64,000 nt of DNA, taken from assembly GCA_030427805.1 (NCBI GenBank), contig JAUICP010000002.1:124001-188000 (forward strand). The letters are read 5' to 3'. Below, in pieces: positions 1-64,000 of the stretch. Within the stretch, counting starts at the first letter, position 1. Each line of letters starts with the position of its first letter. The position numbers were made by a program, and so were the translations under genes. Under the pieces are notes generated by a model. It was not told where the DNA came from and did not search any database. It was given only the letters and a program-made list of their open reading frames with translations. This DNA comes from Bdellovibrionia bacterium (GTDB lineage Bacteria > Bdellovibrionota > Bdellovibrionia > Bdellovibrionales > JAGQZY01).

Positions 1-192
1 ACTTTTGTTTGCGCCACTCGCCGAGGAGTTTGGGCAAAGACCGAAAACGAAAATAGAGATAGAATTAAAATTGTGAAAAGTACTCGAGCTGTCATATCTA
101 TATAATATCGACTGCACCTGAGCTCTTGCATTTCTTTCAGCGCAACTTGTCCTAGGTCCGAGGCTTGATTTGCCTTCGGACTAAAGTATGAA
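1..192. other. left edge, no gene assigned
   Basis: No complete gene is visible. Two plus-strand frames are open from the window edge, one closing at 74-76 and the other at 103-105; either could be the 3' end of a gene lying outside the window, and the first reads more like protein. A near-perfect hairpin (about 157-181, GTCCGAGGC paired with GCCTTCGGAC) lies before the convergent end of the next gene but has no T-run, so I do not call it a terminator. Confidence 0.3.
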
Positions 193-1221
193 TTACTGCA
201 CGATCGTGTAAATAGCCAGGTGGTCGGAACCAGCGAAAGGTATTACTTTGCCCAGTTTAACCTTAAGACCTCGGGTAAAAGCGTGATCAATACTCGTACC
301 GGGAAGTTTATTACTGTGCTGGGAGATCGCTGTCGCTCTGGCAGTCCTGATAACACTCTCGCCAAAGAAGTTTCGCAAGATCTTATAGGGCTTACTATTG
401 GCGTAAACTTTTATCGGACCAAAGCTAAAAAGTTTTATCTTTTTTGGCGCATTAAAGTCGCCAATCACTAAAGCTCTTTTTAAATTGCCATAATTTCGCC
501 CCAATGCCTGGGCATGGAGATAGGTGGGATTTCTTTTGCCATTAAGAAGTTGCCAGCCCGTGCGAAGCTTTCCACGGCAAACACCCATAACAATCCAAGG
601 GTTGGGAAAGTGGGTGGTCACGATATTATAGTTTTGACGAAACCGAGTGACCTGAAATTTCACCGACGGAAAGGCATAACGCTCTTTTATTAAACTATCA
701 TCGGTAAGAAGCGGATGCTTACACCTTTTAAGGCGACTATCGTTCAGCCAGTTGCCAGCGGGCATTCGCTTTCTTTCAAGGTCTTTTAATGGGTAGCGGC
801 TAAAAATGCGCAGACCATTTTCTCCATGATGGGGTGTATATCTAAAAATCGTGTGTTGATAGTCATAGTGGGATTTCAAGAACTCTAAGGTTCCCTCTTG
901 TTTTTCTTTTACTGCCCCGGGGCAATACTCACCCAAGATAAGAATGTCTGGCTTTAATAGCGGAAACTCTAAAAGAGCTTCGATATTATCTAAAGTATGG
1001 TTGGGGTTTTCATTGAATTTTTTTCGAGCCTGACTGTACTTATCGAGATTTCTCTCGTACATACACCCGATATTCCACCAAACAACCTTTAGTCCTTTGG
1101 TGTCAGCAACACTGGTTCGCCAACCAGGGGCTTTACTAACATCATTTCTATATACAAATTGTTGAGAATATGCCGTGGGCATATACAAAACCATGAGTAC
1201 GAAAATCCATTTCACTCTCAT
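193..1221 (-). CDS. exported endonuclease/exonuclease/phosphatase-family protein
   Basis: The protein belongs to the EEP (DNase I-like/sphingomyelinase-like) metal-dependent phosphodiesterase fold. Visible family signatures in order are WWNIG near the N-terminus, KPDILILGEYC, TTHFPNPW, the catalytic-type VIGDFNAP and the C-terminal GSDHLAIY, which supply the usual Asn, Glu, His, Asp-Asn and Asp-His residues. I start it at the internal ATG at 1221 because this gives a clean Sec signal peptide (MRVKWIF then a hydrophobic stretch ending near TAYSQQ); an upstream in-frame ATG at 1263 would place 14 polar residues before it. It is therefore probably periplasmic or secreted. The substrate cannot be told: DNA, phospholipid head groups and phosphoesters are all possible in this fold. 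It is monocistronic and convergent with nothing recognisable. Confidence 0.8.
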   Translation of the reverse strand: MRVKWIFVLMVLYMPTAYSQQFVYRNDVSKAPGWRTSVADTKGLKVVWWNIGCMYERNLDKYSQARKKFNENPNHTLDNIEALLEFPLLKPDILILGEYCPGAVKEKQEGTLEFLKSHYDYQHTIFRYTPHHGENGLRIFSRYPLKDLERKRMPAGNWLNDSRLKRCKHPLLTDDSLIKERYAFPSVKFQVTRFRQNYNIVTTHFPNPWIVMGVCRGKLRTGWQLLNGKRNPTYLHAQALGRNYGNLKRALVIGDFNAPKKIKLFSFGPIKVYANSKPYKILRNFFGESVIRTARATAISQHSNKLPGTSIDHAFTRGLKVKLGKVIPFAGSDHLAIYTIVQ

Positions 1222-1570
1222 AACATTTAACCCGTATTCAGTTTTTAGTAATAACTCTCTCACTCTTTAAATCTAGAAAACGTGAAACCTTTTGAACGTA
1301 CTTACTATTATGTTCTCAATCCCTAGTAGTGATGCACAAGGGATGTGTCTCATTTTGAAACACTCAGCTCTAATAATTTCGTTTTAATGTCAATCTCTTC
1401 GGCTGAGCGCCCTTTATTGTCACTCGCGCTGTTTTTCCAAATTCGTTTTCGTTAGCACACTAAACTCGTTGAATAACTTTACAGGTGAGTTATTCCTGAT
1501 GCTCTATGTACTGTAATTTCCCGTAAAAAGATCAGATCGAGGAATGTTTATTGCTCACTAATACTATGCG
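1222..1570. promoter_or_regulatory. divergent intergenic region with inverted repeat
   Basis: This gap separates the divergent genes at 1221 (minus) and 1571 (plus) and must hold both promoters. The only clear structure is a perfect inverted repeat GAATAACT (1471-1478) and AGTTATTC (1488-1495) with a 9-base spacer. It has no T-run and could be an operator. I see no convincing -35/-10 pair. Confidence 0.3.
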
Positions 1571-2341
1571 ATGAGTGGTAAACAACTAAATAAGTCTTTA
1601 TCTATATTAATAGTGAAATTTGCGGTGTTAGGCTTTTTCCTTTTCGGATTGAGTGGCTGCGCTACGCTTTTTCAAAATCGAAATAGACAAACACCACCAC
1701 CATCGAGTCACCAATTCCCTCCCCCACAAAATGATGAAGAAGTCATTCCTGCGGTCGCAGAGGGGCCCGAGGCCGAAGTTATACCGGCCGCATTGCCAGC
1801 AGTTGAAGTGACTCCCGAAAGAAACGCTGAAGAAGTGGGGAGCCCTGATCCTGAAGTGGCTGCATTGCCTCCGGCGCGAGACCCAGAGCCTGTAACACCC
1901 ATTCGTGTTCCCGAGCCTGAAAGGGTTGTACCAGAAGAGCCCCAAGGCTTTCCGACCAGTGGATGGACCTGCACTACGAATATGGCAAGCCTGAACCAGT
2001 CACTCCTCAATGGTGTCAGCGGCGAATGGCGCTTGAATCGAAGAATTGAACCGGCCACAGCCCGAATCAGAAACTTTACGGTGGTTCGCACCGCCAGCGG
2101 TCTATCAGTGACGGCCATGGGTTTTACTTTTGAAAATGCAACGGTTTGTACCAATCGAAGAGCTGGTTACTACCGAATATCGGTGCAGACCTTCCTTGGA
2201 CCCAAAGAATTTAATATCAGACTTGAAGGTACTTCGAGGCTTATATCCTATGACGATGGTGAGCCTAACGGTACCTTTGAACGCACGCGAACATCAGAAC
2301 TCGCACCAGGTAGAACTCCAGCAACGGTGGCCGAAACATGA
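1571..2341 (+). CDS. lipoprotein with proline/glutamate-rich linker
   Basis: This is a 256-residue lipoprotein of unknown function. The N-terminus has basic residues, a hydrophobic stretch and a lipobox LSGC at about residues 27-30, so it is likely to be lipidated. Residues about 38-130 form a low-complexity Pro/Glu/Val/Ala linker, as in proteins that cross the periplasm or peptidoglycan. The C-terminal part, about 133-240, is a folded beta-rich segment with two Cys (WTCTT and TVCTN) and no family I recognise. The stop overlaps the start of the next gene as ATGA, so the two are translationally coupled. No strong Shine-Dalgarno precedes the chosen ATG, so the start is only moderately certain. 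Confidence 0.65.
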   Translation: MSGKQLNKSLSILIVKFAVLGFFLFGLSGCATLFQNRNRQTPPPSSHQFPPPQNDEEVIPAVAEGPEAEVIPAALPAVEVTPERNAEEVGSPDPEVAALPPARDPEPVTPIRVPEPERVVPEEPQGFPTSGWTCTTNMASLNQSLLNGVSGEWRLNRRIEPATARIRNFTVVRTASGLSVTAMGFTFENATVCTNRRAGYYRISVQTFLGPKEFNIRLEGTSRLISYDDGEPNGTFERTRTSELAPGRTPATVAET

Positions 2342-2868
2342 GAACGCGATTGATTTTAAAAACAGTTTTACTATTTTGTTTCGTTTTTACGAGCCACCTG
2401 GGCCTAGCTGATCCTTTGAAAGGTGTTCGACCGCAAAATAATGGTTGGAAGTTTTCAAAGACAAATATGACTGATTGGGACGTTCTAAAAAAAGCTCCCT
2501 ACCTCAGTTTGGTTGGCGTCTATAACAATCAAAAATTGAAGGCTGTGAACTCATCAGTGGTTCTCGAAATCAAGACTCGAATTTCTCCTAAAAAGGTCAT
2601 TTCACGTTTTTTAAAAGAATCCCAACTGGCCAACAAAAAGAGAATGATCCGAAAAAATGAATTTAGAAAGATAAACAACAATCTTTATCTCTCGGAATTC
2701 TTGTGGTCCCCTAAGGGGCGCTCACAAGTCCTCTCTGTGTACCTAATCACTAAAAAGTCACGCCGCTTTCTGATTGTTACTGACTGGCGCATTGGTGTTC
2801 ACAAAAAGAATGCAAAAGAAATTCACCGGCTTGCTAAGAATTTTCAAGTGAATAGAGTCGGCTTGTAA
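2338..2868 (+). CDS. secreted protein of unknown function
   Basis: This 176-residue protein has a Sec-type signal peptide (MRTRLILK, then a hydrophobic run to about residue 24, GLADP). It has no domain I recognise. It is strongly basic, with many Lys/Arg in the mature part (KRMIRKNEFRK). It starts inside the stop codon of the upstream lipoprotein gene (ATGA overlap), so the two products probably act together at the cell envelope. It ends at 2868, directly against the convergent gene ending at 2869, with no room for a terminator between them. Confidence 0.6.
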   Translation: MRTRLILKTVLLFCFVFTSHLGLADPLKGVRPQNNGWKFSKTNMTDWDVLKKAPYLSLVGVYNNQKLKAVNSSVVLEIKTRISPKKVISRFLKESQLANKKRMIRKNEFRKINNNLYLSEFLWSPKGRSQVLSVYLITKKSRRFLIVTDWRIGVHKKNAKEIHRLAKNFQVNRVGL

Positions 2869-3207
2869 TTAGTCCGCAATTATTGAGAATTTCCCTTGTT
2901 CGTTGAGCGAGAGAATTTCTGTTTCTTTGATCCCCGAAGTAAATCCAAATTGAAAGGTCATATAGAGGGTTTTGCCCATACCCGAGCGAATATCGAAAAT
3001 ATAGGAAATTAAGATCCCATTTATCATTTTCGGGAGCTTTACCATTATTTCTTCGGGACAAGTAAAGCTCTTGCCAAAGGCCTCTATGTGAAGACGTTCT
3101 AAGGCCCCGGACTTTGTCAGAGAACCATTGAGATAGATAGGTCCTGATTCTCCGATCCCTTCGGAGCGCAATTCCATCTGACTGAAACGCAGTATTCCCT
3201 CTTGCAT
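2869..3207 (-). CDS. small protein of unknown function
   Basis: This is about 112 residues long if started at the ATG at 3207, which has a GGGAG Shine-Dalgarno-like sequence 9-10 bases upstream. A TTG at 3235-3237 would add ten residues but lacks a ribosome site. The chain is beta-rich, has a single Cys (FTCPEE) and carries no clear signal peptide or family motif. It is convergent with the upstream gene and back to back with the tRNA-Pro promoter. It could be a host gene of limited distribution; no function is proposed. Confidence 0.45.
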   Translation of the reverse strand: MQEGILRFSQMELRSEGIGESGPIYLNGSLTKSGALERLHIEAFGKSFTCPEEIMVKLPKMINGILISYIFDIRSGMGKTLYMTFQFGFTSGIKETEILSLNEQGKFSIIAD

Positions 3208-3270
3208 GATTGAAGGCTCCCATAGGCCGACCACCAATGCTAGTATAAATTTATAAACTCTTAATTTTAC

Positions 3271-5208
<1,938 letters not shown>

Positions 5209-5270
5209 TAAATTTAACTTCTACAGGTATCTCTTTATTCTTTGATACCAAAACTCTCCGGGGCTGGCTC

Positions 5271-5510
5271 TTAAGGGCCACTCCGCTTCTTGCTCACTTT
5301 TAAATCAACTTTCAGATCAAGCACGTTCGCCATTGCGATTAGCTTTTGAAAGCTCACAGACCTTTCTGTTCCTCGCAAGATTTTATTGACGGCGATTCTT
5401 TCAAGGCCACAGAGCTCTCCAAGCTGCGCTTGCGAGAGCCCTCTGTTTTCAACCTCTGTCGAAATGGCATCAATAATTGTCTGTTTCAGCTGATTAATAT
5501 CCTGCTCCAA
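5271..5510 (-). CDS. XRE-family helix-turn-helix repressor
   Basis: The core is a compact XRE/HigA-type HTH: LSQAQLGELCGLERIAVNKI followed by LRGTERSVSFQKLIAMANVL. The frame is open back to 5618, but I choose the TTG at 5510. It has a GAGGAG ribosome site six bases upstream, gives a 79-residue protein of normal size for the family, and leaves the strong palindrome at 5521-5548 in the leader where an autoregulatory operator is expected. A GTG at 5573 (GGAG five bases upstream) is the alternative. It lies between conjugation genes and the recombinase and probably controls recombinase expression. Confidence 0.75.
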   Translation of the reverse strand: MEQDINQLKQTIIDAISTEVENRGLSQAQLGELCGLERIAVNKILRGTERSVSFQKLIAMANVLDLKVDLKVSKKRSGP

Positions 5511-5520
5511 ATATCTCTCC

Positions 5521-5548
5521 TCACAATAGTGTGAATAGTTCACACTAT
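5521..5548. promoter_or_regulatory. operator palindrome in front of the XRE gene
   Basis: ATAGTGTGAA (5526-5535) and TTCACACTAT (5539-5548) form a perfect 10-bp inverted repeat with spacer TAG. It overlaps a second perfect repeat TCACA-N4-TGTGA at 5521-5534. The pair lies just upstream of the Shine-Dalgarno of the XRE gene. It is a probable autoregulatory site (inference) and sits inside the end of the preceding reading frame. Confidence 0.6.
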
Positions 5549-5913
5549 CAAGTTCTATTTCCTGTTTTCTCACTTTTACTCCATATTTTAATCGTTGAAT
5601 ACAATCGCACTGCGCCATAATACACCCAAGCTAAAATACGTCTTGGAGCCTTAAGCCAGCCACTGGAAGAGTGCTCCATCTGTCGATTCATGTTCTCGAG
5701 AAAGACTTGATCCGCATGCCGCAAATCATCTGCCGTATGAGCCCTCGCAAACATGAAATCGTGCCGATCACAGGACTGGTGAATGGGAAGGCCTAGCAAG
5801 TGATCGGGGATCAGGTGATTGAGCGGCCCGTCTGGACCGCATTGATTAAGTAGTTCTTTTCTTTCCTTTTTGCTCAACTGATCGTATTCCCTAGGAGCTT
5901 TCAGATTCATCAA
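5548..5913 (-). CDS. small protein with phospholipase A2-like Cys-His-Asp motif
   Basis: This 121-residue protein contains CGPDGPLN, then IPDHLLG, then HQSCDRHDFMF. This order resembles the calcium-loop and CxxHD catalytic helix of prokaryotic phospholipase A2-like proteins, with a later Asp-rich segment (DDLRHADQVF) where the second helix would lie. A C-terminal hydrophobic stretch (RILAWVYYGAVRLY) could touch membrane. There is no signal peptide. It overlaps its upstream neighbour by 23 bases within the conjugation operon. It may act on membranes during transfer or between cells, but the assignment rests on a short motif only. Confidence 0.5.
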   Translation of the reverse strand: MMNLKAPREYDQLSKKERKELLNQCGPDGPLNHLIPDHLLGLPIHQSCDRHDFMFARAHTADDLRHADQVFLENMNRQMEHSSSGWLKAPRRILAWVYYGAVRLYSTIKIWSKSEKTGNRT

Positions 5914-6280
5914 GCTTCATCTGCTGAGACCTATTGGCCTGTTTTCGTCTTTTTGGGCTCTTTTGTTTTTTGCGCAAATATTGCTCTAAAATTTCATCTA
6001 CTTGATCTGAGGTGGAGCCCGCAAGGGCTCCTTGAATAAAGCTTTTCTTGTCAAAAAACTCTTGTTCGATACGCTCCAAATTGGCGGCTAAATGCCGCTC
6101 CCAAAATATTGAGAGGATTTTATTGACCAGCTTGGAAGCATCCAGTTTACAAGATTTTGACCGAAGCTGTGCAACAGCCTCGGCCACCTTTGGTGCTTGG
6201 GATTCATCCAGTAGAATTCTTCTCACGACCTTTTGATTACCTGAGCTCAGGGAATTTTCTCCTTTGAATGAACTCATCAA
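5891..6280 (-). CDS. small basic conjugation-operon protein, unknown
   Basis: This is a 129-residue mostly helical protein with a charged C-terminus rich in Lys/Arg/Gln/Ser (RKKQKSPKRRKQANRS). The N-terminal third (VVRRILLDESQAPKVAEAV and DASKLVNKILSIF) has the strand-helix-helix feel of small DNA-binding accessory proteins, but I cannot confirm a ribbon-helix-helix. The start is uncertain: ATG at 6280 or a GTG at 6226 just after the upstream stop. It may be a nucleoprotein or mobilisation accessory factor by position (inference). Confidence 0.5.
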   Translation of the reverse strand: MMSSFKGENSLSSGNQKVVRRILLDESQAPKVAEAVAQLRSKSCKLDASKLVNKILSIFWERHLAANLERIEQEFFDKKSFIQGALAGSTSDQVDEILEQYLRKKQKSPKRRKQANRSQQMKLDESESS

Positions 6281-6464
6281 TCAGCCTGTTCAGATCGTTC
6301 AGTTTTTCACTTTTTCTTTCCAATTCTTTTTGAGCCTGACTTTCTTTGATCTTACAGTAGTCCTTGATGTCCATTGTGACCGTCGTTCCAACAAATATAG
6401 CTGAAGCTATCAATGTAAACCCTGCCGCTATTTTTACGACCTCTTCAAAGTAAGAGTTCCTCAT
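6237..6464 (-). CDS. small single-pass membrane protein
   Basis: This is 75 residues from the ATG at 6464, chosen because it overlaps the stop of the upstream lipoprotein gene as ATGA. A longer frame to 6548 lies wholly within that gene. Residues about 9-30 form one membrane helix (VVKIAAGFTLIASAIFVGTTV), followed by a charged cytoplasmic or periplasmic coiled region (SQAQKELERKSEKLNDLNRL). Function is unknown; it is probably an accessory inner-membrane component of the transfer apparatus. Confidence 0.5.
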   Translation of the reverse strand: MRNSYFEEVVKIAAGFTLIASAIFVGTTVTMDIKDYCKIKESQAQKELERKSEKLNDLNRLIDEFIQRRKFPELR

Positions 6465-6910
6465 TGCTTTCCAGGGATCCAGTAAGAGTTGCCTCTGATT
6501 GTCCAAACACAATGCTGTTGAACCAACTTGTTGTTCTTTACCTCCCAATCAAAACATTCTTTGTCCACATCGGGAGCGGAGAGCTTGAAGTCATTAACTC
6601 CGCCTTTGGTTGTTGGACTTGAGACCGAGTATTTGTCCAAGTTCAATAGTGTGTTCTTCCTGGTCTTAGCATCTCTTTTCTGTAGAGACCCATGGATAAT
6701 GTAACTACTGACACCGCCGACAAGAGCGCCAATCAAAGCACCAGTTGCAGCTCCTTTTCCTCGATCTGCTTTGTTAGATTGTGATCCTATAATGGCTCCC
6801 GATCCGGCTCCAACACCGACTCCAGTCACCAATGACTCCTTCATCGAAGCACAGCCAAACATGGCTGCGCTCGTAATCAATAAAAATATCCGAGATATTA
6901 TTCTCTTCAT
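6461..6910 (-). CDS. glycine-zipper lipoprotein, possible VirB7-like component
   Basis: This 149-residue protein starts at the ATG at 6910, preceded by GGAGG three bases upstream. The frame upstream of it (to 6991) has no signal features. The signal peptide ends in lipobox MFGC. Residues about 25-75 are a glycine-zipper segment (GVGVGAGSGAIIGS and GAATGALIGALVGGVSS), typical of outer-membrane-associated lipoproteins that insert or oligomerise. A short C-terminal domain has two Cys. It lies at the end of the secretion gene block, so a role stabilising the outer-membrane core, as VirB7 does, is plausible but unproven. Confidence 0.6.
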   Translation of the reverse strand: MKRIISRIFLLITSAAMFGCASMKESLVTGVGVGAGSGAIIGSQSNKADRGKGAATGALIGALVGGVSSYIIHGSLQKRDAKTRKNTLLNLDKYSVSSPTTKGGVNDFKLSAPDVDKECFDWEVKNNKLVQQHCVWTIRGNSYWIPGKQ

Positions 6911-7013
6911 ATTCCTCCAATTTGTAGTTGATAAACAAACTTCTCCAATATTTCTGTATGCGCTACAAAAATATCCACCAAACTTAATCATTTCGGTAAT
7001 TTAGAAAGACTGA

Positions 7014-7034
7014 CCTACCACTCGTGTTGGTAGG
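7014..7034. repeat. inverted repeat downstream of the replication-relaxation gene
   Basis: CCTACCA (7014-7020) and TGGTAGG (7028-7034) form a perfect 7-bp hairpin with a 7-base loop. GTGGTAGG follows shortly on the plus strand as a further partial copy. No T-run follows on either strand, so a terminator is doubtful; it could be an RNA processing or protein-binding site in the operon. Confidence 0.4.
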
Positions 7035-7069
7035 CCAGTGGTAGGCAGCTGTGGTAAGCACAAGCGTCC

Positions 7070-7834
7070 TTAGGCAATATGAAATTCTTCACCATTTGAA
7101 CCGTTAAAAGTAATTGCTCCCTCAGACTCGATGACTTCACGATATGTTGCGAATCGAAAAATGGATTCCCTACTTAGCTCAGTTCCAATTTTTTGATCTA
7201 CCTGTGCCAATTTCTTCAAGACACTTTGGTTCTGGCAGACATACAGTACTCCGCCGACAAGACTTGAGTAGTATTGCCGAATCTTCTTTTCATACCTCAA
7301 TGAAGATTGCCTTGAGCGCTCATATTCGAGACCAAGAAAGACTCGAGAATCCTCAATCTCAATGTCAACCACTCCGTCACAGTTTGTAGCTACGAATGGC
7401 CTTAACTCCAGGTTCTCAGAGTACTCTTCGCAGGAGTTCAACACATTTTCTGATAAGATTCGATTCACAGAACTCTGACTTTCAAGTTTTTTTCGAATAT
7501 CTATCAGGTCTGTATCGTGTGAGACGCACTCACTAGATATAGTCGTACCAGTGAAACTGTAAGGAAGGTTTGGCTTCAGTAGGCTCAATCCAAGCTTGGT
7601 TAATGAATAGGCACTTTGTGATTTCGGTTTCCTCGTTAGGGAAAAGCCGCGAATAAGCTTCGCCCTATCGAGCTTCTTGAGTCGTATATTGACTGTATTA
7701 ATTGAGCAATGCCCAAATACATATTTGGCAATCTGATCTCGACTTGCGGCCTTACTCTCAAGAAGAAGCTTCAAAACTTCATAATCTCTAGGTACGATCT
7801 CAATCCTAGACCGAGCTCTCTTACTTAGGATCAA
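7070..7834 (-). CDS. replication-relaxation-like winged-helix protein
   Basis: This 254-residue protein resembles the replication-relaxation (Replic_Relax) family found with FtsK-type transfer ATPases in mobile elements. The N-terminal winged helix is clear: RDYEVLKLLLESKAASRDQI, then INTVNIRLKKLDRAKLIRGF, then the wing SAYSLTKLGLSLL. The C-terminal half is an alpha/beta domain containing DGVVDIEIEDSRVFLGLEYE, similar to a restriction-like core. It overlaps the coupling ATPase gene by 14 bases. It is the best candidate for the DNA-processing partner, since no classical relaxase is visible. The domain name is recalled and its activity is inferred. Confidence 0.65.
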   Translation of the reverse strand: MILSKRARSRIEIVPRDYEVLKLLLESKAASRDQIAKYVFGHCSINTVNIRLKKLDRAKLIRGFSLTRKPKSQSAYSLTKLGLSLLKPNLPYSFTGTTISSECVSHDTDLIDIRKKLESQSSVNRILSENVLNSCEEYSENLELRPFVATNCDGVVDIEIEDSRVFLGLEYERSRQSSLRYEKKIRQYYSSLVGGVLYVCQNQSVLKKLAQVDQKIGTELSRESIFRFATYREVIESEGAITFNGSNGEEFHIA

Positions 7835-9275
7835 ATGCGGTACTTTTCTTTTTGAATACCGGCTTCCCGATGCTCAAAAGTTCTCCAAAGTTTTGTCTCT
7901 TTCCTTGTTTGAACTCGGTTTTGATAACCTCAAGCTCAGCTTTTAAGAACTTATCGTTAATGAAAGGGGTTTGAACTTCAATTTCATCGGCTCCGTGGCT
8001 CCATATCGCTCGACCTTTAATAGCTGGTAATTTCTTTGCAGCTCCGCCACCTGTGGCAGCAGTTGATGCGGCAGATGACAACATTCTAAACGTCATGCGA
8101 CCATTCATCTGATCAAGGGTATCAGTATCGATCGCATCCTTAATCGGCTTTTGTGTGGCGGGAATGATATGAAACCCTGCCGCTCGGCCAAGCCTTGCAA
8201 GCTCAGAGATCTTTTCTCTGGCTCCTTCGACATCGGAGCTTTTGGAGAAAAGAACAGCAGCCTCATCAATACCGATTACGATGATATCGAGATTGTCTCT
8301 CACCGGGTCAACCAGTTTCTCGCCAGCATTCTCAAGAATGTCATACCTTCTATGCATTTCCTTCAGCAAGGTATCGAGCATTGATATTGCTTCCGTCTTA
8401 TTTTTTGCAGTCTTCACATTTGGAAGCTCAGAAAACTCTTTCACTTCAACCCCTCGTTTCATATCCAAAAGATAGAGCTGAATGTGGGGTGAGCTTTTGA
8501 GCAGCGACAGCATGGATGACCTGAAGAATACCGATTTACCTCCGCCGGTAGCCCCAGAGATCAGCATGTGAGGCAGACTCAGTAGCGATTGGATCACCGG
8601 GCCTTTCGAGCTTTGACCGACAATGATTGAATAGGGATCTTTTACGTGTGTATAAAGATCTGCATACTGCACCATTTTTGGTAGCTCTTTTGCGCAGAGG
8701 TAGATCTCGACTTGCCCGAGGTCGTTGGCCGATTCAATGCTCTCGACTCTCATGCGAAAAGCGGCTTGTAGTGAATCTCTTTTGGCCTCAAATAATCCTA
8801 AGCCGATTCCATGGGTTTCTACAGTGATTTTTTTCCTGAGATCACCTGTTTTGGTAATCCTTTTGATTTCAGGCTCTTTGCCAAGGGCCGATTTTAAGCC
8901 GACCTTATTTAACGCCTTTTGAAGTTTTCCGTGCTCCATAAATGCGCTTAAGCCTAAAACAACCAGGCTCAAGACCAATGTAATGACAATCAAAAGACCA
9001 AATTGAATGCCAGCAGGTATTTTTAAAACCAACGAGATCACCGAATTGGTTCCGTCAAAGTCCAAAAACCTAAGAGTTTGGTTCAAGTGATTTTCCGGCC
9101 CGAGGGTAAGAATCATAAGGCAAGAGACCGCCGTTCCAAACTTTAACCATAAGACGAAATCCTTCAAATTGACCCGCCTGAGGCCAAAGAAACAGATGTG
9201 ACCTAGTGTGGTGACCATCTTGCCCATCACATCCAGTAGCTTATCTAAAGGATCAGTTTTCGCTTTTGTACTCAA
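7821..9275 (-). CDS. FtsK/SpoIIIE-type conjugative coupling ATPase
   Basis: This is a 484-residue protein with two membrane helices (about 43-60 and 88-112) and a cytoplasmic FtsK-like motor: Walker A GATGGGKS at 241-248, Walker B IVIGIDEAAVLF about 335, and ATQKP and GRMTFRM motifs downstream. It would pump DNA to the secretion channel, as TcpA/ConQ-type coupling proteins do in FtsK-type conjugative elements. It lacks the gamma DNA-orientation domain of chromosomal FtsK and is half its size. Its start overlaps the VirB10 stop by 4 bases. Confidence 0.85.
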   Translation of the reverse strand: MSTKAKTDPLDKLLDVMGKMVTTLGHICFFGLRRVNLKDFVLWLKFGTAVSCLMILTLGPENHLNQTLRFLDFDGTNSVISLVLKIPAGIQFGLLIVITLVLSLVVLGLSAFMEHGKLQKALNKVGLKSALGKEPEIKRITKTGDLRKKITVETHGIGLGLFEAKRDSLQAAFRMRVESIESANDLGQVEIYLCAKELPKMVQYADLYTHVKDPYSIIVGQSSKGPVIQSLLSLPHMLISGATGGGKSVFFRSSMLSLLKSSPHIQLYLLDMKRGVEVKEFSELPNVKTAKNKTEAISMLDTLLKEMHRRYDILENAGEKLVDPVRDNLDIIVIGIDEAAVLFSKSSDVEGAREKISELARLGRAAGFHIIPATQKPIKDAIDTDTLDQMNGRMTFRMLSSAASTAATGGGAAKKLPAIKGRAIWSHGADEIEVQTPFINDKFLKAELEVIKTEFKQGKRQNFGELLSIGKPVFKKKSTAFDPK

Positions 9276-10264
9276 TGTGCCTCCCTATAGGTAGCTGTTA
9301 AATTGACAATCATTTCTTGACCCGCATCGATAGTGACATACTCAGGCTCACGCGCCAGTCGGTCAGCCTGTCTTGCGGCTTCCATCTCCGAAACTCTTGA
9401 GAGCCCCTGATAGAGCGCGTTTTTGGCTGTGGCTTTAGGCGTTGCCTCTGCGACTGAGCCAATTCCACCTTGGCCGAGGGCCTCTCTTTCCGTGAGTGTA
9501 TCTGACATGGCAGAGACCATAGATAACCCAAGGGTCGCAGCCACTCTTTCCATTCCTTTGCCGTGGTATTCACCAATCAGGCCAGGTGAATAATCCTTTG
9601 AGCTGAGTGCTTGTGCTTTGATCTCAACCTCCTTTCCGTTTGGTAGTAATGCGTTCGAAAACTGGAAAAAGACTTTATTTCCATTTCCTGGATAGCGAAT
9701 TGTGCCAAAGAGCACCGAGTTTTTCGGTATCTCCCCACCATTTTTGTCTCTTCCACCATACGGCAGGAGAACTTTGTACATCTGCTTTGGTTCTCTAGTA
9801 TCTACCGAGGTCAACAGCTTGCCGATTAGATTAGTGCCGACGGGAAGTCCAGCTGTTGTCCCGTCCGAATCTTTTCTAGCTATGACCTGAGGAGCCTTGT
9901 ACTCAATGTTTCTTACAAGTCTTCCCCGAGGAGCCTGTCCTTGGGCTTTTTGCCTGCCTCGTTCTTTCCTCTCAGAATTTGAAATCATCTCGCCAACTTT
10001 TCCTGATGCTTCAGAATTGGGCACCGGCACATCTTGACCCTGAAACTTGATTGGCTCTGTTGAGTTGTGAACAACGCTAGAGTCCTTATCCATACTGATA
10101 TAGGGGGCCGCCATTCCAAAAAAGACCAGGCAAACTGCTGTCCAAGCGATTGTCTTCTTTCTCCAAACTGGTTTGCCTTGGCTATCGTCAACGTAAAACG
10201 CGCGGACGTTCTTCTTGAAGCTCTCCCACGATTGAGCGAGCTTCACTGGAGGTACTTTCTCCAT
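9272..10264 (-). CDS. VirB10/TrbI-like core-complex protein
   Basis: This 330-residue protein has one N-terminal membrane helix (about 35-55), a periplasmic charged linker (ERKERGRQKAQGQAPRG) and a C-terminal beta-barrel domain with family features LPVGTNLIGKLLT, PKNSVLFGTI and NALLPNGKEVEI, ending in EYVTIDAGQEMIVNLTA. VirB10 spans from inner to outer membrane and gates the channel. The N-terminal cytoplasmic piece is about 33 residues. It overlaps the VirB9-like gene by 22 bases and the coupling ATPase gene by 4, in an order typical of VirB8-9-10 modules. Confidence 0.82.
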   Translation of the reverse strand: MEKVPPVKLAQSWESFKKNVRAFYVDDSQGKPVWRKKTIAWTAVCLVFFGMAAPYISMDKDSSVVHNSTEPIKFQGQDVPVPNSEASGKVGEMISNSERKERGRQKAQGQAPRGRLVRNIEYKAPQVIARKDSDGTTAGLPVGTNLIGKLLTSVDTREPKQMYKVLLPYGGRDKNGGEIPKNSVLFGTIRYPGNGNKVFFQFSNALLPNGKEVEIKAQALSSKDYSPGLIGEYHGKGMERVAATLGLSMVSAMSDTLTEREALGQGGIGSVAEATPKATAKNALYQGLSRVSEMEAARQADRLAREPEYVTIDAGQEMIVNLTATYREAH

Positions 10265-10980
10265 ATAATGACTTTGCCCTTACTTTCCCCCATGACTCCA
10301 TTGAGAGTGAAGCCTCTTTGCTCCCTTGAGGGAAGAAATAGCCTGGCTTTGCCGATCTCTTCCTTATTTAGCTTATCCTTTTCTACGACAAAACCCTGAC
10401 CACCAAGAGGCTTGCTGGCTCTGGTTGCAAAAAACGACAGGCCAGAGGTGTTGACGGTGGATTCAGACGTATTCTTGATCGTCATATCAACAAAGCGAAT
10501 CCCTCTGGTTGAGTCATTCATCGTTTTAGAGACGAGTACCTCAATGTTCTTTCCAACTGAAAACCTTAAGCCGATGCTTTGAAAACCAACTGGAGCATGA
10601 ACAACCTTTTTTCGCGGGGCTCTTTTGCGTGGACTAAACTTTGATTTCCATTTCACATAAACCAGATCGTCATACGCACACGAGTGACAAACATTCAGTA
10701 GAAACCCATAAGTATGGTAGGGGGTGTATATAAACAAGTTTGTTGAAACATCCCCGAGAGGCTGAATCGTCACATCGTTGTCGATGAACTCCACACTGTG
10801 ATAGTTCTGGTTTCCGATTACGACTTTCTTTGGCTTCTCCGGAAACCTAAGAACCGTGGCTTTACCCATTCTAAGCGAGATTCTTTGCATTTTAGAATCA
10901 TTGACATAAACAGTCCTGATTCCAGAAGCAACAGAGCTCAGACTCCAAAGACAAACCAATCCAAAGATGAATATCTTCAT
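10243..10980 (-). CDS. VirB9/TraK-like outer-membrane core protein
   Basis: A Sec signal peptide (MKIFIFGLVCLWSLSSVASG) precedes a VirB9/TraK-type N-domain. VRFP-like (VLRFPEKPKKVVIG), VTIQPLGDVSTNLFIYT and YGFLLNV mark the strand repeats. A basic linker (SPRKRAPRKKVV) and a second beta-domain follow. It should form the outer-membrane ring with VirB10. Length (245 residues) fits. It overlaps the upstream VirB8-like gene by 4 bases. Confidence 0.7.
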   Translation of the reverse strand: MKIFIFGLVCLWSLSSVASGIRTVYVNDSKMQRISLRMGKATVLRFPEKPKKVVIGNQNYHSVEFIDNDVTIQPLGDVSTNLFIYTPYHTYGFLLNVCHSCAYDDLVYVKWKSKFSPRKRAPRKKVVHAPVGFQSIGLRFSVGKNIEVLVSKTMNDSTRGIRFVDMTIKNTSESTVNTSGLSFFATRASKPLGGQGFVVEKDKLNKEEIGKARLFLPSREQRGFTLNGVMGESKGKVIIWRKYLQ

Positions 10981-11558
10981 TTCACCTGATGCTCTTTAAT
11001 CCCGTTCACGTAGAGCCCGACAGGGTTCCAGCGGTTGCTCGCCCCTCGGATAATGTTGAGTGAGACTGTAGTCGGCACCGGGATTGGAATTCCTTCAATT
11101 TTCAAAAGCTTGTCAAACCTCGCTGCGACCTGCTCTTTAGTAACTTCAATTTTGACGTTGACGATACTTTGAGAAACTTGCTTTCCTTCAAACTCCTTGT
11201 CTTTCAAATGAGTAAAGAGTCCATAAAGCTTCTTTGAAAGGCCATCGGTCACAACGGGCTGAAGGCTTTTTGCCATGGAGCCTGGCTCGAGTTCTTGCCA
11301 CTCATACCTGACTTTTAAAAACTTATAAACGAAGTCCTCAACAACTTGCTCATTGATCGGGACAGGAGCTTTGCTCCCAATCATGTATGAGAGCTCTCCA
11401 TCACCTTCTTTGACCACAATTGGGTCACTAAAGATTAATGACAGTATAACCACCGTTTGGGTCAGGCAAACCAATAGCGCTCCTGCATTGATCAGCTTAT
11501 GAAACCTCAACACCGAGTTTAAATCCATCCAGGCTCTATAAGCCGTGGAGGATTTCAT
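10977..11558 (-). CDS. VirB8/TraE-like inner-membrane protein
   Basis: This is a 193-residue protein with one helix near the N-terminus (about 22-44, LINAGALLVCLTQTVVILSL) and a periplasmic NTF2-like domain. It includes EQVVEDFVYKFLKVRYEW and a terminal beta-hairpin SLNIIRGASNRWNPVGLYVNG. This size and topology match TraE/VirB8 scaffold proteins. Its position between VirB6 and VirB9 supports the call. It overlaps the VirB9 start by 4 bases. Confidence 0.72.
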   Translation of the reverse strand: MKSSTAYRAWMDLNSVLRFHKLINAGALLVCLTQTVVILSLIFSDPIVVKEGDGELSYMIGSKAPVPINEQVVEDFVYKFLKVRYEWQELEPGSMAKSLQPVVTDGLSKKLYGLFTHLKDKEFEGKQVSQSIVNVKIEVTKEQVAARFDKLLKIEGIPIPVPTTVSLNIIRGASNRWNPVGLYVNGIKEHQVK

Positions 11559-11584
11559 TCTTTATATCTCATCCTATAATTCAC

Positions 11585-12583
11585 TCATGCTTCTCCTTTG
11601 TTTTTAGGGCTTATTCCGTAAGCTCTTTGAGCTTTTTCCATTTTCTTTCTGTAGGTCCTGCCTGGGGTATTAATTCCGGCATAATCCTCTTTAAAATGCC
11701 TGATTCTGGGCTCGACCTGATCTCTAACTTTTGAAATCCTAGCGCTTACCGGGTTTGTTATGGGCTTTGCCATGAACTTGCCGGACTCCCAGGTTTTTGC
11801 AGCTCCTGACTTCACCATTTTGCTGGCATAGAGCTTAGCCGTGGTCGCAGCGGCCATAGCCGGTGCTGATGCCAGAGCAGAGGCAGCGCTTTCCATCCCA
11901 TCATTGATTAGAGATCTTGCGGCAATTGGAATGAATAGCATGCTGAGACCAATACAAAGATTCAGGACGATGGAGAGCAGATAATCCTCCATATTCCCAA
12001 ACGTGGGGTTCATCGCCATCTTCAGCAACAAAACGCCGAGGACAGTCCACAACGACTTCCAGACCACTACTTTCACTAGACCTTTGTAGAGGTTGGCCGT
12101 CACGTTGGCGGTTGATCTCGGCACATAGGCCAAAATCATCAGTGGTGAGATAGTAAACAGCACGACCCAAACAAAATGAGTCAGTGCTTCGGCAACAAAA
12201 AAGCCAAGATAGGCAATGATGTATGAAATTAAAGCAAACACATATAAGATGTGTCCTCTCAGATCAAACATACTGTTTGATGAGTCTTGGTAGTTGGGGC
12301 CAAGGTTTTTTAGCACTTCCCAGATATCTGTGAGCTTGTCGATCTTTTTAATGATCCCATCACCGATCATCCCAATCGCATTGATTGTATAGTCAAAGGT
12401 GAAGAGAAGAATCATCGAGATGACAACCCTTCTCAAAATATCAAAGACGTCAATGGTATCTTTCTTACCCTTAAAGAACTCCATGATAATGAGAAGTGCA
12501 ACGAGAGGCACCAACAGTATCCAGTACAATTCCAAGATTTCTAATCTTATTTCCTTTGCAACATTTGCGAGACTTTCAAACAA
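11585..12583 (-). CDS. VirB6/TrbL-like polytopic membrane protein
   Basis: This 332-residue protein has about six membrane segments (first near 18-38, LYWILLVPLVALLII; a long double hydrophobic block about 108-155; a further block about 190-225) and an Ala/Gly-rich region (ASALASAPAMAAATTAKLY). A basic cytoplasmic C-terminus follows. This fits the inner-membrane channel component VirB6/TrbL. It lies 3 bases from the VirB5-like gene. Sequence conservation in this family is low, so the call depends on topology and operon order. Confidence 0.7.
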   Translation of the reverse strand: MFESLANVAKEIRLEILELYWILLVPLVALLIIMEFFKGKKDTIDVFDILRRVVISMILLFTFDYTINAIGMIGDGIIKKIDKLTDIWEVLKNLGPNYQDSSNSMFDLRGHILYVFALISYIIAYLGFFVAEALTHFVWVVLFTISPLMILAYVPRSTANVTANLYKGLVKVVVWKSLWTVLGVLLLKMAMNPTFGNMEDYLLSIVLNLCIGLSMLFIPIAARSLINDGMESAASALASAPAMAAATTAKLYASKMVKSGAAKTWESGKFMAKPITNPVSARISKVRDQVEPRIRHFKEDYAGINTPGRTYRKKMEKAQRAYGISPKNKGEA

Positions 12584-12586
12584 GCT

Positions 12587-13279
12587 TTAAAACCTTATGA
12601 AGCCTTGCTCTCGCTTGAAATTCTTGAATGCTTTCCCAAGTCCCTGATCCACTCGGTTGTAGGCTGCCACCGTCGATTTATCGTGACGGTTTCTCATGGC
12701 GAGTTGCTCACTTTGCAGCTTTAGACTTTGACTTTGAAGGCGAATCAATTGATTCACGCTTTTCAAAATCAAAGCATTTGATACCGCCGTCGATCTAGCG
12801 GCTCCTTTTGGTGAAGCGGACTGACTCTGAATCCTCAATGAGGTCGAGTTTGATTCCTGAGCCTCGGAGAAGTCTTTGAATGCATTGACCATCTTTAAAG
12901 ACTCAGCAACCGTTTGATCATGCAGTCGGTGCAAAGCCTCTTCTGGTGATTTTGGAATCTGTCCGTAGAGGTCAGAGACCCTCTTTAAGGATCTATTGAA
13001 ATCTCGAAGATCTTTCAACACTCCCTGATCTTCAATCGGGAGACCTTCAAGTAATCCTGAGATGTTTTCGAGGCCACCATGAACTGTCCGTAAAAAGTTG
13101 TCTGAATTTCTTGCTTGCTCTATCATAGATTTGAGTTGAATGTATCGTTTTAAGTTCTCTGCCAGTATCTTTGCCAAATAAGCCGCATTGGCCCAACCGG
13201 CTCCCCCGTCGAAGAGTGCATGTGACGAGGGAGAGATGAGCAACAGCGGAAAAATCATTGCGATGATTGTTTTTCGCAA
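12587..13279 (-). CDS. VirB5/TrbJ-like periplasmic pilus protein
   Basis: A signal peptide (MRKTIIAMIFPLLLISPSSHA) is followed by a largely helical 210-residue mature protein. The first part, GAGWANAAYLAKILAENLKR, matches the usual start of TrbJ/VirB5 proteins. Long helices with Gln/Leu heptads follow (LIRLQSQSLKLQSEQLAMR). Such proteins cap or assist the pilus and help target-cell contact. It is separated from the VirB4 gene by two non-transfer genes. Confidence 0.7.
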   Translation of the reverse strand: MRKTIIAMIFPLLLISPSSHALFDGGAGWANAAYLAKILAENLKRYIQLKSMIEQARNSDNFLRTVHGGLENISGLLEGLPIEDQGVLKDLRDFNRSLKRVSDLYGQIPKSPEEALHRLHDQTVAESLKMVNAFKDFSEAQESNSTSLRIQSQSASPKGAARSTAVSNALILKSVNQLIRLQSQSLKLQSEQLAMRNRHDKSTVAAYNRVDQGLGKAFKNFKREQGFIRF

Positions 13280-13316
13280 TCGACCTCCTTAAAAATTTGA
13301 AATTTTGAGTGATCTT

Positions 13317-14084
13317 CTATATGTACCCAAGAATATCTTCAGATACTATTGTCGGATCGTTGTACAAAAAGTCTCTCATCACGGCAGTGTGCCCCTGGCC
13401 AGCGATTGCAAGAATTCGGGCACCTTTTTGAGCAAACTTTTGAAGTTTTGCATACATCCGAAAATTTCGGTGCCACCAGCTTGCAGAAGCCTCTGCTCCT
13501 GCAAAGTTATCGTTAGCCCCGGCCATGTTCGATATGAAATACATACCTTTGTTGAGTCTATCAAACTCAGGACTGTTGTATCTGATTATTAGTTCTCTCA
13601 TACTATAATTCATATGGGAGCTTTGCTCAGACTCTACCATTGATTTCAGTTTCCGTTGAAACCTATCATTTAGTTTTTGTTCCTGCTTGAGCTGTTCAAA
13701 GAGAACTTCAGAATTCCAGTCAACCCCTCGGTCGTCAAAACTGTGAAGTCTGTCAATTGCTGAGAGCTTCGCTACCCGAAAACCAATCTGCTCAATCTCG
13801 CTTGACTGCAACTCATGCTTCTCCTGGCGATATAGCTCATACCTCTTATTGATCTCATCGTCTTTCTTTTGGTCGTACTCCAAAAGAACTACAGTTGGTT
13901 TGAACTTGGAAAGGCTGTAAGAGACTTCCTTTAAATATGTTTGAGCTTCTTCGGCCATGACATCTTTTACTTTATGTTTAACCGCATCTAGTCCAGGGTT
14001 TGAAAAATGAAAAGTTCCTAGAAGCATCGCCAACGGAGGATCATTCGGATCTATAGGTCTCAAAGGTGAGTTATCCATTTGCAT
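13317..14084 (-). CDS. DUF5694-like protein (TraB/Tiki-like superfamily candidate)
   Basis: This 255-residue protein begins with LLGTFHFSNPGLD and ends with RILAIAGQGHTAVMRDFL, the first and last signatures of DUF5694-type proteins. Members are related in pattern to the ChaN/TraB/Tiki/erythromycin-esterase group, which share GxxH elements and possible hydrolase activity (family recollection, not tested). There is no signal peptide. It overlaps the S66 peptidase gene by 14 bases and the two interrupt the order of the secretion genes. It may be a cytoplasmic detoxifying or peptide-degrading enzyme; substrate unknown. Confidence 0.6.
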   Translation of the reverse strand: MQMDNSPLRPIDPNDPPLAMLLGTFHFSNPGLDAVKHKVKDVMAEEAQTYLKEVSYSLSKFKPTVVLLEYDQKKDDEINKRYELYRQEKHELQSSEIEQIGFRVAKLSAIDRLHSFDDRGVDWNSEVLFEQLKQEQKLNDRFQRKLKSMVESEQSSHMNYSMRELIIRYNSPEFDRLNKGMYFISNMAGANDNFAGAEASASWWHRNFRMYAKLQKFAQKGARILAIAGQGHTAVMRDFLYNDPTIVSEDILGYI

Positions 14085-15117
14085 CAGACACCATGGGTTT
14101 CAAAAGTTCGATGTGGGTTTCGAAGCCAGATTTCGCTTCAATACTTACTTCGGACATTTCTGCGAGAGTCATCATCGGGTTGGCATGACCACAGTCAAAC
14201 TGTGTAACGATAGGATATTTTCGACCACCACCAACTAATTCAAGCACCAAATCATCGTAGTCAAAGGGCGCGCCTTGCTGATCATAGCGCTCTGGCTTAC
14301 TAACAATGAGACCTGATATAACATCAAATACACCAAGACGCTCTAAGTGACGTAAATTTCTTTCCTCCTCGGAAAGAGGCGCATCCATTTCCTCAATTAA
14401 CAGAATTTTTCCTTCTAGACTGGGAAAGTAATCCGTTCCAGCTGCAGTCAGCAAAGTATTAAGGTTAGCAACTATTAAATGCCCTTGAGCCGAACCCGGA
14501 TTTAGTGCTCGCCAGCCTTTGTTTTCCAAAAACTCTCTTGGTACTGTCTTCCATTCTCCGGGTCCAAACCGGCAGTGGTTACTCCATAGTTTTGGTGGGT
14601 TGAATGTTCGCTTTCCAGTCCTATGATGACAAGTCGCTGCTAAAAAATATTCCTTGGTGTAAGGGAGTATATCAGGGAGCTCCCCGAACGATGGTACAAC
14701 TGCTGGACCATAAAAAGTGCTTAATCCCGAATATGCGAGAATAGCCATATGAAGAGAAGTTACATCACTATAACCACAAATTATCTTAGGATTCGCTCGG
14801 ATTTCATCAAAATCTAGGTAGGGAATCATACTCGAGGAGTTGGCTCCTCCAATTGTAGAAATCAGGGCCGAGATACTGTCATCTCTGATTAAACTCATGA
14901 ACTCTTCAGCACGCTCTTTTGGAGTGCCTGCGCGGTAGCCCTCAGTTTTTTGAGATCGAGTAAGCTCCCCCTCGATGACTTCAAATTCCATTCTTTTTAG
15001 CACTTCAATACCGCAGAGATATTTATCTCTAAGTTTCACATGTGCAGGTGAAGAGGGAGTAAAAATCCCTATTTTGGACTTGGGTATCAGTGACTTCGGC
15101 TTGACTAAAGATTTCAT
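14071..15117 (-). CDS. S66-family serine peptidase (LD-carboxypeptidase/MccF-like)
   Basis: This is a 348-residue cytoplasmic S66 peptidase. Family motifs in order are IGIFTPSSPA at the start, LISTIGGANSSSMIPYLDF, the nucleophile elbow IICGYSDVTSLHMAI, LLIEEMDAP with the catalytic Glu, and FDCGHANPMMTL with the catalytic His. The long GGANSSS segment and the insertion before LENKGW are closer to MccF-type enzymes, which cleave microcin C-like peptidyl-nucleotides and give immunity, than to cell-wall LdcA. No signal peptide is present, as in both. It sits with the DUF5694 gene between VirB4 and VirB5, apparently as cargo. Confidence 0.82.
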   Translation of the reverse strand: MKSLVKPKSLIPKSKIGIFTPSSPAHVKLRDKYLCGIEVLKRMEFEVIEGELTRSQKTEGYRAGTPKERAEEFMSLIRDDSISALISTIGGANSSSMIPYLDFDEIRANPKIICGYSDVTSLHMAILAYSGLSTFYGPAVVPSFGELPDILPYTKEYFLAATCHHRTGKRTFNPPKLWSNHCRFGPGEWKTVPREFLENKGWRALNPGSAQGHLIVANLNTLLTAAGTDYFPSLEGKILLIEEMDAPLSEEERNLRHLERLGVFDVISGLIVSKPERYDQQGAPFDYDDLVLELVGGGRKYPIVTQFDCGHANPMMTLAEMSEVSIEAKSGFETHIELLKPMVSDANG

Positions 15118-15161
15118 GTCTCTAGATCATCACAAATGGTATGCATGGTCACGATTTTTCG

Positions 15162-17591
15162 TTAACAGTGGCTAAAAGCAAGCTTCTCGAGGATCTTTAG
15201 TTTATCGAGTTCTGGGTTTTCCGTCTCTAACTGTGAAATCAGAGTCTTATCATTGGCATCTGAAGTTGAAATCCAATGACTCAGCGGCTCTGGAATCAGC
15301 CTCAAAATGGTCTCGTTCTCATCTTGGAGGTAGTAGAACTCACTGTATTCGCCTTTTCTGATCTGAAGACTCTTGATCCGCTCGACCTGGGTGTCATTGA
15401 AATCAAACGTCTTCTTGAAATCGTCCCAATCGATTTTTCTCTGCCTGAGGATAATCACACTCGTGGTGTTGGTCATCAGGGCATCTTTGAGTGCCTTGTC
15501 GGCCATAAAATCGTTGTAGTTTTGGCTTAGGCACCAAATGCCGCTTTTAAACTTCCTCCAAGTGCGGTAGCAGGTGATCACAACTTGCCGGGCAAGCTCT
15601 GATTGAAAAAGTCTTTCGGCCTCATCAATTATCAGGAGGTATTCTCGCTCGATATCTGATGAAGCAACATCCTGAATATATGAGGTCAGTAATAGGAGCA
15701 AAACATCTTTGAGATCCGAGTAATTGCTCAAATGTTGAACCTCAATGGAGACAAGATCTTTCGATAGTTTCACATTGGTTTGTCCATCCAGCATTTGCCC
15801 ATAGGCAGATGAACCTGTCCAACTGTAAAGGATCTCTCCGAACTTTCTCATCTGCTCATCTTTATGGGTGTCGAGAAGAGTTTTCAGGTCTGAAAGAGTA
15901 GGCATTCGTTCACTGACACCCTCATAGACCTTGTGGACCTGTTCCTCAAGCAAGGCCTTCTCTCGCTTGCCTAAGGCCTTTTTGTCCTCATCTTTTAGAA
16001 TCATCTCAAGGACCGCCAAAACAGTTCTGATTCTGTCTGGGCTTGGTGCGAGCTCTCCCTCTTTCAAGTCAAACATGTTCAGGCAAAGATTAGAGTTGAG
16101 GCTTAAATCCAAAAACTCTCCGTCAAGCACTTCAATGAGGCGTTTTGATGAAGCGCCGTTGTCGATCCATACGACTCTGGGGGTAAGTATCTCTCCGTCT
16201 TTTCCAATTTTTGCTTTACCGTAGAACATCGTCATCAGTTGAACCACAGTATAGGACTTTCCGCTACCAGATCCACCAAACACAATTCCATTCCAAGCAG
16301 GCAAGTGATCAGCGTAAGGGTCCAAAGAAAACAAAGTTCCGTCTCTTGTAGGCAGCAAGCACACGGGCCTTGGGTTTCCCCTCCACGGAGCAAACACCGG
16401 CATCAAGTGAGCTGCATTACTAGATTTCATTTTCTTTTGCCTGATGCCTTCGCACATACCGGGTAGAGACTTCATAAACACCTCTTTAGAGGCAAGGGTC
16501 TCTTGAAGTCCCTCGGCTTGGTTCATAGAGCGAAATGTCTTCAAAATCTCATCAGTTTTGTCATTGAGCTCTGTCTTGGTGTGGCCCCAAATGATGATCG
16601 TAAAGTCTGATGAAACTAATTTCTCAGATCCTTCGAGCAAGTTCGCAAGCAATCCTTCAATTTGTCCAAGCTTGTTTTCAGACTCGAGATCACTGACATT
16701 TCCGCTTCCAGCGGCCATAGAGTGAGCAATTCTTCTTTTGAGCTCTAGGCCTGACTTTTCTTTGGTCTGGTCCAATAGGTGAACTGATTGGCTCATCCAA
16801 AAATGGAAAGGCACTTGTGAGAAAGCATTCACCATCGAGGAGTACGTCTGTCCCTCCGGAAGAAGGGAAAGGGTCAGCGTTCTAAAGTAAAGATCTCCGA
16901 GATTAATGCTTTCTTTGTTCCAAGTCAGGTCAGTTTGACAGAGCTGCTCTGAAACTGCAGGGTCAAGAATCGTTTCAGGCTCTCTGTAGTCTATCTTGCC
17001 GATCTTTTGAACTCTTGAGAAATTGAGATACTCAAAACACAGATCAAACCAGTCATCTGCGCCGAGTCTCGCTGGCCCAAGCCTGCAAGATTCGAGTGAG
17101 CTCTCGATCTGTCTAACGACCCTCTCAAACTTCTCTTTGCCCTCAACGAACTCTTTCTCGGCAAGAACCTTAAAACTCTCATCTGATGAGAATAGACCTT
17201 GTTTTTTCGGCTTCTGCGACTTTGACCTTACGAAAATGTAAACATTTGGGACAAAATAGTGACCGTTTGCCTGGTTGTTTCTAAAAAAATTAGCTCTAGC
17301 ATCTACGATCCGTTTGTAGTTTCCTCCCAGAGGACTTGAGAGCTCTTCGTGGCCGGCAACCAAGTCTTCAACCAGTGGCGAGAGCTTATAAAAAACTTGA
17401 ATCTTTACTCCCTCTTCACAAGAAGTCAGAAGACTTTCAAGGCCCTCAGTCAAGTTGTTGATCGCTGGCTCATGGGCACAGGTCAAATCAAAACCCGAAA
17501 GCTTAAACCCAGCACCCATTGATCCATCTTTATAAACCATAAAGTCTTGATCAAAGTGCCAAAAATCAATCTGCTCAGAGAGGCTACTCAT
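15162..17591 (-). CDS. VirB4/TraC-like secretion ATPase
   Basis: This 809-residue protein has the VirB4 N-domain (MVYKDGSMGAGFKLSGFDL) and a C-terminal RecA-like motor: Walker A GGSGSGKS about 438-446, Walker B YLLIIDEAERLFQ about 640, and a Q-loop-like WCLSQNYNDF. It powers assembly of the conjugation channel and pilus. Length and the wide N-domain match TraC-type VirB4. The stop codon is 45 bases before the S66 gene, and its start overlaps the VirB3 gene by 8 bases. No VirB11 ATPase is visible in the cluster. Confidence 0.88.
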   Translation of the reverse strand: MSSLSEQIDFWHFDQDFMVYKDGSMGAGFKLSGFDLTCAHEPAINNLTEGLESLLTSCEEGVKIQVFYKLSPLVEDLVAGHEELSSPLGGNYKRIVDARANFFRNNQANGHYFVPNVYIFVRSKSQKPKKQGLFSSDESFKVLAEKEFVEGKEKFERVVRQIESSLESCRLGPARLGADDWFDLCFEYLNFSRVQKIGKIDYREPETILDPAVSEQLCQTDLTWNKESINLGDLYFRTLTLSLLPEGQTYSSMVNAFSQVPFHFWMSQSVHLLDQTKEKSGLELKRRIAHSMAAGSGNVSDLESENKLGQIEGLLANLLEGSEKLVSSDFTIIIWGHTKTELNDKTDEILKTFRSMNQAEGLQETLASKEVFMKSLPGMCEGIRQKKMKSSNAAHLMPVFAPWRGNPRPVCLLPTRDGTLFSLDPYADHLPAWNGIVFGGSGSGKSYTVVQLMTMFYGKAKIGKDGEILTPRVVWIDNGASSKRLIEVLDGEFLDLSLNSNLCLNMFDLKEGELAPSPDRIRTVLAVLEMILKDEDKKALGKREKALLEEQVHKVYEGVSERMPTLSDLKTLLDTHKDEQMRKFGEILYSWTGSSAYGQMLDGQTNVKLSKDLVSIEVQHLSNYSDLKDVLLLLLTSYIQDVASSDIEREYLLIIDEAERLFQSELARQVVITCYRTWRKFKSGIWCLSQNYNDFMADKALKDALMTNTTSVIILRQRKIDWDDFKKTFDFNDTQVERIKSLQIRKGEYSEFYYLQDENETILRLIPEPLSHWISTSDANDKTLISQLETENPELDKLKILEKLAFSHC

Positions 17592-17898
17592 AAGGAGCGC
17601 TCCTGATCTTTCCTTGCTGCCTATGCTCTTTTCCTGCTGAGAAAAACCCAGGTTCCATATAAAACTTCAGCAGATGAGCCATGTAATTTTCGGGCTTTCC
17701 CTTTTTTCCGAGATACATGACTAAAATAATGGCAATCGGGCCACCAATAGCTAGTGGCACTTCGAGCGCAGTGCCTCCGAAAAACAAGTTCATAACTGCA
17801 CCAAAGATTAAGGCCATAAGAAGATCGAAGGCCTCGAGGCCTCCGATCTTAAATTTGGCATCAAGATCTCGGTGAACCGGAGAGGTGTCGAGATCCAT
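17584..17898 (-). CDS. VirB3/TraL-like inner-membrane protein
   Basis: This is a 104-residue protein with two closely spaced membrane helices (about 24-42, LLMALIFGAVMNLFFGG, and 46-64, PLAIGGPIAIILVMYLG) and a charged C-terminal tail. Size, two-helix hairpin and position between pilin and VirB4 are characteristic. Its 3' end overlaps VirB4 by 8 bases, which suggests coupled translation of the interacting pair. Confidence 0.7.
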   Translation of the reverse strand: MDLDTSPVHRDLDAKFKIGGLEAFDLLMALIFGAVMNLFFGGTALEVPLAIGGPIAIILVMYLGKKGKPENYMAHLLKFYMEPGFFSAGKEHRQQGKIRSAPYE

Positions 17899-17903
17899 AA
17901 GCC

Positions 17904-18215
17904 TTAACCGCCTGCCGCTGATTGAAACCAGCGAATAATCATGGGGGCCATAAAGCCGATAACACTTGCGATAATGACAAGGAGCATCCGTTTTCTCGCT
18001 CCCTCGTCACCACTGGCTGCAAGCATTGCGGCGTAGAGGAGGCCAAGAATAGACACTGCCGGTAGAATCACAGAGATCAAATTATTAGTGAACCCTTGGA
18101 TTCTGCTCTCGAAGCCACTGCCGCCAAACCCTTGAGCAAATGCTGGGTCAATCAGTACAAGTGAGCCCATAAGCACAAACCCCAAAATCATCGAATAAGT
18201 ATTGCTACACTTCAT
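17904..18215 (-). CDS. VirB2/TrbC-like pilin
   Basis: This 103-residue protein has a long signal peptide ending at about AFAQG, then a short Gly-rich segment and two hydrophobic helices (ISVILPAVSILGLLYAAMLAA and LLVIIASVIGFMAPMII) separated by a small charged loop GDEGARKR. This is the standard pilin architecture of conjugative systems. It is immediately downstream of a small unknown gene (the two are contiguous) and 5 bases upstream of VirB3. Confidence 0.82.
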   Translation of the reverse strand: MKCSNTYSMILGFVLMGSLVLIDPAFAQGFGGSGFESRIQGFTNNLISVILPAVSILGLLYAAMLAASGDEGARKRMLLVIIASVIGFMAPMIIRWFQSAAGG

Positions 18216-18572
18216 TTAGTTCTCCAAATGCAAGACTAAAGTTTTAAACTTCGATCCATAATTGATGTACACATTCCCATTGGTTTCCTCAGAGCTGACG
18301 CCAATGCCTACCAGTTGCCGTTTCAGAAACTTTCCGTCTTTTCTTTTTATGACAAGCTCCATACGGTACTTGGTGTTTTGTCCGTCACTTGCGTAGGGCT
18401 TGAGGTAGTATTGCTTTTCGCTGGGCTCTTCGTCGATCTTGAGCAGGTACTCGCCGAACTCTGGCAAATAGAAGCTCACCCCAGCGTGATTCACACTCTC
18501 ATCTCTTGGGTCAAGCCACCCCAGGATAAGTGTCTCGTATTTGATTTGTTGATTTTTTGCAGTCAAACTCAT
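18216..18572 (-). CDS. small cytoplasmic protein of the transfer operon, unknown
   Basis: This 118-residue protein has no membrane helix or signal peptide and is beta-rich. The C-terminal half has alternating strands (YRMELVIKRKDG, VGIGVSSEETNGNVYINYG). It shares a vague pattern with its neighbour at 18660-19013 (VGxG followed about a dozen residues on by YIN), so the two may be distant relatives. It abuts the pilin gene. I do not recognise the family; a single-strand binding or regulatory role would be a guess. Confidence 0.5.
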   Translation of the reverse strand: MSLTAKNQQIKYETLILGWLDPRDESVNHAGVSFYLPEFGEYLLKIDEEPSEKQYYLKPYASDGQNTKYRMELVIKRKDGKFLKRQLVGIGVSSEETNGNVYINYGSKFKTLVLHLEN

Positions 18573-18659
18573 CTCCTTCGTTGACCTAAATATTTAAAAT
18601 TTACCATCGCCTAAAATCTCGCCAGACCTTCTCAAATTATTTCTGATCACTCCTTTGCA

Positions 18660-19013
18660 TTATGCCGCTGCCTCACAAGAGTCCGAGAATTCACTCAAGT
18701 TGATATAGATGTCAGAGACGCCGTAAAAATCCCAAGAGAGCTTGATGAGTCCAGCGTTTTTCCCCTTGAGCAGAGTTCCAACTCCGACTGGTTGTAGGTC
18801 TTCAGAATCGAGGTTCTCAAACAGGATCACGTAGTCATGGTCGGCATTGATGTCTTTTTCTGGCTCTAGCGTGTAGCCATTCTTCTCAAAGCCATTGATA
18901 TGCAGCTCACAAGTATCAGTGAAATCATCATAGTAGCCTTCACCAACACTTCTGATTTTAAGGACTGTTCCTTTTTTGTTTTCTCGACCTTTAAATACGT
19001 CAAATAGTGCCAT
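18660..19013 (-). CDS. small acidic protein of the transfer operon, unknown
   Basis: This 117-residue acidic protein starts MALFDVFKGRENKKGT. It is beta-rich, with strands VILFENLDSEDLQPVGVG and IKLSWDFYGVSDIYINL, and has no export signal. It resembles the next gene only in the VGVG...YINL pattern. It is separated from both neighbours by short gaps (24 and 87 bases). Function unknown. Confidence 0.5.
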   Translation of the reverse strand: MALFDVFKGRENKKGTVLKIRSVGEGYYDDFTDTCELHINGFEKNGYTLEPEKDINADHDYVILFENLDSEDLQPVGVGTLLKGKNAGLIKLSWDFYGVSDIYINLSEFSDSCEAAA

Positions 19014-19037
19014 TCATTTCTCCATTATTGTTTTTGT

Positions 19038-19292
19038 TCAAAGTAAAACCGGCATATTGCGAAGGGCTCTGGAAAACCTCGGCTGCTTCATGCATTCATC
19101 TTTTAGGGCTAAGAGAGCCGACTTCATTATTTGGTCTGCTTCACCCCAGCTCACTCTCAATGACTTTGCGACTTCAACTAGGGTGTAGTTGTGCCAGAAC
19201 CTCAACACCAAAGCCTTTCGCTGTTTTGGCGGAAGCTTCCGGAGCAAAGCGCGAGCAATCACTTGATCGACCAATGTGAATTCATCATCCAT
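19038..19292 (-). CDS. sigma-region-4-like HTH protein (short)
   Basis: This 84-residue protein is almost only a sigma-70 region-4-type HTH: LLRKLPPKQRKALVLRFWHN, then LVEVAKSLRVSWGEADQIMK. No region 2 is present, so it cannot be a full sigma factor. Such proteins act as regulators of phage or element operons. It is the second of two of this kind at the head of the conjugation operon. It starts 1 base after the stop of the small gene upstream. Confidence 0.65.
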   Translation of the reverse strand: MDDEFTLVDQVIARALLRKLPPKQRKALVLRFWHNYTLVEVAKSLRVSWGEADQIMKSALLALKDECMKQPRFSRALRNMPVLL

Positions 19293-19544
19293 TTACATTC
19301 CTCCAAAGAACATGTGTGCATTTGCTTTGGCCGCTCGAAGTTTCTCTTCAAGGATTTCTTGATCCATGAGTTTTTCTTTGTTGCTGGCCGATGACTCAGA
19401 TCTCCTTTTGAACAGATTCATGAGTCGGTGAATAAAAGCCCTCAAAAATGACCTCCAGGTTTTAGTGTTTTTGGGGTTAAAAAAATTTTGCCCCTCACTA
19501 ACTAACGAATTTGCATGACATTGCATGACCTCTTTGGACCCCAT
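19293..19544 (-). CDS. small basic protein, unknown
   Basis: This is an 83-residue frame between the two sigma-4-like genes, 4 bases after one and adjacent to the other. It has a Lys/Arg-rich middle (FLRAFIHRLMNLFKRR) and a helical end (EEKLRAAKANAHMFFGG). No strong ribosome site is seen before ATG 19544; ATG 19526 is an alternative. Its tight fit in the operon is the main reason to keep it. Confidence 0.4.
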   Translation of the reverse strand: MGSKEVMQCHANSLVSEGQNFFNPKNTKTWRSFLRAFIHRLMNLFKRRSESSASNKEKLMDQEILEEKLRAAKANAHMFFGGM

Positions 19545-19548
19545 GGAA

Positions 19549-20022
19549 CTAGGAAACTTTTGATTTCAGGGTGGTTCTCTCGATTGCCAACTCTGAAATT
19601 GTCATGCGAAGTTTTTCTAATGCGCGCTTAAGATTCACCTGTACTGTGGACTTTGAAATGCCGAGCTCTTTGGCCGTAATCACCTGACTTTTGTTCTCCC
19701 AATAAATCCTCCTGACCACTTCGAGCTGCCGAGGAGACAGACGATCCATGGCGTCGACAACGAGATCTTTGAACCTAGAGTTTTCGTTGGAATCTGAGAT
19801 ATAGTCAAAAATACTGACCGCGAGTTCTTCTGCTGAGAGTTTTGACTCTCGCTTAAGGACTCCCGCTGGAGAGATCGTTGCTTCCGGTGCTCGGTCCTCT
19901 AAAGTTGATAAGTAAGCCTCCCAGATACTCGGTGGCCAACAGGCGCATGAGTTTTTGATTTCTTCGGTAGACTTCAAGCTACCATCGGCATTCAGCCATG
20001 GTCTTTTGGTGTTCTTTGACAT
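19549..20022 (-). CDS. sigma-region-4-like regulator at the head of the transfer operon
   Basis: This is a 157-residue protein from ATG 20022 (MSKNTKRPW), which is placed after a GGGGGA ribosome site; ATG 20034 is four codons upstream. The C-terminal part has a sigma-70 region-4/LuxR-type HTH (RLSPRQLEVVRRIYWEN, then ITAKELGISKSTVQVNLKRA). The N-terminal 90 residues are not a sigma region 2. It is the first gene of a minus-strand operon of more than twenty genes, so it probably regulates transfer. A palindromic operator lies at 20189-20204. Confidence 0.65.
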   Translation of the reverse strand: MSKNTKRPWLNADGSLKSTEEIKNSCACWPPSIWEAYLSTLEDRAPEATISPAGVLKRESKLSAEELAVSIFDYISDSNENSRFKDLVVDAMDRLSPRQLEVVRRIYWENKSQVITAKELGISKSTVQVNLKRALEKLRMTISELAIERTTLKSKVS

Positions 20023-20043
20023 TGGTTCCCCCAAAAAGTTTCG

Positions 20044-20061
20044 CCGAGCAAAAGTGCTCGG
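20044..20061 (-). promoter_or_regulatory. hairpin in the leader of the transfer operon
   Basis: CCGAGCA (20044-20050) pairs perfectly with TGCTCGG (20055-20061) around a 4-base loop. On the transcribed (minus) strand it is followed by CGAAAC, a short TTTTT and then the GGGGG ribosome site. It could act as a weak attenuator or cover the ribosome site. The T-run is short and offset, so full termination is unlikely. Confidence 0.35.
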
Positions 20062-20188
20062 GTCGATGTTTCTTGAGGACGGGATATTTCAATGGCTGTA
20101 CCAATTGGGCCAAGATGGACAAGTGGCTGTAATAAAAAAGAAATTTGCTTCGGGTCTGTTTCGTCAAGAAGTGGATAGCTTCAAATGT

Positions 20189-20204
20189 TATCAAGATCTT
20201 GATA
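20189..20204. promoter_or_regulatory. palindromic operator TATCAAGATCTTGATA upstream of the transfer operon
   Basis: This is a perfect 16-bp palindrome of form TATCAA-N4-TTGATA, about 170 bases upstream of the first transfer gene. Exact or near copies occur at 20270, 23247, 23325 and 23421. It is very likely the binding site of a shared dimeric regulator (inference). Confidence 0.65.
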
Positions 20205-20269
20205 GGCTGAACTGATGAAACGTTTTATTTTCAGTAAGTTGAACCGAAAAAACTAACTGAACGGGGTAT

Positions 20270-20285
20270 TGTCAGAATCTTGATA
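20270..20285. promoter_or_regulatory. degenerate copy of the TATCAA-N4-TTGATA operator
   Basis: TGTCAGAATCTTGATA matches the 16-bp palindrome at 13 positions. Its centre is 81 bp from the perfect copy at 20189-20204. The spacing would allow cooperative binding of two dimers, but this is speculative. Confidence 0.4.
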
Positions 20286-20288
20286 AAA

Positions 20289-21761
20289 CTACTTGGCTTC
20301 ATCGAGTTTTTTATATGAGTCCATAGTTATCGAAAAGTTCATGCTCCCATCACTCGACAGTCGATTGAAAGACTCGACATATTTTTCACAGTTGGCTTGG
20401 TCTCCATCAATTGTCGATACCAACTCTACACTGGAGACCTGATACTCAATTCGCCGTGGATCTCTATCAATAACAACACCCTTTTCTATGTATCTACAGG
20501 TCGTATTCAGAGGAACAACTCCGATTCCAGTAATTCCTCCAGGGCCGCCTACATGCCTAGTTTGTTCTAAAGTTAAATAGCCATCCTCTCGAATGGTCAG
20601 TTCGTCGTAATTATCAGAGCTCATTTCAGACCTAAAAGACTCCGAGGTAAGTTTTTTAAGAAATTCCTCCCCAAACGACTCAGGCAGATCACATGAAAAA
20701 CTCAATGAATCTTTAACTTTTGATGAGTGATTTCCCATTACTTCTAGACTTCCATGGAGCAGTCCATCACTGATTCCAGAAAACGAAATTTTCGCCGATT
20801 CACGAATGGGGTAAGAGTCTACGGCTAGAAAGCTCTCACGAAATCCACCAAAACTTGGGTCTTTTAGGTGAGTGAATGAAAGTCCCCAAAACTCTGAGGT
20901 AGTTTTGAACAAAATGTTACCTTGGTTCAGATTGAAAAAAGAAGCACTGAGACTAGCGCCATTTTGTTGATTTACAGATTCAAACAAATACATGCGAGCA
21001 GCAGAAAAATCCTCTCGAGAAAGTCGACAAGATAGTGCGTCTTCTTCATCGGGGAGATCATTTGCTAGTGGATCTACACCCTTGGTTGATAACAGTAAGC
21101 CTACGAGTTTCCGGACCGACATAGAGTTCGTAGCTCCAAATTCGCGAGACCAGAAGTAAAGGATTTCATGAGCCACCAAAGCAGCCTTGTTGGTCCAATC
21201 CAATTGCTCCCAAAGACTTTTATCAACGAGAAGTGCTGACTCGTCATAATAAACTGCAATTTGAACCATGCGGCAGTTTTTCTCTAGAATTGGTTCAAAT
21301 GAATCTTTGGTGAGTTTTAATGTTTGACCTTCCTTCAAGAACTGCATGATCTCAAATGAATGCTTTATTGACGTTTCATTCAGAGCATTCATGTAGCCTT
21401 CGGCAGTGTAAATGAATGGGTCAATAAAGTGATTGGCCATCACTTCACTGAGCTTAGCTAGAGACTGTTCTTTGGTGCTTCCTAGGTCTTGGATATTTAG
21501 ATTGAACAAATGTTTGGCCTCGTACAGATCCAATACTTCGACCGTGGTTCTTCCATCCGCTTCACAAAGAACACCTTTCCCCCCACCACCATTGATTACC
21601 CCACCAGAGTCAGATTCCTCAGCTTGACCCCGACTGTGTGGGTTCTGTGTCGTGTCTGGCTGCTGGACATTAGTGACAGATTTTGTCACTTTATCTCCAC
21701 AGCCAATCAGCCCTAGGCACACTATGGCGGTCATTAGAAGTTTTAGGTTAAAGGTCTTCAT
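20289..21761 (-). CDS. lipoprotein of unknown function with duplicated C-terminal domain
   Basis: This is a 490-residue lipoprotein from ATG 21761 (MKTFNLKLLMT); the signal peptide ends in lipobox LIGC. After a Gln/Asn-rich linker there is GGVINGGGGKGVLCE, a motif I have seen in Bdellovibrio-type secreted proteins. An alpha-helical central part includes AALVAHEILYFWSREFG; its HE is reminiscent of a metallopeptidase HExx segment without the second His. The last about 105 residues are homologous to the whole mature protein encoded next door (21816-22226), sharing RxVGGxGGI, VP..TxCR and a cysteine near KY. It ends before the transfer operon control region. Confidence 0.6.
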   Translation of the reverse strand: MKTFNLKLLMTAIVCLGLIGCGDKVTKSVTNVQQPDTTQNPHSRGQAEESDSGGVINGGGGKGVLCEADGRTTVEVLDLYEAKHLFNLNIQDLGSTKEQSLAKLSEVMANHFIDPFIYTAEGYMNALNETSIKHSFEIMQFLKEGQTLKLTKDSFEPILEKNCRMVQIAVYYDESALLVDKSLWEQLDWTNKAALVAHEILYFWSREFGATNSMSVRKLVGLLLSTKGVDPLANDLPDEEDALSCRLSREDFSAARMYLFESVNQQNGASLSASFFNLNQGNILFKTTSEFWGLSFTHLKDPSFGGFRESFLAVDSYPIRESAKISFSGISDGLLHGSLEVMGNHSSKVKDSLSFSCDLPESFGEEFLKKLTSESFRSEMSSDNYDELTIREDGYLTLEQTRHVGGPGGITGIGVVPLNTTCRYIEKGVVIDRDPRRIEYQVSSVELVSTIDGDQANCEKYVESFNRLSSDGSMNFSITMDSYKKLDEAK

Positions 21762-21815
21762 CTCATTCTCCAAGATTGCAATTTAAGTGCTAATCCCCCC
21801 TCGATTCCTTAAAAT

Positions 21816-22226
21816 TTAAAATGGTTTCCAAGCGTCAAAATTGGCAAAATTGATGCTAAACTCAACTGGGTCTTCCAGTAGCAGCTCTTTGTAGTAGGAA
21901 ATATACTTTTGGCAGTCTCCCAAGAAGTCTGTTCCTTCTGCATCAATAAGCTCAACCATTTCGACTCTAATCGTTCGATCTTGATTTCTCAGAGTCCCAA
22001 TCTGCTTAACCCGACAAACTGTTTCGTAAGGGACTATGGCTTCATCAGCGATTCCACCACCTCCACCAACTTGCCTGGTGATCTCGTAGGTGAAATAGCC
22101 TCTCGTGTTTAAGGTCATGACATCTACGGAATTGCCCCCGCTTTGCTTTGTGTAAACCCCAGGCATCCCAGCAGATGCAATTTGCGAGAACATTAGGGTA
22201 GCGATTAAATATTTGAATTTACTCAT
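21816..22226 (-). CDS. small secreted protein related to the adjacent lipoprotein C-terminus
   Basis: This is a 136-residue protein with signal peptide MSKFKYLIATLMFSQIASAG. The mature part carries YEITRQVGGGGGIADEAIVP, ETVCRVKQIG, an acidic EMVELIDAEGTDFLGDC strand and a final FSINFANF strand. This is the same order as the C-terminal domain of the downstream 490-residue lipoprotein. It is probably a stand-alone copy of that domain with one disulfide. It is divergent from the TIGR02147 regulator gene and probably controlled by it. Function unknown. Confidence 0.6.
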   Translation of the reverse strand: MSKFKYLIATLMFSQIASAGMPGVYTKQSGGNSVDVMTLNTRGYFTYEITRQVGGGGGIADEAIVPYETVCRVKQIGTLRNQDRTIRVEMVELIDAEGTDFLGDCQKYISYYKELLLEDPVEFSINFANFDAWKPF

Positions 22227-22315
22227 TTTTATCTCCTTTTAGTTAATGTCGTATCGACTCAAGCAAGAATAAGAGGCTGGGGTGAAATTATCTAGATTAA
22301 ATTTATAAATTATCA

Positions 22316-22342
22316 TGCTATAATTTTAGTAATACTAAAATT
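22316..22342 (+). promoter_or_regulatory. extended -10 promoter with overlapping palindromic operator
   Basis: TGC followed by TATAAT (22319-22324) gives an extended -10. It overlaps a 21-bp palindrome: AATTTTAGTA (22322-22331), spacer A, TACTAAAATT (22333-22342). The ATG of the regulator gene is 12 bases further, after AAGAGG. The geometry suggests that binding would repress this promoter, most simply by its own product. Confidence 0.6.
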
Positions 22343-22353
22343 AAGAGGATCGC

Positions 22354-23166
22354 ATGAAAATTTGGGAATGTCGTAAATATAGGGAATATTTGATGAGTGT
22401 GATTGGTCCAGAAGGTAGCCGGTCTGGAATGAGAAAAAAATTGGCTGAAGGAATTGGGGTTCATACAACCTTTGTTTCTCAGGTTCTGAAAGGAATGTCT
22501 GACTTTTCTCCTGAGCAGGCAGACGCAATCAGTGGGTTCTTCAATCACACAGAGGATGAGGCCGAATATTTTTTGCTACTTGTACTAAAAGAGAGGGCAG
22601 GAACCCATAGTCTCAAGCAAAAACTAGAGCGAAAGTTGAAAGGGATGAGAGATCAGCGGCTAAATATTGGAAAGCGTATTGATGCCGAGAATGAGATTTC
22701 AGCCGAAGACAAAGAGAGGTTCTACTCGAGTGCTTTGTATGGAGCTGTCCACGTTCTCTCTTCTCTTCCGGACTGTGAGAGCTCCGAAGAGATGGCGATG
22801 CTCCTGAATCAACCGATAAAAAGAGTGGCAGAAATTGTCGAGTTTTTATTGAAGATCGGACTTTTAAAAACAAATAAAAACCGGTTGGTGCCTGGACCAA
22901 ATCACATACATCTATCAAATGAGACAGAAATGGTTCTCAAGCATCACATCAACTGGAGAATGCACAGCATTTCCAATCTACAGTTCCTCAACAGAGAGGA
23001 TCTTCATTATTCTTCGTGCATTAGTATCTCCAAAGATGACGCCTTTAGGGTCAAAGAGATGATATTGGAAACCCTAAAAAAGACTGTTGATACAGTGAAA
23101 AAAACTAAGGTAGAAACCGCATACGTGCTCACTTTCGATTTCTACGAAATCTCGGAGAACACCTAA
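22354..23166 (+). CDS. TIGR02147-type transcriptional regulator
   Basis: This 270-residue protein begins with the family hallmark (WECRKYREYL). An XRE-like helix-turn-helix (RKKLAEGIGVHTTFVSQVL) follows, then a second winged-helix-like domain (SEEMAMLLNQPIKRVAEIVE, then FLLKIGLLKTNKNRLVPGP) and a C-terminal alpha/beta sensor region. TIGR02147 proteins are regulators abundant in Bdellovibrio-like and Fibrobacter-like bacteria. It is flanked by a divergent secreted-protein gene and the control region of the cargo operon. It is a candidate reader of the TATCAA-N4-TTGATA sites, though the palindrome in its own promoter is a different one. Confidence 0.75.
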   Translation: MKIWECRKYREYLMSVIGPEGSRSGMRKKLAEGIGVHTTFVSQVLKGMSDFSPEQADAISGFFNHTEDEAEYFLLLVLKERAGTHSLKQKLERKLKGMRDQRLNIGKRIDAENEISAEDKERFYSSALYGAVHVLSSLPDCESSEEMAMLLNQPIKRVAEIVEFLLKIGLLKTNKNRLVPGPNHIHLSNETEMVLKHHINWRMHSISNLQFLNREDLHYSSCISISKDDAFRVKEMILETLKKTVDTVKKTKVETAYVLTFDFYEISENT

Positions 23167-23246
23167 TCAAAGAACAATTGGTTTCTTGTACAGTTTACTC
23201 TCTGTTCAAACTCAAGTAGGTGAAACTTTTGCACCTCTCAAGTTTT

Positions 23247-23262
23247 TATCAAAATCTTGACG
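23247..23262. promoter_or_regulatory. near-copy of the TATCAA-N4-TTGATA operator
   Basis: TATCAAAATCTTGACG keeps the left half-site exactly and four of six bases of the right half. It lies in the 434-bp gap between the TIGR02147 gene and the sigma-54 activator gene. Confidence 0.45.
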
Positions 23263-23324
23263 ATTTTTGTGTTTGCGAAAATATCTTTTGATTTCAAGTT
23301 ATTACGTTGATTTCTCATTGACGC

Positions 23325-23340
23325 TATCAACATGTTGATA
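23325..23340. promoter_or_regulatory. palindromic operator TATCAACATGTTGATA
   Basis: This is a perfect 16-bp palindrome with the same half-sites as the copies at 20189 and 23421 but a different centre (CATG instead of GATC). The half-site TATCAA is therefore the conserved part, as expected for a protein-binding site. Confidence 0.65.
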
Positions 23341-23420
23341 ATGCTCGAGGAAACACTCCCTGTTTACATTAGCGAATAATATTAAGTGCTTAGTTTGCTT
23401 GCATTGCGATTGCAGCACAC

Positions 23421-23442
23421 AGGTATCAAGATCTTGATACCT
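23421..23442. promoter_or_regulatory. 22-bp palindromic operator with core TATCAAGATCTTGATA
   Basis: The same core as at 20189-20204 is extended to a perfect 22-bp palindrome by AGG and CCT flanks. Its centre is about 106 bp upstream of the -24 element of the sigma-54 promoter. That distance is typical of an upstream activating sequence for an NtrC-type activator, so the adjacent activator may bind here (inference). Confidence 0.7.
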
Positions 23443-23537
23443 ACTGGCCAAATTGTTCATTGCGTAGTACTTAAGCATTGAGATTGGCACTAATAGTCAA
23501 GTGGGTTTCTCTCGTGATTTCTCAGTCTTAAGTGTGT

Positions 23538-23552
23538 TGGCACCCCAATTGC
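23538..23552 (+). promoter_or_regulatory. sigma-54 promoter of the signalling/cargo operon
   Basis: TGGCAC-CCCAA-TTGC has the invariant GG and GC separated by exactly 10 bases, as required for RNA polymerase with sigma-54. It is 49 bases upstream of the gene for a sigma-54-dependent activator, so the activator probably drives its own operon. Confidence 0.8.
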
Positions 23553-23600
23553 CTAGTGATGTTTGTGTAATCTCAATCGCTTTAGGGGGGGCGACCGGCA

Positions 23601-25001
23601 ATGAAGAAAAAAATTCTGATCATCGATGACGATCCATCTGTTTTAAGTTCATTTCAGCTTTATCTGCAAGACTCCGACTTGGAGCTCGTTCTGTGCTCGT
23701 CAGGTGACGATGGCATTGACCAGTTCAAGATCACTCCTGAAGACTTCGTCTGTGCTTTTGTGGACTACCAGCTTACCGATGAGTTTGGTGATCAGGAAGC
23801 CGTCGGTCACAAGATCACAGAGGCTTTGAAAGAAATCGACCCAAGCCTCTACGTGGTCATGATGTCAGGAGATGAATCTAAAGAAGCCTTGGAGTCTTGG
23901 CTCAAGGCTGGAGTTGATAAATTTGTTTACAAGCCGATGGGAGAAAAGACTGTCTCCACTTTGGTTCAATATGCCGAAGATCTCTTTGCTGAGAAGTTTC
24001 CACACCACGGCGAGCGAGTCATTAACGAAAATGGAATGGTCGGGGTCTCCAAAAGTATTAAACAAGTCTGTAAGCTTGCAAAGAAGTTTGCTCCCTCCGA
24101 CGAGACAGTGCTGATTCTCGGTGAAACCGGAACAGGCAAAGAGCTGATTGCAAGATCCTTACATGATCGGTCTCAGCGGAGAAACAAGGCTTTTGTCGCG
24201 GTTAATTGTGCCGCCATCACCGAAAGTATTTTTGAGAGCGAGCTTTTTGGGCACGTAAAGGGAGCCTTCACTGGTGCGACCTCCGATAAACTTGGAAAAT
24301 TTCGCGAAGCCGATGGGGGTACTTTGTTTTTGGATGAGATTCATCATCTGACCCTGAACCAGCAGGCAAAGATTCTGCGTGTGATTCAGGAAAAAGTAGT
24401 CACTCCAGTTGGAGGAAAAGCTGAACACGAAGTTGATTTTCGCTTGGTATGTGCGAGTAAGCCTAACTTGAGAGAGCTTTCGCAAAAGAATGAATTTTTA
24501 ATCGATCTTTTCTTCAGAATCTCAGCTCTCAATATTGAAGTCGAGCCACTGAGAAAAAGACCGGATGATATTGAAATTCTGGTCCGCCATTTTCAAACTG
24601 AGCAAGAGGAAAAGCTCGGCAAGTTCAAACGCCTTTCTCCTTCAGCGATGTCCAGACTCAAAGAGTACCAGTGGCCTGGAAATGTCAGAGAACTCAGAAA
24701 GCTTGTCACTGAGCTTTACTACACAGTCGATACCGCCCTCATAAAGCCAGCAGATCTTCCAGAGTCCATTTTGAAGAAGACAATGAGCGTGGATTTAAAG
24801 GATGGAATGACAATGGCTGACTTGGAAGAAAATCAAAGACAGCAAAAGCGAGCTCTCATCAAGAGCACAATGGCTAAAGTCGGCAATAACAAATCGAAGG
24901 CCGCTGAGATTCTAGATATGAAAAGAAGCACCTTTATTTGGCATCTGAAGGATCTTGGCATTTATGAATTATTTGAAAAGCGCAACTTAGTGGGGGCATA
25001 A
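23601..25001 (+). CDS. NtrC-type sigma-54-dependent response regulator
   Basis: This is a 466-residue protein with three domains. The receiver (1-120) has the acidic pair (Asp10/11) and phosphoacceptor Asp55 in FVDYQL. The AAA+ sigma-54 activator domain (about 145-370) has Walker A GETGTGKE at about 174 and the sigma-54-contacting loop GAFTGA at about 221. The C-terminal Fis-type HTH contains [19 protein letters not shown]. It should activate the promoter at 23538-23552. The cognate kinase is probably the hybrid histidine kinase four genes downstream. A ribosome site is not obvious (AGGGGGGG is 12 bases upstream). Confidence 0.92.
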
Positions 25002-25035
25002 CGCAAGTCAAACGCATTAACCAAGGGGATATAAA

Positions 25036-25314
25036 ATGAGAAAAATGATTATTGGAGCGATGGTATTTCTGTCATCCCCATTCGCACAGGCCACAGACTG
25101 GGGAAAACAAAAAGCTGCAAGTATATGGACTGAAGATGAGCAGAAGGTATTTTCTCTCTGCGGAGCCTTTATTCAGATGCAAGCCGTTGGAAAGTCCCAC
25201 GGTTGTCACCGTGTCCAAGAGGATGAGTCTATCCTCAATCAGTTTGTAGATGAAGGTATTGTAATCGAGGTCGAGAAAGCAAGTAGTGATGTGATATGCG
25301 TGGGTGGAGCTTAA
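25036..25314 (+). CDS. small exported protein, candidate signal or modified-peptide precursor
   Basis: This 92-residue product has a clear Sec signal peptide (MRKMIIGAMVFLSSPFAQA), giving a mature chain of about 73 residues. The mature chain has three Cys (SLCGA, HGCHR, VICVGGA) and an amphipathic middle. AAGGGGAT provides the ribosome site. Its last 19 bases overlap the start of the peptide-binding protein gene, so translation is coupled. No family is recognised. Because the next genes encode a peptide-binding protein and a YcaO-like enzyme, it may be the peptide source or a partner of the sensor. It could equally be an inhibitory or accessory periplasmic protein. Confidence 0.55.
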   Translation: MRKMIIGAMVFLSSPFAQATDWGKQKAASIWTEDEQKVFSLCGAFIQMQAVGKSHGCHRVQEDESILNQFVDEGIVIEVEKASSDVICVGGA

Positions 25315-26855
25315 ATCTAAAGATTGGAATGCTTGTGGTGGCAGGAGTTGTCGCCGCAGTCCTTCTAAGCCAGGTTGGAAAAATGAACAGTGGATCAAAT
25401 AACAATATTTTGAAAGTGGCATTTCCCACCGAAAGAGCGGTCTCAGATTATGAGCCGACTCGAATTCATGTGGACAACGAGTATATCTTTCTTGAAACGA
25501 TATACAGCCCACTTGTGGATCTGTCTGATGACAAAGGTGCTCCGATTGCATCTGTAGCGAAAGAGCACTTTTGGAAGGGTGATGAGTTACATTTTGTCAT
25601 CCGAGATGACCTTGAGACTATTGATGGCAAACAGATTACTGTTGAGGACGTGATCGTATCATTGAAGAGAGTTCTAATTCTCGCAGAGAATACTCACGGT
25701 GATTTCAAGAGCATTGTTTGCCCGGATGTTCATTTGAAAAATATCGAAGATGACTGTCCTGGGATTTCAAGTGAAGATAACACTCTTGTCTTGAAACCTG
25801 CAGCCAAGAGAGATTTTTTGGTGAGTATGCTGGCATCGATTGACTTTGCCATTATACCAAAGAGCTCAATTGACCCAAAAAATCTTAAAGTCATTGATTA
25901 CCGAAATACCTCAGGCCCTTACTATGTAGATGAGGACAGAGGCAAGGGAAACATCATCTTAAAGAAAAATCCCTCTCACTTTTTGGCAACTGATGATATT
26001 GCAGAAGAAATTCAACTTGTCCCGACCTACGGCCTTGAAAAGTCAACGGTCATCGAGAAGTTTAGCTCCGGAGAGGTTGATTTTATAACGACGGTTGAGG
26101 GTTTGGATATTGGCGATGCCAAAACCTTGAAGAATGATAGTATCAACATCCACGAGACTATGGATATTAAAATCAAAGTGGCTTTCGTGACTGAAAAGGG
26201 AATGAGCCGCTTGTCTAGTGATCAGCGACTTTCCTTTGCCAAGTCTCTCCAGAGCACTTTCCACGGTACTTTCGCTGACGGCGAGATCTTCAAAGCATCC
26301 AATGAATACTTCTTGCCCTTTAGTGATGGTGGATTTTCTAAGGATCAAGAAATGAAACTGGCTAAAGTGATTGAAGATGCCGAACCCGATGGATCTGGCA
26401 AAGGAATCAGCCTAGGTATTTTTCATTCGGGCACGACGACCGTGGATAACTATATTGAGGCTTCAAAAAAGCAGATGCCAGACTTGAAGGTAGAGAGCAC
26501 AAAGGTTCTTCCTGCGTTCGGAAAACCTGAGGGCTATGAAGAGCCTGACTACATTTTGGTGTCCACCGACTCAGGATCTTTAGAAAATATCAGCCTATTG
26601 AGCTACTCCATGAGCCTTGGCATCTTTGGCTACTCAAGGGCCGAAGGCAAAGCCTGGGTCGAAGATTATATGGACACTGAGGACCGAATTGAACGACTAA
26701 AGAAGCTGAAACAAATGCACCTTGAAACCTTGAGCGAAGGACGACTGATTCCATTGATCAGCACATCGTATGTGGCGATTGCGAATCGTAATTGGAAACC
26801 CCAGCTCTCAGAACTTTTTGCGAATTGCCCGTTATGGAAGATAAAAAAGAACTAG
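25296..26855 (+). CDS. membrane-anchored OppA/DppA-like peptide-binding protein
   Basis: This 519-residue protein has the class-C extracellular solute-binding fold (SBP_bac_5). Family marks are the IYSPLVDL segment, HFVIRDDLE.DGKQITVEDVIVSLKR, TSGPYYVDE and the late ISLLSYSMSLG region. Instead of a lipobox it has an uncleaved-looking N-terminal helix (about 8-27, LKIGMLVVAGVVAAVLLSQVG), so it is probably tethered to the inner membrane. No ABC permease or ATPase gene is nearby, which argues for a sensory or capture role rather than import. It lies between the small exported protein and the YcaO-like gene, overlapping both. Confidence 0.82.
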   Translation: MRGWSLNLKIGMLVVAGVVAAVLLSQVGKMNSGSNNNILKVAFPTERAVSDYEPTRIHVDNEYIFLETIYSPLVDLSDDKGAPIASVAKEHFWKGDELHFVIRDDLETIDGKQITVEDVIVSLKRVLILAENTHGDFKSIVCPDVHLKNIEDDCPGISSEDNTLVLKPAAKRDFLVSMLASIDFAIIPKSSIDPKNLKVIDYRNTSGPYYVDEDRGKGNIILKKNPSHFLATDDIAEEIQLVPTYGLEKSTVIEKFSSGEVDFITTVEGLDIGDAKTLKNDSINIHETMDIKIKVAFVTEKGMSRLSSDQRLSFAKSLQSTFHGTFADGEIFKASNEYFLPFSDGGFSKDQEMKLAKVIEDAEPDGSGKGISLGIFHSGTTTVDNYIEASKKQMPDLKVESTKVLPAFGKPEGYEEPDYILVSTDSGSLENISLLSYSMSLGIFGYSRAEGKAWVEDYMDTEDRIERLKKLKQMHLETLSEGRLIPLISTSYVAIANRNWKPQLSELFANCPLWKIKKN

Positions 26856-27796
26856 CCCACTGGCTGCTACAAAATAAGGCAGAGCTCGAGCTAAGAGTTG
26901 AAAGGCTCCACTGGATCAATGAGTGGTTGCCGGGGATGCATGACATCCGGGTAATCATCTATCGAGGGGGACAAAGTTTTGTTGGACGCGGGATTGCCGA
27001 CAATCCGGACTTGGCTTTGACAAAGGCTGGAGCCGAAGCCATTGAGAGAGCTTACTGCTTATTGAACGGTATCTCATCATGTGGTGTTGCCGTTCATACG
27101 GATGAGAGCTTGGCTCAGCTCAATGCTAAGCTTGAGTTGATTGAAAGAGACCTTTTCTTTTGTCACTACCTCACAAGGACTCCATTTTATGAAGCTTCCG
27201 ATGAAACAGGCTATCTAAACCGACTTCATGAACAGTTTCGGTCCATAGAGGTGAGTTTTAATCTGATGAAGATGAGAAGATGTGACGACGTCTTCTCATT
27301 CATCGCTCTAGCCAGTGGCGAAAAGTCGGGCCTAGTTGTTGGTCTAGGATGCTCACTGGATAAGAAGATAGCTCAACTGAAAGCCATTTGTGAGTGCGTG
27401 ATGAACTCTGTGGCGGCGATTGAGGGAAATGTAGCTCCGATGTCCTTGAATGAGTTCAGCGCTGGTGAAGGAAGCCCTGAGGTACATCGACGGCTGTACC
27501 TCGGCGAGCAGGGATTGCGAGTTGAGAACTCTTGGATGCTTGAGGCTTCATTGGGTCAGGACAAAGAAATTCAGCCTCTCCAAAGAGAATTTCAATACGA
27601 AAATCTAACTATTGCTGATGATATTTTAAGCAGCAGTCCTTTGACAGCAAAAAGATGCCTATCAGAGAACCTGCAAAAGACCTTCTTTGGTTCGACGGTG
27701 GCGGAGCGCCTAAACCTTAGGAGACTCGCTGAGTTTATGGGAACAGAAAGTATTGATGAGGAAGATTTAAATTTTCTACCTCATCCCTTGGGATAA
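26834..27796 (+). CDS. YcaO-like protein
   Basis: This is a 320-residue protein from ATG 26834; a TTG at 26792 is in frame but lies deep in the upstream gene. YcaO signatures appear in order: GRGIADNPDLALTK then AEAIERAY at about 51-74, KLELIERDLFFCH at about 99-111, GLVVGLGCSLDKKIAQL and ICECV at about 172-195, and a proline-containing C-terminus LPHPLG. YcaO enzymes use ATP to activate peptide-backbone amides, making azolines, thioamides or amidines. It is shorter than the usual 380-450 residues and has no partner E1-like or TfuA gene here. It overlaps the peptide-binding gene by 22 bases. Catalysis is therefore inferred; loss of activity is possible. Confidence 0.72.
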   Translation: MEDKKELAHWLLQNKAELELRVERLHWINEWLPGMHDIRVIIYRGGQSFVGRGIADNPDLALTKAGAEAIERAYCLLNGISSCGVAVHTDESLAQLNAKLELIERDLFFCHYLTRTPFYEASDETGYLNRLHEQFRSIEVSFNLMKMRRCDDVFSFIALASGEKSGLVVGLGCSLDKKIAQLKAICECVMNSVAAIEGNVAPMSLNEFSAGEGSPEVHRRLYLGEQGLRVENSWMLEASLGQDKEIQPLQREFQYENLTIADDILSSSPLTAKRCLSENLQKTFFGSTVAERLNLRRLAEFMGTESIDEEDLNFLPHPLG

Positions 27797-27798
27797 AC

Positions 27799-29355
27799 AT
27801 GAAAACGAACGAGCTAAAGAAAATTTCAAGAAGGTTTACGCGAAGTATTTTCGTCGTTCAGGCCGTGACATTCTTTTTTCTCGTGCTGGTAATGATTTTT
27901 TCAAGCTATATGCACAAGTCCGATCTTGCCGACCAAGTCGCAAGATCTATCGAGGGGAAAATAAAACGAGCCGACAAAAGAGAGGTCATAAACCTCTTGT
28001 CAGATGCAGTCGCCAACGATTTTGCTGCGGCTGAATTGTATGATCATGTTGGCCAACATGTCGTAACCTTTCCAAATCAATTCAGAAGAGAGACCGGGCA
28101 TTTAACCAAAGTTTACCGTGCCATTTTTCTGGTGCCTTACCGAAAGCAGGTGTTCTACGATCGTGACGAAAAAGATGCAGCGGCTACAATTGTCTTTCAT
28201 TTCGGAGTGTTTGGATTGTTACCGTTTGCACTTGGGATTTTCTTACTAGGTCTGCTTGCGACATCGCCATTTTTTAGGAGGTATAAGAACCTCCTAGTTC
28301 AGAGCTTTGAAAAAGACTCTGTCGAAAAGCAAAACCAAGTTATTACAGAGCTGGCAAAACAAGTCCGGCATGATTACAAGTCCCCACTGACAGCGATCAA
28401 GTCGGTTATCGACAAGTCAAAAAATTTGTCCGATCAGGAGCGCAGAGCACTTACAGTCTCCTATAATAGCATGATGTCTATGCTGAGTGATTTATCCAAC
28501 GAAAGCATCCAAGAAGCGATGCGAGTTGGTCATCTAAAAAAGAAGGTAAAATCGCTCACCCATATATATTCGACTCTGAGAGATGTCTTTGATGAAAAGC
28601 TTGCGAGGCTTGAGTATGGAAGCCAAAAACAGATCCAGCTTGTTTGCTCAGACGACGATAAACGAGGATACATCCTTATCGATGAAACTGAACTCAGGCG
28701 AGTGATTTCAAATGTGACCGAGAACGCTCTCGACGCTTTGGACAGCTCTGGCCAAGTTATCATGCAGGTTGATATTACTGGGACAGAGCTGACGATCCGA
28801 ATCTCAGACAATGGAAAAGGTATCTCGAAAGACAATTTGGAAAAGATTGGTGAGAAAGGGTTTACCTTTGGAAAAGTTGGTGGAGAGGGCCTGGGGCTAT
28901 ACTCAGCTATCAAGAAGGTTGAGAGATGGGGCGGCCAGTTAAAAATCGAGTCCGAGGACGGAAAAGGAACTGAAGTTTTGATTTCACTGCCCAAAGCCGT
29001 CAAGCCAACTTGGTCAAAAGCTGAGGTCGACTTTAGCGATATCGAGACTGCTGTTGTGCTTGATGATGACAAAGCTGTTCATGAGTTATGGAAGGAAAGA
29101 GTTCCTTCAGATGTCAGCCTCAAGTGCTTTGAAGATGGCGAGGAACTTCTTGATTTGGTGGACAGAAAAGACGACAAAGTCCTTTATATTTTGGACTTCA
29201 ACCTTAAGGGGCAAAGATATAACGGTCTTCAAGTTGCTGAAAAATTAGGCCATGCAAAGCGCAAGTACATGGTGAGCGGAAGCTTCCATGATCCAATGGT
29301 GCAGCGCCAGTGCAAGGCTATGGGATTGGGCTTAATCCCGAAAACGATATTGTAA
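27799..29355 (+). CDS. hybrid histidine kinase with C-terminal receiver
   Basis: This 518-residue inner-membrane kinase has TM1 at about 17-36, a periplasmic segment of about 95 residues, and TM2 at about 131-154. It then has the phosphoacceptor His191 in RHDYKSPLTAIK and ATPase boxes: N (NVTENALDAL), G1 (ISDNGKGIS) and G2 (GGEGLGLYSA). A receiver domain at about 412-518 has DDD and acceptor Asp in YILDFNLKG and ends PKTIL. It starts 3 bases after the YcaO-like gene. It should sense a periplasmic ligand, perhaps presented by the peptide-binding protein, and signal to the sigma-54 activator. Confidence 0.9.
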   Translation: MKTNELKKISRRFTRSIFVVQAVTFFFLVLVMIFSSYMHKSDLADQVARSIEGKIKRADKREVINLLSDAVANDFAAAELYDHVGQHVVTFPNQFRRETGHLTKVYRAIFLVPYRKQVFYDRDEKDAAATIVFHFGVFGLLPFALGIFLLGLLATSPFFRRYKNLLVQSFEKDSVEKQNQVITELAKQVRHDYKSPLTAIKSVIDKSKNLSDQERRALTVSYNSMMSMLSDLSNESIQEAMRVGHLKKKVKSLTHIYSTLRDVFDEKLARLEYGSQKQIQLVCSDDDKRGYILIDETELRRVISNVTENALDALDSSGQVIMQVDITGTELTIRISDNGKGISKDNLEKIGEKGFTFGKVGGEGLGLYSAIKKVERWGGQLKIESEDGKGTEVLISLPKAVKPTWSKAEVDFSDIETAVVLDDDKAVHELWKERVPSDVSLKCFEDGEELLDLVDRKDDKVLYILDFNLKGQRYNGLQVAEKLGHAKRKYMVSGSFHDPMVQRQCKAMGLGLIPKTIL

Positions 29356-29369
29356 AACATGGGTGCCTT

Positions 29370-29762
29370 GTGAATACAGAAGAATTCGAAAAATTGAAGA
29401 ACTTAGAAGAATCGTTGTGGAGGACAGAAACACGGTTCGACCTTGATTTTCAAGAAAGAGTTTTTGCTGAAGATTTTTTTGAATTCGGGCGATCCGGCCG
29501 AGTCTACAGTCGAGAAGAATGTCTAAGCACTGAGACTCAAGAAATCCGAACGAAACTACCTCTGGAAAAGTTTGAAGTAAGAAAAATTGATGAGAACACG
29601 GTGCTTGTCACTTATGTCAGCGAGGTTCAATACGATGAGATTGAGCGGGCCAATAGATCTTCTTTGTGGACCAGATATGGCGCTGAATGGAAAATCCGAT
29701 TTCATCAGGGAACTCCTATAGTTGATAAAACAGTGGGAAGTCATGCCTGGTCAACTCTTTGA
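29370..29762 (+). CDS. DUF4440/SnoaL-like small protein
   Basis: This 131-residue protein is from GTG 29370, placed 15 bases after the kinase stop; the frame is open further upstream inside the kinase gene. The NTF2-like DUF4440 pattern is clear: VFAEDFFEFGRSGRVYSREE, then VLVTYVSEV, then WKIRFHQGTP. Such cone-shaped domains bind small hydrophobic ligands or act as simple isomerases or hydrolases. The last bases overlap the methyltransferase gene. The role here is unknown. Confidence 0.65.
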   Translation: MNTEEFEKLKNLEESLWRTETRFDLDFQERVFAEDFFEFGRSGRVYSREECLSTETQEIRTKLPLEKFEVRKIDENTVLVTYVSEVQYDEIERANRSSLWTRYGAEWKIRFHQGTPIVDKTVGSHAWSTL

Positions 29763-30471
29763 AAACCCTAAATTGGTCGCAGTTTATGATCATTTCGATG
29801 GTGAGAGAGGTGATCTAGCTCACTACTTGTCGATGGTTGATGAGTTTGGTGCAAAGTCGGTCATTGATATCGGCTCAGGCACAGGTTGTTTTGCTCATTT
29901 GCTAGAAAAAGCTGGCATAAATGTCGTTGCTGTCGAGCCTGCAAAGGCTTCTCTTGAGTGTGCGAGATCCAAGGCTGAAGACAGTAAAATTCAATGGATA
30001 CATGGCACGGCGGAAGACTTGCCGGACTCTTGCGGGGGTTTTGCGGTTATGACTGGGAATGTCGCCCAGGTTTTTACAGACGAAAGGGATTGGAACAACA
30101 CTTTAAGTTCTGTCTTCAGAGCTCTAGACCGAGGAGGCTATTTTGTTTTTGAAGTGAGAGATCCTTCAAAAAAGGCATGGGAGAGTTGGAATAAAGAATA
30201 CACTCATGCCATACAGGATGTAGCTGACCTCGGTGAGGTCGAGTGCTGGTGTGAAGTTTTGAGTGTATCTGGAGGTCTCGTGACCTTTCGATGGACTTAT
30301 AATTTCAAAGCATCCGGTGAAACTTTAGCTTCAGACTCAACACTCATTTTCCGCGAAAAGGATGAGATCCAAAAGTCTTTGAAACAGGCAGGGTTCTCTG
30401 TTCTTGAAGTGAGGGATGCACCTGACAGGCCTGGCAAGGAGTTCGTATTCGTGGCGAGGAAGATGGCATGA
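29743..30471 (+). CDS. class I SAM-dependent methyltransferase
   Basis: This 242-residue protein is from ATG 29743 (MPGQLFENPKLVAVYDHF), with GGGAAG just upstream. SAM-binding motif I is VIDIGSGTGCFAHLL, then VVAVEPA, and a post-motif-I block IQWIHGTAEDLP. It resembles small-molecule methyltransferases rather than rRNA or protein ones. It overlaps the upstream gene by 20 bases and the next one by ATGA. Substrate unknown. Confidence 0.8.
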   Translation: MPGQLFENPKLVAVYDHFDGERGDLAHYLSMVDEFGAKSVIDIGSGTGCFAHLLEKAGINVVAVEPAKASLECARSKAEDSKIQWIHGTAEDLPDSCGGFAVMTGNVAQVFTDERDWNNTLSSVFRALDRGGYFVFEVRDPSKKAWESWNKEYTHAIQDVADLGEVECWCEVLSVSGGLVTFRWTYNFKASGETLASDSTLIFREKDEIQKSLKQAGFSVLEVRDAPDRPGKEFVFVARKMA

Positions 30472-31538
30472 ATAATCATCGAGAGATCAGCAGATCAATT
30501 CCTGAGGAGATCAAAGGCGATGGGCTGTGCTTGAGAAAGCACCACCCTGATCTCGCTCCTAAAATGTATAGCTGCATTGATAGTGACCGAGATAGACTTC
30601 GACAGTTTTTGCCTTGGGTGGACAGTACTACGTCCGCTGAGGATTCCCGCGAGTACATTATTAGCTGTCAAAAACGCTGGGAGTCTGGAGACTATTTTGA
30701 TTTTGGTATCTTTAGATCTGAAGATGACTGCTACATGGGTAACATCGGGGTTCATTCGATATCGTGGGAAAACCATAGATGTGAAATTGGTTACTGGATC
30801 TTTGGAGAATTTGAAGGCCAAGGAGTCATGAGCAGATCAATCAGGGCTTTAGAAAAGACTCTGTTTGAACTTGGGTTCCATAGGGTTGAAATCACTTTAG
30901 ATCCACGAAACGAAAGGTCTGAGGCCGTTCCTAAGAGGCTTGGATATGTATTTGAAGGGGTCTTAAGAGAATCGGCATTTGAGAGTGGTGAACATAGAAA
31001 CATGGCTGTCTATTCAAAGTTATCCCAAGAATACGGCAGTTCACCAGCAAAGCCTAAGATGTTTGAAGTCAGAATGGCCACTGAGTCTGATGCCAGATGC
31101 ATTCTTGAAGCACACCACGACTCTGTTCACAAAATTGCTATTTCTGATTACGGTATAGAGGTAGCCCGTTCGTGGTCTCCAGAAGTCAATGAGGAAAGGG
31201 TCAATCAATATCTTGAGAGCTCTTTTCTTGAAGAAACAACGGTCGTTGCAATTTCTGATGGAGTGATTTGTGGATTCGGGTCCATCGTGGATAAAGATTC
31301 AGAGCTTCGAGCCGTTTATGTAAAAGACCAATTTGGTGGCCTCGGAGTAGGCTCAAGAATTCTCTCTCGGCTAGAGTCAATTGCAAGAGCAAGAGGCTTG
31401 AAGAGCCTCTCGATGGATTCATCTGTAACAGCCGAGAGATTTTACTTAAAGCATGGATATTCGGTAGTAGAGCGAGGTGAGCATACTTTGAGTTCAGGTG
31501 CTAAAATGTCATGTTTTAAAATGAGGAAAGAGCTGTGA
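30468..31538 (+). CDS. tandem GNAT acetyltransferase (fusion of two domains)
   Basis: This is a 356-residue protein made of two GNAT domains. The first (about 15-180) is RimJ/RimL-like: LRKHHPDLAPKM, CEIGYWIFGEFEGQGVMSRS, DPRNERSEAVPKRLGYVFEG. The second (about 195-356) is a general GNAT with LRAVYVKDQFGGLGVGSRIL and AERFYLKHGYSVVERG; its acetyl-CoA loop is FGGLGVGS. The two domains are complete, so this is a true fusion. It probably acetylates small amines or peptides. It is coupled on both sides (ATGA at its start, GTGA at its end). Confidence 0.82.
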   Translation: MNNHREISRSIPEEIKGDGLCLRKHHPDLAPKMYSCIDSDRDRLRQFLPWVDSTTSAEDSREYIISCQKRWESGDYFDFGIFRSEDDCYMGNIGVHSISWENHRCEIGYWIFGEFEGQGVMSRSIRALEKTLFELGFHRVEITLDPRNERSEAVPKRLGYVFEGVLRESAFESGEHRNMAVYSKLSQEYGSSPAKPKMFEVRMATESDARCILEAHHDSVHKIAISDYGIEVARSWSPEVNEERVNQYLESSFLEETTVVAISDGVICGFGSIVDKDSELRAVYVKDQFGGLGVGSRILSRLESIARARGLKSLSMDSSVTAERFYLKHGYSVVERGEHTLSSGAKMSCFKMRKEL

Positions 31539-32443
31539 AAGAGACTTCTGACTTAATTGAATTAGAGGCGGAGAAAAACCTAGCGAGGTCAGTGCTTAAA
31601 GTCCCTTCAGAAGAAAGACTCCTTCTCATAGAATCTGGATGGACCAGCCGAGTGTATTTAGCGAGACAGGGCGAGCTGGTTTGTAAGTTCCCGAGATACC
31701 AAGATGTCAAAAAAGAGTACGAAGTAGAAATAGAGATTTTGAGAGCATTGGCGTCTGTTGATCTACCCGTGCAAGTTCCGGAGGTGTTAGAAGTTGGCAA
31801 TGACTATCGCTATCTTGCCTATTACGGTGTTAAAGGTGATGTCTTAAAGTTTCAGAATATTGAGAGTGACGATAAGAAACTTATTGGGCAGGCAATCGGA
31901 CGGTTCATCAAAACTTTGAGAGAGAAGAACCTTCGCATGGGTCACGACATGGCACTTGATAAAGAAATCTCTGAGTACTTAGAGAAATATGAACTTGGAA
32001 AACCCCATTGGGCTAGAGTTCTGTCCATAGAGGAATATGAGGCTCTCGACAATTTCATGACTGGTGAATATGAAATCAGAATGAAGAGCCTCGGTTTCAA
32101 GGGAGAATGTTCTCATGGAGACTTAGGTTTCTGGAACATTCTATTCGATAAGGAGTCTGGATCGATTAGGGTTATCGATTTTGGTGATTATGGTATTTAC
32201 GACGAGTCGATTGATTTCGTGGGTTTGAGAGATCCTGAGATACTAAATGAAGCACTCGAACCGTTTGGAGACACCGAAGAGCTGAGAGCCAAGATACACT
32301 TGCGACAAAGCCTTCTGCCTGTCTTGGAGATGCCATACTATGCCAGCAAGAGTCTAGAGAACGAGATTGTTCAACTCACAGATGCTCTTCGCAAGGGTCT
32401 TTTGAGCGAGTTAAAGACTGCTTTGGAGGCTAAAAATGACTAG
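31535..32443 (+). CDS. APH-family phosphotransferase
   Basis: This 302-residue protein starts at a GTG overlapping the previous stop. It has the aminoglycoside/choline-kinase fold: nucleotide loop ESGWTSRVYLARQGELVCKF, catalytic loop SHGDLGFWNILF at about 193-204, and the metal-binding VIDFGDYGIYDESIDF. The enzyme phosphorylates a hydroxyl on a small molecule, such as an antibiotic or sugar. The pattern GDLGFWN and FGD is typical of APH/macrolide-kinase-like proteins. Resistance is possible but not shown. Confidence 0.8.
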   Translation: MKETSDLIELEAEKNLARSVLKVPSEERLLLIESGWTSRVYLARQGELVCKFPRYQDVKKEYEVEIEILRALASVDLPVQVPEVLEVGNDYRYLAYYGVKGDVLKFQNIESDDKKLIGQAIGRFIKTLREKNLRMGHDMALDKEISEYLEKYELGKPHWARVLSIEEYEALDNFMTGEYEIRMKSLGFKGECSHGDLGFWNILFDKESGSIRVIDFGDYGIYDESIDFVGLRDPEILNEALEPFGDTEELRAKIHLRQSLLPVLEMPYYASKSLENEIVQLTDALRKGLLSELKTALEAKND

Positions 32444-33173
32444 ACCAAGACCTCGTGAAGTCGCAGAAAAATTGATGAAAACTCGATACAAGGGAGCAAA
32501 TATCGCATTCTTGGCGGGATCTGTCGTTAATGGTGAAGGCACTTTTTACTCAGATTTAGACATAGTTGTTATTTATGGCAAACTTGATCAAGCCTACCGA
32601 GAATCATTTATCTTTGATGAATGGCCCATTGAAGCTTTTGTCCACGATTCAGAAACATTGAAGTATTTTTTTGAGGAGGTAGATGCCAAGAGTGGAGCGC
32701 CTTCGTTAATGAATATGGTTCTATATTCTGAACCAATCCCTGAGGCTTCTATGATGGTCGAAGAGCTTAGACAGCTCGCTCAAGAGGTTCTTTTAAAAGG
32801 TCCTCCAGCGTGGGACAAAAATCTCGTTGATAGAGCAAGGTACGAACTGACAGACTTGTTAGATGACCTGAGAGAACCAAGAGACTCGTCAGAGAAAATG
32901 GCCACCCTCTGTGCGCTATACCCAAAAGTAGCGAATTTTTACCTGAGGAGTTCCGGCAAGTGGTCAGGCTCAAATAAAGGTATTATTAGGCAACTAAAGT
33001 CAGAATATCCTGAATTTTTCAAGGATTTCGATAGAAGGTTCCAGTCGGCCTTTGGGGATAGTAGTACATCGGGAATTATTGTTCTTGTTGAGAGCATACT
33101 CGCACCATTTGGTGGCCCACTTTTTGACGGCTACAAACTTGATGCACCTAGAGACTGGAGAAAAGAATTATGA
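32436..33173 (+). CDS. nucleotidyltransferase-fold protein
   Basis: This is a 245-residue protein with the polymerase-beta-type nucleotidyltransferase signature LAGSVVNGEGTFYSDLDIVV, that is GS, then D-x-D about a dozen residues on. A helical C-terminal half follows, as in aminoglycoside nucleotidyltransferases. It overlaps both flanking genes (8 and 4 bases). It might adenylylate the same compound handled by the neighbouring kinase. Other members transfer AMP to proteins, so the substrate is open. Confidence 0.72.
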   Translation: MTRPRPREVAEKLMKTRYKGANIAFLAGSVVNGEGTFYSDLDIVVIYGKLDQAYRESFIFDEWPIEAFVHDSETLKYFFEEVDAKSGAPSLMNMVLYSEPIPEASMMVEELRQLAQEVLLKGPPAWDKNLVDRARYELTDLLDDLREPRDSSEKMATLCALYPKVANFYLRSSGKWSGSNKGIIRQLKSEYPEFFKDFDRRFQSAFGDSSTSGIIVLVESILAPFGGPLFDGYKLDAPRDWRKEL

Positions 33174-33790
33174 CGGATCAATGGACTACAGATTGGGACA
33201 GTAGATTTAAAGATGGAGATACTCCGTGGGAAGAAGATGGACCCTGTCCAGGGCTCGCTCGAATTGCTAGCGAATATCTTCAACCCGGATCAAGCCTCAT
33301 GGAGGTAGGGTGCGGGTTAGGCACAAATGCAATTTGGCTTGCTCAGCAAGGATTCTCTGTCACCGCTACCGATATTTCAAGTGAGGCGATCCAATTAGCG
33401 AGAAGCAGAATGCCTATTAAATCGCCAAGTCTTGAATTTGAAGTCGTCAATTTTATAGATGATACCATCGATCAAAGATATGACGTCTTATTTGATAAAG
33501 GGTGTTTGCATAGTTTCAATACTGATCACGGCCTAGAGGCTTTCGTAGAAAAAGCATCTTCGATACTAGAACCAGGATCAATCTGGGTAAGCATCTCTGG
33601 AAATGCCGACACCCTCGAAGATCTAGATGAAAGAAGAGAATTTGGGTTTCCGAGATTGTCAGCAACAAAAGTTGTTTCATTGGTAGAGCCTTATTTTGAA
33701 GTCCTTGAAATAAGATCGTCAAAGTTTGGCTTAAAAAATGATTTTAAATCGTGGGAATGTGTTTTCCGTAGAAGGGCTGAAACTCTATGA
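33170..33790 (+). CDS. TehB/thiopurine-type SAM methyltransferase
   Basis: This 206-residue protein opens with WTTDWDSRFKDGDTPWEED, the characteristic W..R...G.TPWE start of TehB/TPMT-like methyltransferases. Motif I is LMEVGCGLGTNAIWLAQQG and the acidic post-I residue is VTATDIS. Related enzymes methylate thiopurines, tellurite or selenite and other small toxic compounds. It starts in the previous stop codon (ATGA). It ends 30 bases before the TPR gene. Confidence 0.78.
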   Translation: MTDQWTTDWDSRFKDGDTPWEEDGPCPGLARIASEYLQPGSSLMEVGCGLGTNAIWLAQQGFSVTATDISSEAIQLARSRMPIKSPSLEFEVVNFIDDTIDQRYDVLFDKGCLHSFNTDHGLEAFVEKASSILEPGSIWVSISGNADTLEDLDERREFGFPRLSATKVVSLVEPYFEVLEIRSSKFGLKNDFKSWECVFRRRAETL

Positions 33791-33820
33791 ATGACAATGG
33801 GAGTTTAAAGCAAGAGGTAC

Positions 33821-35317
33821 ATGGGCTATAACCTCAACTATTCATTCGACGAAAATTTACGTGACGTCCCCGAGAACCCTAAGGACGTGCGCAAGTTTAT
33901 TCAAAGTCAAATGAGCAAGTTAAAAGCAGTCAAAGATCCTGTGGGCCGAGTGAAGATTCTGGAAAAGCTCGGCTCATTTTCTAGAATGATTGGAGAGCTT
34001 GACGAGGCTCAAGAGTTTCTTGGTGAAGCCTTGGAACTCATTGGAAGAAATGACCTCGGAATTGAGTTGTGGGTCGCCAACGGAATAAGGCTTGCCCATG
34101 TTTTTCAATGGCAAGGAAACTATGATGTAGCGCGAGAGATGTTTTTGGACATCATGGAAATGTGTGAAGACAACAAGGAAGTGGCAGATTACCTGCATTT
34201 TACTGTTCAACACCTGGGCAAGTACTACTTTGATTTGGGAGAATACGAAGAGGCTTTTCAGTGTTTTGAGGACGCTTTAGAAATGAGGAAAGAGATCGGA
34301 GATATCGATCTGATTGAGAGTTCTCAGTTTGCTCTAAAGGTCACGGAGGCAAAGCTGAAAGAATCTTACAACGTCGTTCAGTTCCCTAGTAATCAATTTC
34401 AAGGCGATGGCTTAAAGAGCCCAAAGGATATTTTGGAAATGGTCAAAATGAGAGTCGAGGGCCAAGACGACCTGACTCTCGAAGATCTCAATGAAGAACT
34501 CAACCGAGTGACGTTCAATCAGAACAATATGGCGAAGGCTCCTTTTCTCGGATTGAGTCCGGCGGATATGCATAATATTCTTTACACACCATTTAGGCCA
34601 GACAATGAGATCTTCACCATAAAGATCGATTCAAACAAAGACCTCGATAACGTGCCTCTCGTTCAACACGCCCTGTTCTTGCTGGAAAAGATTCACGAAA
34701 AGAAACAGCTTAAAGCGACTCAAAAAGGAAATTTCCCAAGATCACTGGTTCTCGAAGTATACTCCGAGTTTTTCTCGAACAGTCGCTTTTCATTTAAGCC
34801 CAACAAAGAAGATGATTTGCCAGAGCTGACAAGATTGAAGCACCTTCTCGATATGGCTGGGTTACTCAAAAAAAGAAGCAACAAGTTCTCAGTCACAAAG
34901 AAGGGTGAAAAGATCCTCAGTCAAAATGATAAAAGAAGCCTTTTTAGCCTGATCCTAGACCCATTGTTCAATAAGTGGAACTGGGGATACACTGATGCCT
35001 ACTCTGAGCTGATGCTTATTCAATCAAGTGCGATCTTCAATATTTATTTACTCCACAAGAAAGCACAAGACTGGATTCATAGTGATGAATTGGGGAAATT
35101 ATATCTTGAGGCGTTTCCCGCGCTGGTCAACGAGGCTCGGGGCTACTTTGGCCCGGAGAAAGAAATCATAGACTGCTTTGAAACTCGGTTTTTAAATCGG
35201 TTTTGCCTACCGCTTGGTTTACTTGATCTGAAAGACGCGAGTGACGACTCAATTTTGAGTAAGGATCGTCACTACCGCGTGAGTGATTTTTTTAAAAACA
35301 GCATTGTCTTCCATTAG
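33821..35317 (+). CDS. TPR-containing protein with C-terminal winged-helix-like domain
   Basis: This is 498 residues, with ribosome site AAGAGG. Residues about 35-180 hold at least three TPR-like helical pairs (GELDEAQEFLGEALELIG, GNYDVAREMFLDIMEMC, GEYEEAFQCFEDALEMR). The C-terminal half contains PLVQHALFLLEKIHEK, then LKATQKGNFPRSLV, LKHLLDMAGLLKK and FSVTKKGEKIL, similar to a domain found next to plasmid-type and SEC-C proteins, with a wing-like end. It might be a signalling or transcription adaptor. It is less tightly packed than its neighbours. Confidence 0.6.
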   Translation: MGYNLNYSFDENLRDVPENPKDVRKFIQSQMSKLKAVKDPVGRVKILEKLGSFSRMIGELDEAQEFLGEALELIGRNDLGIELWVANGIRLAHVFQWQGNYDVAREMFLDIMEMCEDNKEVADYLHFTVQHLGKYYFDLGEYEEAFQCFEDALEMRKEIGDIDLIESSQFALKVTEAKLKESYNVVQFPSNQFQGDGLKSPKDILEMVKMRVEGQDDLTLEDLNEELNRVTFNQNNMAKAPFLGLSPADMHNILYTPFRPDNEIFTIKIDSNKDLDNVPLVQHALFLLEKIHEKKQLKATQKGNFPRSLVLEVYSEFFSNSRFSFKPNKEDDLPELTRLKHLLDMAGLLKKRSNKFSVTKKGEKILSQNDKRSLFSLILDPLFNKWNWGYTDAYSELMLIQSSAIFNIYLLHKKAQDWIHSDELGKLYLEAFPALVNEARGYFGPEKEIIDCFETRFLNRFCLPLGLLDLKDASDDSILSKDRHYRVSDFFKNSIVFH

Positions 35318-35352
35318 GAAGCTCTGCTCTTTAACTTGTATGGGTATTGAAG

Positions 35353-36039
35353 ATGGATAGAGACAATTTACTTAGAACTTTATCAAAGGCTCTAGCGTCC
35401 CGAGTCTCGAATGACGTACTGTTGGTCGGAGTAGATGGAATTGATGGCGCAGGAAAGACAACTTTAGCAGACGAGCTCGTACCGTTTCTCAAGGAGCTAG
35501 GAGTCGATGTCAAGAGAGCTTCTATAGATGGATTTCATAATCCAAGAGAATACAGAGTTCGACAGGGGAATCTTTCGCCCGAGGGCTATTATCAGGACTC
35601 TTTTGATTATGATTTTTTGACCAATAATTTCTTTGGCCCGATAAAATCAGATAAGCTTCCACTTGAACTACCAAAAGCAAAGTTTGACTGGAAAAGTGAC
35701 TCTGAGGTCGGAGAAGAGTTTGTGCATATTGAACCTGGGACAGTCATCTTATTCGAAGGTGTGTTTCTTTTTCGTCCACAATTGAGAGACTATTGGGACT
35801 TTAAAATATTTGTTGATATACCATTCGAGCTATCATTGGAGAGAGGCTTAAAGAGGGACTCTCATTTATTGGGAGGGGGAAAGCAGACAAGAGAAAAATA
35901 TCTTAAAAGATATATCCCTGGCCAGAAATTGTATTTTAGTGATTGCGACCCAATATCTTTTGCCGACTTAGTAATTGATAACTCATCTCCTCAAAGTCCG
36001 GAACTTTTAAAAGGAGATTTAGTTGAATATGAAAGCTGA
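35353..36039 (+). CDS. uridine-kinase-like P-loop kinase
   Basis: This 228-residue protein is from ATG 35353 (MDRDNLLRTL). Walker A is GVDGIDGAGKTTLADEL. KRASIDGFHNPREYR corresponds to the acceptor-binding region. FEGVFLFRPQLRDYWDF and the Arg-rich lid SLERGLKRD follow. This is the phosphoribulokinase/uridine kinase group. It may phosphorylate a nucleoside or a related small molecule. A DUF-level function cannot be told, and in this operon it could act in modification of the same metabolite as the APH proteins. Confidence 0.78.
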   Translation: MDRDNLLRTLSKALASRVSNDVLLVGVDGIDGAGKTTLADELVPFLKELGVDVKRASIDGFHNPREYRVRQGNLSPEGYYQDSFDYDFLTNNFFGPIKSDKLPLELPKAKFDWKSDSEVGEEFVHIEPGTVILFEGVFLFRPQLRDYWDFKIFVDIPFELSLERGLKRDSHLLGGGKQTREKYLKRYIPGQKLYFSDCDPISFADLVIDNSSPQSPELLKGDLVEYES

Positions 36040-36051
36040 CTGGAAACCATT

Positions 36052-36879
36052 GTGAGAAAACTCTGTGATATCGATAGCCTAGCTTCTAAATGGTCCCTTA
36101 AAATCACAAAGAGAATTACTCAAACTCCCACCTGTGAAGTCTTTGAGGTCGAGGGAGGTTCCGAGCTCCTCGTTTTGAAGCTTTACTCAGACCTGGGCTG
36201 GGAAGACGAAAAGGGGTCGATTTCAGTATTGAACGCTTGGAATGGAAATGGAGCCGTAAAAGTTGTCGATCACCTCGAAAAAGCTCTTCTCATGGAAAAA
36301 CTTGAGGAGCCAAATCTGTATTCGTTTTCTGCTTCAAGGCAAGAGAGCCAAGCTAGTGAAATATTTTGTGGAATTATTGAGAAGATCCACAGTGTAGATC
36401 TAGGCCTGTTGTCCGAGCCGGTTAGAAGTACAAATGAGATCATAAAGCCTCTCCTTCAATTTGATGTGGCCGAGCAGCTTCAGCCAATGTTTGAGAAAGC
36501 AAAAAGAATCGCCGAGGAGCTGATAAGCTCGTCCGGAGAGATGGTCATTTTGCATGGAGATTTGCACCACGAAAATGTACTCAGACGCTCTAATGGCGAG
36601 TATGTCTGTTTCGATCCCAAGGGGTATATCGGCGATCCAGCTTATGAGATCGCGACGATTCTCAAGAACCCTTGGCACTATCCTGAGATTTCTGAATCGG
36701 AAGAGATGTGTCTCGAGAGGGCCGAGTACTTCGCAAAGACCTTAGACTTTGACTTGGGAAGAGTCCTCAAGTTTGCCTTTGTCCACATGGGATTGAGTGT
36801 AATTTGGTCGTACTCCGATGGGTTTGAGAAATATCAACATCAGCTGGCAATCATGAAAATTCTTGAGGCGCATGTTTAG
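36052..36879 (+). CDS. APH(6)-like phosphotransferase (streptomycin/hydroxyurea kinase type)
   Basis: This 275-residue protein is from GTG 36052, 12 bases after the previous stop. The catalytic loop is ILHGDLHHENVLR; the metal site is VCFDPKGYIGDPAYEIATIL; and a KNPWH motif follows directly. The DPKG..GDPAYE..T.L.NP pattern is typical of the APH(6)/hydroxyurea phosphotransferase group rather than of APH(3'). The predicted reaction is ATP-dependent O-phosphorylation of a small molecule. It is the second APH-fold kinase in this operon and is not closely similar to the first. Confidence 0.8.
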   Translation: MRKLCDIDSLASKWSLKITKRITQTPTCEVFEVEGGSELLVLKLYSDLGWEDEKGSISVLNAWNGNGAVKVVDHLEKALLMEKLEEPNLYSFSASRQESQASEIFCGIIEKIHSVDLGLLSEPVRSTNEIIKPLLQFDVAEQLQPMFEKAKRIAEELISSSGEMVILHGDLHHENVLRRSNGEYVCFDPKGYIGDPAYEIATILKNPWHYPEISESEEMCLERAEYFAKTLDFDLGRVLKFAFVHMGLSVIWSYSDGFEKYQHQLAIMKILEAHV

Positions 36880-36961
36880 ACCACGGGAAATATCAAATAA
36901 CGGCACAAATTATCAAAAACAACTCTTCATCACAGCGTAAATTCCTTTTGAGGAGATCGAC

Positions 36962-37597
36962 TTGAGCTATTTAAGATCAGTGGAAACAGCTATTTCATAT
37001 GTTGAAGAACACATCAAAGGTTATGATCTTGACATTACCTCCGTTTGTAAAGCGACCGGAGTTTCGAAATGGTATTTCCAACGGATTTTTAAAGGGGTAA
37101 CCGGGGACTCTTTAGGTGACTATATAAGAAAGAGGCGGATCAGTCAGGCAGCATTGGAGTTGGTAGAATCCGATCGACCTATAATTCATTTGGCCATTGA
37201 TTATGGGTTTGAAAGCCAGGAAGCTTTTACGCGGTCTTTTAAAAGTCACTTTGAGACGACTCCTGCCAAGTTCAGAAAAAATCGAGATCCTAAAATGTTT
37301 ATGCATAAATTCCAGTTAACAAACGAATTTTTACGACATTTAAAGGAGCGATTAGACATGACACCTGTAATTGAAGACGCAAGAGAATTGAAGCTCGTTG
37401 GTTTTGTGGAACCATTTCGAGGAGTTTTTGATGAAAACCCAAACAACCACGAGGTTATTCCGAAACTCTGGCAGGAATTTGTAAAAAGGCAAGTCGAGAT
37501 ACCCAACAATGTTGAGGGAAAAAGTACTTGTAGGTTCTTGTTTAGGATAAATTTATCTGGGCAGATAGTACGCATGAATAGTAAATTATACTTCTAA
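36962..37597 (+). CDS. AraC-type regulator, C-terminally truncated
   Basis: This is 211 residues from TTG 36962, with GAGGAG seven bases upstream. Two AraC HTH motifs are present: LDITSVCKATGVSKWYFQRI and IIHLAIDYGFESQEAFTRSF, followed by FRKNR at about 110. The C-terminal GyrI-like effector domain begins (ELKLVGFVEPFRGVF) but breaks off after about 80 residues, where intact homologues have about 150. The last 20 residues (SGQIVRMNSKLYF) look unlike the family. I think it is a degraded gene, although the DNA-binding part is intact. Confidence 0.65.
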   Translation: MSYLRSVETAISYVEEHIKGYDLDITSVCKATGVSKWYFQRIFKGVTGDSLGDYIRKRRISQAALELVESDRPIIHLAIDYGFESQEAFTRSFKSHFETTPAKFRKNRDPKMFMHKFQLTNEFLRHLKERLDMTPVIEDARELKLVGFVEPFRGVFDENPNNHEVIPKLWQEFVKRQVEIPNNVEGKSTCRFLFRINLSGQIVRMNSKLYF

Positions 37598-37693
37598 GGA
37601 AGGTTTAGCAAATAAAATCCAAAAAGTACGGTGGGAATCAAATAATTCTGTATCTGGTCTTTGCGAATCGAAAGATATTCAAGAGTATAACCA

Positions 37694-39025
37694 TTAATTT
37701 CCCTTCTCCTTACTTCTTTCTTTTATGAGACTCTCATAAATTTCTAAAACCAATGGGTACAAATTATCTGCAATTAGCTCGGAACCCAACAAAGAAGTAT
37801 GTCCCCAACTACCAGCAAAGCGATCCACAAAAAGCTCATCGTAAGCTATTCTAGTCAAAGCTTCAGAAAAGTTTTCTCGATTTTCAACAAAACGAATATT
37901 ATGTCTTTCATCAGAAGTGTTAAGATCAAATCGTCCAAGATGCTCTGTAAGGCTTGTCGTCGGATAACTCATTAGAACGTGAACAGCACCCTTTTTAACA
38001 ATCGTAGAATGTATTTTCTTTAAATTCGCATAAACTTTGTTTTGTAAAAACTGCTTCTCCCTAAGGTAGCCATATTTGTCGATCAATGACTTAAACTTAA
38101 GTCCGTAATAATTTAAGTTCTCTCTATTGATAATCAGAGACAGTGTAACCGAATCTAAATAAGAAGGAGGAGATTCAAATATTTTATCTAACAGCTCCTT
38201 TCTTAAATATTTGTGACGTCCAGGCTCGATAAATCTAAATCGATGAATCACATAAAAGTAATTTTGAATGATCCTATTCTCATTCGGAAAAGTCCTATAA
38301 GCAGACATGATGTGTTTTATACAAAATTCTAAATCTGGAAGCGATGGAGTGGTATTTATAGTGCAATTGGAGGTCAATCGCATTTGCAGATAGGCCTTTT
38401 CTTCTCGACTCAAATTTTCAAGCTCTTTATCTATCAAACTATATTCTTTGAATCTAAATAATTCGGCTATTTTCCATACTTTTTTATTTATAGATTTGGA
38501 AAAACTTTTTTCGATTATACTCGGACTATTAAATTCTTTAAAATAGTCTCGAAACCAACAAACTACTTTTAAAACTTTCAATGACAAATTTTGACAAAAT
38601 TCTGTGTGAAACGAAAAATGAGAAATCAAATACGAGTCATTAATTCCAATCATTGATATTACAACGTCAGGATTATACTTATCTAACCACATGGAAAGAT
38701 TTTTTAGGATTTCTGCAGAATTCGTTCCTGCTTTTGCTTCTGTAAAAATATTTATAGGAAGCTTTTCTCTTTTAAACCGCTCTTGTAGCAAATTAGACCA
38801 ACTAGGATGGAGCTGCCCTTTCGCAAAAAAATTAGTTGTTGTAGATTCTCCGATAGCTAAAATATTCAATCCCTCTTCAGAAGACCAATGTGTTGAATTT
38901 AAATCATCGTCTATCTTAAGGATCAGCATACCAAAGATAGTCAAAACTATTTCGACAATCGCAACTGAAGTTATAAATATCATAAAAGTAAAGAGTGTTT
39001 TTCTCCAAATTCCATATTTTAGCAA
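37694..39025 (-). CDS. membrane-anchored SGNH/GDSL-type hydrolase
   Basis: This 443-residue protein has one N-terminal helix (about 12-38) and a periplasmic SGNH domain: block I ILAIGESTTT with the nucleophile Ser, block III MIGINDSYL with Asn, and block V DRFAGSWGHTSLLGSELIAD containing the Asp-x-x-His pair. A helical insertion of about 150 residues interrupts the domain. Such proteins act as O-acetyl esterases or transferases on surface polysaccharide. The DNA is visibly richer in A/T than its neighbours and the gene is in opposite orientation, so it may be a later insertion. Confidence 0.72.
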   Translation of the reverse strand: MLKYGIWRKTLFTFMIFITSVAIVEIVLTIFGMLILKIDDDLNSTHWSSEEGLNILAIGESTTTNFFAKGQLHPSWSNLLQERFKREKLPINIFTEAKAGTNSAEILKNLSMWLDKYNPDVVISMIGINDSYLISHFSFHTEFCQNLSLKVLKVVCWFRDYFKEFNSPSIIEKSFSKSINKKVWKIAELFRFKEYSLIDKELENLSREEKAYLQMRLTSNCTINTTPSLPDLEFCIKHIMSAYRTFPNENRIIQNYFYVIHRFRFIEPGRHKYLRKELLDKIFESPPSYLDSVTLSLIINRENLNYYGLKFKSLIDKYGYLREKQFLQNKVYANLKKIHSTIVKKGAVHVLMSYPTTSLTEHLGRFDLNTSDERHNIRFVENRENFSEALTRIAYDELFVDRFAGSWGHTSLLGSELIADNLYPLVLEIYESLIKERSKEKGN

Positions 39026-39308
39026 TTGACTACTCTCCAGTAACTAGATGGTTTTCAGAAAAAAAATTCATTAAGAGAATTTGACGTAAATAAGCAAACT
39101 GTATCGTATCCATACCGATTTTGAATTCGATTGTAGCGATAACTCAAATTTTTATCAAGGTAATTTTAGGCATGAACTGAAAAAAACAGAATATTATTAA
39201 TTTAATACAGCCAATTTATTTTAGTGAACAACTTCTGAATCAAATCCTCCATGAAAGGAACAGGGGCTAGTTCATGGAGGTATCAAAGGTTTTGCCCGGA
39301 GGTTTAAA

Positions 39309-40241
39309 ATGAGAACGCTACAAAGAGATCTGTTTGATAGAGCAGAAGAATTTATTTTTCGTGAGGGCCGACCACTTGAACAGAGGCTATTCGATTTTCA
39401 TTTTGGAGCAGCGGAAATAAATCCTGTGATTGGTGAGCTGGTAAAGTTTCAGAATAAAGATGGAGGCTTTGGGAATGCTTTGGAGCCAGATCTTCGGACT
39501 CCTCTGTCATCAGCCTTGACCACATCTGTAGCCCTGAGAACTATGGTTGAGGTTGGCGTAAGTCCAGATTCTCCGGTCTTGGAAAGGACAATCTCTTACC
39601 TCTTGAAGACAGTGGACCGGGAGAATTGGCGATGGATTATAGCTCCTGAGGGCGGACAAGACAGTCCTCATGCTCCTTGGTGGGGAGGAGATGACATTGC
39701 CTCATCGTTTCGTGGATGTTTTGCGAATCCATCAGCAGAGATCACAGGCCTCTTGTTGAATTACAAGCAGCTAGTGCCTGCTGAAATTTTGGGTAACTTG
39801 CTTGAAAGACTGCGTTCTTACCTGACAGAGGCCGTTGAGACGAAAGATGCGTTTCAAATGCACGATTTGATGTGCTATCTCGCTCTGGCTCAATCGAAGA
39901 ACTTAGATGAAAAGTATGTCGATGAAATTCGTCCGTTGCTGATGAATGCAGCTGATTCAATCGTTGAAAAGGACAAAACCAAGTGGAGTGATTACTCGGC
40001 CAGACCCCTCTGGCTCTGTGATCATCCCGATTCAATTTTATATCCGCTTCTAGAAGAGCACGTGAACGAGAACTTAGATTTTGAGATTGAAACTCAAAAA
40101 CAAGATGGGTCTTGGTCGCCCTTTTGGGACTGGGGAGGTAACTATAGTGATGATTGGAAGACTGCTTCAAAAGAGTGGTCCTCTCATTTGGCAATTAACA
40201 ACCTAATCAAATTTAGAAATTTTGATCGATTGAGTGCTTAG
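39309..40241 (+). CDS. alpha/alpha-toroid protein (prenyltransferase/squalene-cyclase-like)
   Basis: This 310-residue protein resembles toroid repeat proteins: KFQNKDGGFGNALEPDL (QxxDGGFG), a second KQDGSWSPFWDWGG motif near the C-terminus, and helical pairs between. It lacks the DxDD acid motif of true squalene cyclases, so enzyme activity is uncertain. There is no signal peptide. Position after a 283-base AT-rich gap and before the glyoxalase-like gene suggests a separate small transcription unit of cargo. Function unknown. Confidence 0.6.
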   Translation: MRTLQRDLFDRAEEFIFREGRPLEQRLFDFHFGAAEINPVIGELVKFQNKDGGFGNALEPDLRTPLSSALTTSVALRTMVEVGVSPDSPVLERTISYLLKTVDRENWRWIIAPEGGQDSPHAPWWGGDDIASSFRGCFANPSAEITGLLLNYKQLVPAEILGNLLERLRSYLTEAVETKDAFQMHDLMCYLALAQSKNLDEKYVDEIRPLLMNAADSIVEKDKTKWSDYSARPLWLCDHPDSILYPLLEEHVNENLDFEIETQKQDGSWSPFWDWGGNYSDDWKTASKEWSSHLAINNLIKFRNFDRLSA

Positions 40242-40312
40242 AATAGTCTTTTTCACAATTCTTATTCTAGCTGTGATTGGATCGCTCTACGGAGCCAACG
40301 AGGAGAATTTCA

Positions 40313-40741
40313 ATGTCAAAAATTCCAGCTCGACTAAACTTGGTCACATTGGCTGTATCAGATCTCAAAAAAATGAGCACATTCTACGACAAGCTTGGGT
40401 GGGAGCGTTCAAAAGGAAGCAACGAAGGGTATATTGCCTACCGGACGGGAGGCGCCATTCTAGCATTGTGGCTATCGAGTAATTTTGAGAAGTGTGGACT
40501 AATAAAAGAATCTCAAAGTTTCAATGGTGTCATGCTGGCGATAAATGTCGAAAGCGCTGATCTCGTAGATGCAGCAATTGAGACGGCTCAAAAAGCAGGG
40601 GCTACCGATGTTAGCGAAGCAAAAGATACTGCTTGGGGTGGACGCTCCGGAGGATTCAAAGATCCCGAGGGAAACATATGGGAAATTACTTGGGCCGAGG
40701 GCACAAGCTTTGACGATAGAGGTGGGTTGATTTACCCGTAA
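40313..40741 (+). CDS. glyoxalase/bleomycin-resistance-like (VOC) protein
   Basis: This is 142 residues from ATG 40313, preceded by GAGGAG. It is a VOC-fold protein: LNLVTLAVSDLKKMSTFYDK with the opening beta strand, a second half-repeat, and GGFKDPEGNIWEITWA at the end with the usual terminal Glu metal ligand. The first metal position is Thr instead of His in LNLVTLAV, so it may lack metal and act as a binding protein, as bleomycin-binding proteins do. It could be resistance cargo. Confidence 0.75.
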   Translation: MSKIPARLNLVTLAVSDLKKMSTFYDKLGWERSKGSNEGYIAYRTGGAILALWLSSNFEKCGLIKESQSFNGVMLAINVESADLVDAAIETAQKAGATDVSEAKDTAWGGRSGGFKDPEGNIWEITWAEGTSFDDRGGLIYP

Positions 40742-40756
40742 CTTTACCCAAACCTA

Positions 40757-41041
40757 TTACCCTTGGATTAATGCCTTTAGTGACTCTAGATATTTATTTA
40801 ACCTAGCCCTTCCAAGTCTCGACAGCTTGTAAGTTGTATTGGGCTTCTGGTTCACAAATTCCTTTTTGGCAACCACGTACTCAGCTTCTATGAGCTTTTT
40901 CATATGTGTACTCATATGTCCGTCGGTGATTTCAAGAGACTTCTTTAAGTCTGTGTAGTTAGTTTCTCCAGCATTGCCTAAAAAAGCCATTATTCTTGTT
41001 CGAATAGGTTGGTGGATGACTTCGTCTATTTCCGTACCCAT
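40757..41041 (-). CDS. winged-helix transcriptional regulator
   Basis: This 94-residue protein is from ATG 41041, which overlaps the upstream stop as TAATG. It is a compact DNA-binding winged helix: HQPIRTRIMAFLGNAGETNY, then LKKSLEITDGHMSTHMKKLI, then a wing NTTYKLSRLGRARL. This is typical of small MarR/ArsR-like regulators (HTH_27-like). It is coupled to the membrane protein gene. It probably represses the pair through the repeated palindromes at 41654-41682. Confidence 0.78.
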   Translation of the reverse strand: MGTEIDEVIHQPIRTRIMAFLGNAGETNYTDLKKSLEITDGHMSTHMKKLIEAEYVVAKKEFVNQKPNTTYKLSRLGRARLNKYLESLKALIQG

Positions 41042-41637
41042 TATTCGGCCTCTAGTCGTTTGGTGTAGAGGCCGATGTAGATGCAGGTGAATGAATGAAA
41101 GACCATAAAGTAAACCCACAAATTTGGAATCTCGAACTGGAGAAGGTACATAAATAGTGGACCAGCGATAATATAGAGCCAAGAAACTAGAGTTAAAGAT
41201 TTGTTCGAAAATCGTCCCAGTAGGTTACAGAAAATCCCCAACAGAACAAACACCGTTGGATAAACAAGCTCTCCGTTTTTCGTAAAGCCCAACCCTAGTC
41301 CAATAGCTAAAATTGCTGCCACAAAAGGAACTTGAACTCCAAAGGTCTTCCTAATTAAGGGGTTCACTTTATCTAGATATTTATCTGGAAACAGTTTCCC
41401 TATTCCCCAAAATACTAAGCCATAGAATACCGCTTTCAGCCCTGGTAGAAATGAAGTGACGGTCTCACTGATCTCAAATCCAAAGGTAAAATGATCGGTC
41501 ATCAACTCTACTACAGGAACCAAAAGCAACCCGATTCCAATCCAGAGCATTTGTTTTGAAGAAATAAAAATTCGGTTACTACTATTAATAATGTCTTGAA
41601 ACTCTTGTACTTTGGCCATGGCCTCTTGTTTGTCCAT
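41041..41637 (-). CDS. polytopic membrane protein, unknown
   Basis: This 198-residue protein has about five membrane helices (about 27-45, 63-86, 98-115, 122-140, 150-185) and a charged N-terminus MDKQEAMAKVQEFQDIIN. It has no recognised transporter motif. It is the first gene of a two-gene operon with the winged-helix regulator. It may be the target of the regulation or a small-molecule resistance protein (inference). Confidence 0.6.
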   Translation of the reverse strand: MDKQEAMAKVQEFQDIINSSNRIFISSKQMLWIGIGLLLVPVVELMTDHFTFGFEISETVTSFLPGLKAVFYGLVFWGIGKLFPDKYLDKVNPLIRKTFGVQVPFVAAILAIGLGLGFTKNGELVYPTVFVLLGIFCNLLGRFSNKSLTLVSWLYIIAGPLFMYLLQFEIPNLWVYFMVFHSFTCIYIGLYTKRLEAE

Positions 41638-41653
41638 AAAAATCTCCTTGTTG

Positions 41654-41682
41654 GATAGTACTATTAAATAAATAGTACTATC
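41654..41682. promoter_or_regulatory. double palindromic operator in front of the membrane-protein operon
   Basis: GATAGTACTATT (41654-41665) and AATAGTACTATC (41671-41682) are perfect inverted repeats with a 5-base spacer. Each arm itself contains the 10-bp palindrome ATAGTACTAT, so two identical sites lie 17 bp apart. They sit 17 bases upstream of the first start codon. This fits two dimers of the winged-helix protein binding side by side. Confidence 0.65.
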
Positions 41683-41740
41683 TTTTCAAGGATTGCGATT
41701 GATCTTGAGGCGCTTAGATTAACTCAGTCAATACAGCCAC

Positions 41741-41914
41741 TTAGAAGGGAAGGCGGAAATCTGTTAACTTCTGAGCAAATTCTTCAGAGCTCGACAATCC
41801 GTGTTTCACTCTGGTGAGTGCGGTCTTCTTCACTTCAAATATCAACTTGTTGACAGTGTAGCCGGTGGCCACAGTAAACAGCACAGCTATCAAAATATTG
41901 ACGATTCTATCCAT
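41741..41914 (-). CDS. small membrane protein
   Basis: This is 57 residues from ATG 41914, preceded by GGGAGG; the frame upstream to 41947 overlaps the recombinase-domain gene. One hydrophobic helix (RIVNILIAVLFTVATGYTVN) is followed by a charged C-terminus. It has no recognised family. It lies next to the right end of the element and is transcribed with the upstream gene. Confidence 0.5.
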   Translation of the reverse strand: MDRIVNILIAVLFTVATGYTVNKLIFEVKKTALTRVKHGLSSSEEFAQKLTDFRLPF

Positions 41915-41928
41915 TTGGATTCCTCCCA

Positions 41929-42453
41929 TTAAAATTTGTCTTTCCATCTATCAAAAATTTTCTTCACACCTTTGTGGTCCCAATAGTGAGTGCCCGAAGC
42001 ATTGGGACGCATCTTCTCTCTGAGTTCTTTAGCGATTGCGTTAAAGCTCAGCCCTTCAATATTTCTCAAGTTCACAATTTCTTTGCACACCTTCTGCTGC
42101 TTCGGCTCGGGGATCAGCTTTCCGCCTCTGACCTTCATGCCAAACGGAGGTGTGTGGTGGCGGTAATTGTCTGGATTGGTCATGCGGCCCGTTTTTGGGA
42201 TCTCGATTTCATACCGCTGAAGAGTCTCAATTACCCAGGTTTTTGAGGCTCCAATCTCATCAGCGATTTGACTTGTGGATCGGCCCGCCGCTATCGTCTT
42301 TTCAAGATAAACCTGCAATTTCTCGGTCTTTTGGGGAACATAGATCGTTTTAGGGCAGTTGGGCGTCGGACGAACTTCAAGGATTACGGGGAGATAATTG
42401 TGTTCTCGTATTGTTTGGGTCGCCCGACCAATTAAGCTTTTATTGATGACCAC
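41929..42453 (-). CDS. HTH protein with recombinase-domain-like C-terminus
   Basis: This is 174 residues from a GTG at 42453. A helix-turn-helix (GRSTSQIADEIGASKTWVI) is followed by a segment like the DNA-binding recombinase domain of large serine recombinases: TPPFGMKVRGGKLIPEPKQQ, then EGLSFNAIAKELREK and WDHKGVKKIFDRW. The resolvase catalytic domain is absent, so it cannot cut DNA. It could be a directionality factor or a decoy regulator for the element recombinase, or a remnant of an older one. The GTG start lies within a strong palindrome. Confidence 0.55.
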   Translation of the reverse strand: MVINKSLIGRATQTIREHNYLPVILEVRPTPNCPKTIYVPQKTEKLQVYLEKTIAAGRSTSQIADEIGASKTWVIETLQRYEIEIPKTGRMTNPDNYRHHTPPFGMKVRGGKLIPEPKQQKVCKEIVNLRNIEGLSFNAIAKELREKMRPNASGTHYWDHKGVKKIFDRWKDKF

Positions 42454-42476
42454 GAAGTGGTTAGCGATAAAAGCTT
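42434..42476. repeat. 43-bp nested palindrome at the element right end
   Basis: AAGCTTTTAT (42434-42443) and ATAAAAGCTT (42467-42476) are perfect 10-bp inverted arms. ACCAC and GTGGT (42449-42461) form an inner stem. On the plus strand it is followed by TTTTTTGTTT, so it could also terminate plus-strand transcription. It overlaps the start codon of the minus-strand gene. It may be an operator, terminator or recombination-protein binding site. Confidence 0.5.
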
Positions 42477-42508
42477 TTTTTGTTTGGAGCTATGATTAGA
42501 CCTGCGAT

Positions 42509-42560
42509 GGTAGGACGGTCCCAGGGATCGAGTCTACTCGGAGAGCAGATTGGTTTATCG
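42509..42560. repeat. dispersed repeat, copy A
   Basis: This is a 52-bp segment beginning GGTAGGACGGTCCCAGGGAT and ending GGTTTATCG. It aligns along its whole length with copy B at 44152-44204, with a few substitutions and small gaps. The core CCCAGGGATCG recurs in the tRNA fragment at 44203-44239. It covers the last codons of the neighbouring lipoprotein gene. It could be an attachment-site relic. Confidence 0.5.
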
Positions 42561-43817
42561 GCCTCGAAGTCTACGAGTATTTGCTTTCATTCGGCTGATG
42601 GAGTGTTGATTGCTAATGCTAAATTGAGCTTTGTTGTAATTCACTCCGCCGTTCTTACCAGCGTATGAACCGCTAGATCCACCGCCAGAGTTTTTCGCAT
42701 CAATTGCCACCTGGAATTTATCGCAAGAAGTTTTGGGAGCCTTGGCCCATACACATTGCTTTTTCATTTTCCAAAGCTCGTAGATACTCTTTTTAGATAA
42801 CTCCTTATCTTCAGCCTTTTTCTTCCATGAATCGATTTCTGCTTTTTTGACTTTTCGGGTGTGTAAGTTCGCCATCCATTCCCGACTACGCTTATCATTA
42901 GATGCGTCGATTCCGTTAAATACTGGGGCGGCATTTGCGATTGCTTGATCCTTGGTCTTTCCATTTCCAAAATTTTGAAAATCTGAGTAATACTCTCCCC
43001 ATATTTCGTATCCATCATTCGAGGTTAGAAGAAAAACATCTCTTTTAGCTCGCCCCGCTCTCAAAACTTCAATTTCTGTATACTTAGGATCAACCAATAA
43101 TGTGCCATCGATGTTCATTAACCCCCAAAGCTCTTTTTGACCAACCTTATGTCTGGAGATGATAAATCCATCTATAGGCGAGAGAAGAAGGCCTGTTACA
43201 TCAGATCCCGAATGCCCAATAATTCTTCCATCCCCTGTGATCATTGAAAAAAAAGTGTCTTCTCCCGGCGGGAAAGCAACAAATCGTTTTGCACGTCCTT
43301 TTTCAAGTTCTTTTTCTGAGAACGTTAGCTCAGGAACGAGTAACTTACCTTCCATACTCACTACTTTGTACTTTTTCGTTCCTGCTGAATAGAACAACAT
43401 ATTCATATAAGAGATCATGTTTCCGTCTGCGCCAGCTTTCCTTCTCACTATGGGCCGATAAAAGGGAAGGTTCTTTTTTAAAGGAGTTTCATAGACTTTA
43501 TAGGGCTCAAGCACCTTGCCGTTTTCTACTGTATAAATAATTTTTCCAGGAACAGATACTAGTACATTGTAAGGGTGTTTCCGTATCGAATAGTAAAATT
43601 TTTCGCCAAATGGAACAACCATCTCGCCTTTTTCGCGATCATAGACTCCTTTTATTATCTTGCCATCAACCTTTTTTTGAATTTCACAAACTTTACAAAG
43701 AGTTGTGGTTCTAGGAGTTAACTTTGCGCCACCGGGAAAACCTGTGGTGGAACAACTGACCATCGACGAAAATAATAAAAGTAAAATTAGAGATTTAACT
43801 AGCTTTATGCCGTTCAT
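42555..43817 (-). CDS. WG-repeat-like lipoprotein
   Basis: This is 420 residues from ATG 43817 (MNGIKLVKSLILLLLF); the 14 residues upstream in the frame are not signal-like. The lipobox is MVSC. The mature protein has beta repeats of the WG type, best seen in LWGLMNIDGTLLVDPKYTEI, and a C-terminal helical part with two Cys (KKQCVWAKAPKTSC), ending in a Gly/Ser/Asn-rich tail. It lies between two copies of the dispersed repeat, so it may be outside the element proper or be a separate insertion. Function unknown. Confidence 0.6.
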   Translation of the reverse strand: MNGIKLVKSLILLLLFSSMVSCSTTGFPGGAKLTPRTTTLCKVCEIQKKVDGKIIKGVYDREKGEMVVPFGEKFYYSIRKHPYNVLVSVPGKIIYTVENGKVLEPYKVYETPLKKNLPFYRPIVRRKAGADGNMISYMNMLFYSAGTKKYKVVSMEGKLLVPELTFSEKELEKGRAKRFVAFPPGEDTFFSMITGDGRIIGHSGSDVTGLLLSPIDGFIISRHKVGQKELWGLMNIDGTLLVDPKYTEIEVLRAGRAKRDVFLLTSNDGYEIWGEYYSDFQNFGNGKTKDQAIANAAPVFNGIDASNDKRSREWMANLHTRKVKKAEIDSWKKKAEDKELSKKSIYELWKMKKQCVWAKAPKTSCDKFQVAIDAKNSGGGSSGSYAGKNGGVNYNKAQFSISNQHSISRMKANTRRLRGR

Positions 43818-44151
43818 GCTTCCCACTCCTCTTTGACGAACCAAGAGCCATATGTTCACTTTGATATGTCTAATTTGTGTAAATTGATATTAACAACAAT
43901 AAGATACGAGGAGACGAAGAAAGAAAAAATCACTATTTAAGTCAAGGCTAACAAATCGAATTGGTTTCAAGGTGCCCAAAGGCAACTCAGTCTTTCGACC
44001 AAACTAAAAGGGATTTGCCCTATTTGAAAAAGTCCAATTTGCACTAATTTTTCCAAAGTAGGTTAAAAGAGCCGAACTAAGGTCGGGATATAAAGTGTTT
44101 GACTCTTGAGGATTAAGAAGATTGTTACGAATAGGTATTCATACTAGAGAA
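43818..44151. other. non-coding gap before the right-end repeats
   Basis: This 334-base AT-rich stretch lies upstream of the WG-like lipoprotein gene and must carry its promoter. I see no convincing gene, RNA structure or repeat before copy B at 44152. Confidence 0.4.
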
Positions 44152-44204
44152 GGTAGGACGATCCCAGGGATCGAATCTGCCTGAAGACACTGTCGGTTTA
44201 ATCG
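44152..44204. repeat. dispersed repeat, copy B
   Basis: GGTAGGACGATCCCAGGGAT opens a 53-bp segment ending GGTTTAATCG, matching copy A at 42509-42560. It contains the 13-bp palindrome GATCCCAGGGATC. It directly precedes the tRNA-like fragment. Confidence 0.5.
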
Positions 44205-44239
44205 ACGGTCCCAGGGATCGGTTCTGTCTCCCCGAACCA
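44203..44239 (+). pseudogene. tRNA-Pro 3' fragment (attR candidate)
   Basis: The stretch ends CTGTCTCCCCGAACCA and matches the T-arm and acceptor end of tRNA-Pro at 3393-3424 (last 12 bases before the tail exactly; T-arm degenerate). No 5' half of a tRNA lies upstream. This is the pattern left when an element integrates at a tRNA and displaces the original 3' end. It is followed at once by a terminator hairpin, as the original gene would have been. Confidence 0.55.
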
Positions 44240-44245
44240 AAAAAA

Positions 44246-44270
44246 AGCCAACGGAATCGTCGGCTTTTTG
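44246..44270. terminator. bidirectional rho-independent terminator
   Basis: AGCCAACG (44246-44253) pairs with CGTCGGCT (44258-44265, one G-U). TTTTTGGTTTT follows on the plus strand and a run of nine A precedes it, giving U9 on the minus strand. It would end the cupin gene transcript (stop at 44295) and, before integration, the host tRNA. Confidence 0.8.
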
Positions 44271-44294
44271 GTTTTGGGAACTTCCGTCCGGGAT

Positions 44295-45161
44295 TTAATT
44301 GGCCTCGATAATATATTCGACATTACTAAACTCTTTTTCGTTCGTAAAAACAAAAAAGAAAATGAGGTCTTTGTCGCCCCTATTCTGAGTCTGGTGATAG
44401 GCTCCACCTTCGATGTAGAGACCCTGCCCCGCTGGAAGTTTATACTCCTGATCATTAATAAAACTCGTCGCCTCACCCTCGAGAATATAATAAGCTTCAT
44501 CATGATCATCTGGGTGTCTGTGGCGCTTTAATTCCTTTCCAGGAGGGATTTTCGCAAAACCAAAAATCATAGAAGTCTCTTTATAGTCGCCAGCACTCTT
44601 AACTGCAAAGCGAGTAAGAACGGGGTTCCCACTTTGCCATTCTGACCAAGGCTCTAGGGTCTCGTATTGTGTGACAAGAGGAGCTCTTGGACTTTTAGTC
44701 CACGCCCTTGTGTAGTCGTAAATCTCGTCCAAGGGACTATTATAGGTTTCCATGGTTACGAGTTCTTCACCTGTTGAATCATATCGATAGGAGTTTCCAG
44801 CGGGAATAAAAATAATACTTCCTTTTTGAATTTCAAATTCGCGATCAGCGAATTTGAGGATTCCTCGCCCTGCATAGACATAAATTAACTTGTCTGTGGA
44901 ATGAGATGTGCCCACGTGATTGCCCATAGGAACAGCGGTTCCGTTCGGTCTAAAAACGGGTGCTTGATAGGGGGTACGCTTTATTTGCATCCCCATAGAA
45001 GATATTGCACTCGAGTTATTTCGTTCAACGGTTAACTGATTTCCGACTGCAGCTTCACAGCGGGAGGGCAGGATTGTCTGGGCCATGGAATGACTGCAGA
45101 GGACCGCGCAAAATGTGTTCAAAAATAGTACTGAAACCAATGAAAAAGGTTTTATTGCCAT
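44295..45161 (-). CDS. secreted bicupin protein
   Basis: This is 288 residues from ATG 45161, with AGGAAG upstream. A signal peptide (about residues 1-28, ending near SMAQT) precedes two cupin domains. The first has GRGILKFADREFEIQKGSII. The second has metal ligands HRHPDDHDEAYYILEGEA and a later GAYH. It resembles periplasmic cupins with isomerase or dioxygenase-like folds. Reaction unknown. It is the first clearly chromosomal gene right of the element and is separated from it by the bidirectional terminator. Confidence 0.72.
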   Translation of the reverse strand: MAIKPFSLVSVLFLNTFCAVLCSHSMAQTILPSRCEAAVGNQLTVERNNSSAISSMGMQIKRTPYQAPVFRPNGTAVPMGNHVGTSHSTDKLIYVYAGRGILKFADREFEIQKGSIIFIPAGNSYRYDSTGEELVTMETYNSPLDEIYDYTRAWTKSPRAPLVTQYETLEPWSEWQSGNPVLTRFAVKSAGDYKETSMIFGFAKIPPGKELKRHRHPDDHDEAYYILEGEATSFINDQEYKLPAGQGLYIEGGAYHQTQNRGDKDLIFFFVFTNEKEFSNVEYIIEAN

Positions 45162-45424
45162 AGAGAACTTCCTAAACAAAATAAAATATTATTGTTTGGT
45201 GACAATTCAATTGGTGGGCCAGATTTAATCGATCAAATTTCTTTGGCAAGAGTAAAGACCACTCTTTTTGCGATAGAAATTTGAGTAAAATTTGAAATGC
45301 TTTGGATTGATTTTATCGTCCATCAACTCTGGTTGAAATTACTCGAATGAGGATCTTCAGAGGGCTCAAGAAACCGCTCTCTTTTCTCAGATCCCTCTCT
45401 ATTTGTTATTAACAAAAAGTCTTT

Positions 45425-46615
45425 TTAATAATTGAGATCATCCGGAGAGGTACCGTTAAATTCTGAACAGTTCAGCTGAGCCCAATGGACTCCGTAAACT
45501 GATTGGCCTCGTATGAAAAAGCGTCGGTTTGTATTATAAGAATTCGCTGCCTCTATGTAACTTTCCGGCAAAATATCTGGTGTAGCAACAATCCGATTTA
45601 CACAAATTGACCTTCTGTAATTATATTCGTAATTGATCGGGAAATCTAGGTAACCTCCCCCATAGGTGTTGTTATCTACTTTTATATCGATTGAAGGAAG
45701 TTCTCGATCCTCTCCAGCTTCGGCATCGCTCAACCACCAATTATCGTACCAATTTTGAATTGGATAGTAGTGAGTTGAGTACTCTCCACGCAAAAAATGA
45801 TTTCCTTCAACAGTTGCCTTGTCGGACCCATTTCGAAACTTCAATGGCGGACCCGAAACATTCTCAAAATGATTACCCTTGACTACACCGAAATCAGAGC
45901 TCTTGAAATATACAGCATGCATTAGGGCGGTTTCAACGAGATTTGCCACCTTAATAAATCGATTATCTAATACTTCGGCACCATCGATATTGTCTAATTC
46001 AATAGCTGAAAATCGAGGCGACCAATTCCCTGGACTTACGATTTCTCCAATCTTGTAAAATTCATTTTTTGATATTTCAATTTTTCCTGGCTTTATATCG
46101 GGCCACGCAGAAATATTGATTCCTGTACCATAGTGTTTTATGGACAAACCTTGAATCTTTATTGTTCCAAATCCGGAGTACCCTTTATAAGCTTTGTAAT
46201 CTGAGGACTTTCCGTAGGCAGTAAAAAATTTAATTTCTCTAACATCATAACAGCCCTGACGATGCCCATTAAATTCGGCTACCTTTCCTGGTAAATTCGT
46301 TATTTTCAAATGAACATTTTGATGAGAGTGCTTCCATTGGAATGTTTGACATTCGAAAACTCCGGCAGCGAATATATTAATATAGATCGAATCATTTTTA
46401 TTTTCCCCATTAGGATCAAACTGACCTATATATTGATCAGCTCTTTTTTGTGCTTCGGAAAGTGTGGCAATGGGATCGAACTTACGTCCTCTCGCAATGT
46501 CATTTCCTTCTGAAGATACGAAAATATTAAATTTATAGTCTACTGCATGAGAATACTGACCAATCGCTAGAGTACAAATGAGGACTCGCAATAACCGCAT
46601 CATATTTTTTTTCAT
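45425..46615 (-). CDS. secreted parallel beta-helix protein
   Basis: This is 396 residues from ATG 46615 with a signal peptide (MKKNMMRLLRVLICTLAIGQYSHA). The mature part shows right-handed beta-helix repeats: ALMHAVYFKSSDFGVVKGNH, FENVSGPPLKFRNGSDKATV, EGNHFLRGEYS, and the opening IFVSSEGNDIARGRKFDPIA typical of pectate-lyase-like polysaccharide-binding folds. It could be a surface polysaccharide lyase or adhesin. There are no partner genes. Confidence 0.65.
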   Translation of the reverse strand: MKKNMMRLLRVLICTLAIGQYSHAVDYKFNIFVSSEGNDIARGRKFDPIATLSEAQKRADQYIGQFDPNGENKNDSIYINIFAAGVFECQTFQWKHSHQNVHLKITNLPGKVAEFNGHRQGCYDVREIKFFTAYGKSSDYKAYKGYSGFGTIKIQGLSIKHYGTGINISAWPDIKPGKIEISKNEFYKIGEIVSPGNWSPRFSAIELDNIDGAEVLDNRFIKVANLVETALMHAVYFKSSDFGVVKGNHFENVSGPPLKFRNGSDKATVEGNHFLRGEYSTHYYPIQNWYDNWWLSDAEAGEDRELPSIDIKVDNNTYGGGYLDFPINYEYNYRRSICVNRIVATPDILPESYIEAANSYNTNRRFFIRGQSVYGVHWAQLNCSEFNGTSPDDLNY

Positions 46616-46910
46616 TGACCCACCCATTCCGTGCTAATCATTAAATTTTTTCGATTTCGTAAGGTAAAACACTTGAAATGACAAAAAGTTCTGTTTTTAA
46701 AAAAACTCATGGCTCTTTTCTTTAAAGTCGCAATCTGAACCATTTTTTTGCTTTATTTTAAGACTTACATTGCAGAGGCTCCCAAGGTGAATCCAACCCG
46801 GCCCCTCATTGAGGGTGTTATTTGTGGTATTCGAGTCGAGAATATCAAAGAGTCCTTATTGACGTATCCCTTCTATCGATTAAACTTTGTTATAAAGAAG
46901 AGGTATCTCT

Positions 46911-48014
46911 ATGCGCCCTAAGGCTTATTGGATTGTATTTTTACTCCCCCTAATTCTCATATCCTGTGTGGATCCGAGCCTTCGAACAAAGAAGTCCCCA
47001 CAACCCAAAAAACAGGGGCTAGATATAAAGAAAAGTGTTTTCGTAAAGAGAACAGCTCCCGTCAAATGCATTGAAAAGACCGTGGCCGGAAGAACCGTGT
47101 TTGTCAGTCATGATGGCTCTGAGGGATGGTATTACGATTCCAAAACAGGACCCTTTTACAATCCCAAGTATTATTCAGCGGGCCCTCGACTGGGAGAAAT
47201 TCCAGATAAGTATTTTGAAATCATCGATGGGGTAAAAATGGGATTAAAGCGGGGAATTAGAACCTATGATGATCTCAAAAATCTAGGTGTGAAATTTCCT
47301 GAGTATGCTTATCCCGACGAAAAATGGAGAGCTGCCATCCATGCTGCAACCTACGACAAAGATTATGGTTGTCATAAAAATATCAACAAAGTCACGGTCG
47401 CCAAAGCCTTAAAAGAAATGGACGAGGAAAGTAAAGGAACAAGAAAACTCGTGGAGCAACTAAGCTCTCAAAGAGCTCAGAAAACAGCGGCCCGTCGGGC
47501 TAAAGAAACAGCACGTAACCAAAAAATAAGTGCTGAAATCGCAAAGAAAAGAAACGCACAAATAAATGAACACCTTATGGCAACTCAGCAGTGCAGAAAG
47601 CCTATTTACAAACACCTTTCAGGTACCGTGGTTTGCAATGGAAAAACTCTTAAACCAATTCAACTCCCCGTTGATTTAGTACAACCCAGTTACCTCATAA
47701 AAACTAAAATGGGCCTAATAACACTTTCTCCTAAAATGAAAGAAGAGTCGAAATTCGTAGATGTTATCGCCGCCCATCCAAACCTTACAAATCGTTCCAT
47801 CCATCAGTGCCCCGTTTGCAAGGGGAAGGGCTATTCGGTTTCACAAAGGGCCATTGAAACTCGCTTCGCCCCCAAACACACGTATCGAAACAATTTGAAA
47901 ATCACAGAGAAGACTACCATTACCTCAACTCAAAAACATTATGATGGAATCTGTGGTCGATGCCTCGGCCACGGCGAAGTTCCATCCGCGTGGAATGGCT
48001 ACAATAATAGGTAA
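46911..48014 (+). CDS. lipoprotein with DnaJ-like zinc-finger motifs
   Basis: This 367-residue protein has a signal ending in lipobox LISC. The middle is charged and helical (KKTAARRAKETARNQKISAE, roughly). The C-terminal end carries two CxxCxGxG-type motifs as in the DnaJ zinc-binding domain: CPVCKGKGYS at about 303 and CGRCLGHGEVP at about 350. The motifs are unusual for a lipoprotein exposed outside the cytoplasm, and no J-domain is present. It may have a redox or metal-binding role. No homologous partner is nearby. Confidence 0.6.
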   Translation: MRPKAYWIVFLLPLILISCVDPSLRTKKSPQPKKQGLDIKKSVFVKRTAPVKCIEKTVAGRTVFVSHDGSEGWYYDSKTGPFYNPKYYSAGPRLGEIPDKYFEIIDGVKMGLKRGIRTYDDLKNLGVKFPEYAYPDEKWRAAIHAATYDKDYGCHKNINKVTVAKALKEMDEESKGTRKLVEQLSSQRAQKTAARRAKETARNQKISAEIAKKRNAQINEHLMATQQCRKPIYKHLSGTVVCNGKTLKPIQLPVDLVQPSYLIKTKMGLITLSPKMKEESKFVDVIAAHPNLTNRSIHQCPVCKGKGYSVSQRAIETRFAPKHTYRNNLKITEKTTITSTQKHYDGICGRCLGHGEVPSAWNGYNNR

Positions 48015-48034
48015 TTACTTAACAGTCTGAGTTT

Positions 48035-48562
48035 CTAATCATCGTGCTCATCGTGCTCGGAATTTCCTGACTTCGCGTCCGAATCCGGCTGCATCAAATT
48101 ATTGCCTGTGTAAGCCTGGCCTGCGCCATAAACGTAGACGAGCTCACCCCCCGAGTGGCCCACTTGGTAGCCTAAAAATCCGAGACCCAATTGAGCTACG
48201 ATCAGCGCGCTTAAACTCACGTTAAAAAGAATCCCCGTCGGTACCATGAAAATCACTAACGAAAAAATCCCTAGTACAATGGTTGCGACCATAAATACTT
48301 CGGCCTTTTCCTCATGCCTTTCGATATGGGATTCGTTGACAACTCGCTCAACCTTATCTTCTTCTTCCTCACCTGTTTCCAGTGCCATGTAGCTCGAAGC
48401 GCCAAGCATTAGGTGTAAAAGTGAGACGGCAATGAGTCCTTTTTTCCCAATGAAGTTCCTAAAATAAAGAAGCCCCAAAACAAGTGTTATGACTGGCAGC
48501 AAAACAGTTAAGCCCATAGGAATATGGACGATAGCTGGGTGTAGTGGTAGGTTTCCGAACAT
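48035..48562 (-). CDS. DUF2231-like membrane protein
   Basis: This 175-residue protein begins NLPLHPAIVHIPMGLTVLLP, the standard start of DUF2231 proteins (HPxxVHxP). It has four membrane helices, an acidic insert (ETGEEEEDKVERVVNE) and a His/Asp-rich C-terminal tail (SEHDEHDD). The family is often linked to membrane heme or copper electron carriers, but that link is not visible here. It is divergent from the LuxR-type gene. Confidence 0.75.
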   Translation of the reverse strand: MFGNLPLHPAIVHIPMGLTVLLPVITLVLGLLYFRNFIGKKGLIAVSLLHLMLGASSYMALETGEEEEDKVERVVNESHIERHEEKAEVFMVATIVLGIFSLVIFMVPTGILFNVSLSALIVAQLGLGFLGYQVGHSGGELVYVYGAGQAYTGNNLMQPDSDAKSGNSEHDEHDD

Positions 48563-48674
48563 AATTACTCTCCTCTGCTAGAAACAGAATCAGAGTAATG
48601 AATTCAGGTCATAGGGTAAATAGGGCATAGCACTTAAATGGCTGAATTTATTGGTTTTAGGAGGTTTGTTATAT

Positions 48675-49181
48675 ATGCTTAAACCCTACGAACGCTATCT
48701 GGGCATCATTTTACTTTTCGGAGTGGCACTTTTAACGACCCTTGATCTTGTCAGCGATATTGACGAAGGGGTCGACACTCGCCATGCGTTTATCGAAGGA
48801 CTAATCATCGCTCTCTGCCTGACTGGCATTCTGTTCTTTTTAAATTTGATTCGAAAGCAAAAGACTCTACTCAAATCATCTCTGGATCAGGCCAGGGAGG
48901 ATCTTAATTATTGGAAGAAGAGATCTTCGAATTTCATTAACGGCCTTGGAGTCGAGATTGAGAAACAGTTTGAAAGTTGGAACCTTTCAAAGAGCGAAAA
49001 GGAAATCGCACTTTTACTCATCAAAGGATTTTCATCTCGTGAGATTGCAGAGGTGAGAAAGACTTCAGAAAAAACGGTTCGTGTTCAAACGAGCTCTATC
49101 TACAAAAAGGCAAATTTGGCCAATCGAAACGAACTTGCCGCTTTTTTTCTAGAGGATCTACTTCTACCACAAGAGGGTTGA
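48675..49181 (+). CDS. membrane-anchored LuxR-type regulator
   Basis: This is 168 residues from ATG 48675, with AGGAGG upstream. Two N-terminal membrane helices (about 8-26 and 40-60), a short coiled linker, then a LuxR/GerE HTH: LSKSEKEIALLLIKGFSSRE, IAEVRKTSEKTVRVQTSSI. Such membrane-tethered regulators act as one-component signal transducers. It ends 7 bases before a convergent gene. Confidence 0.72.
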   Translation: MLKPYERYLGIILLFGVALLTTLDLVSDIDEGVDTRHAFIEGLIIALCLTGILFFLNLIRKQKTLLKSSLDQAREDLNYWKKRSSNFINGLGVEIEKQFESWNLSKSEKEIALLLIKGFSSREIAEVRKTSEKTVRVQTSSIYKKANLANRNELAAFFLEDLLLPQEG

Positions 49182-49188
49182 GAAGAAA

Positions 49189-50484
49189 TTACCGACACTG
49201 ATCCACATTAATAGATCTATTGAACACATCATCAAACAAGTGGTGGCGCCATTGGCTGCCGAGGTTGCGATCATCAACAAAAAGAGCAAGCTCTCTTGAA
49301 TTAACCCAACTTTGATTGTCCATATTGGCACTGCCGAAATAGACGATTCGATCATCGACAATCATAAATTTGGCGTGGCTAGCGGGGGGATTGGTTCCTC
49401 TGATGGGACTGACGCCATCTTGACTGAACCATCGGACCTGCAATTGATCACAGGTGCTATTACCGAGGTGGGGCTTTAAAGCATCGTAGAATCTGCGAAC
49501 ACTCACCGAGTTATTCCCACCCCTGGTCGGTAAGTCCTGACCAAACTGAATAAAACCTTTACTTAAAATGATTCGAACGCGAACCCCTCGGTTGGCAGCA
49601 CTTGCAAGGGCTGTCATAAAACGAGTGACGTTCAAGTTGGGCGTAATTATATCCACGGTCTTCTTTGCATTTTCAACCGACTCTATAAAAGCAGCATTCA
49701 TGGAGTTCGATCTAATTTTATCGGTGAGATTTGGAAGCACCCAAGATCGTGTCGTTAAAATCGGCCGACAAGTGCTCGTTAGCGATGAAGGAACCACCGC
49801 TCTCCACTCGCCCGGATAATGGGCCCGATTCACCTTCGATCTCCATGTTTGGACAAAGTCGTAATCGACATGGGTCAAAACTTCACCGCGTACCACAAAT
49901 CCCAGATCATAGAAGCCTTTTCCATTGTTATTAGATGAAAAGTTAGCACCCGTAATCAGGGCAACCTTACCATCCGCACTCACCGTTTTTACGTGATTCG
50001 CTCCAAGGAGATTCGCTTTAAAAAAGCCCAAGTGAATTTCTATTCCCGGAAGATCCAATCCGTGCTCTTCAAGGTAGTCCTGGAATTTTTCACGCTCATT
50101 GACCTCATTTTGAAGGGCAATGATATTAACCATTAGCCAAATATGTACCGTTCCAGTCTTTCTCTGGCTCACTCGTCTGGCGTGTAACTTTCTAATCGCG
50201 TCCGCAAGATAGAGGGCGGGCTTGGTCTTGGGCTCAAATTTCCAGGTTTGAATATAGACATGCTTGTCAGCATTGACCACCATTTGATGAACTCTGCGGA
50301 AGATAGCGTCTGAGTAGACATAGATCGATGGCTCAACTGAGTTGTTAGTTGATAAAAAAGCCTCTCGCCCTGGGGAGTAGCTTTGATCCATAATTCCCCA
50401 TGAATCAAAAGCCGCACTCGTGCAATGGGCTTTAACATCAAAAGAAAACAGTAAACTCAATACGGCAAGTAAACAGCGAAACAT
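49189..50484 (-). CDS. secreted phospholipase D-family protein
   Basis: This 431-residue protein with signal peptide (about residues 1-19, SFDVKAHC) has two HKD motifs: NHVKTVSADGKVALITGANF at about 178 and SHAKFMIVDDRIVYFGSANM at about 380. These are the catalytic His-Lys-Asp signatures of PLD, transphosphatidylases and cardiolipin synthases. Being secreted rather than membrane-bound, it is more likely to hydrolyse lipids or nucleic acid. It is convergent with the LuxR-type gene. Confidence 0.85.
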   Translation of the reverse strand: MFRCLLAVLSLLFSFDVKAHCTSAAFDSWGIMDQSYSPGREAFLSTNNSVEPSIYVYSDAIFRRVHQMVVNADKHVYIQTWKFEPKTKPALYLADAIRKLHARRVSQRKTGTVHIWLMVNIIALQNEVNEREKFQDYLEEHGLDLPGIEIHLGFFKANLLGANHVKTVSADGKVALITGANFSSNNNGKGFYDLGFVVRGEVLTHVDYDFVQTWRSKVNRAHYPGEWRAVVPSSLTSTCRPILTTRSWVLPNLTDKIRSNSMNAAFIESVENAKKTVDIITPNLNVTRFMTALASAANRGVRVRIILSKGFIQFGQDLPTRGGNNSVSVRRFYDALKPHLGNSTCDQLQVRWFSQDGVSPIRGTNPPASHAKFMIVDDRIVYFGSANMDNQSWVNSRELALFVDDRNLGSQWRHHLFDDVFNRSINVDQCR

Positions 50485-50823
50485 CCCTCCTTTTTACGGG
50501 AAAACCCGAAAATGAGCGATCGATATGGCCCTTCGATACAAATCTTACAAATCCCGGCCCAATTTGGCGCTGAAGATCAGGCGTCCTTTTGCAGAACCTA
50601 CCCCTGAAGCTCGCACAATTGATTCTAAAGACCCACTAGGCCCTTAAAGAATGTTCACAAATTATCGAATTTCAACGTTAACAGGACTTCCCAAGATTCC
50701 CCTATACTATTGGTATTATTACTTTATATTAATTTTTATAACTTTTTATGTTCACATTAAATAGTTTTTATATGATAATCGGAATTCCTTTGAGAAACTG
50801 GTTACACGACAAAGGAGTTTAAA
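50485..50823. other. intergenic region upstream of the paralogous lipoprotein operon
   Basis: This is 339 bases of AT-rich DNA between divergent genes. It must hold the promoter of the lipoprotein-TIGR02147-lipoprotein operon; the ribosome site AAAGGAG precedes ATG 50824. I do not see a recognisable operator palindrome or RNA gene. Confidence 0.35.
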
Positions 50824-51456
50824 ATGTTTAAATCGAATCTTTTAAGTTACGTAGTGCTCGCCCTCACGCTGACTCTTTTAGTGTCGGCCTGTAGCACAGA
50901 AAACCAAGATGACAATGAAGTTGCAAGTGTCGCCATCCAATGGGGTTCATACACCACCACCTTTAATGAAAGCAAGGTGAACCTAAATCACAAATCCTTA
51001 CTAGGACAGCTATTCGCAATTGAATCATCAAATGCTGCGGTTTCTAACCTGACTGCATGCTTCAAGCGCCTTCGCTTTAAAAAATTAATGGAAGACGAGG
51101 TGGATCCAGCTAATTCTGAAGACAACGTCGATTTTGACCTCGGAGAGGTCAGTATTGACAACAACGGAACATTCCTAGGCAATGTTAGCGTTCCAGTAGA
51201 CACCTATCGTCGCGTCGAATTTGACTTAGAGTCGGACTGCGCTAGTGGCCACAGCCTTCAGTTAACAAACTCTAACGGAAGCTTTGACTCTCAAGACCGA
51301 ATTACAATTCGATTTGAAGGAACCCTTGAGATTACAGGTGATGGAACTCTAAATTTGAATGTTCAACAGATTTTGGACGCACTCAATGACTTTAATACCC
51401 CCGGCGATAGCCAGGCTCTCAAAAATGAAGCAGAATCAATTGCTGGAGTCCTCTAA
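50824..51456 (+). CDS. lipoprotein, paralogue 1
   Basis: This 210-residue protein has signal peptide and lipobox VSAC. The mature beta-rich domain shares a series of motifs with the product of 52309-52869: LTACFKRLRFKK, DLGEVSIDNNGTFLGNVSVP, YRRVEFDLESDC and RITIRFEGTLEIT. This suggests DUF4382-like immunoglobulin-type domains. Two Cys probably form a disulfide. Two paralogues flank a TIGR02147 regulator, so they are probably controlled together. Confidence 0.65.
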   Translation: MFKSNLLSYVVLALTLTLLVSACSTENQDDNEVASVAIQWGSYTTTFNESKVNLNHKSLLGQLFAIESSNAAVSNLTACFKRLRFKKLMEDEVDPANSEDNVDFDLGEVSIDNNGTFLGNVSVPVDTYRRVEFDLESDCASGHSLQLTNSNGSFDSQDRITIRFEGTLEITGDGTLNLNVQQILDALNDFNTPGDSQALKNEAESIAGVL

Positions 51457-51469
51457 AAAAGGCTAATTC

Positions 51470-52312
51470 ATGAAACGACCCGAAATTTATGAGTACCATA
51501 ACTATCGCGAATTTCTAAAGGATTGGCTCTCCTATCTTAAAAAAGGGAGAGCCAATCTCTCTTTACGTCAACTGGCCAAATCCTCAGAGATCGCTCCAAG
51601 TCACATCTCTATGGTTTTAAATGGTAAACGTGACCTTACAAAAGACATGCTCTCAAAATTAAAACCCTACCTCCAATTGCGCCCCTCTGAATTGAGCTAC
51701 CTAGAAAACCTCCAAGTTCTTTCGGACTCTGATTCACAAGAAGAAAGAGTTGTCGCGATCAAGAAAATGCAGAAATTTTCAAATTACAAACAGAAAAACC
51801 TAGAAGAAGTTGTTTCCTATAAATACCTCAGTAAGTGGCATCACGTAGTTATTCGAGAGCTTGCCGACCTTAAAGAGTTTAGCCTAGATACTGACTGGAT
51901 TCATAAACATCTTAAATATAAAGTTTCAAAGAAAGACATCAGGTCCGCCGTACAGTTCCTAGTTGATCACGAATATATCATAGAATCCTCAGAGGGACGT
52001 TTCATCTTAAAAGAAAAAAATCAAACTTGTTTTGCCCAAATACATAAAAGCGGACTCACAGAATTTCACAAACAAATGTTTCAACTTGCTACTCAATCTA
52101 TCGACAAGACCGAAAGCGAAAGAAGATGGATTTCAGGAGAAACTTTGGCCATCTCTCAAACACAGTTCGACCAAGTTCGCAAAATACTACAAGAGGCCCA
52201 CAGCAAAATTTCAAAATTAAAAAATAACCAGTCAGACAATGATATTGTCTATCACACAAGCTTTATAGCTTTTCCGGTGAGTGAGATCTCAAACAACGGA
52301 GATGAGGAATGA
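51470..52312 (+). CDS. TIGR02147-type transcriptional regulator (second copy in the window)
   Basis: This 280-residue protein starts with YEYHNYREFLKDWLSYLKKG and has an XRE-like HTH (LSLRQLAKSSEIAPSHISMV then LNGKRDLTKDM). A helical middle and a winged-helix C-domain (WIHKHLKYKVSKKDIRSAV) follow. This is the same family as the product of 22354-23166 but with little direct similarity. It lies between the two paralogous lipoproteins, 14 bases after one and overlapping the other by 4 bases, so it probably regulates this operon. Confidence 0.78.
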   Translation: MKRPEIYEYHNYREFLKDWLSYLKKGRANLSLRQLAKSSEIAPSHISMVLNGKRDLTKDMLSKLKPYLQLRPSELSYLENLQVLSDSDSQEERVVAIKKMQKFSNYKQKNLEEVVSYKYLSKWHHVVIRELADLKEFSLDTDWIHKHLKYKVSKKDIRSAVQFLVDHEYIIESSEGRFILKEKNQTCFAQIHKSGLTEFHKQMFQLATQSIDKTESERRWISGETLAISQTQFDQVRKILQEAHSKISKLKNNQSDNDIVYHTSFIAFPVSEISNNGDEE

Positions 52313-52869
52313 AAAATACCCTTCTAATAATTACTATAGCTCTTTCAACCTTAACAAGCGGTTGCGGTAAAAAAGGAAGCAATACTTCCACCGGTAACCC
52401 TCTCGTAAGTGTAGAAATGGCGAGCTTCTCAGCGTCATCCACAAAAGTGGGGGCCTTTGCTCTATCAAGTCTCACATTGTGTTTTAAACGTCTGAGGTTT
52501 AAACCCGTTGATGAAATCGCAACGGATATTGACCTCACCCTGGGCCAAGTCACCCTAGCGCCCTCCGGAACTCAGATTGCCACAGTACAAGTTCCTCCAG
52601 GAGAATACGAAAGAGTTGAATTTGATTTAGAAAAAGATTGTCTCAACGGCGGAGAACCGAGCGTAGTTATCGACAATGACAATGATGGAGGAACACCTTT
52701 TCAAACTGACGATCGCATGACTATTAAGTTTGAAGGTGCAGTCACGATAACGACTGATCAAACGCTCACTCTGTTCGTCGACAATTTAATCAACGCAGCC
52801 GATGGAATTAATGATGCTAACAACATTAAGACGGCTTTTGAAAATTCAACAGCAACAGGAACCTACTGA
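52309..52869 (+). CDS. lipoprotein, paralogue 2
   Basis: This 186-residue protein has signal peptide and lipobox TSGC. The mature domain repeats the motifs of paralogue 1: LTLCFKRLRFKP, LTLGQVTLAPSGTQIATV, YERVEFDLEKDC, DDRMTIKFEGAVTIT. Similarity is strong along the whole length, so a duplication within the operon is clear. It overlaps the regulator stop by ATGA. Confidence 0.68.
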   Translation: MKNTLLIITIALSTLTSGCGKKGSNTSTGNPLVSVEMASFSASSTKVGAFALSSLTLCFKRLRFKPVDEIATDIDLTLGQVTLAPSGTQIATVQVPPGEYERVEFDLEKDCLNGGEPSVVIDNDNDGGTPFQTDDRMTIKFEGAVTITTDQTLTLFVDNLINAADGINDANNIKTAFENSTATGTY

Positions 52870-53013
52870 CAAGTAACTGCGTATTTTACTTGCGTCACGA
52901 CACTATATAGGTCGCAGAATGAACCATAAACGCGACCTGGGTGTGCTTTATTTACATAGATAGAAGCCTAAAAAAGCAATACACCCTACTCTTGTACAAC
53001 TCTGGTCCCCGCT

Positions 53014-53352
53014 CTACCCCTTAGTTTCAGTACTCTCTTTTTTCTCCAAGATTTTGACCTTGCAGTCCGCCCCCAGAGAAAGGGAGTAAACAAAGTGATC
53101 GACATTGCCTTCACGAAGGACCGAGACTTGATATTTATTGGTAGCGAGCATTTTAACTTGCCCAATACCACCATTGTCTAAAAATTTATAGTTTTCACTT
53201 AAATCATGTAAAATGGCTTCGATGTGCATTTTTGATTGATGTAAATTAGACTTTGGTGAACAGGCCTTTGCCGCCTGAATTCCCACCACTGAACCAATAG
53301 TAACTACAAAAGCCCAACCAACCATTAAAAAAAATACCGTGCGCAGACGCAT
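53014..53352 (-). CDS. small exported protein, unknown
   Basis: This is 112 residues from ATG 53352 with GAGGAG upstream. One N-terminal hydrophobic segment (FFLMVGWAFVVTIGSVVGI) is followed by a short periplasmic domain with two Cys. It has no recognised family. It is convergent with nothing and stands alone. Confidence 0.45.
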   Translation of the reverse strand: MRLRTVFFLMVGWAFVVTIGSVVGIQAAKACSPKSNLHQSKMHIEAILHDLSENYKFLDNGGIGQVKMLATNKYQVSVLREGNVDHFVYSLSLGADCKVKILEKKESTETKG

Positions 53353-53548
53353 ACCTTTTCTCCTCAAGGCTTTTTATAACCATTCTGTAGCGAAAAACCT
53401 TTTTACTCACATTAGCGAACCATTGTTTTCATTTCAACAGATATGCTAATATTCTTATTTGAAACAAGTAATTAATTAAACGAGATAATATTGCCCTCTT
53501 AAATGTTTATCTTACCGGTAAAGTTTTAATTGGTTCAGGGAGATTCAA

Positions 53549-54349
53549 TTGACACGCTTTTTGTATTTAGGCCTCGCCTATTTTATTATCACCTTCACTT
53601 TGTCCAGTTGCACTGAAAAACTAAATGATAATTCACTAGCAAAAATTAAATCGCAAAAGGTGATCAAAGTGGGTACCACCGGAGACTACAAACCCTTTAC
53701 CTACAAGGGGTCTGAAGGCAAGGATTATATCGGAATCGATATTGACCTTATGAGGCTTCTAGCAAAAAAATTTGGGGTCAAGCTCCAGATTGTTGAGACG
53801 TCATGGCCCCGCCTCATGGAAGACTTTAAATCTAAAAAATTTGATATCGCTCTTAGCGGAATCACACAAACCAAAGAACGAGAACTCCTCGCTGATTTTT
53901 CGGCCCCCTATTTTAAAGGTGGAAAACTCCCCTTTGGCCGCTGTAAAGACAGCAAAAAATTCACGAACCTAGACAACTTAGATCGACCCTCGGTAAAGTT
54001 TATTGTCAATCCAGGCGGTACTAACGAGTCTTTTACCAGACAGTTCGTAAAAAAGGCTAAAATCATTGTCCATCGCGATAACAAATCCGTCTTTGATGAA
54101 ATCATTTCCGGGAATGTCGACGTCATGATTTCTGACGCCATCGAAGTCGATGTCTTAACAAAAAAGCACAAAGGTGTTCTGTGTAAATTTAGCGACCAAC
54201 CCTTTGCTGATTCAATTCATAATATCGCAATTCTGCTTCCGAAAAACAAAGAGCTAAAACGCTTTGTCGATAATTGGCTGCGAGATTTAAAGAGAACTGG
54301 GGACCTTAAAAGTATTCTTGCTAAAAACACTGACCATTTCAGTAAGTAA
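53549..54349 (+). CDS. amino-acid-type solute-binding lipoprotein (SBP_bac_3)
   Basis: This is 266 residues from TTG 53549, with GGGAG upstream. Lipobox LSSC. The periplasmic class-F binding fold is obvious: IKVGTTGDYKPFTYKGSEGK, IGIDIDLMRLLAKKFGVKLQ, DIALSGITQTKERELLADFS, FIVNPGGTNESFTRQF and the C-terminal LKRFVDNWLRDLKRTGDLKS. It probably binds an amino acid or similar compound, with no transporter genes adjacent. Confidence 0.82.
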   Translation: MTRFLYLGLAYFIITFTLSSCTEKLNDNSLAKIKSQKVIKVGTTGDYKPFTYKGSEGKDYIGIDIDLMRLLAKKFGVKLQIVETSWPRLMEDFKSKKFDIALSGITQTKERELLADFSAPYFKGGKLPFGRCKDSKKFTNLDNLDRPSVKFIVNPGGTNESFTRQFVKKAKIIVHRDNKSVFDEIISGNVDVMISDAIEVDVLTKKHKGVLCKFSDQPFADSIHNIAILLPKNKELKRFVDNWLRDLKRTGDLKSILAKNTDHFSK

Positions 54350-54426
54350 GCCCACAAAATTTCTGCCACATCAGTTTTTCCATATCTCTAGTTGAAGTTT
54401 ACAACAACTTGATTTCTACTATCTCC

Positions 54427-55038
54427 ATGGCAAAAAAACTAAAAATCGCTCTCGTCGCTTTGGTATTAGCTAGTCTCGTATGGTCAGGAATTGGCCCAAA
54501 AGACTATTTCACCTGGTTTCTCGAAGTATTGCCCGTAATGATCGGTCTCCCGCTCCTTATCTATTTTGATCGAAAAAAGAAGGTCTCAGGACTTCTCTTT
54601 GGAGTTGTTGGTCTTCACTGCATCATTCTCAATGTCGGGGGTCACTATACATACGCGGAAGTTCCACTGGGCTACTGGATTCAAGATCTTATGGGCTTTT
54701 CAAGAAATCACTACGATCGACTTGGACACTTCATGCAAGGAGTGACTCCGGCGCTTTTAGTTCTAGAGGTATTCACTAGAAAGAATATAATCAAAAAATG
54801 TTTTTGGCTGGGACTCTGCTCTGTTTCGATCGCCCTGGCCTTCAGCGCTTTTTATGAGCTCATTGAATGGTGGGCCGCCGTACTTACTGGAGAGGCCGCT
54901 GAAGCATTTCTCGGAACCCAAGGGGACATTTGGGATACCCAGTGGGATATGTTTTTGGCACTCAGTGGAGCTACATTTACCAATATCATTTTATTCAGAA
55001 CTCGGTTTATTGATAATTTGCTAAAAGAGGAAAATTAG
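54427..55038 (+). CDS. DUF2238/YjdF-like membrane protein
   Basis: This is 203 residues from ATG 54427. About six membrane helices. Conserved-looking stretches HYTYAEVPLGYWIQD, RNHYDRLGHFMQG and FYELIEWW, then GTQGDIWDTQWDM, are the YjdF/DUF2238 signature. Function of the family is unknown. Confidence 0.75.
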   Translation: MAKKLKIALVALVLASLVWSGIGPKDYFTWFLEVLPVMIGLPLLIYFDRKKKVSGLLFGVVGLHCIILNVGGHYTYAEVPLGYWIQDLMGFSRNHYDRLGHFMQGVTPALLVLEVFTRKNIIKKCFWLGLCSVSIALAFSAFYELIEWWAAVLTGEAAEAFLGTQGDIWDTQWDMFLALSGATFTNIILFRTRFIDNLLKEEN

Positions 55039-55042
55039 AATT

Positions 55043-55654
55043 ATGTCTGTTTCGAGACTCAATCGATATTTTAGGCTTTCACTCCTACCAATCACCGTCT
55101 CAGTTGTTACTCTGATGGGCCACCAAGGGTTCGGAAAATCCAAAAACTTAAAAAAGGAAACATCAATGAAAATCACAGCTGTAAGCATTTCAGGATCCAA
55201 CGCCTCTATGGGCCCCCACGAAGTCAAAAGTGAAAAAACAACAGATGTTACGAAACACCCAAAAGAACTGGACGATCTCCTTGATAACACGAAAATCAAT
55301 GGTGTAGTGACATTGCGGGAACTCCTACAAATTCACGTTGATGATAACAAAGAAGAAATGCAAAAAGTGAGAGACGCCTACAAAATTGATAATATGAAGT
55401 TATCTGTCGGCGGAAGAGTTTACAGCTTCAACGTCTATTTCAAAGATCATTCTCCATTTAAGACGGGAGATACCCGTTATTGGCAAATTTCGGGTGAGGG
55501 GTACAACCGATTTCTCAAACTCCACGAAAAAGCAGGAACCGTCCAAGAGTGGCCAGGGGACCTCAACCCCGCAAAAATTGAAAATTATCGAGTCAAAGAA
55601 CCTACTCCGAAAAGTAAATCGAAACCACCAGAGACTCGTACTAAGAAGGAGTAG
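55043..55654 (+). CDS. exported protein of unknown function
   Basis: This 203-residue protein has a signal-like N-terminus (RLSLLPITVSVVTLMGHQGFG). The mature part has a segment DDLLDNTKINGVVTLRELLQ, a basic C-terminal tail (PTPKSKSKPPETRTKK) and no recognised fold. It is separated from the upstream gene by 4 bases and from the next by 2, so it belongs to this operon. Confidence 0.5.
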   Translation: MSVSRLNRYFRLSLLPITVSVVTLMGHQGFGKSKNLKKETSMKITAVSISGSNASMGPHEVKSEKTTDVTKHPKELDDLLDNTKINGVVTLRELLQIHVDDNKEEMQKVRDAYKIDNMKLSVGGRVYSFNVYFKDHSPFKTGDTRYWQISGEGYNRFLKLHEKAGTVQEWPGDLNPAKIENYRVKEPTPKSKSKPPETRTKKE

Positions 55655-55656
55655 AA

Positions 55657-56193
55657 ATGACCAAAACTCTTTTGATAACCCTTAACTTTTTACTGAGCTT
55701 CAACACCGCCCAAGCAGAATCCACTGTCGTGGTGCCAATGAGTTATACCGTAGAAACTTGTATCCCAGCGAATTTACTTTGGGAGCAATTTAAGGCATCA
55801 ATGATCGATAGCAAAAAGACGTGGCTTTGGCCGACTCCACTTTCTGAGGTTAATGGCACTGGAATTCAATCAGATGCACAAATTGACATACTCTACAAAC
55901 TCCCCTTTATGGATCAACTTTATTCATACCGACTTTCTGAAATAGAAGAGGGAATGCAGTTTCGGTATAGTGCCATTCAGGGAAAACACCCATTTGTTGG
56001 TGGAGCACTCATTCGTATCACAGAAATTGAGTCTAAACGCCAGCTCACGTGGAAGGGTGAATACGAAACTCAGAACAATCAATGGTTTTCTCGTTTATTT
56101 TTTAAGGCTTACGCTAAGAAGTTTTTCAAAACTTTGGGGCAAAACATTAAAAGTGCGGAGAAAAACTTCTGCAATCAACAAACAGAAGATTGA
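55657..56193 (+). CDS. SRPBCC-like secreted protein
   Basis: This 178-residue protein has a signal peptide (about residues 1-20, ending QAES). A START/SRPBCC-type domain follows (AQIDILYKLPFMDQLYSYRL, then GALIRITEIESKRQLTWKGE). Such domains bind hydrophobic ligands or lipids. Its position before lipid-metabolism genes supports a lipid-handling role. Confidence 0.5.
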   Translation: MTKTLLITLNFLLSFNTAQAESTVVVPMSYTVETCIPANLLWEQFKASMIDSKKTWLWPTPLSEVNGTGIQSDAQIDILYKLPFMDQLYSYRLSEIEEGMQFRYSAIQGKHPFVGGALIRITEIESKRQLTWKGEYETQNNQWFSRLFFKAYAKKFFKTLGQNIKSAEKNFCNQQTED

Positions 56194-56260
56194 CAGTAAA
56201 ATCGAGCCCATGGTGAACTTTTAGGGTTACTAAAACGACGAAAACACCAAGGAGGGTGTC

Positions 56261-56875
56261 ATGTTCGCCGGACTGAGCACATACAGTTTAAAAGGTCGTT
56301 TTCAACAATTCCTGACTCCAGCACAAGATCTTTTGGTCGCAAGGCGAATTACTGCCAATCAAATTACTCTCGGTACCTTTTTCTTCAGCATTCTTACGAC
56401 ATCCATTCTATTCCTGCTGCCCCCATCAAGCCCTTTTGCATTGCTGCTCTTTCTGGCATTTTTTATTCGAATGGCGCTCAACGCTCTCGACGGTATGATT
56501 GCGAGAAAAACTCAATCGAGTAGTAAAAAGGGTGCGTTTCTCAACGAGCTCACAGACTATCTTTGCGACGTCTACTTAGTCTTTGCCCTCGCTTTTTATA
56601 CTTCAGAGGCTACGCCTCTCTGGATCGCCTTCGGCATTCTAATGGTGACAAGCGAGTTTATTTCGTCACTCTTTGATACTAATTCTCCTAAATACAAATC
56701 CGTAACAGGGCCCATGAGCAAAAGTGACCGTACCGTTTTCTTTTCATTTTGTATCATCGCTGCCCTTATGCCCCAAGAAACACTTTGGCTCGAATCCGTA
56801 CTGTGGACTGGGTGTCTATTGGCACTTCTCACTTGCTACAATCGAATTACTTTGGTGGTCAGATCCTGTGACTGA
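56261..56875 (+). CDS. CDP-alcohol phosphatidyltransferase-like protein
   Basis: This 204-residue integral membrane protein carries the CDP-OH-P motif in altered form: NALDGMIARKTQSSSKKGAF followed by LNELTDYLCD. The standard pattern D-x2-D-G-x2-A-R-x8-G-x3-D-x3-D has Asn in place of the first and third Asp. It should transfer a phosphatidyl group to an alcohol if active. It overlaps the CdsA-like gene by 8 bases. I recall similar Asn versions in clusters with fused hydrolase/methyltransferases; this should be checked. Confidence 0.75.
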   Translation: MFAGLSTYSLKGRFQQFLTPAQDLLVARRITANQITLGTFFFSILTTSILFLLPPSSPFALLLFLAFFIRMALNALDGMIARKTQSSSKKGAFLNELTDYLCDVYLVFALAFYTSEATPLWIAFGILMVTSEFISSLFDTNSPKYKSVTGPMSKSDRTVFFSFCIIAALMPQETLWLESVLWTGCLLALLTCYNRITLVVRSCD

Positions 56876-57776
56876 AACGATCTTTTACGTATTTGCTGCC
56901 ACAACCATCGGTACGATCGCAGTAGAGTTAAGACATCGCCTCAACTCTACCTCAGAAACCCTAAAAAATAGACTCAGGGTTCGCTCTTGGTGGGTCATGA
57001 TTCTCATTTGCCTGATTACTTTTTACTCGGGCCCATTTGCAGTTCAGTTTTTTACAACAAGTCTTATTACCTGGGGAACCTATGAAATTCTCTCGGCCGA
57101 ATCCATTTCTAAAAAACTCCCATGGCTGATTCCGACGAGTTTGGTGGCTTTCTATCTGCAAGACCTCATTGTTTTAAAAGTGCTCAGCCTTCCAATTGTG
57201 GCAGGGTTGAGTTTGCTCTTCTTCTTCTCGTCTCGAATCACATACATGAACAAGACAGCTCGTATTCCTCTTTTAGTTCTTTATCTAGTTAGCTCCCTCT
57301 CAACACTCTCAGGATTTAATCTGATCTCTTTAATGGGGCCCATAGGTTTTACCGACTTACTCATTCTTTTTTTTCTGATTGTAGGCCTCAATGATGTCTT
57401 CCAGTATGTTTCCGGAAAAACCTTCGGCAAGAAAAAATTGGCCCCTATAATCAGTCCCGCAAAAACCATAGAGGGTGCCCTCGGCGGAATGTTACTCACT
57501 TCGATCTCAGTATTTAGTTTTGCCTTGATCAACCAATTTGAAAATTTATTTAGTTTTGCCCTGCTTGGCGCCTTTATCTCTTTAGCAGGAATTGCAGGAG
57601 ACCTCCACTTTTCATTTTTTAAGCGCCTTTGGGGTCTCAAAAACTCTGGCTCCGGAATTCCTGGGCACGGCGGAATTTTGGACCGAGTCGACAGTCTCGC
57701 CCTAGCGAGCCCCGTTTTTGTAATTTTAGTCACCCTACATGGAGAATATATTGAATTGGCAAACTGGATATTTTAA
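56868..57776 (+). CDS. phosphatidate cytidylyltransferase-like protein (CdsA-like)
   Basis: This is 302 residues from GTG 56868, which overlaps the previous stop. About eight membrane helices. The C-terminal signature is SPAKTIEGALGGML, then GDLHFSFFKRLWGLKNSG and IPGHGGILDRVDSL, matching CdsA family motifs, including the metal-binding Asp residues. It should make CDP-diacylglycerol from phosphatidate and CTP, feeding the phosphotransferase encoded upstream. Confidence 0.82.
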   Translation: MTETIFYVFAATTIGTIAVELRHRLNSTSETLKNRLRVRSWWVMILICLITFYSGPFAVQFFTTSLITWGTYEILSAESISKKLPWLIPTSLVAFYLQDLIVLKVLSLPIVAGLSLLFFFSSRITYMNKTARIPLLVLYLVSSLSTLSGFNLISLMGPIGFTDLLILFFLIVGLNDVFQYVSGKTFGKKKLAPIISPAKTIEGALGGMLLTSISVFSFALINQFENLFSFALLGAFISLAGIAGDLHFSFFKRLWGLKNSGSGIPGHGGILDRVDSLALASPVFVILVTLHGEYIELANWIF

Positions 57777-59514
57777 GTCCTTTGATGGAACTCAGATCCA
57801 CTTCCGACATACGGTTCACACGCAAAGGTGTGAATCTACTATTATCCACCTCCACAGGGGCCACGAACATTCCGAACGAATTGTTCCCTTTGCGGAGTCT
57901 TTAGATATCAGCAACACTAGACACTTTTCTTTTGATTTGCGAGGCCACGGCCTATCTGGAGGACCCAAGGCATGGGCTGAAAACTTCCAAGCTTGGGTAA
58001 AAGACCTCAATGAATTTGTGAAATATCTGAAGTCCGAACATAGAGTTAAAAGTGAGTCCATAATCATTGTCGCCAATAGTGTGGGCGCGGTAATGGCAGC
58101 AAGCTGGATAATTCGCTACAATCCTCAAATCGTAGGGTGTATTTTGGGGGCTCCTGCCTTTTCAATCAAGCTCTACGTCCCTCTAGCCCATTTTGCACTT
58201 AAATGTTTAATGAAATTTACAGATAAGGGATTTGTCACAAGCTATGTCAAATCCTCTATGCTTACGAACTCTGAATCCGAAGCTCAGGCCTATGATTCTG
58301 ACCCCATGATCAGTAAAAAAATTGGAGTAAATGTTTTAGTTACTCTCTTAGACGAAGCGAAGTGGATTCTTTCGAGAGCCCAGGACTTTGAAACTCCGGT
58401 TTTAATTCTTAGTGCAGGTAAGGATTTCGTCGTAAAATCAAAGCCCCAAAAATTGTTTTTCGAAAGAGTTAGCAGCCCTATCAAGAGATTCGTTTCGTTG
58501 CCCAAATCGAAACACGCGGTCTTTCATGAAGAAAATAAATCAGAGATTTCACAATTGTGTAGAAACTTCATTTCGGAAATTACCTATGCTCAAACGAGGT
58601 CAAAGGCGTTAACGGTCATACCTTCTGCCCGGTCTCACACAGTCGACGAGTATTTTAAAATTGCAAAATCACCAGGGATCTTCAAGCGCATGAAGTACCT
58701 CTTTTCAAGGGGTCTGATGAGTAGCATTGGCCGGTGGAGTCGTGGGATGAACTTGGGACTCGAGTCCGGCTTTAACTCTGGGGACTCACTGGACTATGTT
58801 TATGCCAACACTGTCGAAGGAAAGAATCCAATTGGAAAACTCATCGATCGATTTTACCTCAATTCACTGGGTTGGAAAGAGGTCAGAAAACGTAAGCACC
58901 AGTTAACTGAAGATATACTTCAGGCACTCAATGAAATCAGAAGCCGAGGAGACCAACCCATAGTACTCGATATCGCCTGTGGACAGGCGCGATACCTTGT
59001 TGATGCTCTTAAGGAATTTAAAGACCCTGTTGCAATTCATCTCAATGACAGAAACGAAAGCTGTGTTGAAATTGCAGAACGACGACTCAAAGAGACCCTA
59101 GACTCCTCTAAGAGTCGAATAACTAGAAGCCATTTTGATATATTTAGACCTGAAGAAATTGGACAAATCAACATAAGACCCAACTTGATCATTGCTTCGG
59201 GAGTCATTGAACTCTACCCAGAAAACGCTCACGTGCAGAACTGCTTCCGAATCCTTTTTGAAAAGGCGGCTCCGGAGGCCCAATTTATCTATACTGGACA
59301 ACCTTGGCATCCTCAGCTGGAACTCATCGCAAGAACTCTTAACAATGGCGACGGCAGACGCTGGATTATGAGGCGTCGAATTCAGTCAGAACTCGATGAA
59401 ATTGTCGAGTATTCTGGATTTAATAAAATCGAAACCCATCCTAACGATTCTGGTATTTTTACCGTGTCAAAGGCAGTAAAGTCATCTCAATTGGAGGACC
59501 AACATGGACATTGA
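57739..59514 (+). CDS. bifunctional alpha/beta hydrolase and SAM methyltransferase
   Basis: This 591-residue cytoplasmic protein fuses two enzymes. The N-terminal alpha/beta hydrolase (about 1-280) has the lysophospholipase-like FDLRGHGLSGGPKAWAE, nucleophile VANSVGAVM and catalytic residues LSAGKDFVV and SKHAVFHE. The C-terminal class I methyltransferase (about 385-580) has VLDIACGQARYLVDAL and LNDRNES. It overlaps the CdsA-like gene by 38 bases, and 11 bases overlap with the next. It probably remodels or N-methylates lipids or related headgroups. Confidence 0.8.
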   Translation: MENILNWQTGYFKSFDGTQIHFRHTVHTQRCESTIIHLHRGHEHSERIVPFAESLDISNTRHFSFDLRGHGLSGGPKAWAENFQAWVKDLNEFVKYLKSEHRVKSESIIIVANSVGAVMAASWIIRYNPQIVGCILGAPAFSIKLYVPLAHFALKCLMKFTDKGFVTSYVKSSMLTNSESEAQAYDSDPMISKKIGVNVLVTLLDEAKWILSRAQDFETPVLILSAGKDFVVKSKPQKLFFERVSSPIKRFVSLPKSKHAVFHEENKSEISQLCRNFISEITYAQTRSKALTVIPSARSHTVDEYFKIAKSPGIFKRMKYLFSRGLMSSIGRWSRGMNLGLESGFNSGDSLDYVYANTVEGKNPIGKLIDRFYLNSLGWKEVRKRKHQLTEDILQALNEIRSRGDQPIVLDIACGQARYLVDALKEFKDPVAIHLNDRNESCVEIAERRLKETLDSSKSRITRSHFDIFRPEEIGQINIRPNLIIASGVIELYPENAHVQNCFRILFEKAAPEAQFIYTGQPWHPQLELIARTLNNGDGRRWIMRRRIQSELDEIVEYSGFNKIETHPNDSGIFTVSKAVKSSQLEDQHGH

Positions 59515-59998
59515 AAATGAACGGGAACAGCTTAGAGAATTGCAAAGAAAATTTGAAAGCGCTGTACTAAAGAACGAAATTGAAAAAATGAAAGACAACA
59601 TCCATCCGGATTTCTCCTACGTTTCTTTTATGGATCGCTCATTTTCTGACTTTGATTCATTTTCAAAAAGGTGGAAGCAAACCCACTCTGAAATGATTGG
59701 CCCAGGAAAGTTCGAAGTGAAACTCAATCCAGAGCCCACTTTTTTCTACGACGATATCGCTGTAGCCCACGGAAACTCCGATAATTTATTAGTTGATAAA
59801 AAAGGTCGGAACTTTAATTTCACTTCAAATTGGACTGTGGTTTTCAAGAAAGGTGACGAGGGCTGGAAAGTCATACGCGCCCACAATAGTACCGATCCCT
59901 TTTCGAACCCCATGTTACAAAAAGTCTTTCAAATCAAGACTCTCATATTTTGTCTACTGAGTCTCGCTATCGGAATAGGCTTGGGGTTTTTACTTTGA
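59504..59998 (+). CDS. SnoaL-like protein with C-terminal membrane helix
   Basis: This 164-residue protein is a NTF2/SnoaL-like domain (KMKDNIHPDFSYVSFMDRSF and IAVAHGNSDNLLVD, GWKVIRAHNS) followed by a single hydrophobic tail helix (TLIFCLLSLAIGIGLGFLL). It may bind a lipid-like ligand at the membrane. It starts within the previous gene and its stop overlaps the next start. Confidence 0.6.
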   Translation: MDIENEREQLRELQRKFESAVLKNEIEKMKDNIHPDFSYVSFMDRSFSDFDSFSKRWKQTHSEMIGPGKFEVKLNPEPTFFYDDIAVAHGNSDNLLVDKKGRNFNFTSNWTVVFKKGDEGWKVIRAHNSTDPFSNPMLQKVFQIKTLIFCLLSLAIGIGLGFLL

Positions 59999-60585
59999 GT
60001 ACCGTACTCAATATCTTAGCGAGTCTCATTACCCTGGGGATAGCAATATCTATGATTCGCGGCTACGGGAAAAAGCGTTTTCAAAGAAAATACTCTAAAG
60101 ATCGATCACCTGCAGTTTCTTTAAAATTAATGGGGCCAATTAGTAAGTGTCTTTTTATCTTTGGATTTTCGATGACTCTTTTATCTCTTTGGGTAAAATC
60201 AAGTTTCTTTCTATTTTTTCACGACAGTTTTGTGCTCAAGTGTATTGGACTCTTTCTCTGCATTTCGGGCTGGTACTTTTTAAAAAAGGCTTTTTCGGAT
60301 CTGGGAGAAAATTATTCTCCTATTTTTGATGCTTACCTGCCAAAGCGACTAGTGACTTCTGGACTCTATTCAAAAATTAGACACCCTATTTATCTATTTA
60401 ATCTCTTTATTAGTTTTGGCCTTGCCATAATGAGTGGCTCGGGGTGGGTGCTTCTAAGCGCTCTTATTGGTCTTGTTCTATTACTAGTGGGAATTGAGCG
60501 GGAAGAACAGTACCTCACAAAGACCTACGAGGAATATAAAGCCTATCGCCAGTCGTCCTGGAAGCTCATTCCTTATCTATACTAG
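59995..60585 (+). CDS. ICMT/PEMT-like membrane methyltransferase
   Basis: This is 196 residues from a TTG at 59995, overlapping the previous stop; an earlier TTG at 59950 is inside the upstream gene. Four or five membrane helices. The C-terminal part has LVTSGLYSKIRHPIYLFNLF and IGIEREEQYLTKTYEEYKAY, the isoprenylcysteine/phospholipid methyltransferase signature. It would methylate lipids using SAM. It ends convergent with the giant gene by 4 overlapping bases. Confidence 0.75.
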   Translation: MSTVLNILASLITLGIAISMIRGYGKKRFQRKYSKDRSPAVSLKLMGPISKCLFIFGFSMTLLSLWVKSSFFLFFHDSFVLKCIGLFLCISGWYFLKKAFSDLGENYSPIFDAYLPKRLVTSGLYSKIRHPIYLFNLFISFGLAIMSGSGWVLLSALIGLVLLLVGIEREEQYLTKTYEEYKAYRQSSWKLIPYLY

Positions 60586-63500
60586 TTCTCTTGGCGATAA
60601 AAATCTTTGGTTTGATTGTGGTAGGTCTCTAAGAATTGATTGAATTCATAGATCTTGCCGCCGTCATAGTTGTCGACTGGAGGCGGAGAATTTTCGATCC
60701 ATCGATAGACCTGAAACTGTCCTGACTCTCTCTGCTGAGCTTCTGCCCTCTCAATCCCTTCACCAAGGGATCTAATTCCTTCTACTTCCTTTTCGACCGT
60801 CGATCGATAATAATTTTCGATTTCAAGACTGAGCCAACTCGGCGGGGCAAACACCATCCGAGGGCGTTCTGCCTGATAAAGATAGTATTTTTTTGCGTCG
60901 TCAAAGATCTTTCTTCTTCTAATAGGAACCGGCATATTTCGAGCGGAACGACGATCTTTGTATTGATCCCTCTCTCCGATATCACCACCATAAGGCTTTC
61001 GAACATAATAGTAGAGTCTCTCGAGTGGAGCATAATAGCGCAAAATTCGCGAAGCAGACCCCAATTCGTATTCGAAAAAAGATCGGTGGAGCAGATTCTC
61101 ACGGTATACAAAACGATCTTTATTAATCAATCGAAGAATCTCTTCGTCTTCGCTGTCAACGAACAGAAGACTATTAAAGCGAAGGTTCTGGTCAATCACT
61201 TGATCGATACAGGCCTTAAAATGAGAAGTCTCTTCCGCACAGGAAGTCTCTTCAAATACTGGAGAATTAAAACTCAAAGGAGTTTCACCCAACTTAATAA
61301 GTGAGGCCTTGAAACGCCTCCAATCTCTGATAAACCAAGAAAATGAAGCAAATTTAAACCACGCTCTTCCGTCTTTATTGGCTAGAAATTCATAGGAATC
61401 AAAAACACTCCTTCTAAACGAGGAAAACTGCTCGTTAAAAGAAACGTCCTTAACCTCTAGATCGATTCCTCCGTCAAATTCGAACTCCTCAATACTCTGA
61501 GGGATGTGTATCTCTCTTCTCGTAAACCCCGGAATCGGAAAGTTTTCTGAAAGAAGGAACTCCCTCAAGCGCAAAAGAACCAGGGGTTTACTGTAGACAT
61601 AGTTCGACTGTGGGTTAGTCTGCAATTGCTCAATGATCCCAGAAATATGGGCGTCGTAGCCCTGAACACCTGAATAGTTTTGCGCATTCGGAAAAAGAGC
61701 GTCGCGCAACTCACTTTCTGATTTCTCACTTCTCCGGTGCTGACGCAAAGTCTGGTGAACATTTCTCAAGAATTCGGACTCTGCCTTGACCAACTCTTTT
61801 TGCGTTTCAAACTCTAGGTGACTAAACATCGATGTACAAAGACTCACTTCCGAGTCCCATTTAATCACGTGACTGAGGTAATTTTGCACTTCTTGCTCAG
61901 TCCCTTGGAGCTGCTGTTCAATTCTTTCATTAAATTGCAAATAGGCTTCTTCACCTTTGTAGCGTCGCAAGTAATTTGCAGTAACCCTTGAAAGGCGCTT
62001 TATCTGTTTGAATCGCCTCGTAAAATCCACTCGCATGCGCTCTAAAAATTCATCCAGGTTATAAGCCGAGGCCAGATATTCTCGTCCCGGCAACCAATAT
62101 AAAGATGTTGCCGCCATAAAGGCAGGGTGTATCCCGACCGCGCGAATGGGTTGAGCGTTTGTAGAATCCTGTATGTTTCCAGGGAGACCCGCAAAGGCAT
62201 AGTCCGTGATCTCCCAGACATTGCTTTTTAATGGATTTGCGCGCCCCTGGGTCAAAAAACTATTGGCTCTACAAATTGGTAAATCACTGTCTCCGTTAGA
62301 GCAAAGAGCTCGTCCGTGATAACGACAGTTTGCTAGAAACTCTTCGTAGTTTTCATTGCCGCTAAACTGGGTCTGTAAAAAATTGAATCCCACTTGGAGA
62401 CTTCTAAAACCAGGTCTGAGAAGTTTATCTATCATCAATTGAAAATATCGATGGGGCTCTACCTGATAAATATCAAAAAGACCGAAAAAGAGAGAATAGT
62501 AAAACACCATCTCTAGCTCGTAATACTCAACACCAAGACTTGTTCCCGTTCCGAAGTCAAACCAAGGAGCGTACTGACCATCAAAGAACACGTTAATGAT
62601 ATCCTTGATATCAATGGTCACTACTCCTCGACCAAACTGATAGGTTCTGATGCTAAAGTCTTCATCTGCAAGGTAATACATCATAAGCATCATATTCGGA
62701 AAACTCACATAGAAATTGATATTTCTCGGAATTGCCTCTAGATCATCCATGATTTCTCTAATCGGAGAACTCGAGATGAGATCTGTTAAGTGCTCTGAAA
62801 AATAGTTTCTGTAAGCAGCTTTGAGAGAATTGAGTTCCGAAATGTACCGATTCCAACGAGGACTCATTTGATCCGCTTGATCGAGTGCACGTTTTAAAAT
62901 TTTCTTGCGACTGGGTGAGTCCTCTTGGTTTTCTACGCGATTTAAAAAATACTGTGCAAGCTGTCGACTCGATCTGAGCGAAAGAGCCAGTAATTTTAAT
63001 TTTGAGAAGCTGTGAATTTGCGCAGCCAAATCTTCTTTAGGAATTCCTATGGATAGAAATTCTAATAAATTCTGCTTGGCGCTATCACTAAGAGTATTCA
63101 GTGATATTTTTTCAAGAATAATACTAGTAAAAGCTGATGGCTGCTGACTCTGTTCTGAAAGCCCAAGAACCTCAAGGTGGCGTGATGTATTTATTTGATT
63201 GGACCTCAATACTCTATCAAAGTCATCTAGCTCTTCTCCACTTTCGCTGTGCGAACGTTCAATTCCTTCGTGAACTTGAACTATGAACTCACGATTGTCT
63301 TTGAGTTCAGAGTCCATTAGTTTTGCGAGCCAAAGATTAAATATCAGACTCCTTTGCGGGCTGTCACTATCATCTAAGAAATCAGTCACGCCGAAATCTC
63401 GAAGAAAACTGATCAAGACTTCTGACGATTCACCAGATGACTCTAATATCAATGACAACGTCTGAAGATGCTTTTGCCTCAATCCATCAGAAAGCGGACT

Positions 63501-64000
63501 CTGCAAAAGCTCTCGGGCCCGCCTAAGATAAATAAGATCGGTTTGCTCAGTTTCTTGAGCGATATGTAGCGAGTAAGTCAAAAACATTAAATTATAGTAT
63601 TCACTCAAATCGTGTCGACTTGGGATATAGGTGTGCATAAATCCAAGTGTTTGCGGAATAGTTCTAAAAAACGATAAATTAAGGCACTGACTGATTTCGC
63701 CATCTTCATTCCAATGGCAATCCTGAATAATATAGTTCAAGTATTCTTGCAGGTCTCCGCGCTGATCTTCACTGAGTCCCTCATAATTATCGATTTGAAG
63801 AACCTTTGTAAAGGCCCGGCCAAGCCATGTGAAATAGGATCTGAACTGATCCTCCTGGGCTTTAGCTTCTTCTCCCGGAAAACCTAAGCGATTAACTTCG
63901 GTTAAAACTGGCTTAATAATGAGTTGAAAAATCTGTTGGGTTTCAAGAGATTCGAGCTCTTCAATTGAAGTCTCAATGAGAGCATGAGTCTCTGGTCCCT
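60582..64000 (-). CDS. very large protein of unknown function, 5' end beyond the window
   Basis: The frame is open from the stop at 60582 to the window edge, over 1130 residues; the first in-frame TTG at 63740 is not a real start since the frame continues without a stop. It is helical and charged, with segments like SQSIEEFEFDGGIDLEVKDV and many Tyr/Arg. No repeats, membrane segments or family motifs are recognised; it has some Cys pairs (CAEETSHFKAC, CRYHGRALC). It might be an exported or structural protein. The N-terminus is missing. Confidence 0.7.
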   Translation of the reverse strand, partial: GPETHALIETSIEELESLETQQIFQLIIKPVLTEVNRLGFPGEEAKAQEDQFRSYFTWLGRAFTKVLQIDNYEGLSEDQRGDLQEYLNYIIQDCHWNEDGEISQCLNLSFFRTIPQTLGFMHTYIPSRHDLSEYYNLMFLTYSLHIAQETEQTDLIYLRRARELLQSPLSDGLRQKHLQTLSLILESSGESSEVLISFLRDFGVTDFLDDSDSPQRSLIFNLWLAKLMDSELKDNREFIVQVHEGIERSHSESGEELDDFDRVLRSNQINTSRHLEVLGLSEQSQQPSAFTSIILEKISLNTLSDSAKQNLLEFLSIGIPKEDLAAQIHSFSKLKLLALSLRSSRQLAQYFLNRVENQEDSPSRKKILKRALDQADQMSPRWNRYISELNSLKAAYRNYFSEHLTDLISSSPIREIMDDLEAIPRNINFYVSFPNMMLMMYYLADEDFSIRTYQFGRGVVTIDIKDIINVFFDGQYAPWFDFGTGTSLGVEYYELEMVFYYSLFFGLFDIYQVEPHRYFQLMIDKLLRPGFRSLQVGFNFLQTQFSGNENYEEFLANCRYHGRALCSNGDSDLPICRANSFLTQGRANPLKSNVWEITDYAFAGLPGNIQDSTNAQPIRAVGIHPAFMAATSLYWLPGREYLASAYNLDEFLERMRVDFTRRFKQIKRLSRVTANYLRRYKGEEAYLQFNERIEQQLQGTEQEVQNYLSHVIKWDSEVSLCTSMFSHLEFETQKELVKAESEFLRNVHQTLRQHRRSEKSESELRDALFPNAQNYSGVQGYDAHISGIIEQLQTNPQSNYVYSKPLVLLRLREFLLSENFPIPGFTRREIHIPQSIEEFEFDGGIDLEVKDVSFNEQFSSFRRSVFDSYEFLANKDGRAWFKFASFSWFIRDWRRFKASLIKLGETPLSFNSPVFEETSCAEETSHFKACIDQVIDQNLRFNSLLFVDSEDEEILRLINKDRFVYRENLLHRSFFEYELGSASRILRYYAPLERLYYYVRKPYGGDIGERDQYKDRRSARNMPVPIRRRKIFDDAKKYYLYQAERPRMVFAPPSWLSLEIENYYRSTVEKEVEGIRSLGEGIERAEAQQRESGQFQVYRWIENSPPPVDNYDGGKIYEFNQFLETYHNQTKDFYRQEN

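What the first reader, a model, noticed from the sequence alone, without database searches (positions are those of the whole stretch)
29370..36879. Translationally coupled array of drug-modifying enzyme families
Eight enzymes or binding proteins of small-molecule-modifying type (DUF4440, two methyltransferases, tandem GNAT, two different APH kinases, nucleotidyltransferase, uridine-kinase-like) are packed with 4-20 base overlaps or short gaps. Acetyl-, phospho-, nucleotidyl- and methyl-transfer in one operon is either a multi-drug inactivation set or a tailoring pathway for one compound, possibly the signal handled by the YcaO unit.
Basis: partly seen in the sequence, partly recalled or inferred. 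Interest (0 to 1): 0.65.

Follow-up and report, generated by a model that had tools for sequence, protein, structure and literature searches.

The report
Mobile detox-enzyme operon in predatory-type bacteria
A 39-kb self-transferring DNA element in a relative of the predatory bacterium Bdellovibrio carries nine tightly packed genes, eight of which look like drug- or toxin-modifying enzymes, placed directly behind a peptide-signalling gene set that may switch them on; most likely the nine are a mobile protection kit, not a pathway that builds one compound.

Summary
It is cargo of a 39-kb ICE-like element (3417-42430): CcrB-like serine recombinase at tRNA-Pro, conjugation genes, matching att cores. 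A MAG of another family carries the array at 91-92% DNA identity; every gene compared has dN/dS of 0.13-0.21, so they were kept as functional proteins. A sister species has a related ICE in the same tRNA with other detox-type cargo. Elsewhere in the phylum the array genes occur singly, with different nearest relatives, and GC3 varies within the array. This favours a stack of separate resistance/detox genes over one tailoring pathway; no gene reaches a named resistance-family cut-off and no substrate is shown. The array starts 14 nt behind a sigma54-promoter operon (activator, secreted small peptide, peptide-binding protein, YcaO, sensor kinase), so that circuit may drive it, but more than 30 similar modules lack an array. 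The module family, with YcaO or HExxH peptide hydroxylase and a matching precursor-like ORF, is the most novel thing seen.

The parts
29370..29762 (+). DUF4440 (SnoaL-like fold) protein, GTG start 14 nt after the kinase stop
   Evidence: PF14534 47.4 bits; gap
29743..30471 (+). class I SAM methyltransferase MT1 (ATG at 29743)
   Evidence: PF13649 50.3 bits; 49.6% identical lone gene in G026; dN/dS 0.19 against G053
30468..31538 (+). tandem GNAT: RimL/MccE-type domain plus GCN5-type domain in one protein
   Evidence: PF13302 86 bits, PF00583 79 bits; PDB relatives 1nsl, RimL and MccE; dN/dS 0.14
31535..32443 (+). APH-fold kinase, nearest solved relatives APH(2'')
   Evidence: PF01636 61.9 bits; phmmer E 1.5e-7 to APH(2'')-Id; HGDLGFWN and DFGD motifs intact
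32436..33173 (+). nucleotidyltransferase with GSVV...SDLD motif
   Evidence: PF01909 20.0 bits, below its cut-off; profile of 11 relatives finds kanamycin nucleotidyltransferase at E 0.001; relatives fused to GNAT or NUDIX
33170..33790 (+). class I SAM methyltransferase MT2 (TPMT / thiol methyltransferase / TehB-like)
   Evidence: dN/dS 0.16 over 125 codons
33821..35317 (+).
   Evidence: PF13424; 50-51% identical full-length relatives in G167 (directly behind a GNAT) and G187 (behind type I restriction genes)
35353..36039 (+). uridine-kinase / PRK07667-type P-loop kinase
   Evidence: NF005807 98 bits against cut-off 221; paralogue 58% identical elsewhere in the genome as a lone gene
36052..36879 (+). 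APH(6)/hydroxyurea-kinase-type phosphotransferase
   Evidence: PF04655 112 bits; NF012171 139 bits against cut-off 325; HGDLHHEN motif conserved
36962..37597 (+). AraC-family regulator, truncated (211 aa; 291 aa in G053, with Cass2/GyrI-like drug-binding domain)
39309..40241 (+). squalene-cyclase-like repeat protein, also in the G053 element
   Evidence: weak Pfam match; homology and dN/dS
40313..40741 (+). VOC/glyoxalase-like protein by its sequence, also in the G053 element (92.7% identical)
   Evidence: sequence; homology; dN/dS 0.13. The window protein itself was not scanned against Pfam
23538..23552 (+). sigma54 -24/-12 promoter element TGGCACCCCAATTGC
   Evidence: perfect match, 0.14 expected by chance in the window; also in G053 and G001; such sites upstream of most activator-bearing modules
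23601..25001 (+). NtrC-type sigma54 response regulator
   Evidence: PF00158 214 bits, PF00072 50 bits
25036..25314 (+). 92-aa small ORF with secretion-type start, ending SSDVICVGGA; putative modified-peptide precursor
   Evidence: position and comparison with ORFs of other modules; no family match
25296..26855 (+). SBP_bac_5 peptide-binding protein
   Evidence: PF00496 36 bits
26834..27796 (+). short divergent YcaO
   Evidence: PF02624 45.6 bits
27799..29355 (+). membrane sensor histidine kinase with receiver-like C-terminus
   Evidence: PF02518 79 bits; receiver only weakly matched
3417..42430 (.). ICE-like element carrying all of the above; att cores CCGACCA at 3418 (tRNA-Pro 3' end) and 42424
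   Evidence: junctions with G001 and G053
3431..5208 (-). large serine recombinase, CcrB-like
   Evidence: PF00239 87 bits, NF047343 160 bits
7821..18215 (-). conjugation genes: FtsK-like coupling protein, TrbI, CagX/VirB9-like, TraC/VirB4, TrbC pilin

Best explanation
The array is a mobile cargo operon of a conjugative element. It is a stack of independently acquired resistance/detoxification-type enzymes, each able to modify a different kind of small molecule (acetyl-, phospho-, nucleotidyl- and methyl-transfer), not the steps of one pathway. Shown here: gene content and junctions, mobile context, sharing with another family, purifying selection, scattered relatives. Inferred: that the enzymes inactivate toxic compounds, that the genes form one transcript, and that transcription comes at least partly from the sigma54 promoter at 23538 through the signalling operon in front.
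For: ICE context: recombinase, conjugation genes, tRNA-Pro, matching att cores. Array DNA 91-92% identical in G053, a genome of another family (Bdellovibrionia MAG). dN/dS 0.13-0.21 for the seven array genes compared and three neighbours. Sister species G001 has a related ICE in the same tRNA with other detox-type cargo: SMR efflux, GNAT, isochorismatase, SnoaL-like. Nearest relatives of the array genes sit in different genomes and never together. GC3 ranges from 0.33 to 0.50 within the array. G026 has a different packed set (OCD, GNAT, NUDIX, APH6-type). AraC neighbour with drug-binding domain in G053 (Cass2 binds cationic drugs, PMC3048380).
Against: No protein reaches the cut-off of a named resistance family, so substrates are unknown. 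The tight overlaps, kept in G053 where the contig allows, could also fit a concerted pathway. The G053 contigs are fragments of a low-coverage assembly, and its nucleotidyltransferase start carries a 44-nt deletion. The TPR protein and the uridine-kinase type are not classical resistance genes. Dispersed relatives do not exclude recruitment into one pathway.
Confidence: 0.62

Rival explanations
1. The array is a tailoring pathway: methyl-, acetyl-, phospho- and nucleotidyl-transfers act in turn on one small molecule or sugar made by the host or taken from prey.
For: Overlapping genes, the same block in G053, mixed transfer chemistry, a nearby squalene-cyclase-like gene.
Against: No scaffold-forming enzyme and no transporter in the array; relatives occur singly with different nearest relatives; mobile cargo position; a related ICE has other detox-type genes in its cargo.
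Confidence: 0.13
2. The array modifies or degrades the peptide signal made by the YcaO unit directly upstream, as its tailoring or self-immunity set.
For: 14-nt gap to the kinase gene, one unbroken same-strand run behind a sigma54 promoter; MT1 has a weak match to the cypemycin N-methyltransferase.
Against: More than 30 other YcaO or HExxH modules have no such array; relatives of array genes occur far from such modules.
Confidence: 0.08
3. The array is an anti-phage or other defence operon.
For: ICE cargo often holds defence genes; the G001 element has an SbcC-like ATPase similar to Lamassu/Septu ATPases.
Against: Only generic methyltransferase and TPR matches in PADLOC; no nuclease or toxin-like effector among the nine genes.
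Confidence: 0.05
4. A sub-variant of the best explanation: the array works as a detoxification stack, but from its own promoter and regulator (drug-responsive AraC downstream), with no link to the signalling operon. (This overlaps with the best explanation in function and differs only in control.)
For: AraC with Cass2/GyrI-like domain next to the array in G053; modules elsewhere end at the kinase or the activator.
Against: No sigma70-like site in the 14-nt gap and no terminator at the junction; AraC is truncated in this genome.
Confidence: 0.3

Closest known systems
Resistance cargo regions of ICEs and of CcrB-type cassettes
   Same: Conjugation genes, site-specific recombinase at a tRNA, swapped cargo of drug- and toxin-modifying genes
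   Different: Cargo enzymes are remote from clinical families; packed as one overlapping operon behind a peptide-signalling operon; host is a Bdellovibrio relative; mobilisation gene only weakly recognised
Integron gene-cassette arrays (for example Vibrio superintegrons)
   Same: The same kinds of families (GNAT, APH, methyltransferase, VOC, Cass2-type binding domains) strung together on mobile DNA
   Different: Overlapping reading frames leave no room for attC sites at five of eight junctions; recombinase at the element end is a serine recombinase
APH(6)-I streptomycin kinases
   Same: PF04655 fold family and HGDLHHEN motif
   Different: 139 bits against a cut-off of 325; below 30% identity to plasmid copies
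APH(2'') aminoglycoside kinases
   Same: APH fold and catalytic motifs; nearest solved structures
   Different: 51 bits against cut-offs of 475 and more; about 29% identity over two thirds of the protein
PosC/PflC HEXXH RiPP enzymes with PosA/PflA precursors (PMC12636437)
   Same: Some sister signalling modules have an HExxH enzyme and a small ORF ending IFD..Q...ARMD, like the PosA core IGVAAIFDTQQQQ-ARMD
   Different: Here with secretion-type leader, peptide-binding protein, histidine kinase and sigma54 activator, often on ICEs; a search of the paper's main text for 'histidine kinase' and 'substrate-binding' found neither term

Membership tests
Integrative and conjugative element | Site-specific recombinase at one end | tested here: met
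   PF00239 87 bits, PF07508 45 bits, next to tRNA-Pro
Integrative and conjugative element | Type IV secretion genes and coupling protein | tested here: met
   TraC/VirB4 70 bits, FtsK-like 85 bits, TrbI 40 bits, TrbC 35 bits, all over cut-off
Integrative and conjugative element | Relaxase | tested here: inconclusive
   Only PF13814 Replic_Relax at 20.5 bits, cut-off 25.3
Integrative and conjugative element | Defined ends with att sites | tested here: met
   CCGACCA cores at 3418 and 42424; same in G001 at 8647 and 50216; G053 left end at the same core
Integrative and conjugative element | Transfer between lineages | tested here: met
   88-95% DNA identity of array and backbone pieces in a genome of another family; indirect, MAG cross-binning not fully excluded
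APH(6)-I (NF012171) | Curated equivalog cut-off 325 bits | tested here: not met
   138.9 bits
APH(2'') families | Curated cut-offs 475-625 bits | tested here: not met
   at most 50.6 bits
ANT(3'') AadA | Curated cut-off 595.5 bits | tested here: not met
   17.3 bits
APH superfamily (PF01636 / PF04655) | Pfam gathering score and catalytic HGDxxxxN | tested here: met
   61.9 bits over 23.2 and 112 bits over 27; motifs intact
Integron cassette array | attC site between genes | tested here: not met
   Genes overlap by 4-20 nt at five junctions; other gaps at most 35 nt
Drug-inactivating function | Shift in susceptibility on expression | not testable with these tools
   needs the bench
RiPP-type signalling module (upstream operon) | Modification enzyme, adjacent precursor-like ORF, peptide-binding protein and sensor kinase together | tested here: met
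   Window module complete. All 20 YcaO loci fetched have SBP and HK in the cluster, as do at least 12 of 20 HExxH loci
RiPP-type signalling module (upstream operon) | The peptide is modified, exported and sensed | not testable with these tools
   needs co-expression, mass spectrometry and reporter assays

The most novel reading that the evidence does not exclude
The array is the output arm of an ICE-borne peptide-signalling circuit: a secreted, YcaO-modified peptide is captured by the SBP and sensed by the kinase, the NtrC-type activator then fires the sigma54 promoter at 23538, and the nine-gene protection operon is transcribed together with its own signalling genes, so that chemical protection is switched on when element carriers are near each other. 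The circuit itself would be a new family of RiPP-type pheromone systems with exchangeable YcaO or HExxH enzymes, spread over the Bdellovibrio order and often next to conjugation genes.
Probability: 0.25. Interest if true: 0.82.

Novelty: new variant of a known kind. Interest (0 to 1): 0.52.

Why it matters
If right, relatives of predatory bacteria exchange protection genes on ICEs, and the array is a ready set of uncharacterised drug-modifying enzymes, some with relatives fused to GNAT or NUDIX domains. The signalling operon in front makes an open question testable: whether Gram-negative mobile elements use modified ribosomal peptides to time cargo expression or transfer.

Tried and rejected
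Integron array: no space for attC. Phage cargo: one viral-contig scan with the APH2-type protein gave no relative, and PHROGs gave only generic matches. Defence system: PADLOC gave only generic methyltransferase and TPR hits. Same gene order elsewhere: only G053; a genome-wide scan with the tandem GNAT found single-gene relatives, several in Bdellovibrio relatives, none with the other array genes beside it except the G053 contig; plasmid searches with three array proteins found only remote relatives. Module-array link elsewhere: about 33 modules examined, none followed by a comparable array. sigma70 and terminator scans of the operon were at chance level. No fitting paper was found by searches combining Bdellovibrio with YcaO, or YcaO with pheromone and two-component system. 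Structure prediction was not used.
Full report
What is there. The window lies in a 4.5-Mb genome (contig 1, 124001-188000). Nine same-strand genes fill 29370-36879. Five junctions overlap by 4-20 nt and the other three gaps are 30, 35 and 12 nt. Catalytic motifs are intact in the phosphotransferases, the nucleotidyltransferase, the P-loop kinase and the methyltransferases (read from the sequences).

Mobile context. A CcrB-like large serine recombinase lies beside tRNA-Pro, followed by FtsK-like, TrbI, VirB9-like, TraC/VirB4 and pilin genes. Comparison with the sister species G001 fixes the ends: homology to its chromosome stops at 3434 and resumes near 42408; both elements share the core CCGACCA at each end (window 3418 and 42424; G001 8647 and 50216), and the G053 left end starts at the same core. 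The element is 39.0 kb. The G001 element has the same backbone (VirB4 78%, VirB6 75% identical protein) but other cargo, including SMR efflux, GNAT, isochorismatase and SnoaL-like genes.

Exchange and selection. G053, of another family, has the array at 91-92% DNA identity in two contigs, backbone pieces at 88-95%, and the same squalene-cyclase-like and VOC-like genes farther right, but a different gene set between. dN/dS is 0.13-0.21 for each of ten genes compared, so the proteins were maintained. The G053 nucleotidyltransferase start has a 44-nt deletion; the contig title gives a coverage of 1.0, so this may be an assembly fault.

Origin of the genes. Relatives of the nucleotidyltransferase (38-49% identity, 17 genomes besides G053, and a paralogue in the own genome), APH6-type kinase (44-45% at best besides G053), MT1 (49.6%), tandem GNAT N-domain (51% at best), TPR protein (51%) and P-loop kinase (58% paralogue in the same genome) lie in different genomes and not side by side. 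The APH2-type kinase has no close relative in 369 genomes of the phylum except G053. GC3 runs from 0.33 to 0.50. Some relatives of the nucleotidyltransferase are fused to GNAT or NUDIX domains, and G026 has another packed set of such enzymes. This looks like gene-by-gene accretion in a mobile cargo region (inference).

What it does. By family the enzymes transfer acetyl, phosphate, nucleotide and methyl groups. The nearest solved relatives include APH(2''), kanamycin nucleotidyltransferase (weak, profile E 0.001), RimL/MccE and thiol methyltransferases. None reaches a curated resistance-family cut-off. The AraC neighbour has in G053 a Cass2/GyrI-like domain, a type shown to bind cationic drugs (PMC3048380); here it is truncated. 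A set of separate detoxification functions is the best reading; the substrate of each is unknown.

How it may be switched on. Directly upstream, 14 nt from the array, ends an operon of NtrC-type activator, 92-aa small ORF with a secretion-type start, SBP, YcaO and sensor kinase. A perfect sigma54 element (23538-23552) lies 48 nt before the activator start and is conserved in G053 and G001. From 23601 to 36879 no gap exceeds 35 nt, and promoter or terminator scans show nothing above chance inside. Read-through into the array is plausible but not shown.

The signalling modules. Searches of 141 genomes of the order and 40 fetched loci show the module far beyond this element: all 20 short-YcaO loci and at least 12 of 20 HExxH loci have SBP and kinase beside them, several with VirB4 near by. 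A 60-170-aa ORF with a secretion-type start sits before the SBP or the HExxH gene in most of them; in some loci (for example L287, L288, L292, L296, L297, L298) the script printed no convincing one. C-termini go with the enzyme: Cys motifs with YcaO, IFD..Q...ARMD-like ends with some HExxH genes, close to the PosA core IGVAAIFDTQQQQ-ARMD whose HEXXH enzyme was studied in PMC12636437. Other HExxH modules (L124, L315, L324) have longer ORFs without that ending. In modules with an activator, sigma54-like sites (up to 2 mismatches) lie upstream of the first gene in most cases, against a background of 0.11 per 670 nt. None of about 33 other modules is followed by a comparable array.

Limits. No expression data; MAG fragments; secretion signals judged by eye; the clustering estimate is rough.

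Noticed in passing
window 23538-29355; L133; L124; L287-L326: Order-wide module of sigma54 activator, precursor-like small ORF with secretion-type start, peptide SBP, YcaO or aKG-HExxH enzyme and histidine kinase, often beside conjugation genes; precursor C-terminus type tends to go with the enzyme type.
   Followed up: partly
L308 6021-6308; L312 5762-6046: Small ORFs before HExxH genes end IFDSHQFAQARMDFVRQ and IFDNTQFATARMDFVRQ, like the PosA core that ends IFDTQQQQARMD in PMC12636437.
   Followed up: partly
L133 6936-7250 (same genome, contig 7): Second YcaO module of the genome, next to a TraG/VirD4-like gene; its small ORF ends in two similar Cys-rich repeats SSDTQPCEVCMIP and SSFDTQPCVGCVVP.
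   Followed up: partly
L128 12570-13007 (G053 contig 97): Left end of the same element adjoins a second, diverged conjugation-gene region on one contig, perhaps two elements in tandem.
   Followed up: no
window 36962-39025: AraC gene truncated and followed by a GDSL-like gene of low GC (0.32) where G053 has GNAT, VOC, HD and a second AraC gene: a cargo hot spot.
   Followed up: partly
L124 16851-19283 (G001 element): SbcC-like ATPase with matches to Lamassu LmuB and Septu PtuA models: possible defence cargo in the sister element.
   Followed up: no
L080, L082, L090: Nucleotidyltransferase relatives fused to NUDIX or GNAT domains: possible bifunctional modifying enzymes.
   Followed up: partly
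window 59504-59998: A second DUF4440 protein outside the element, with a hydrophobic C-terminal segment.
   Followed up: no
window 42514, 44157, 44204: 22-nt intergenic repeat GACGGTCCCAGGGATCGAGTCT near the right end of the element, also near the right end of the G001 element.
   Followed up: no
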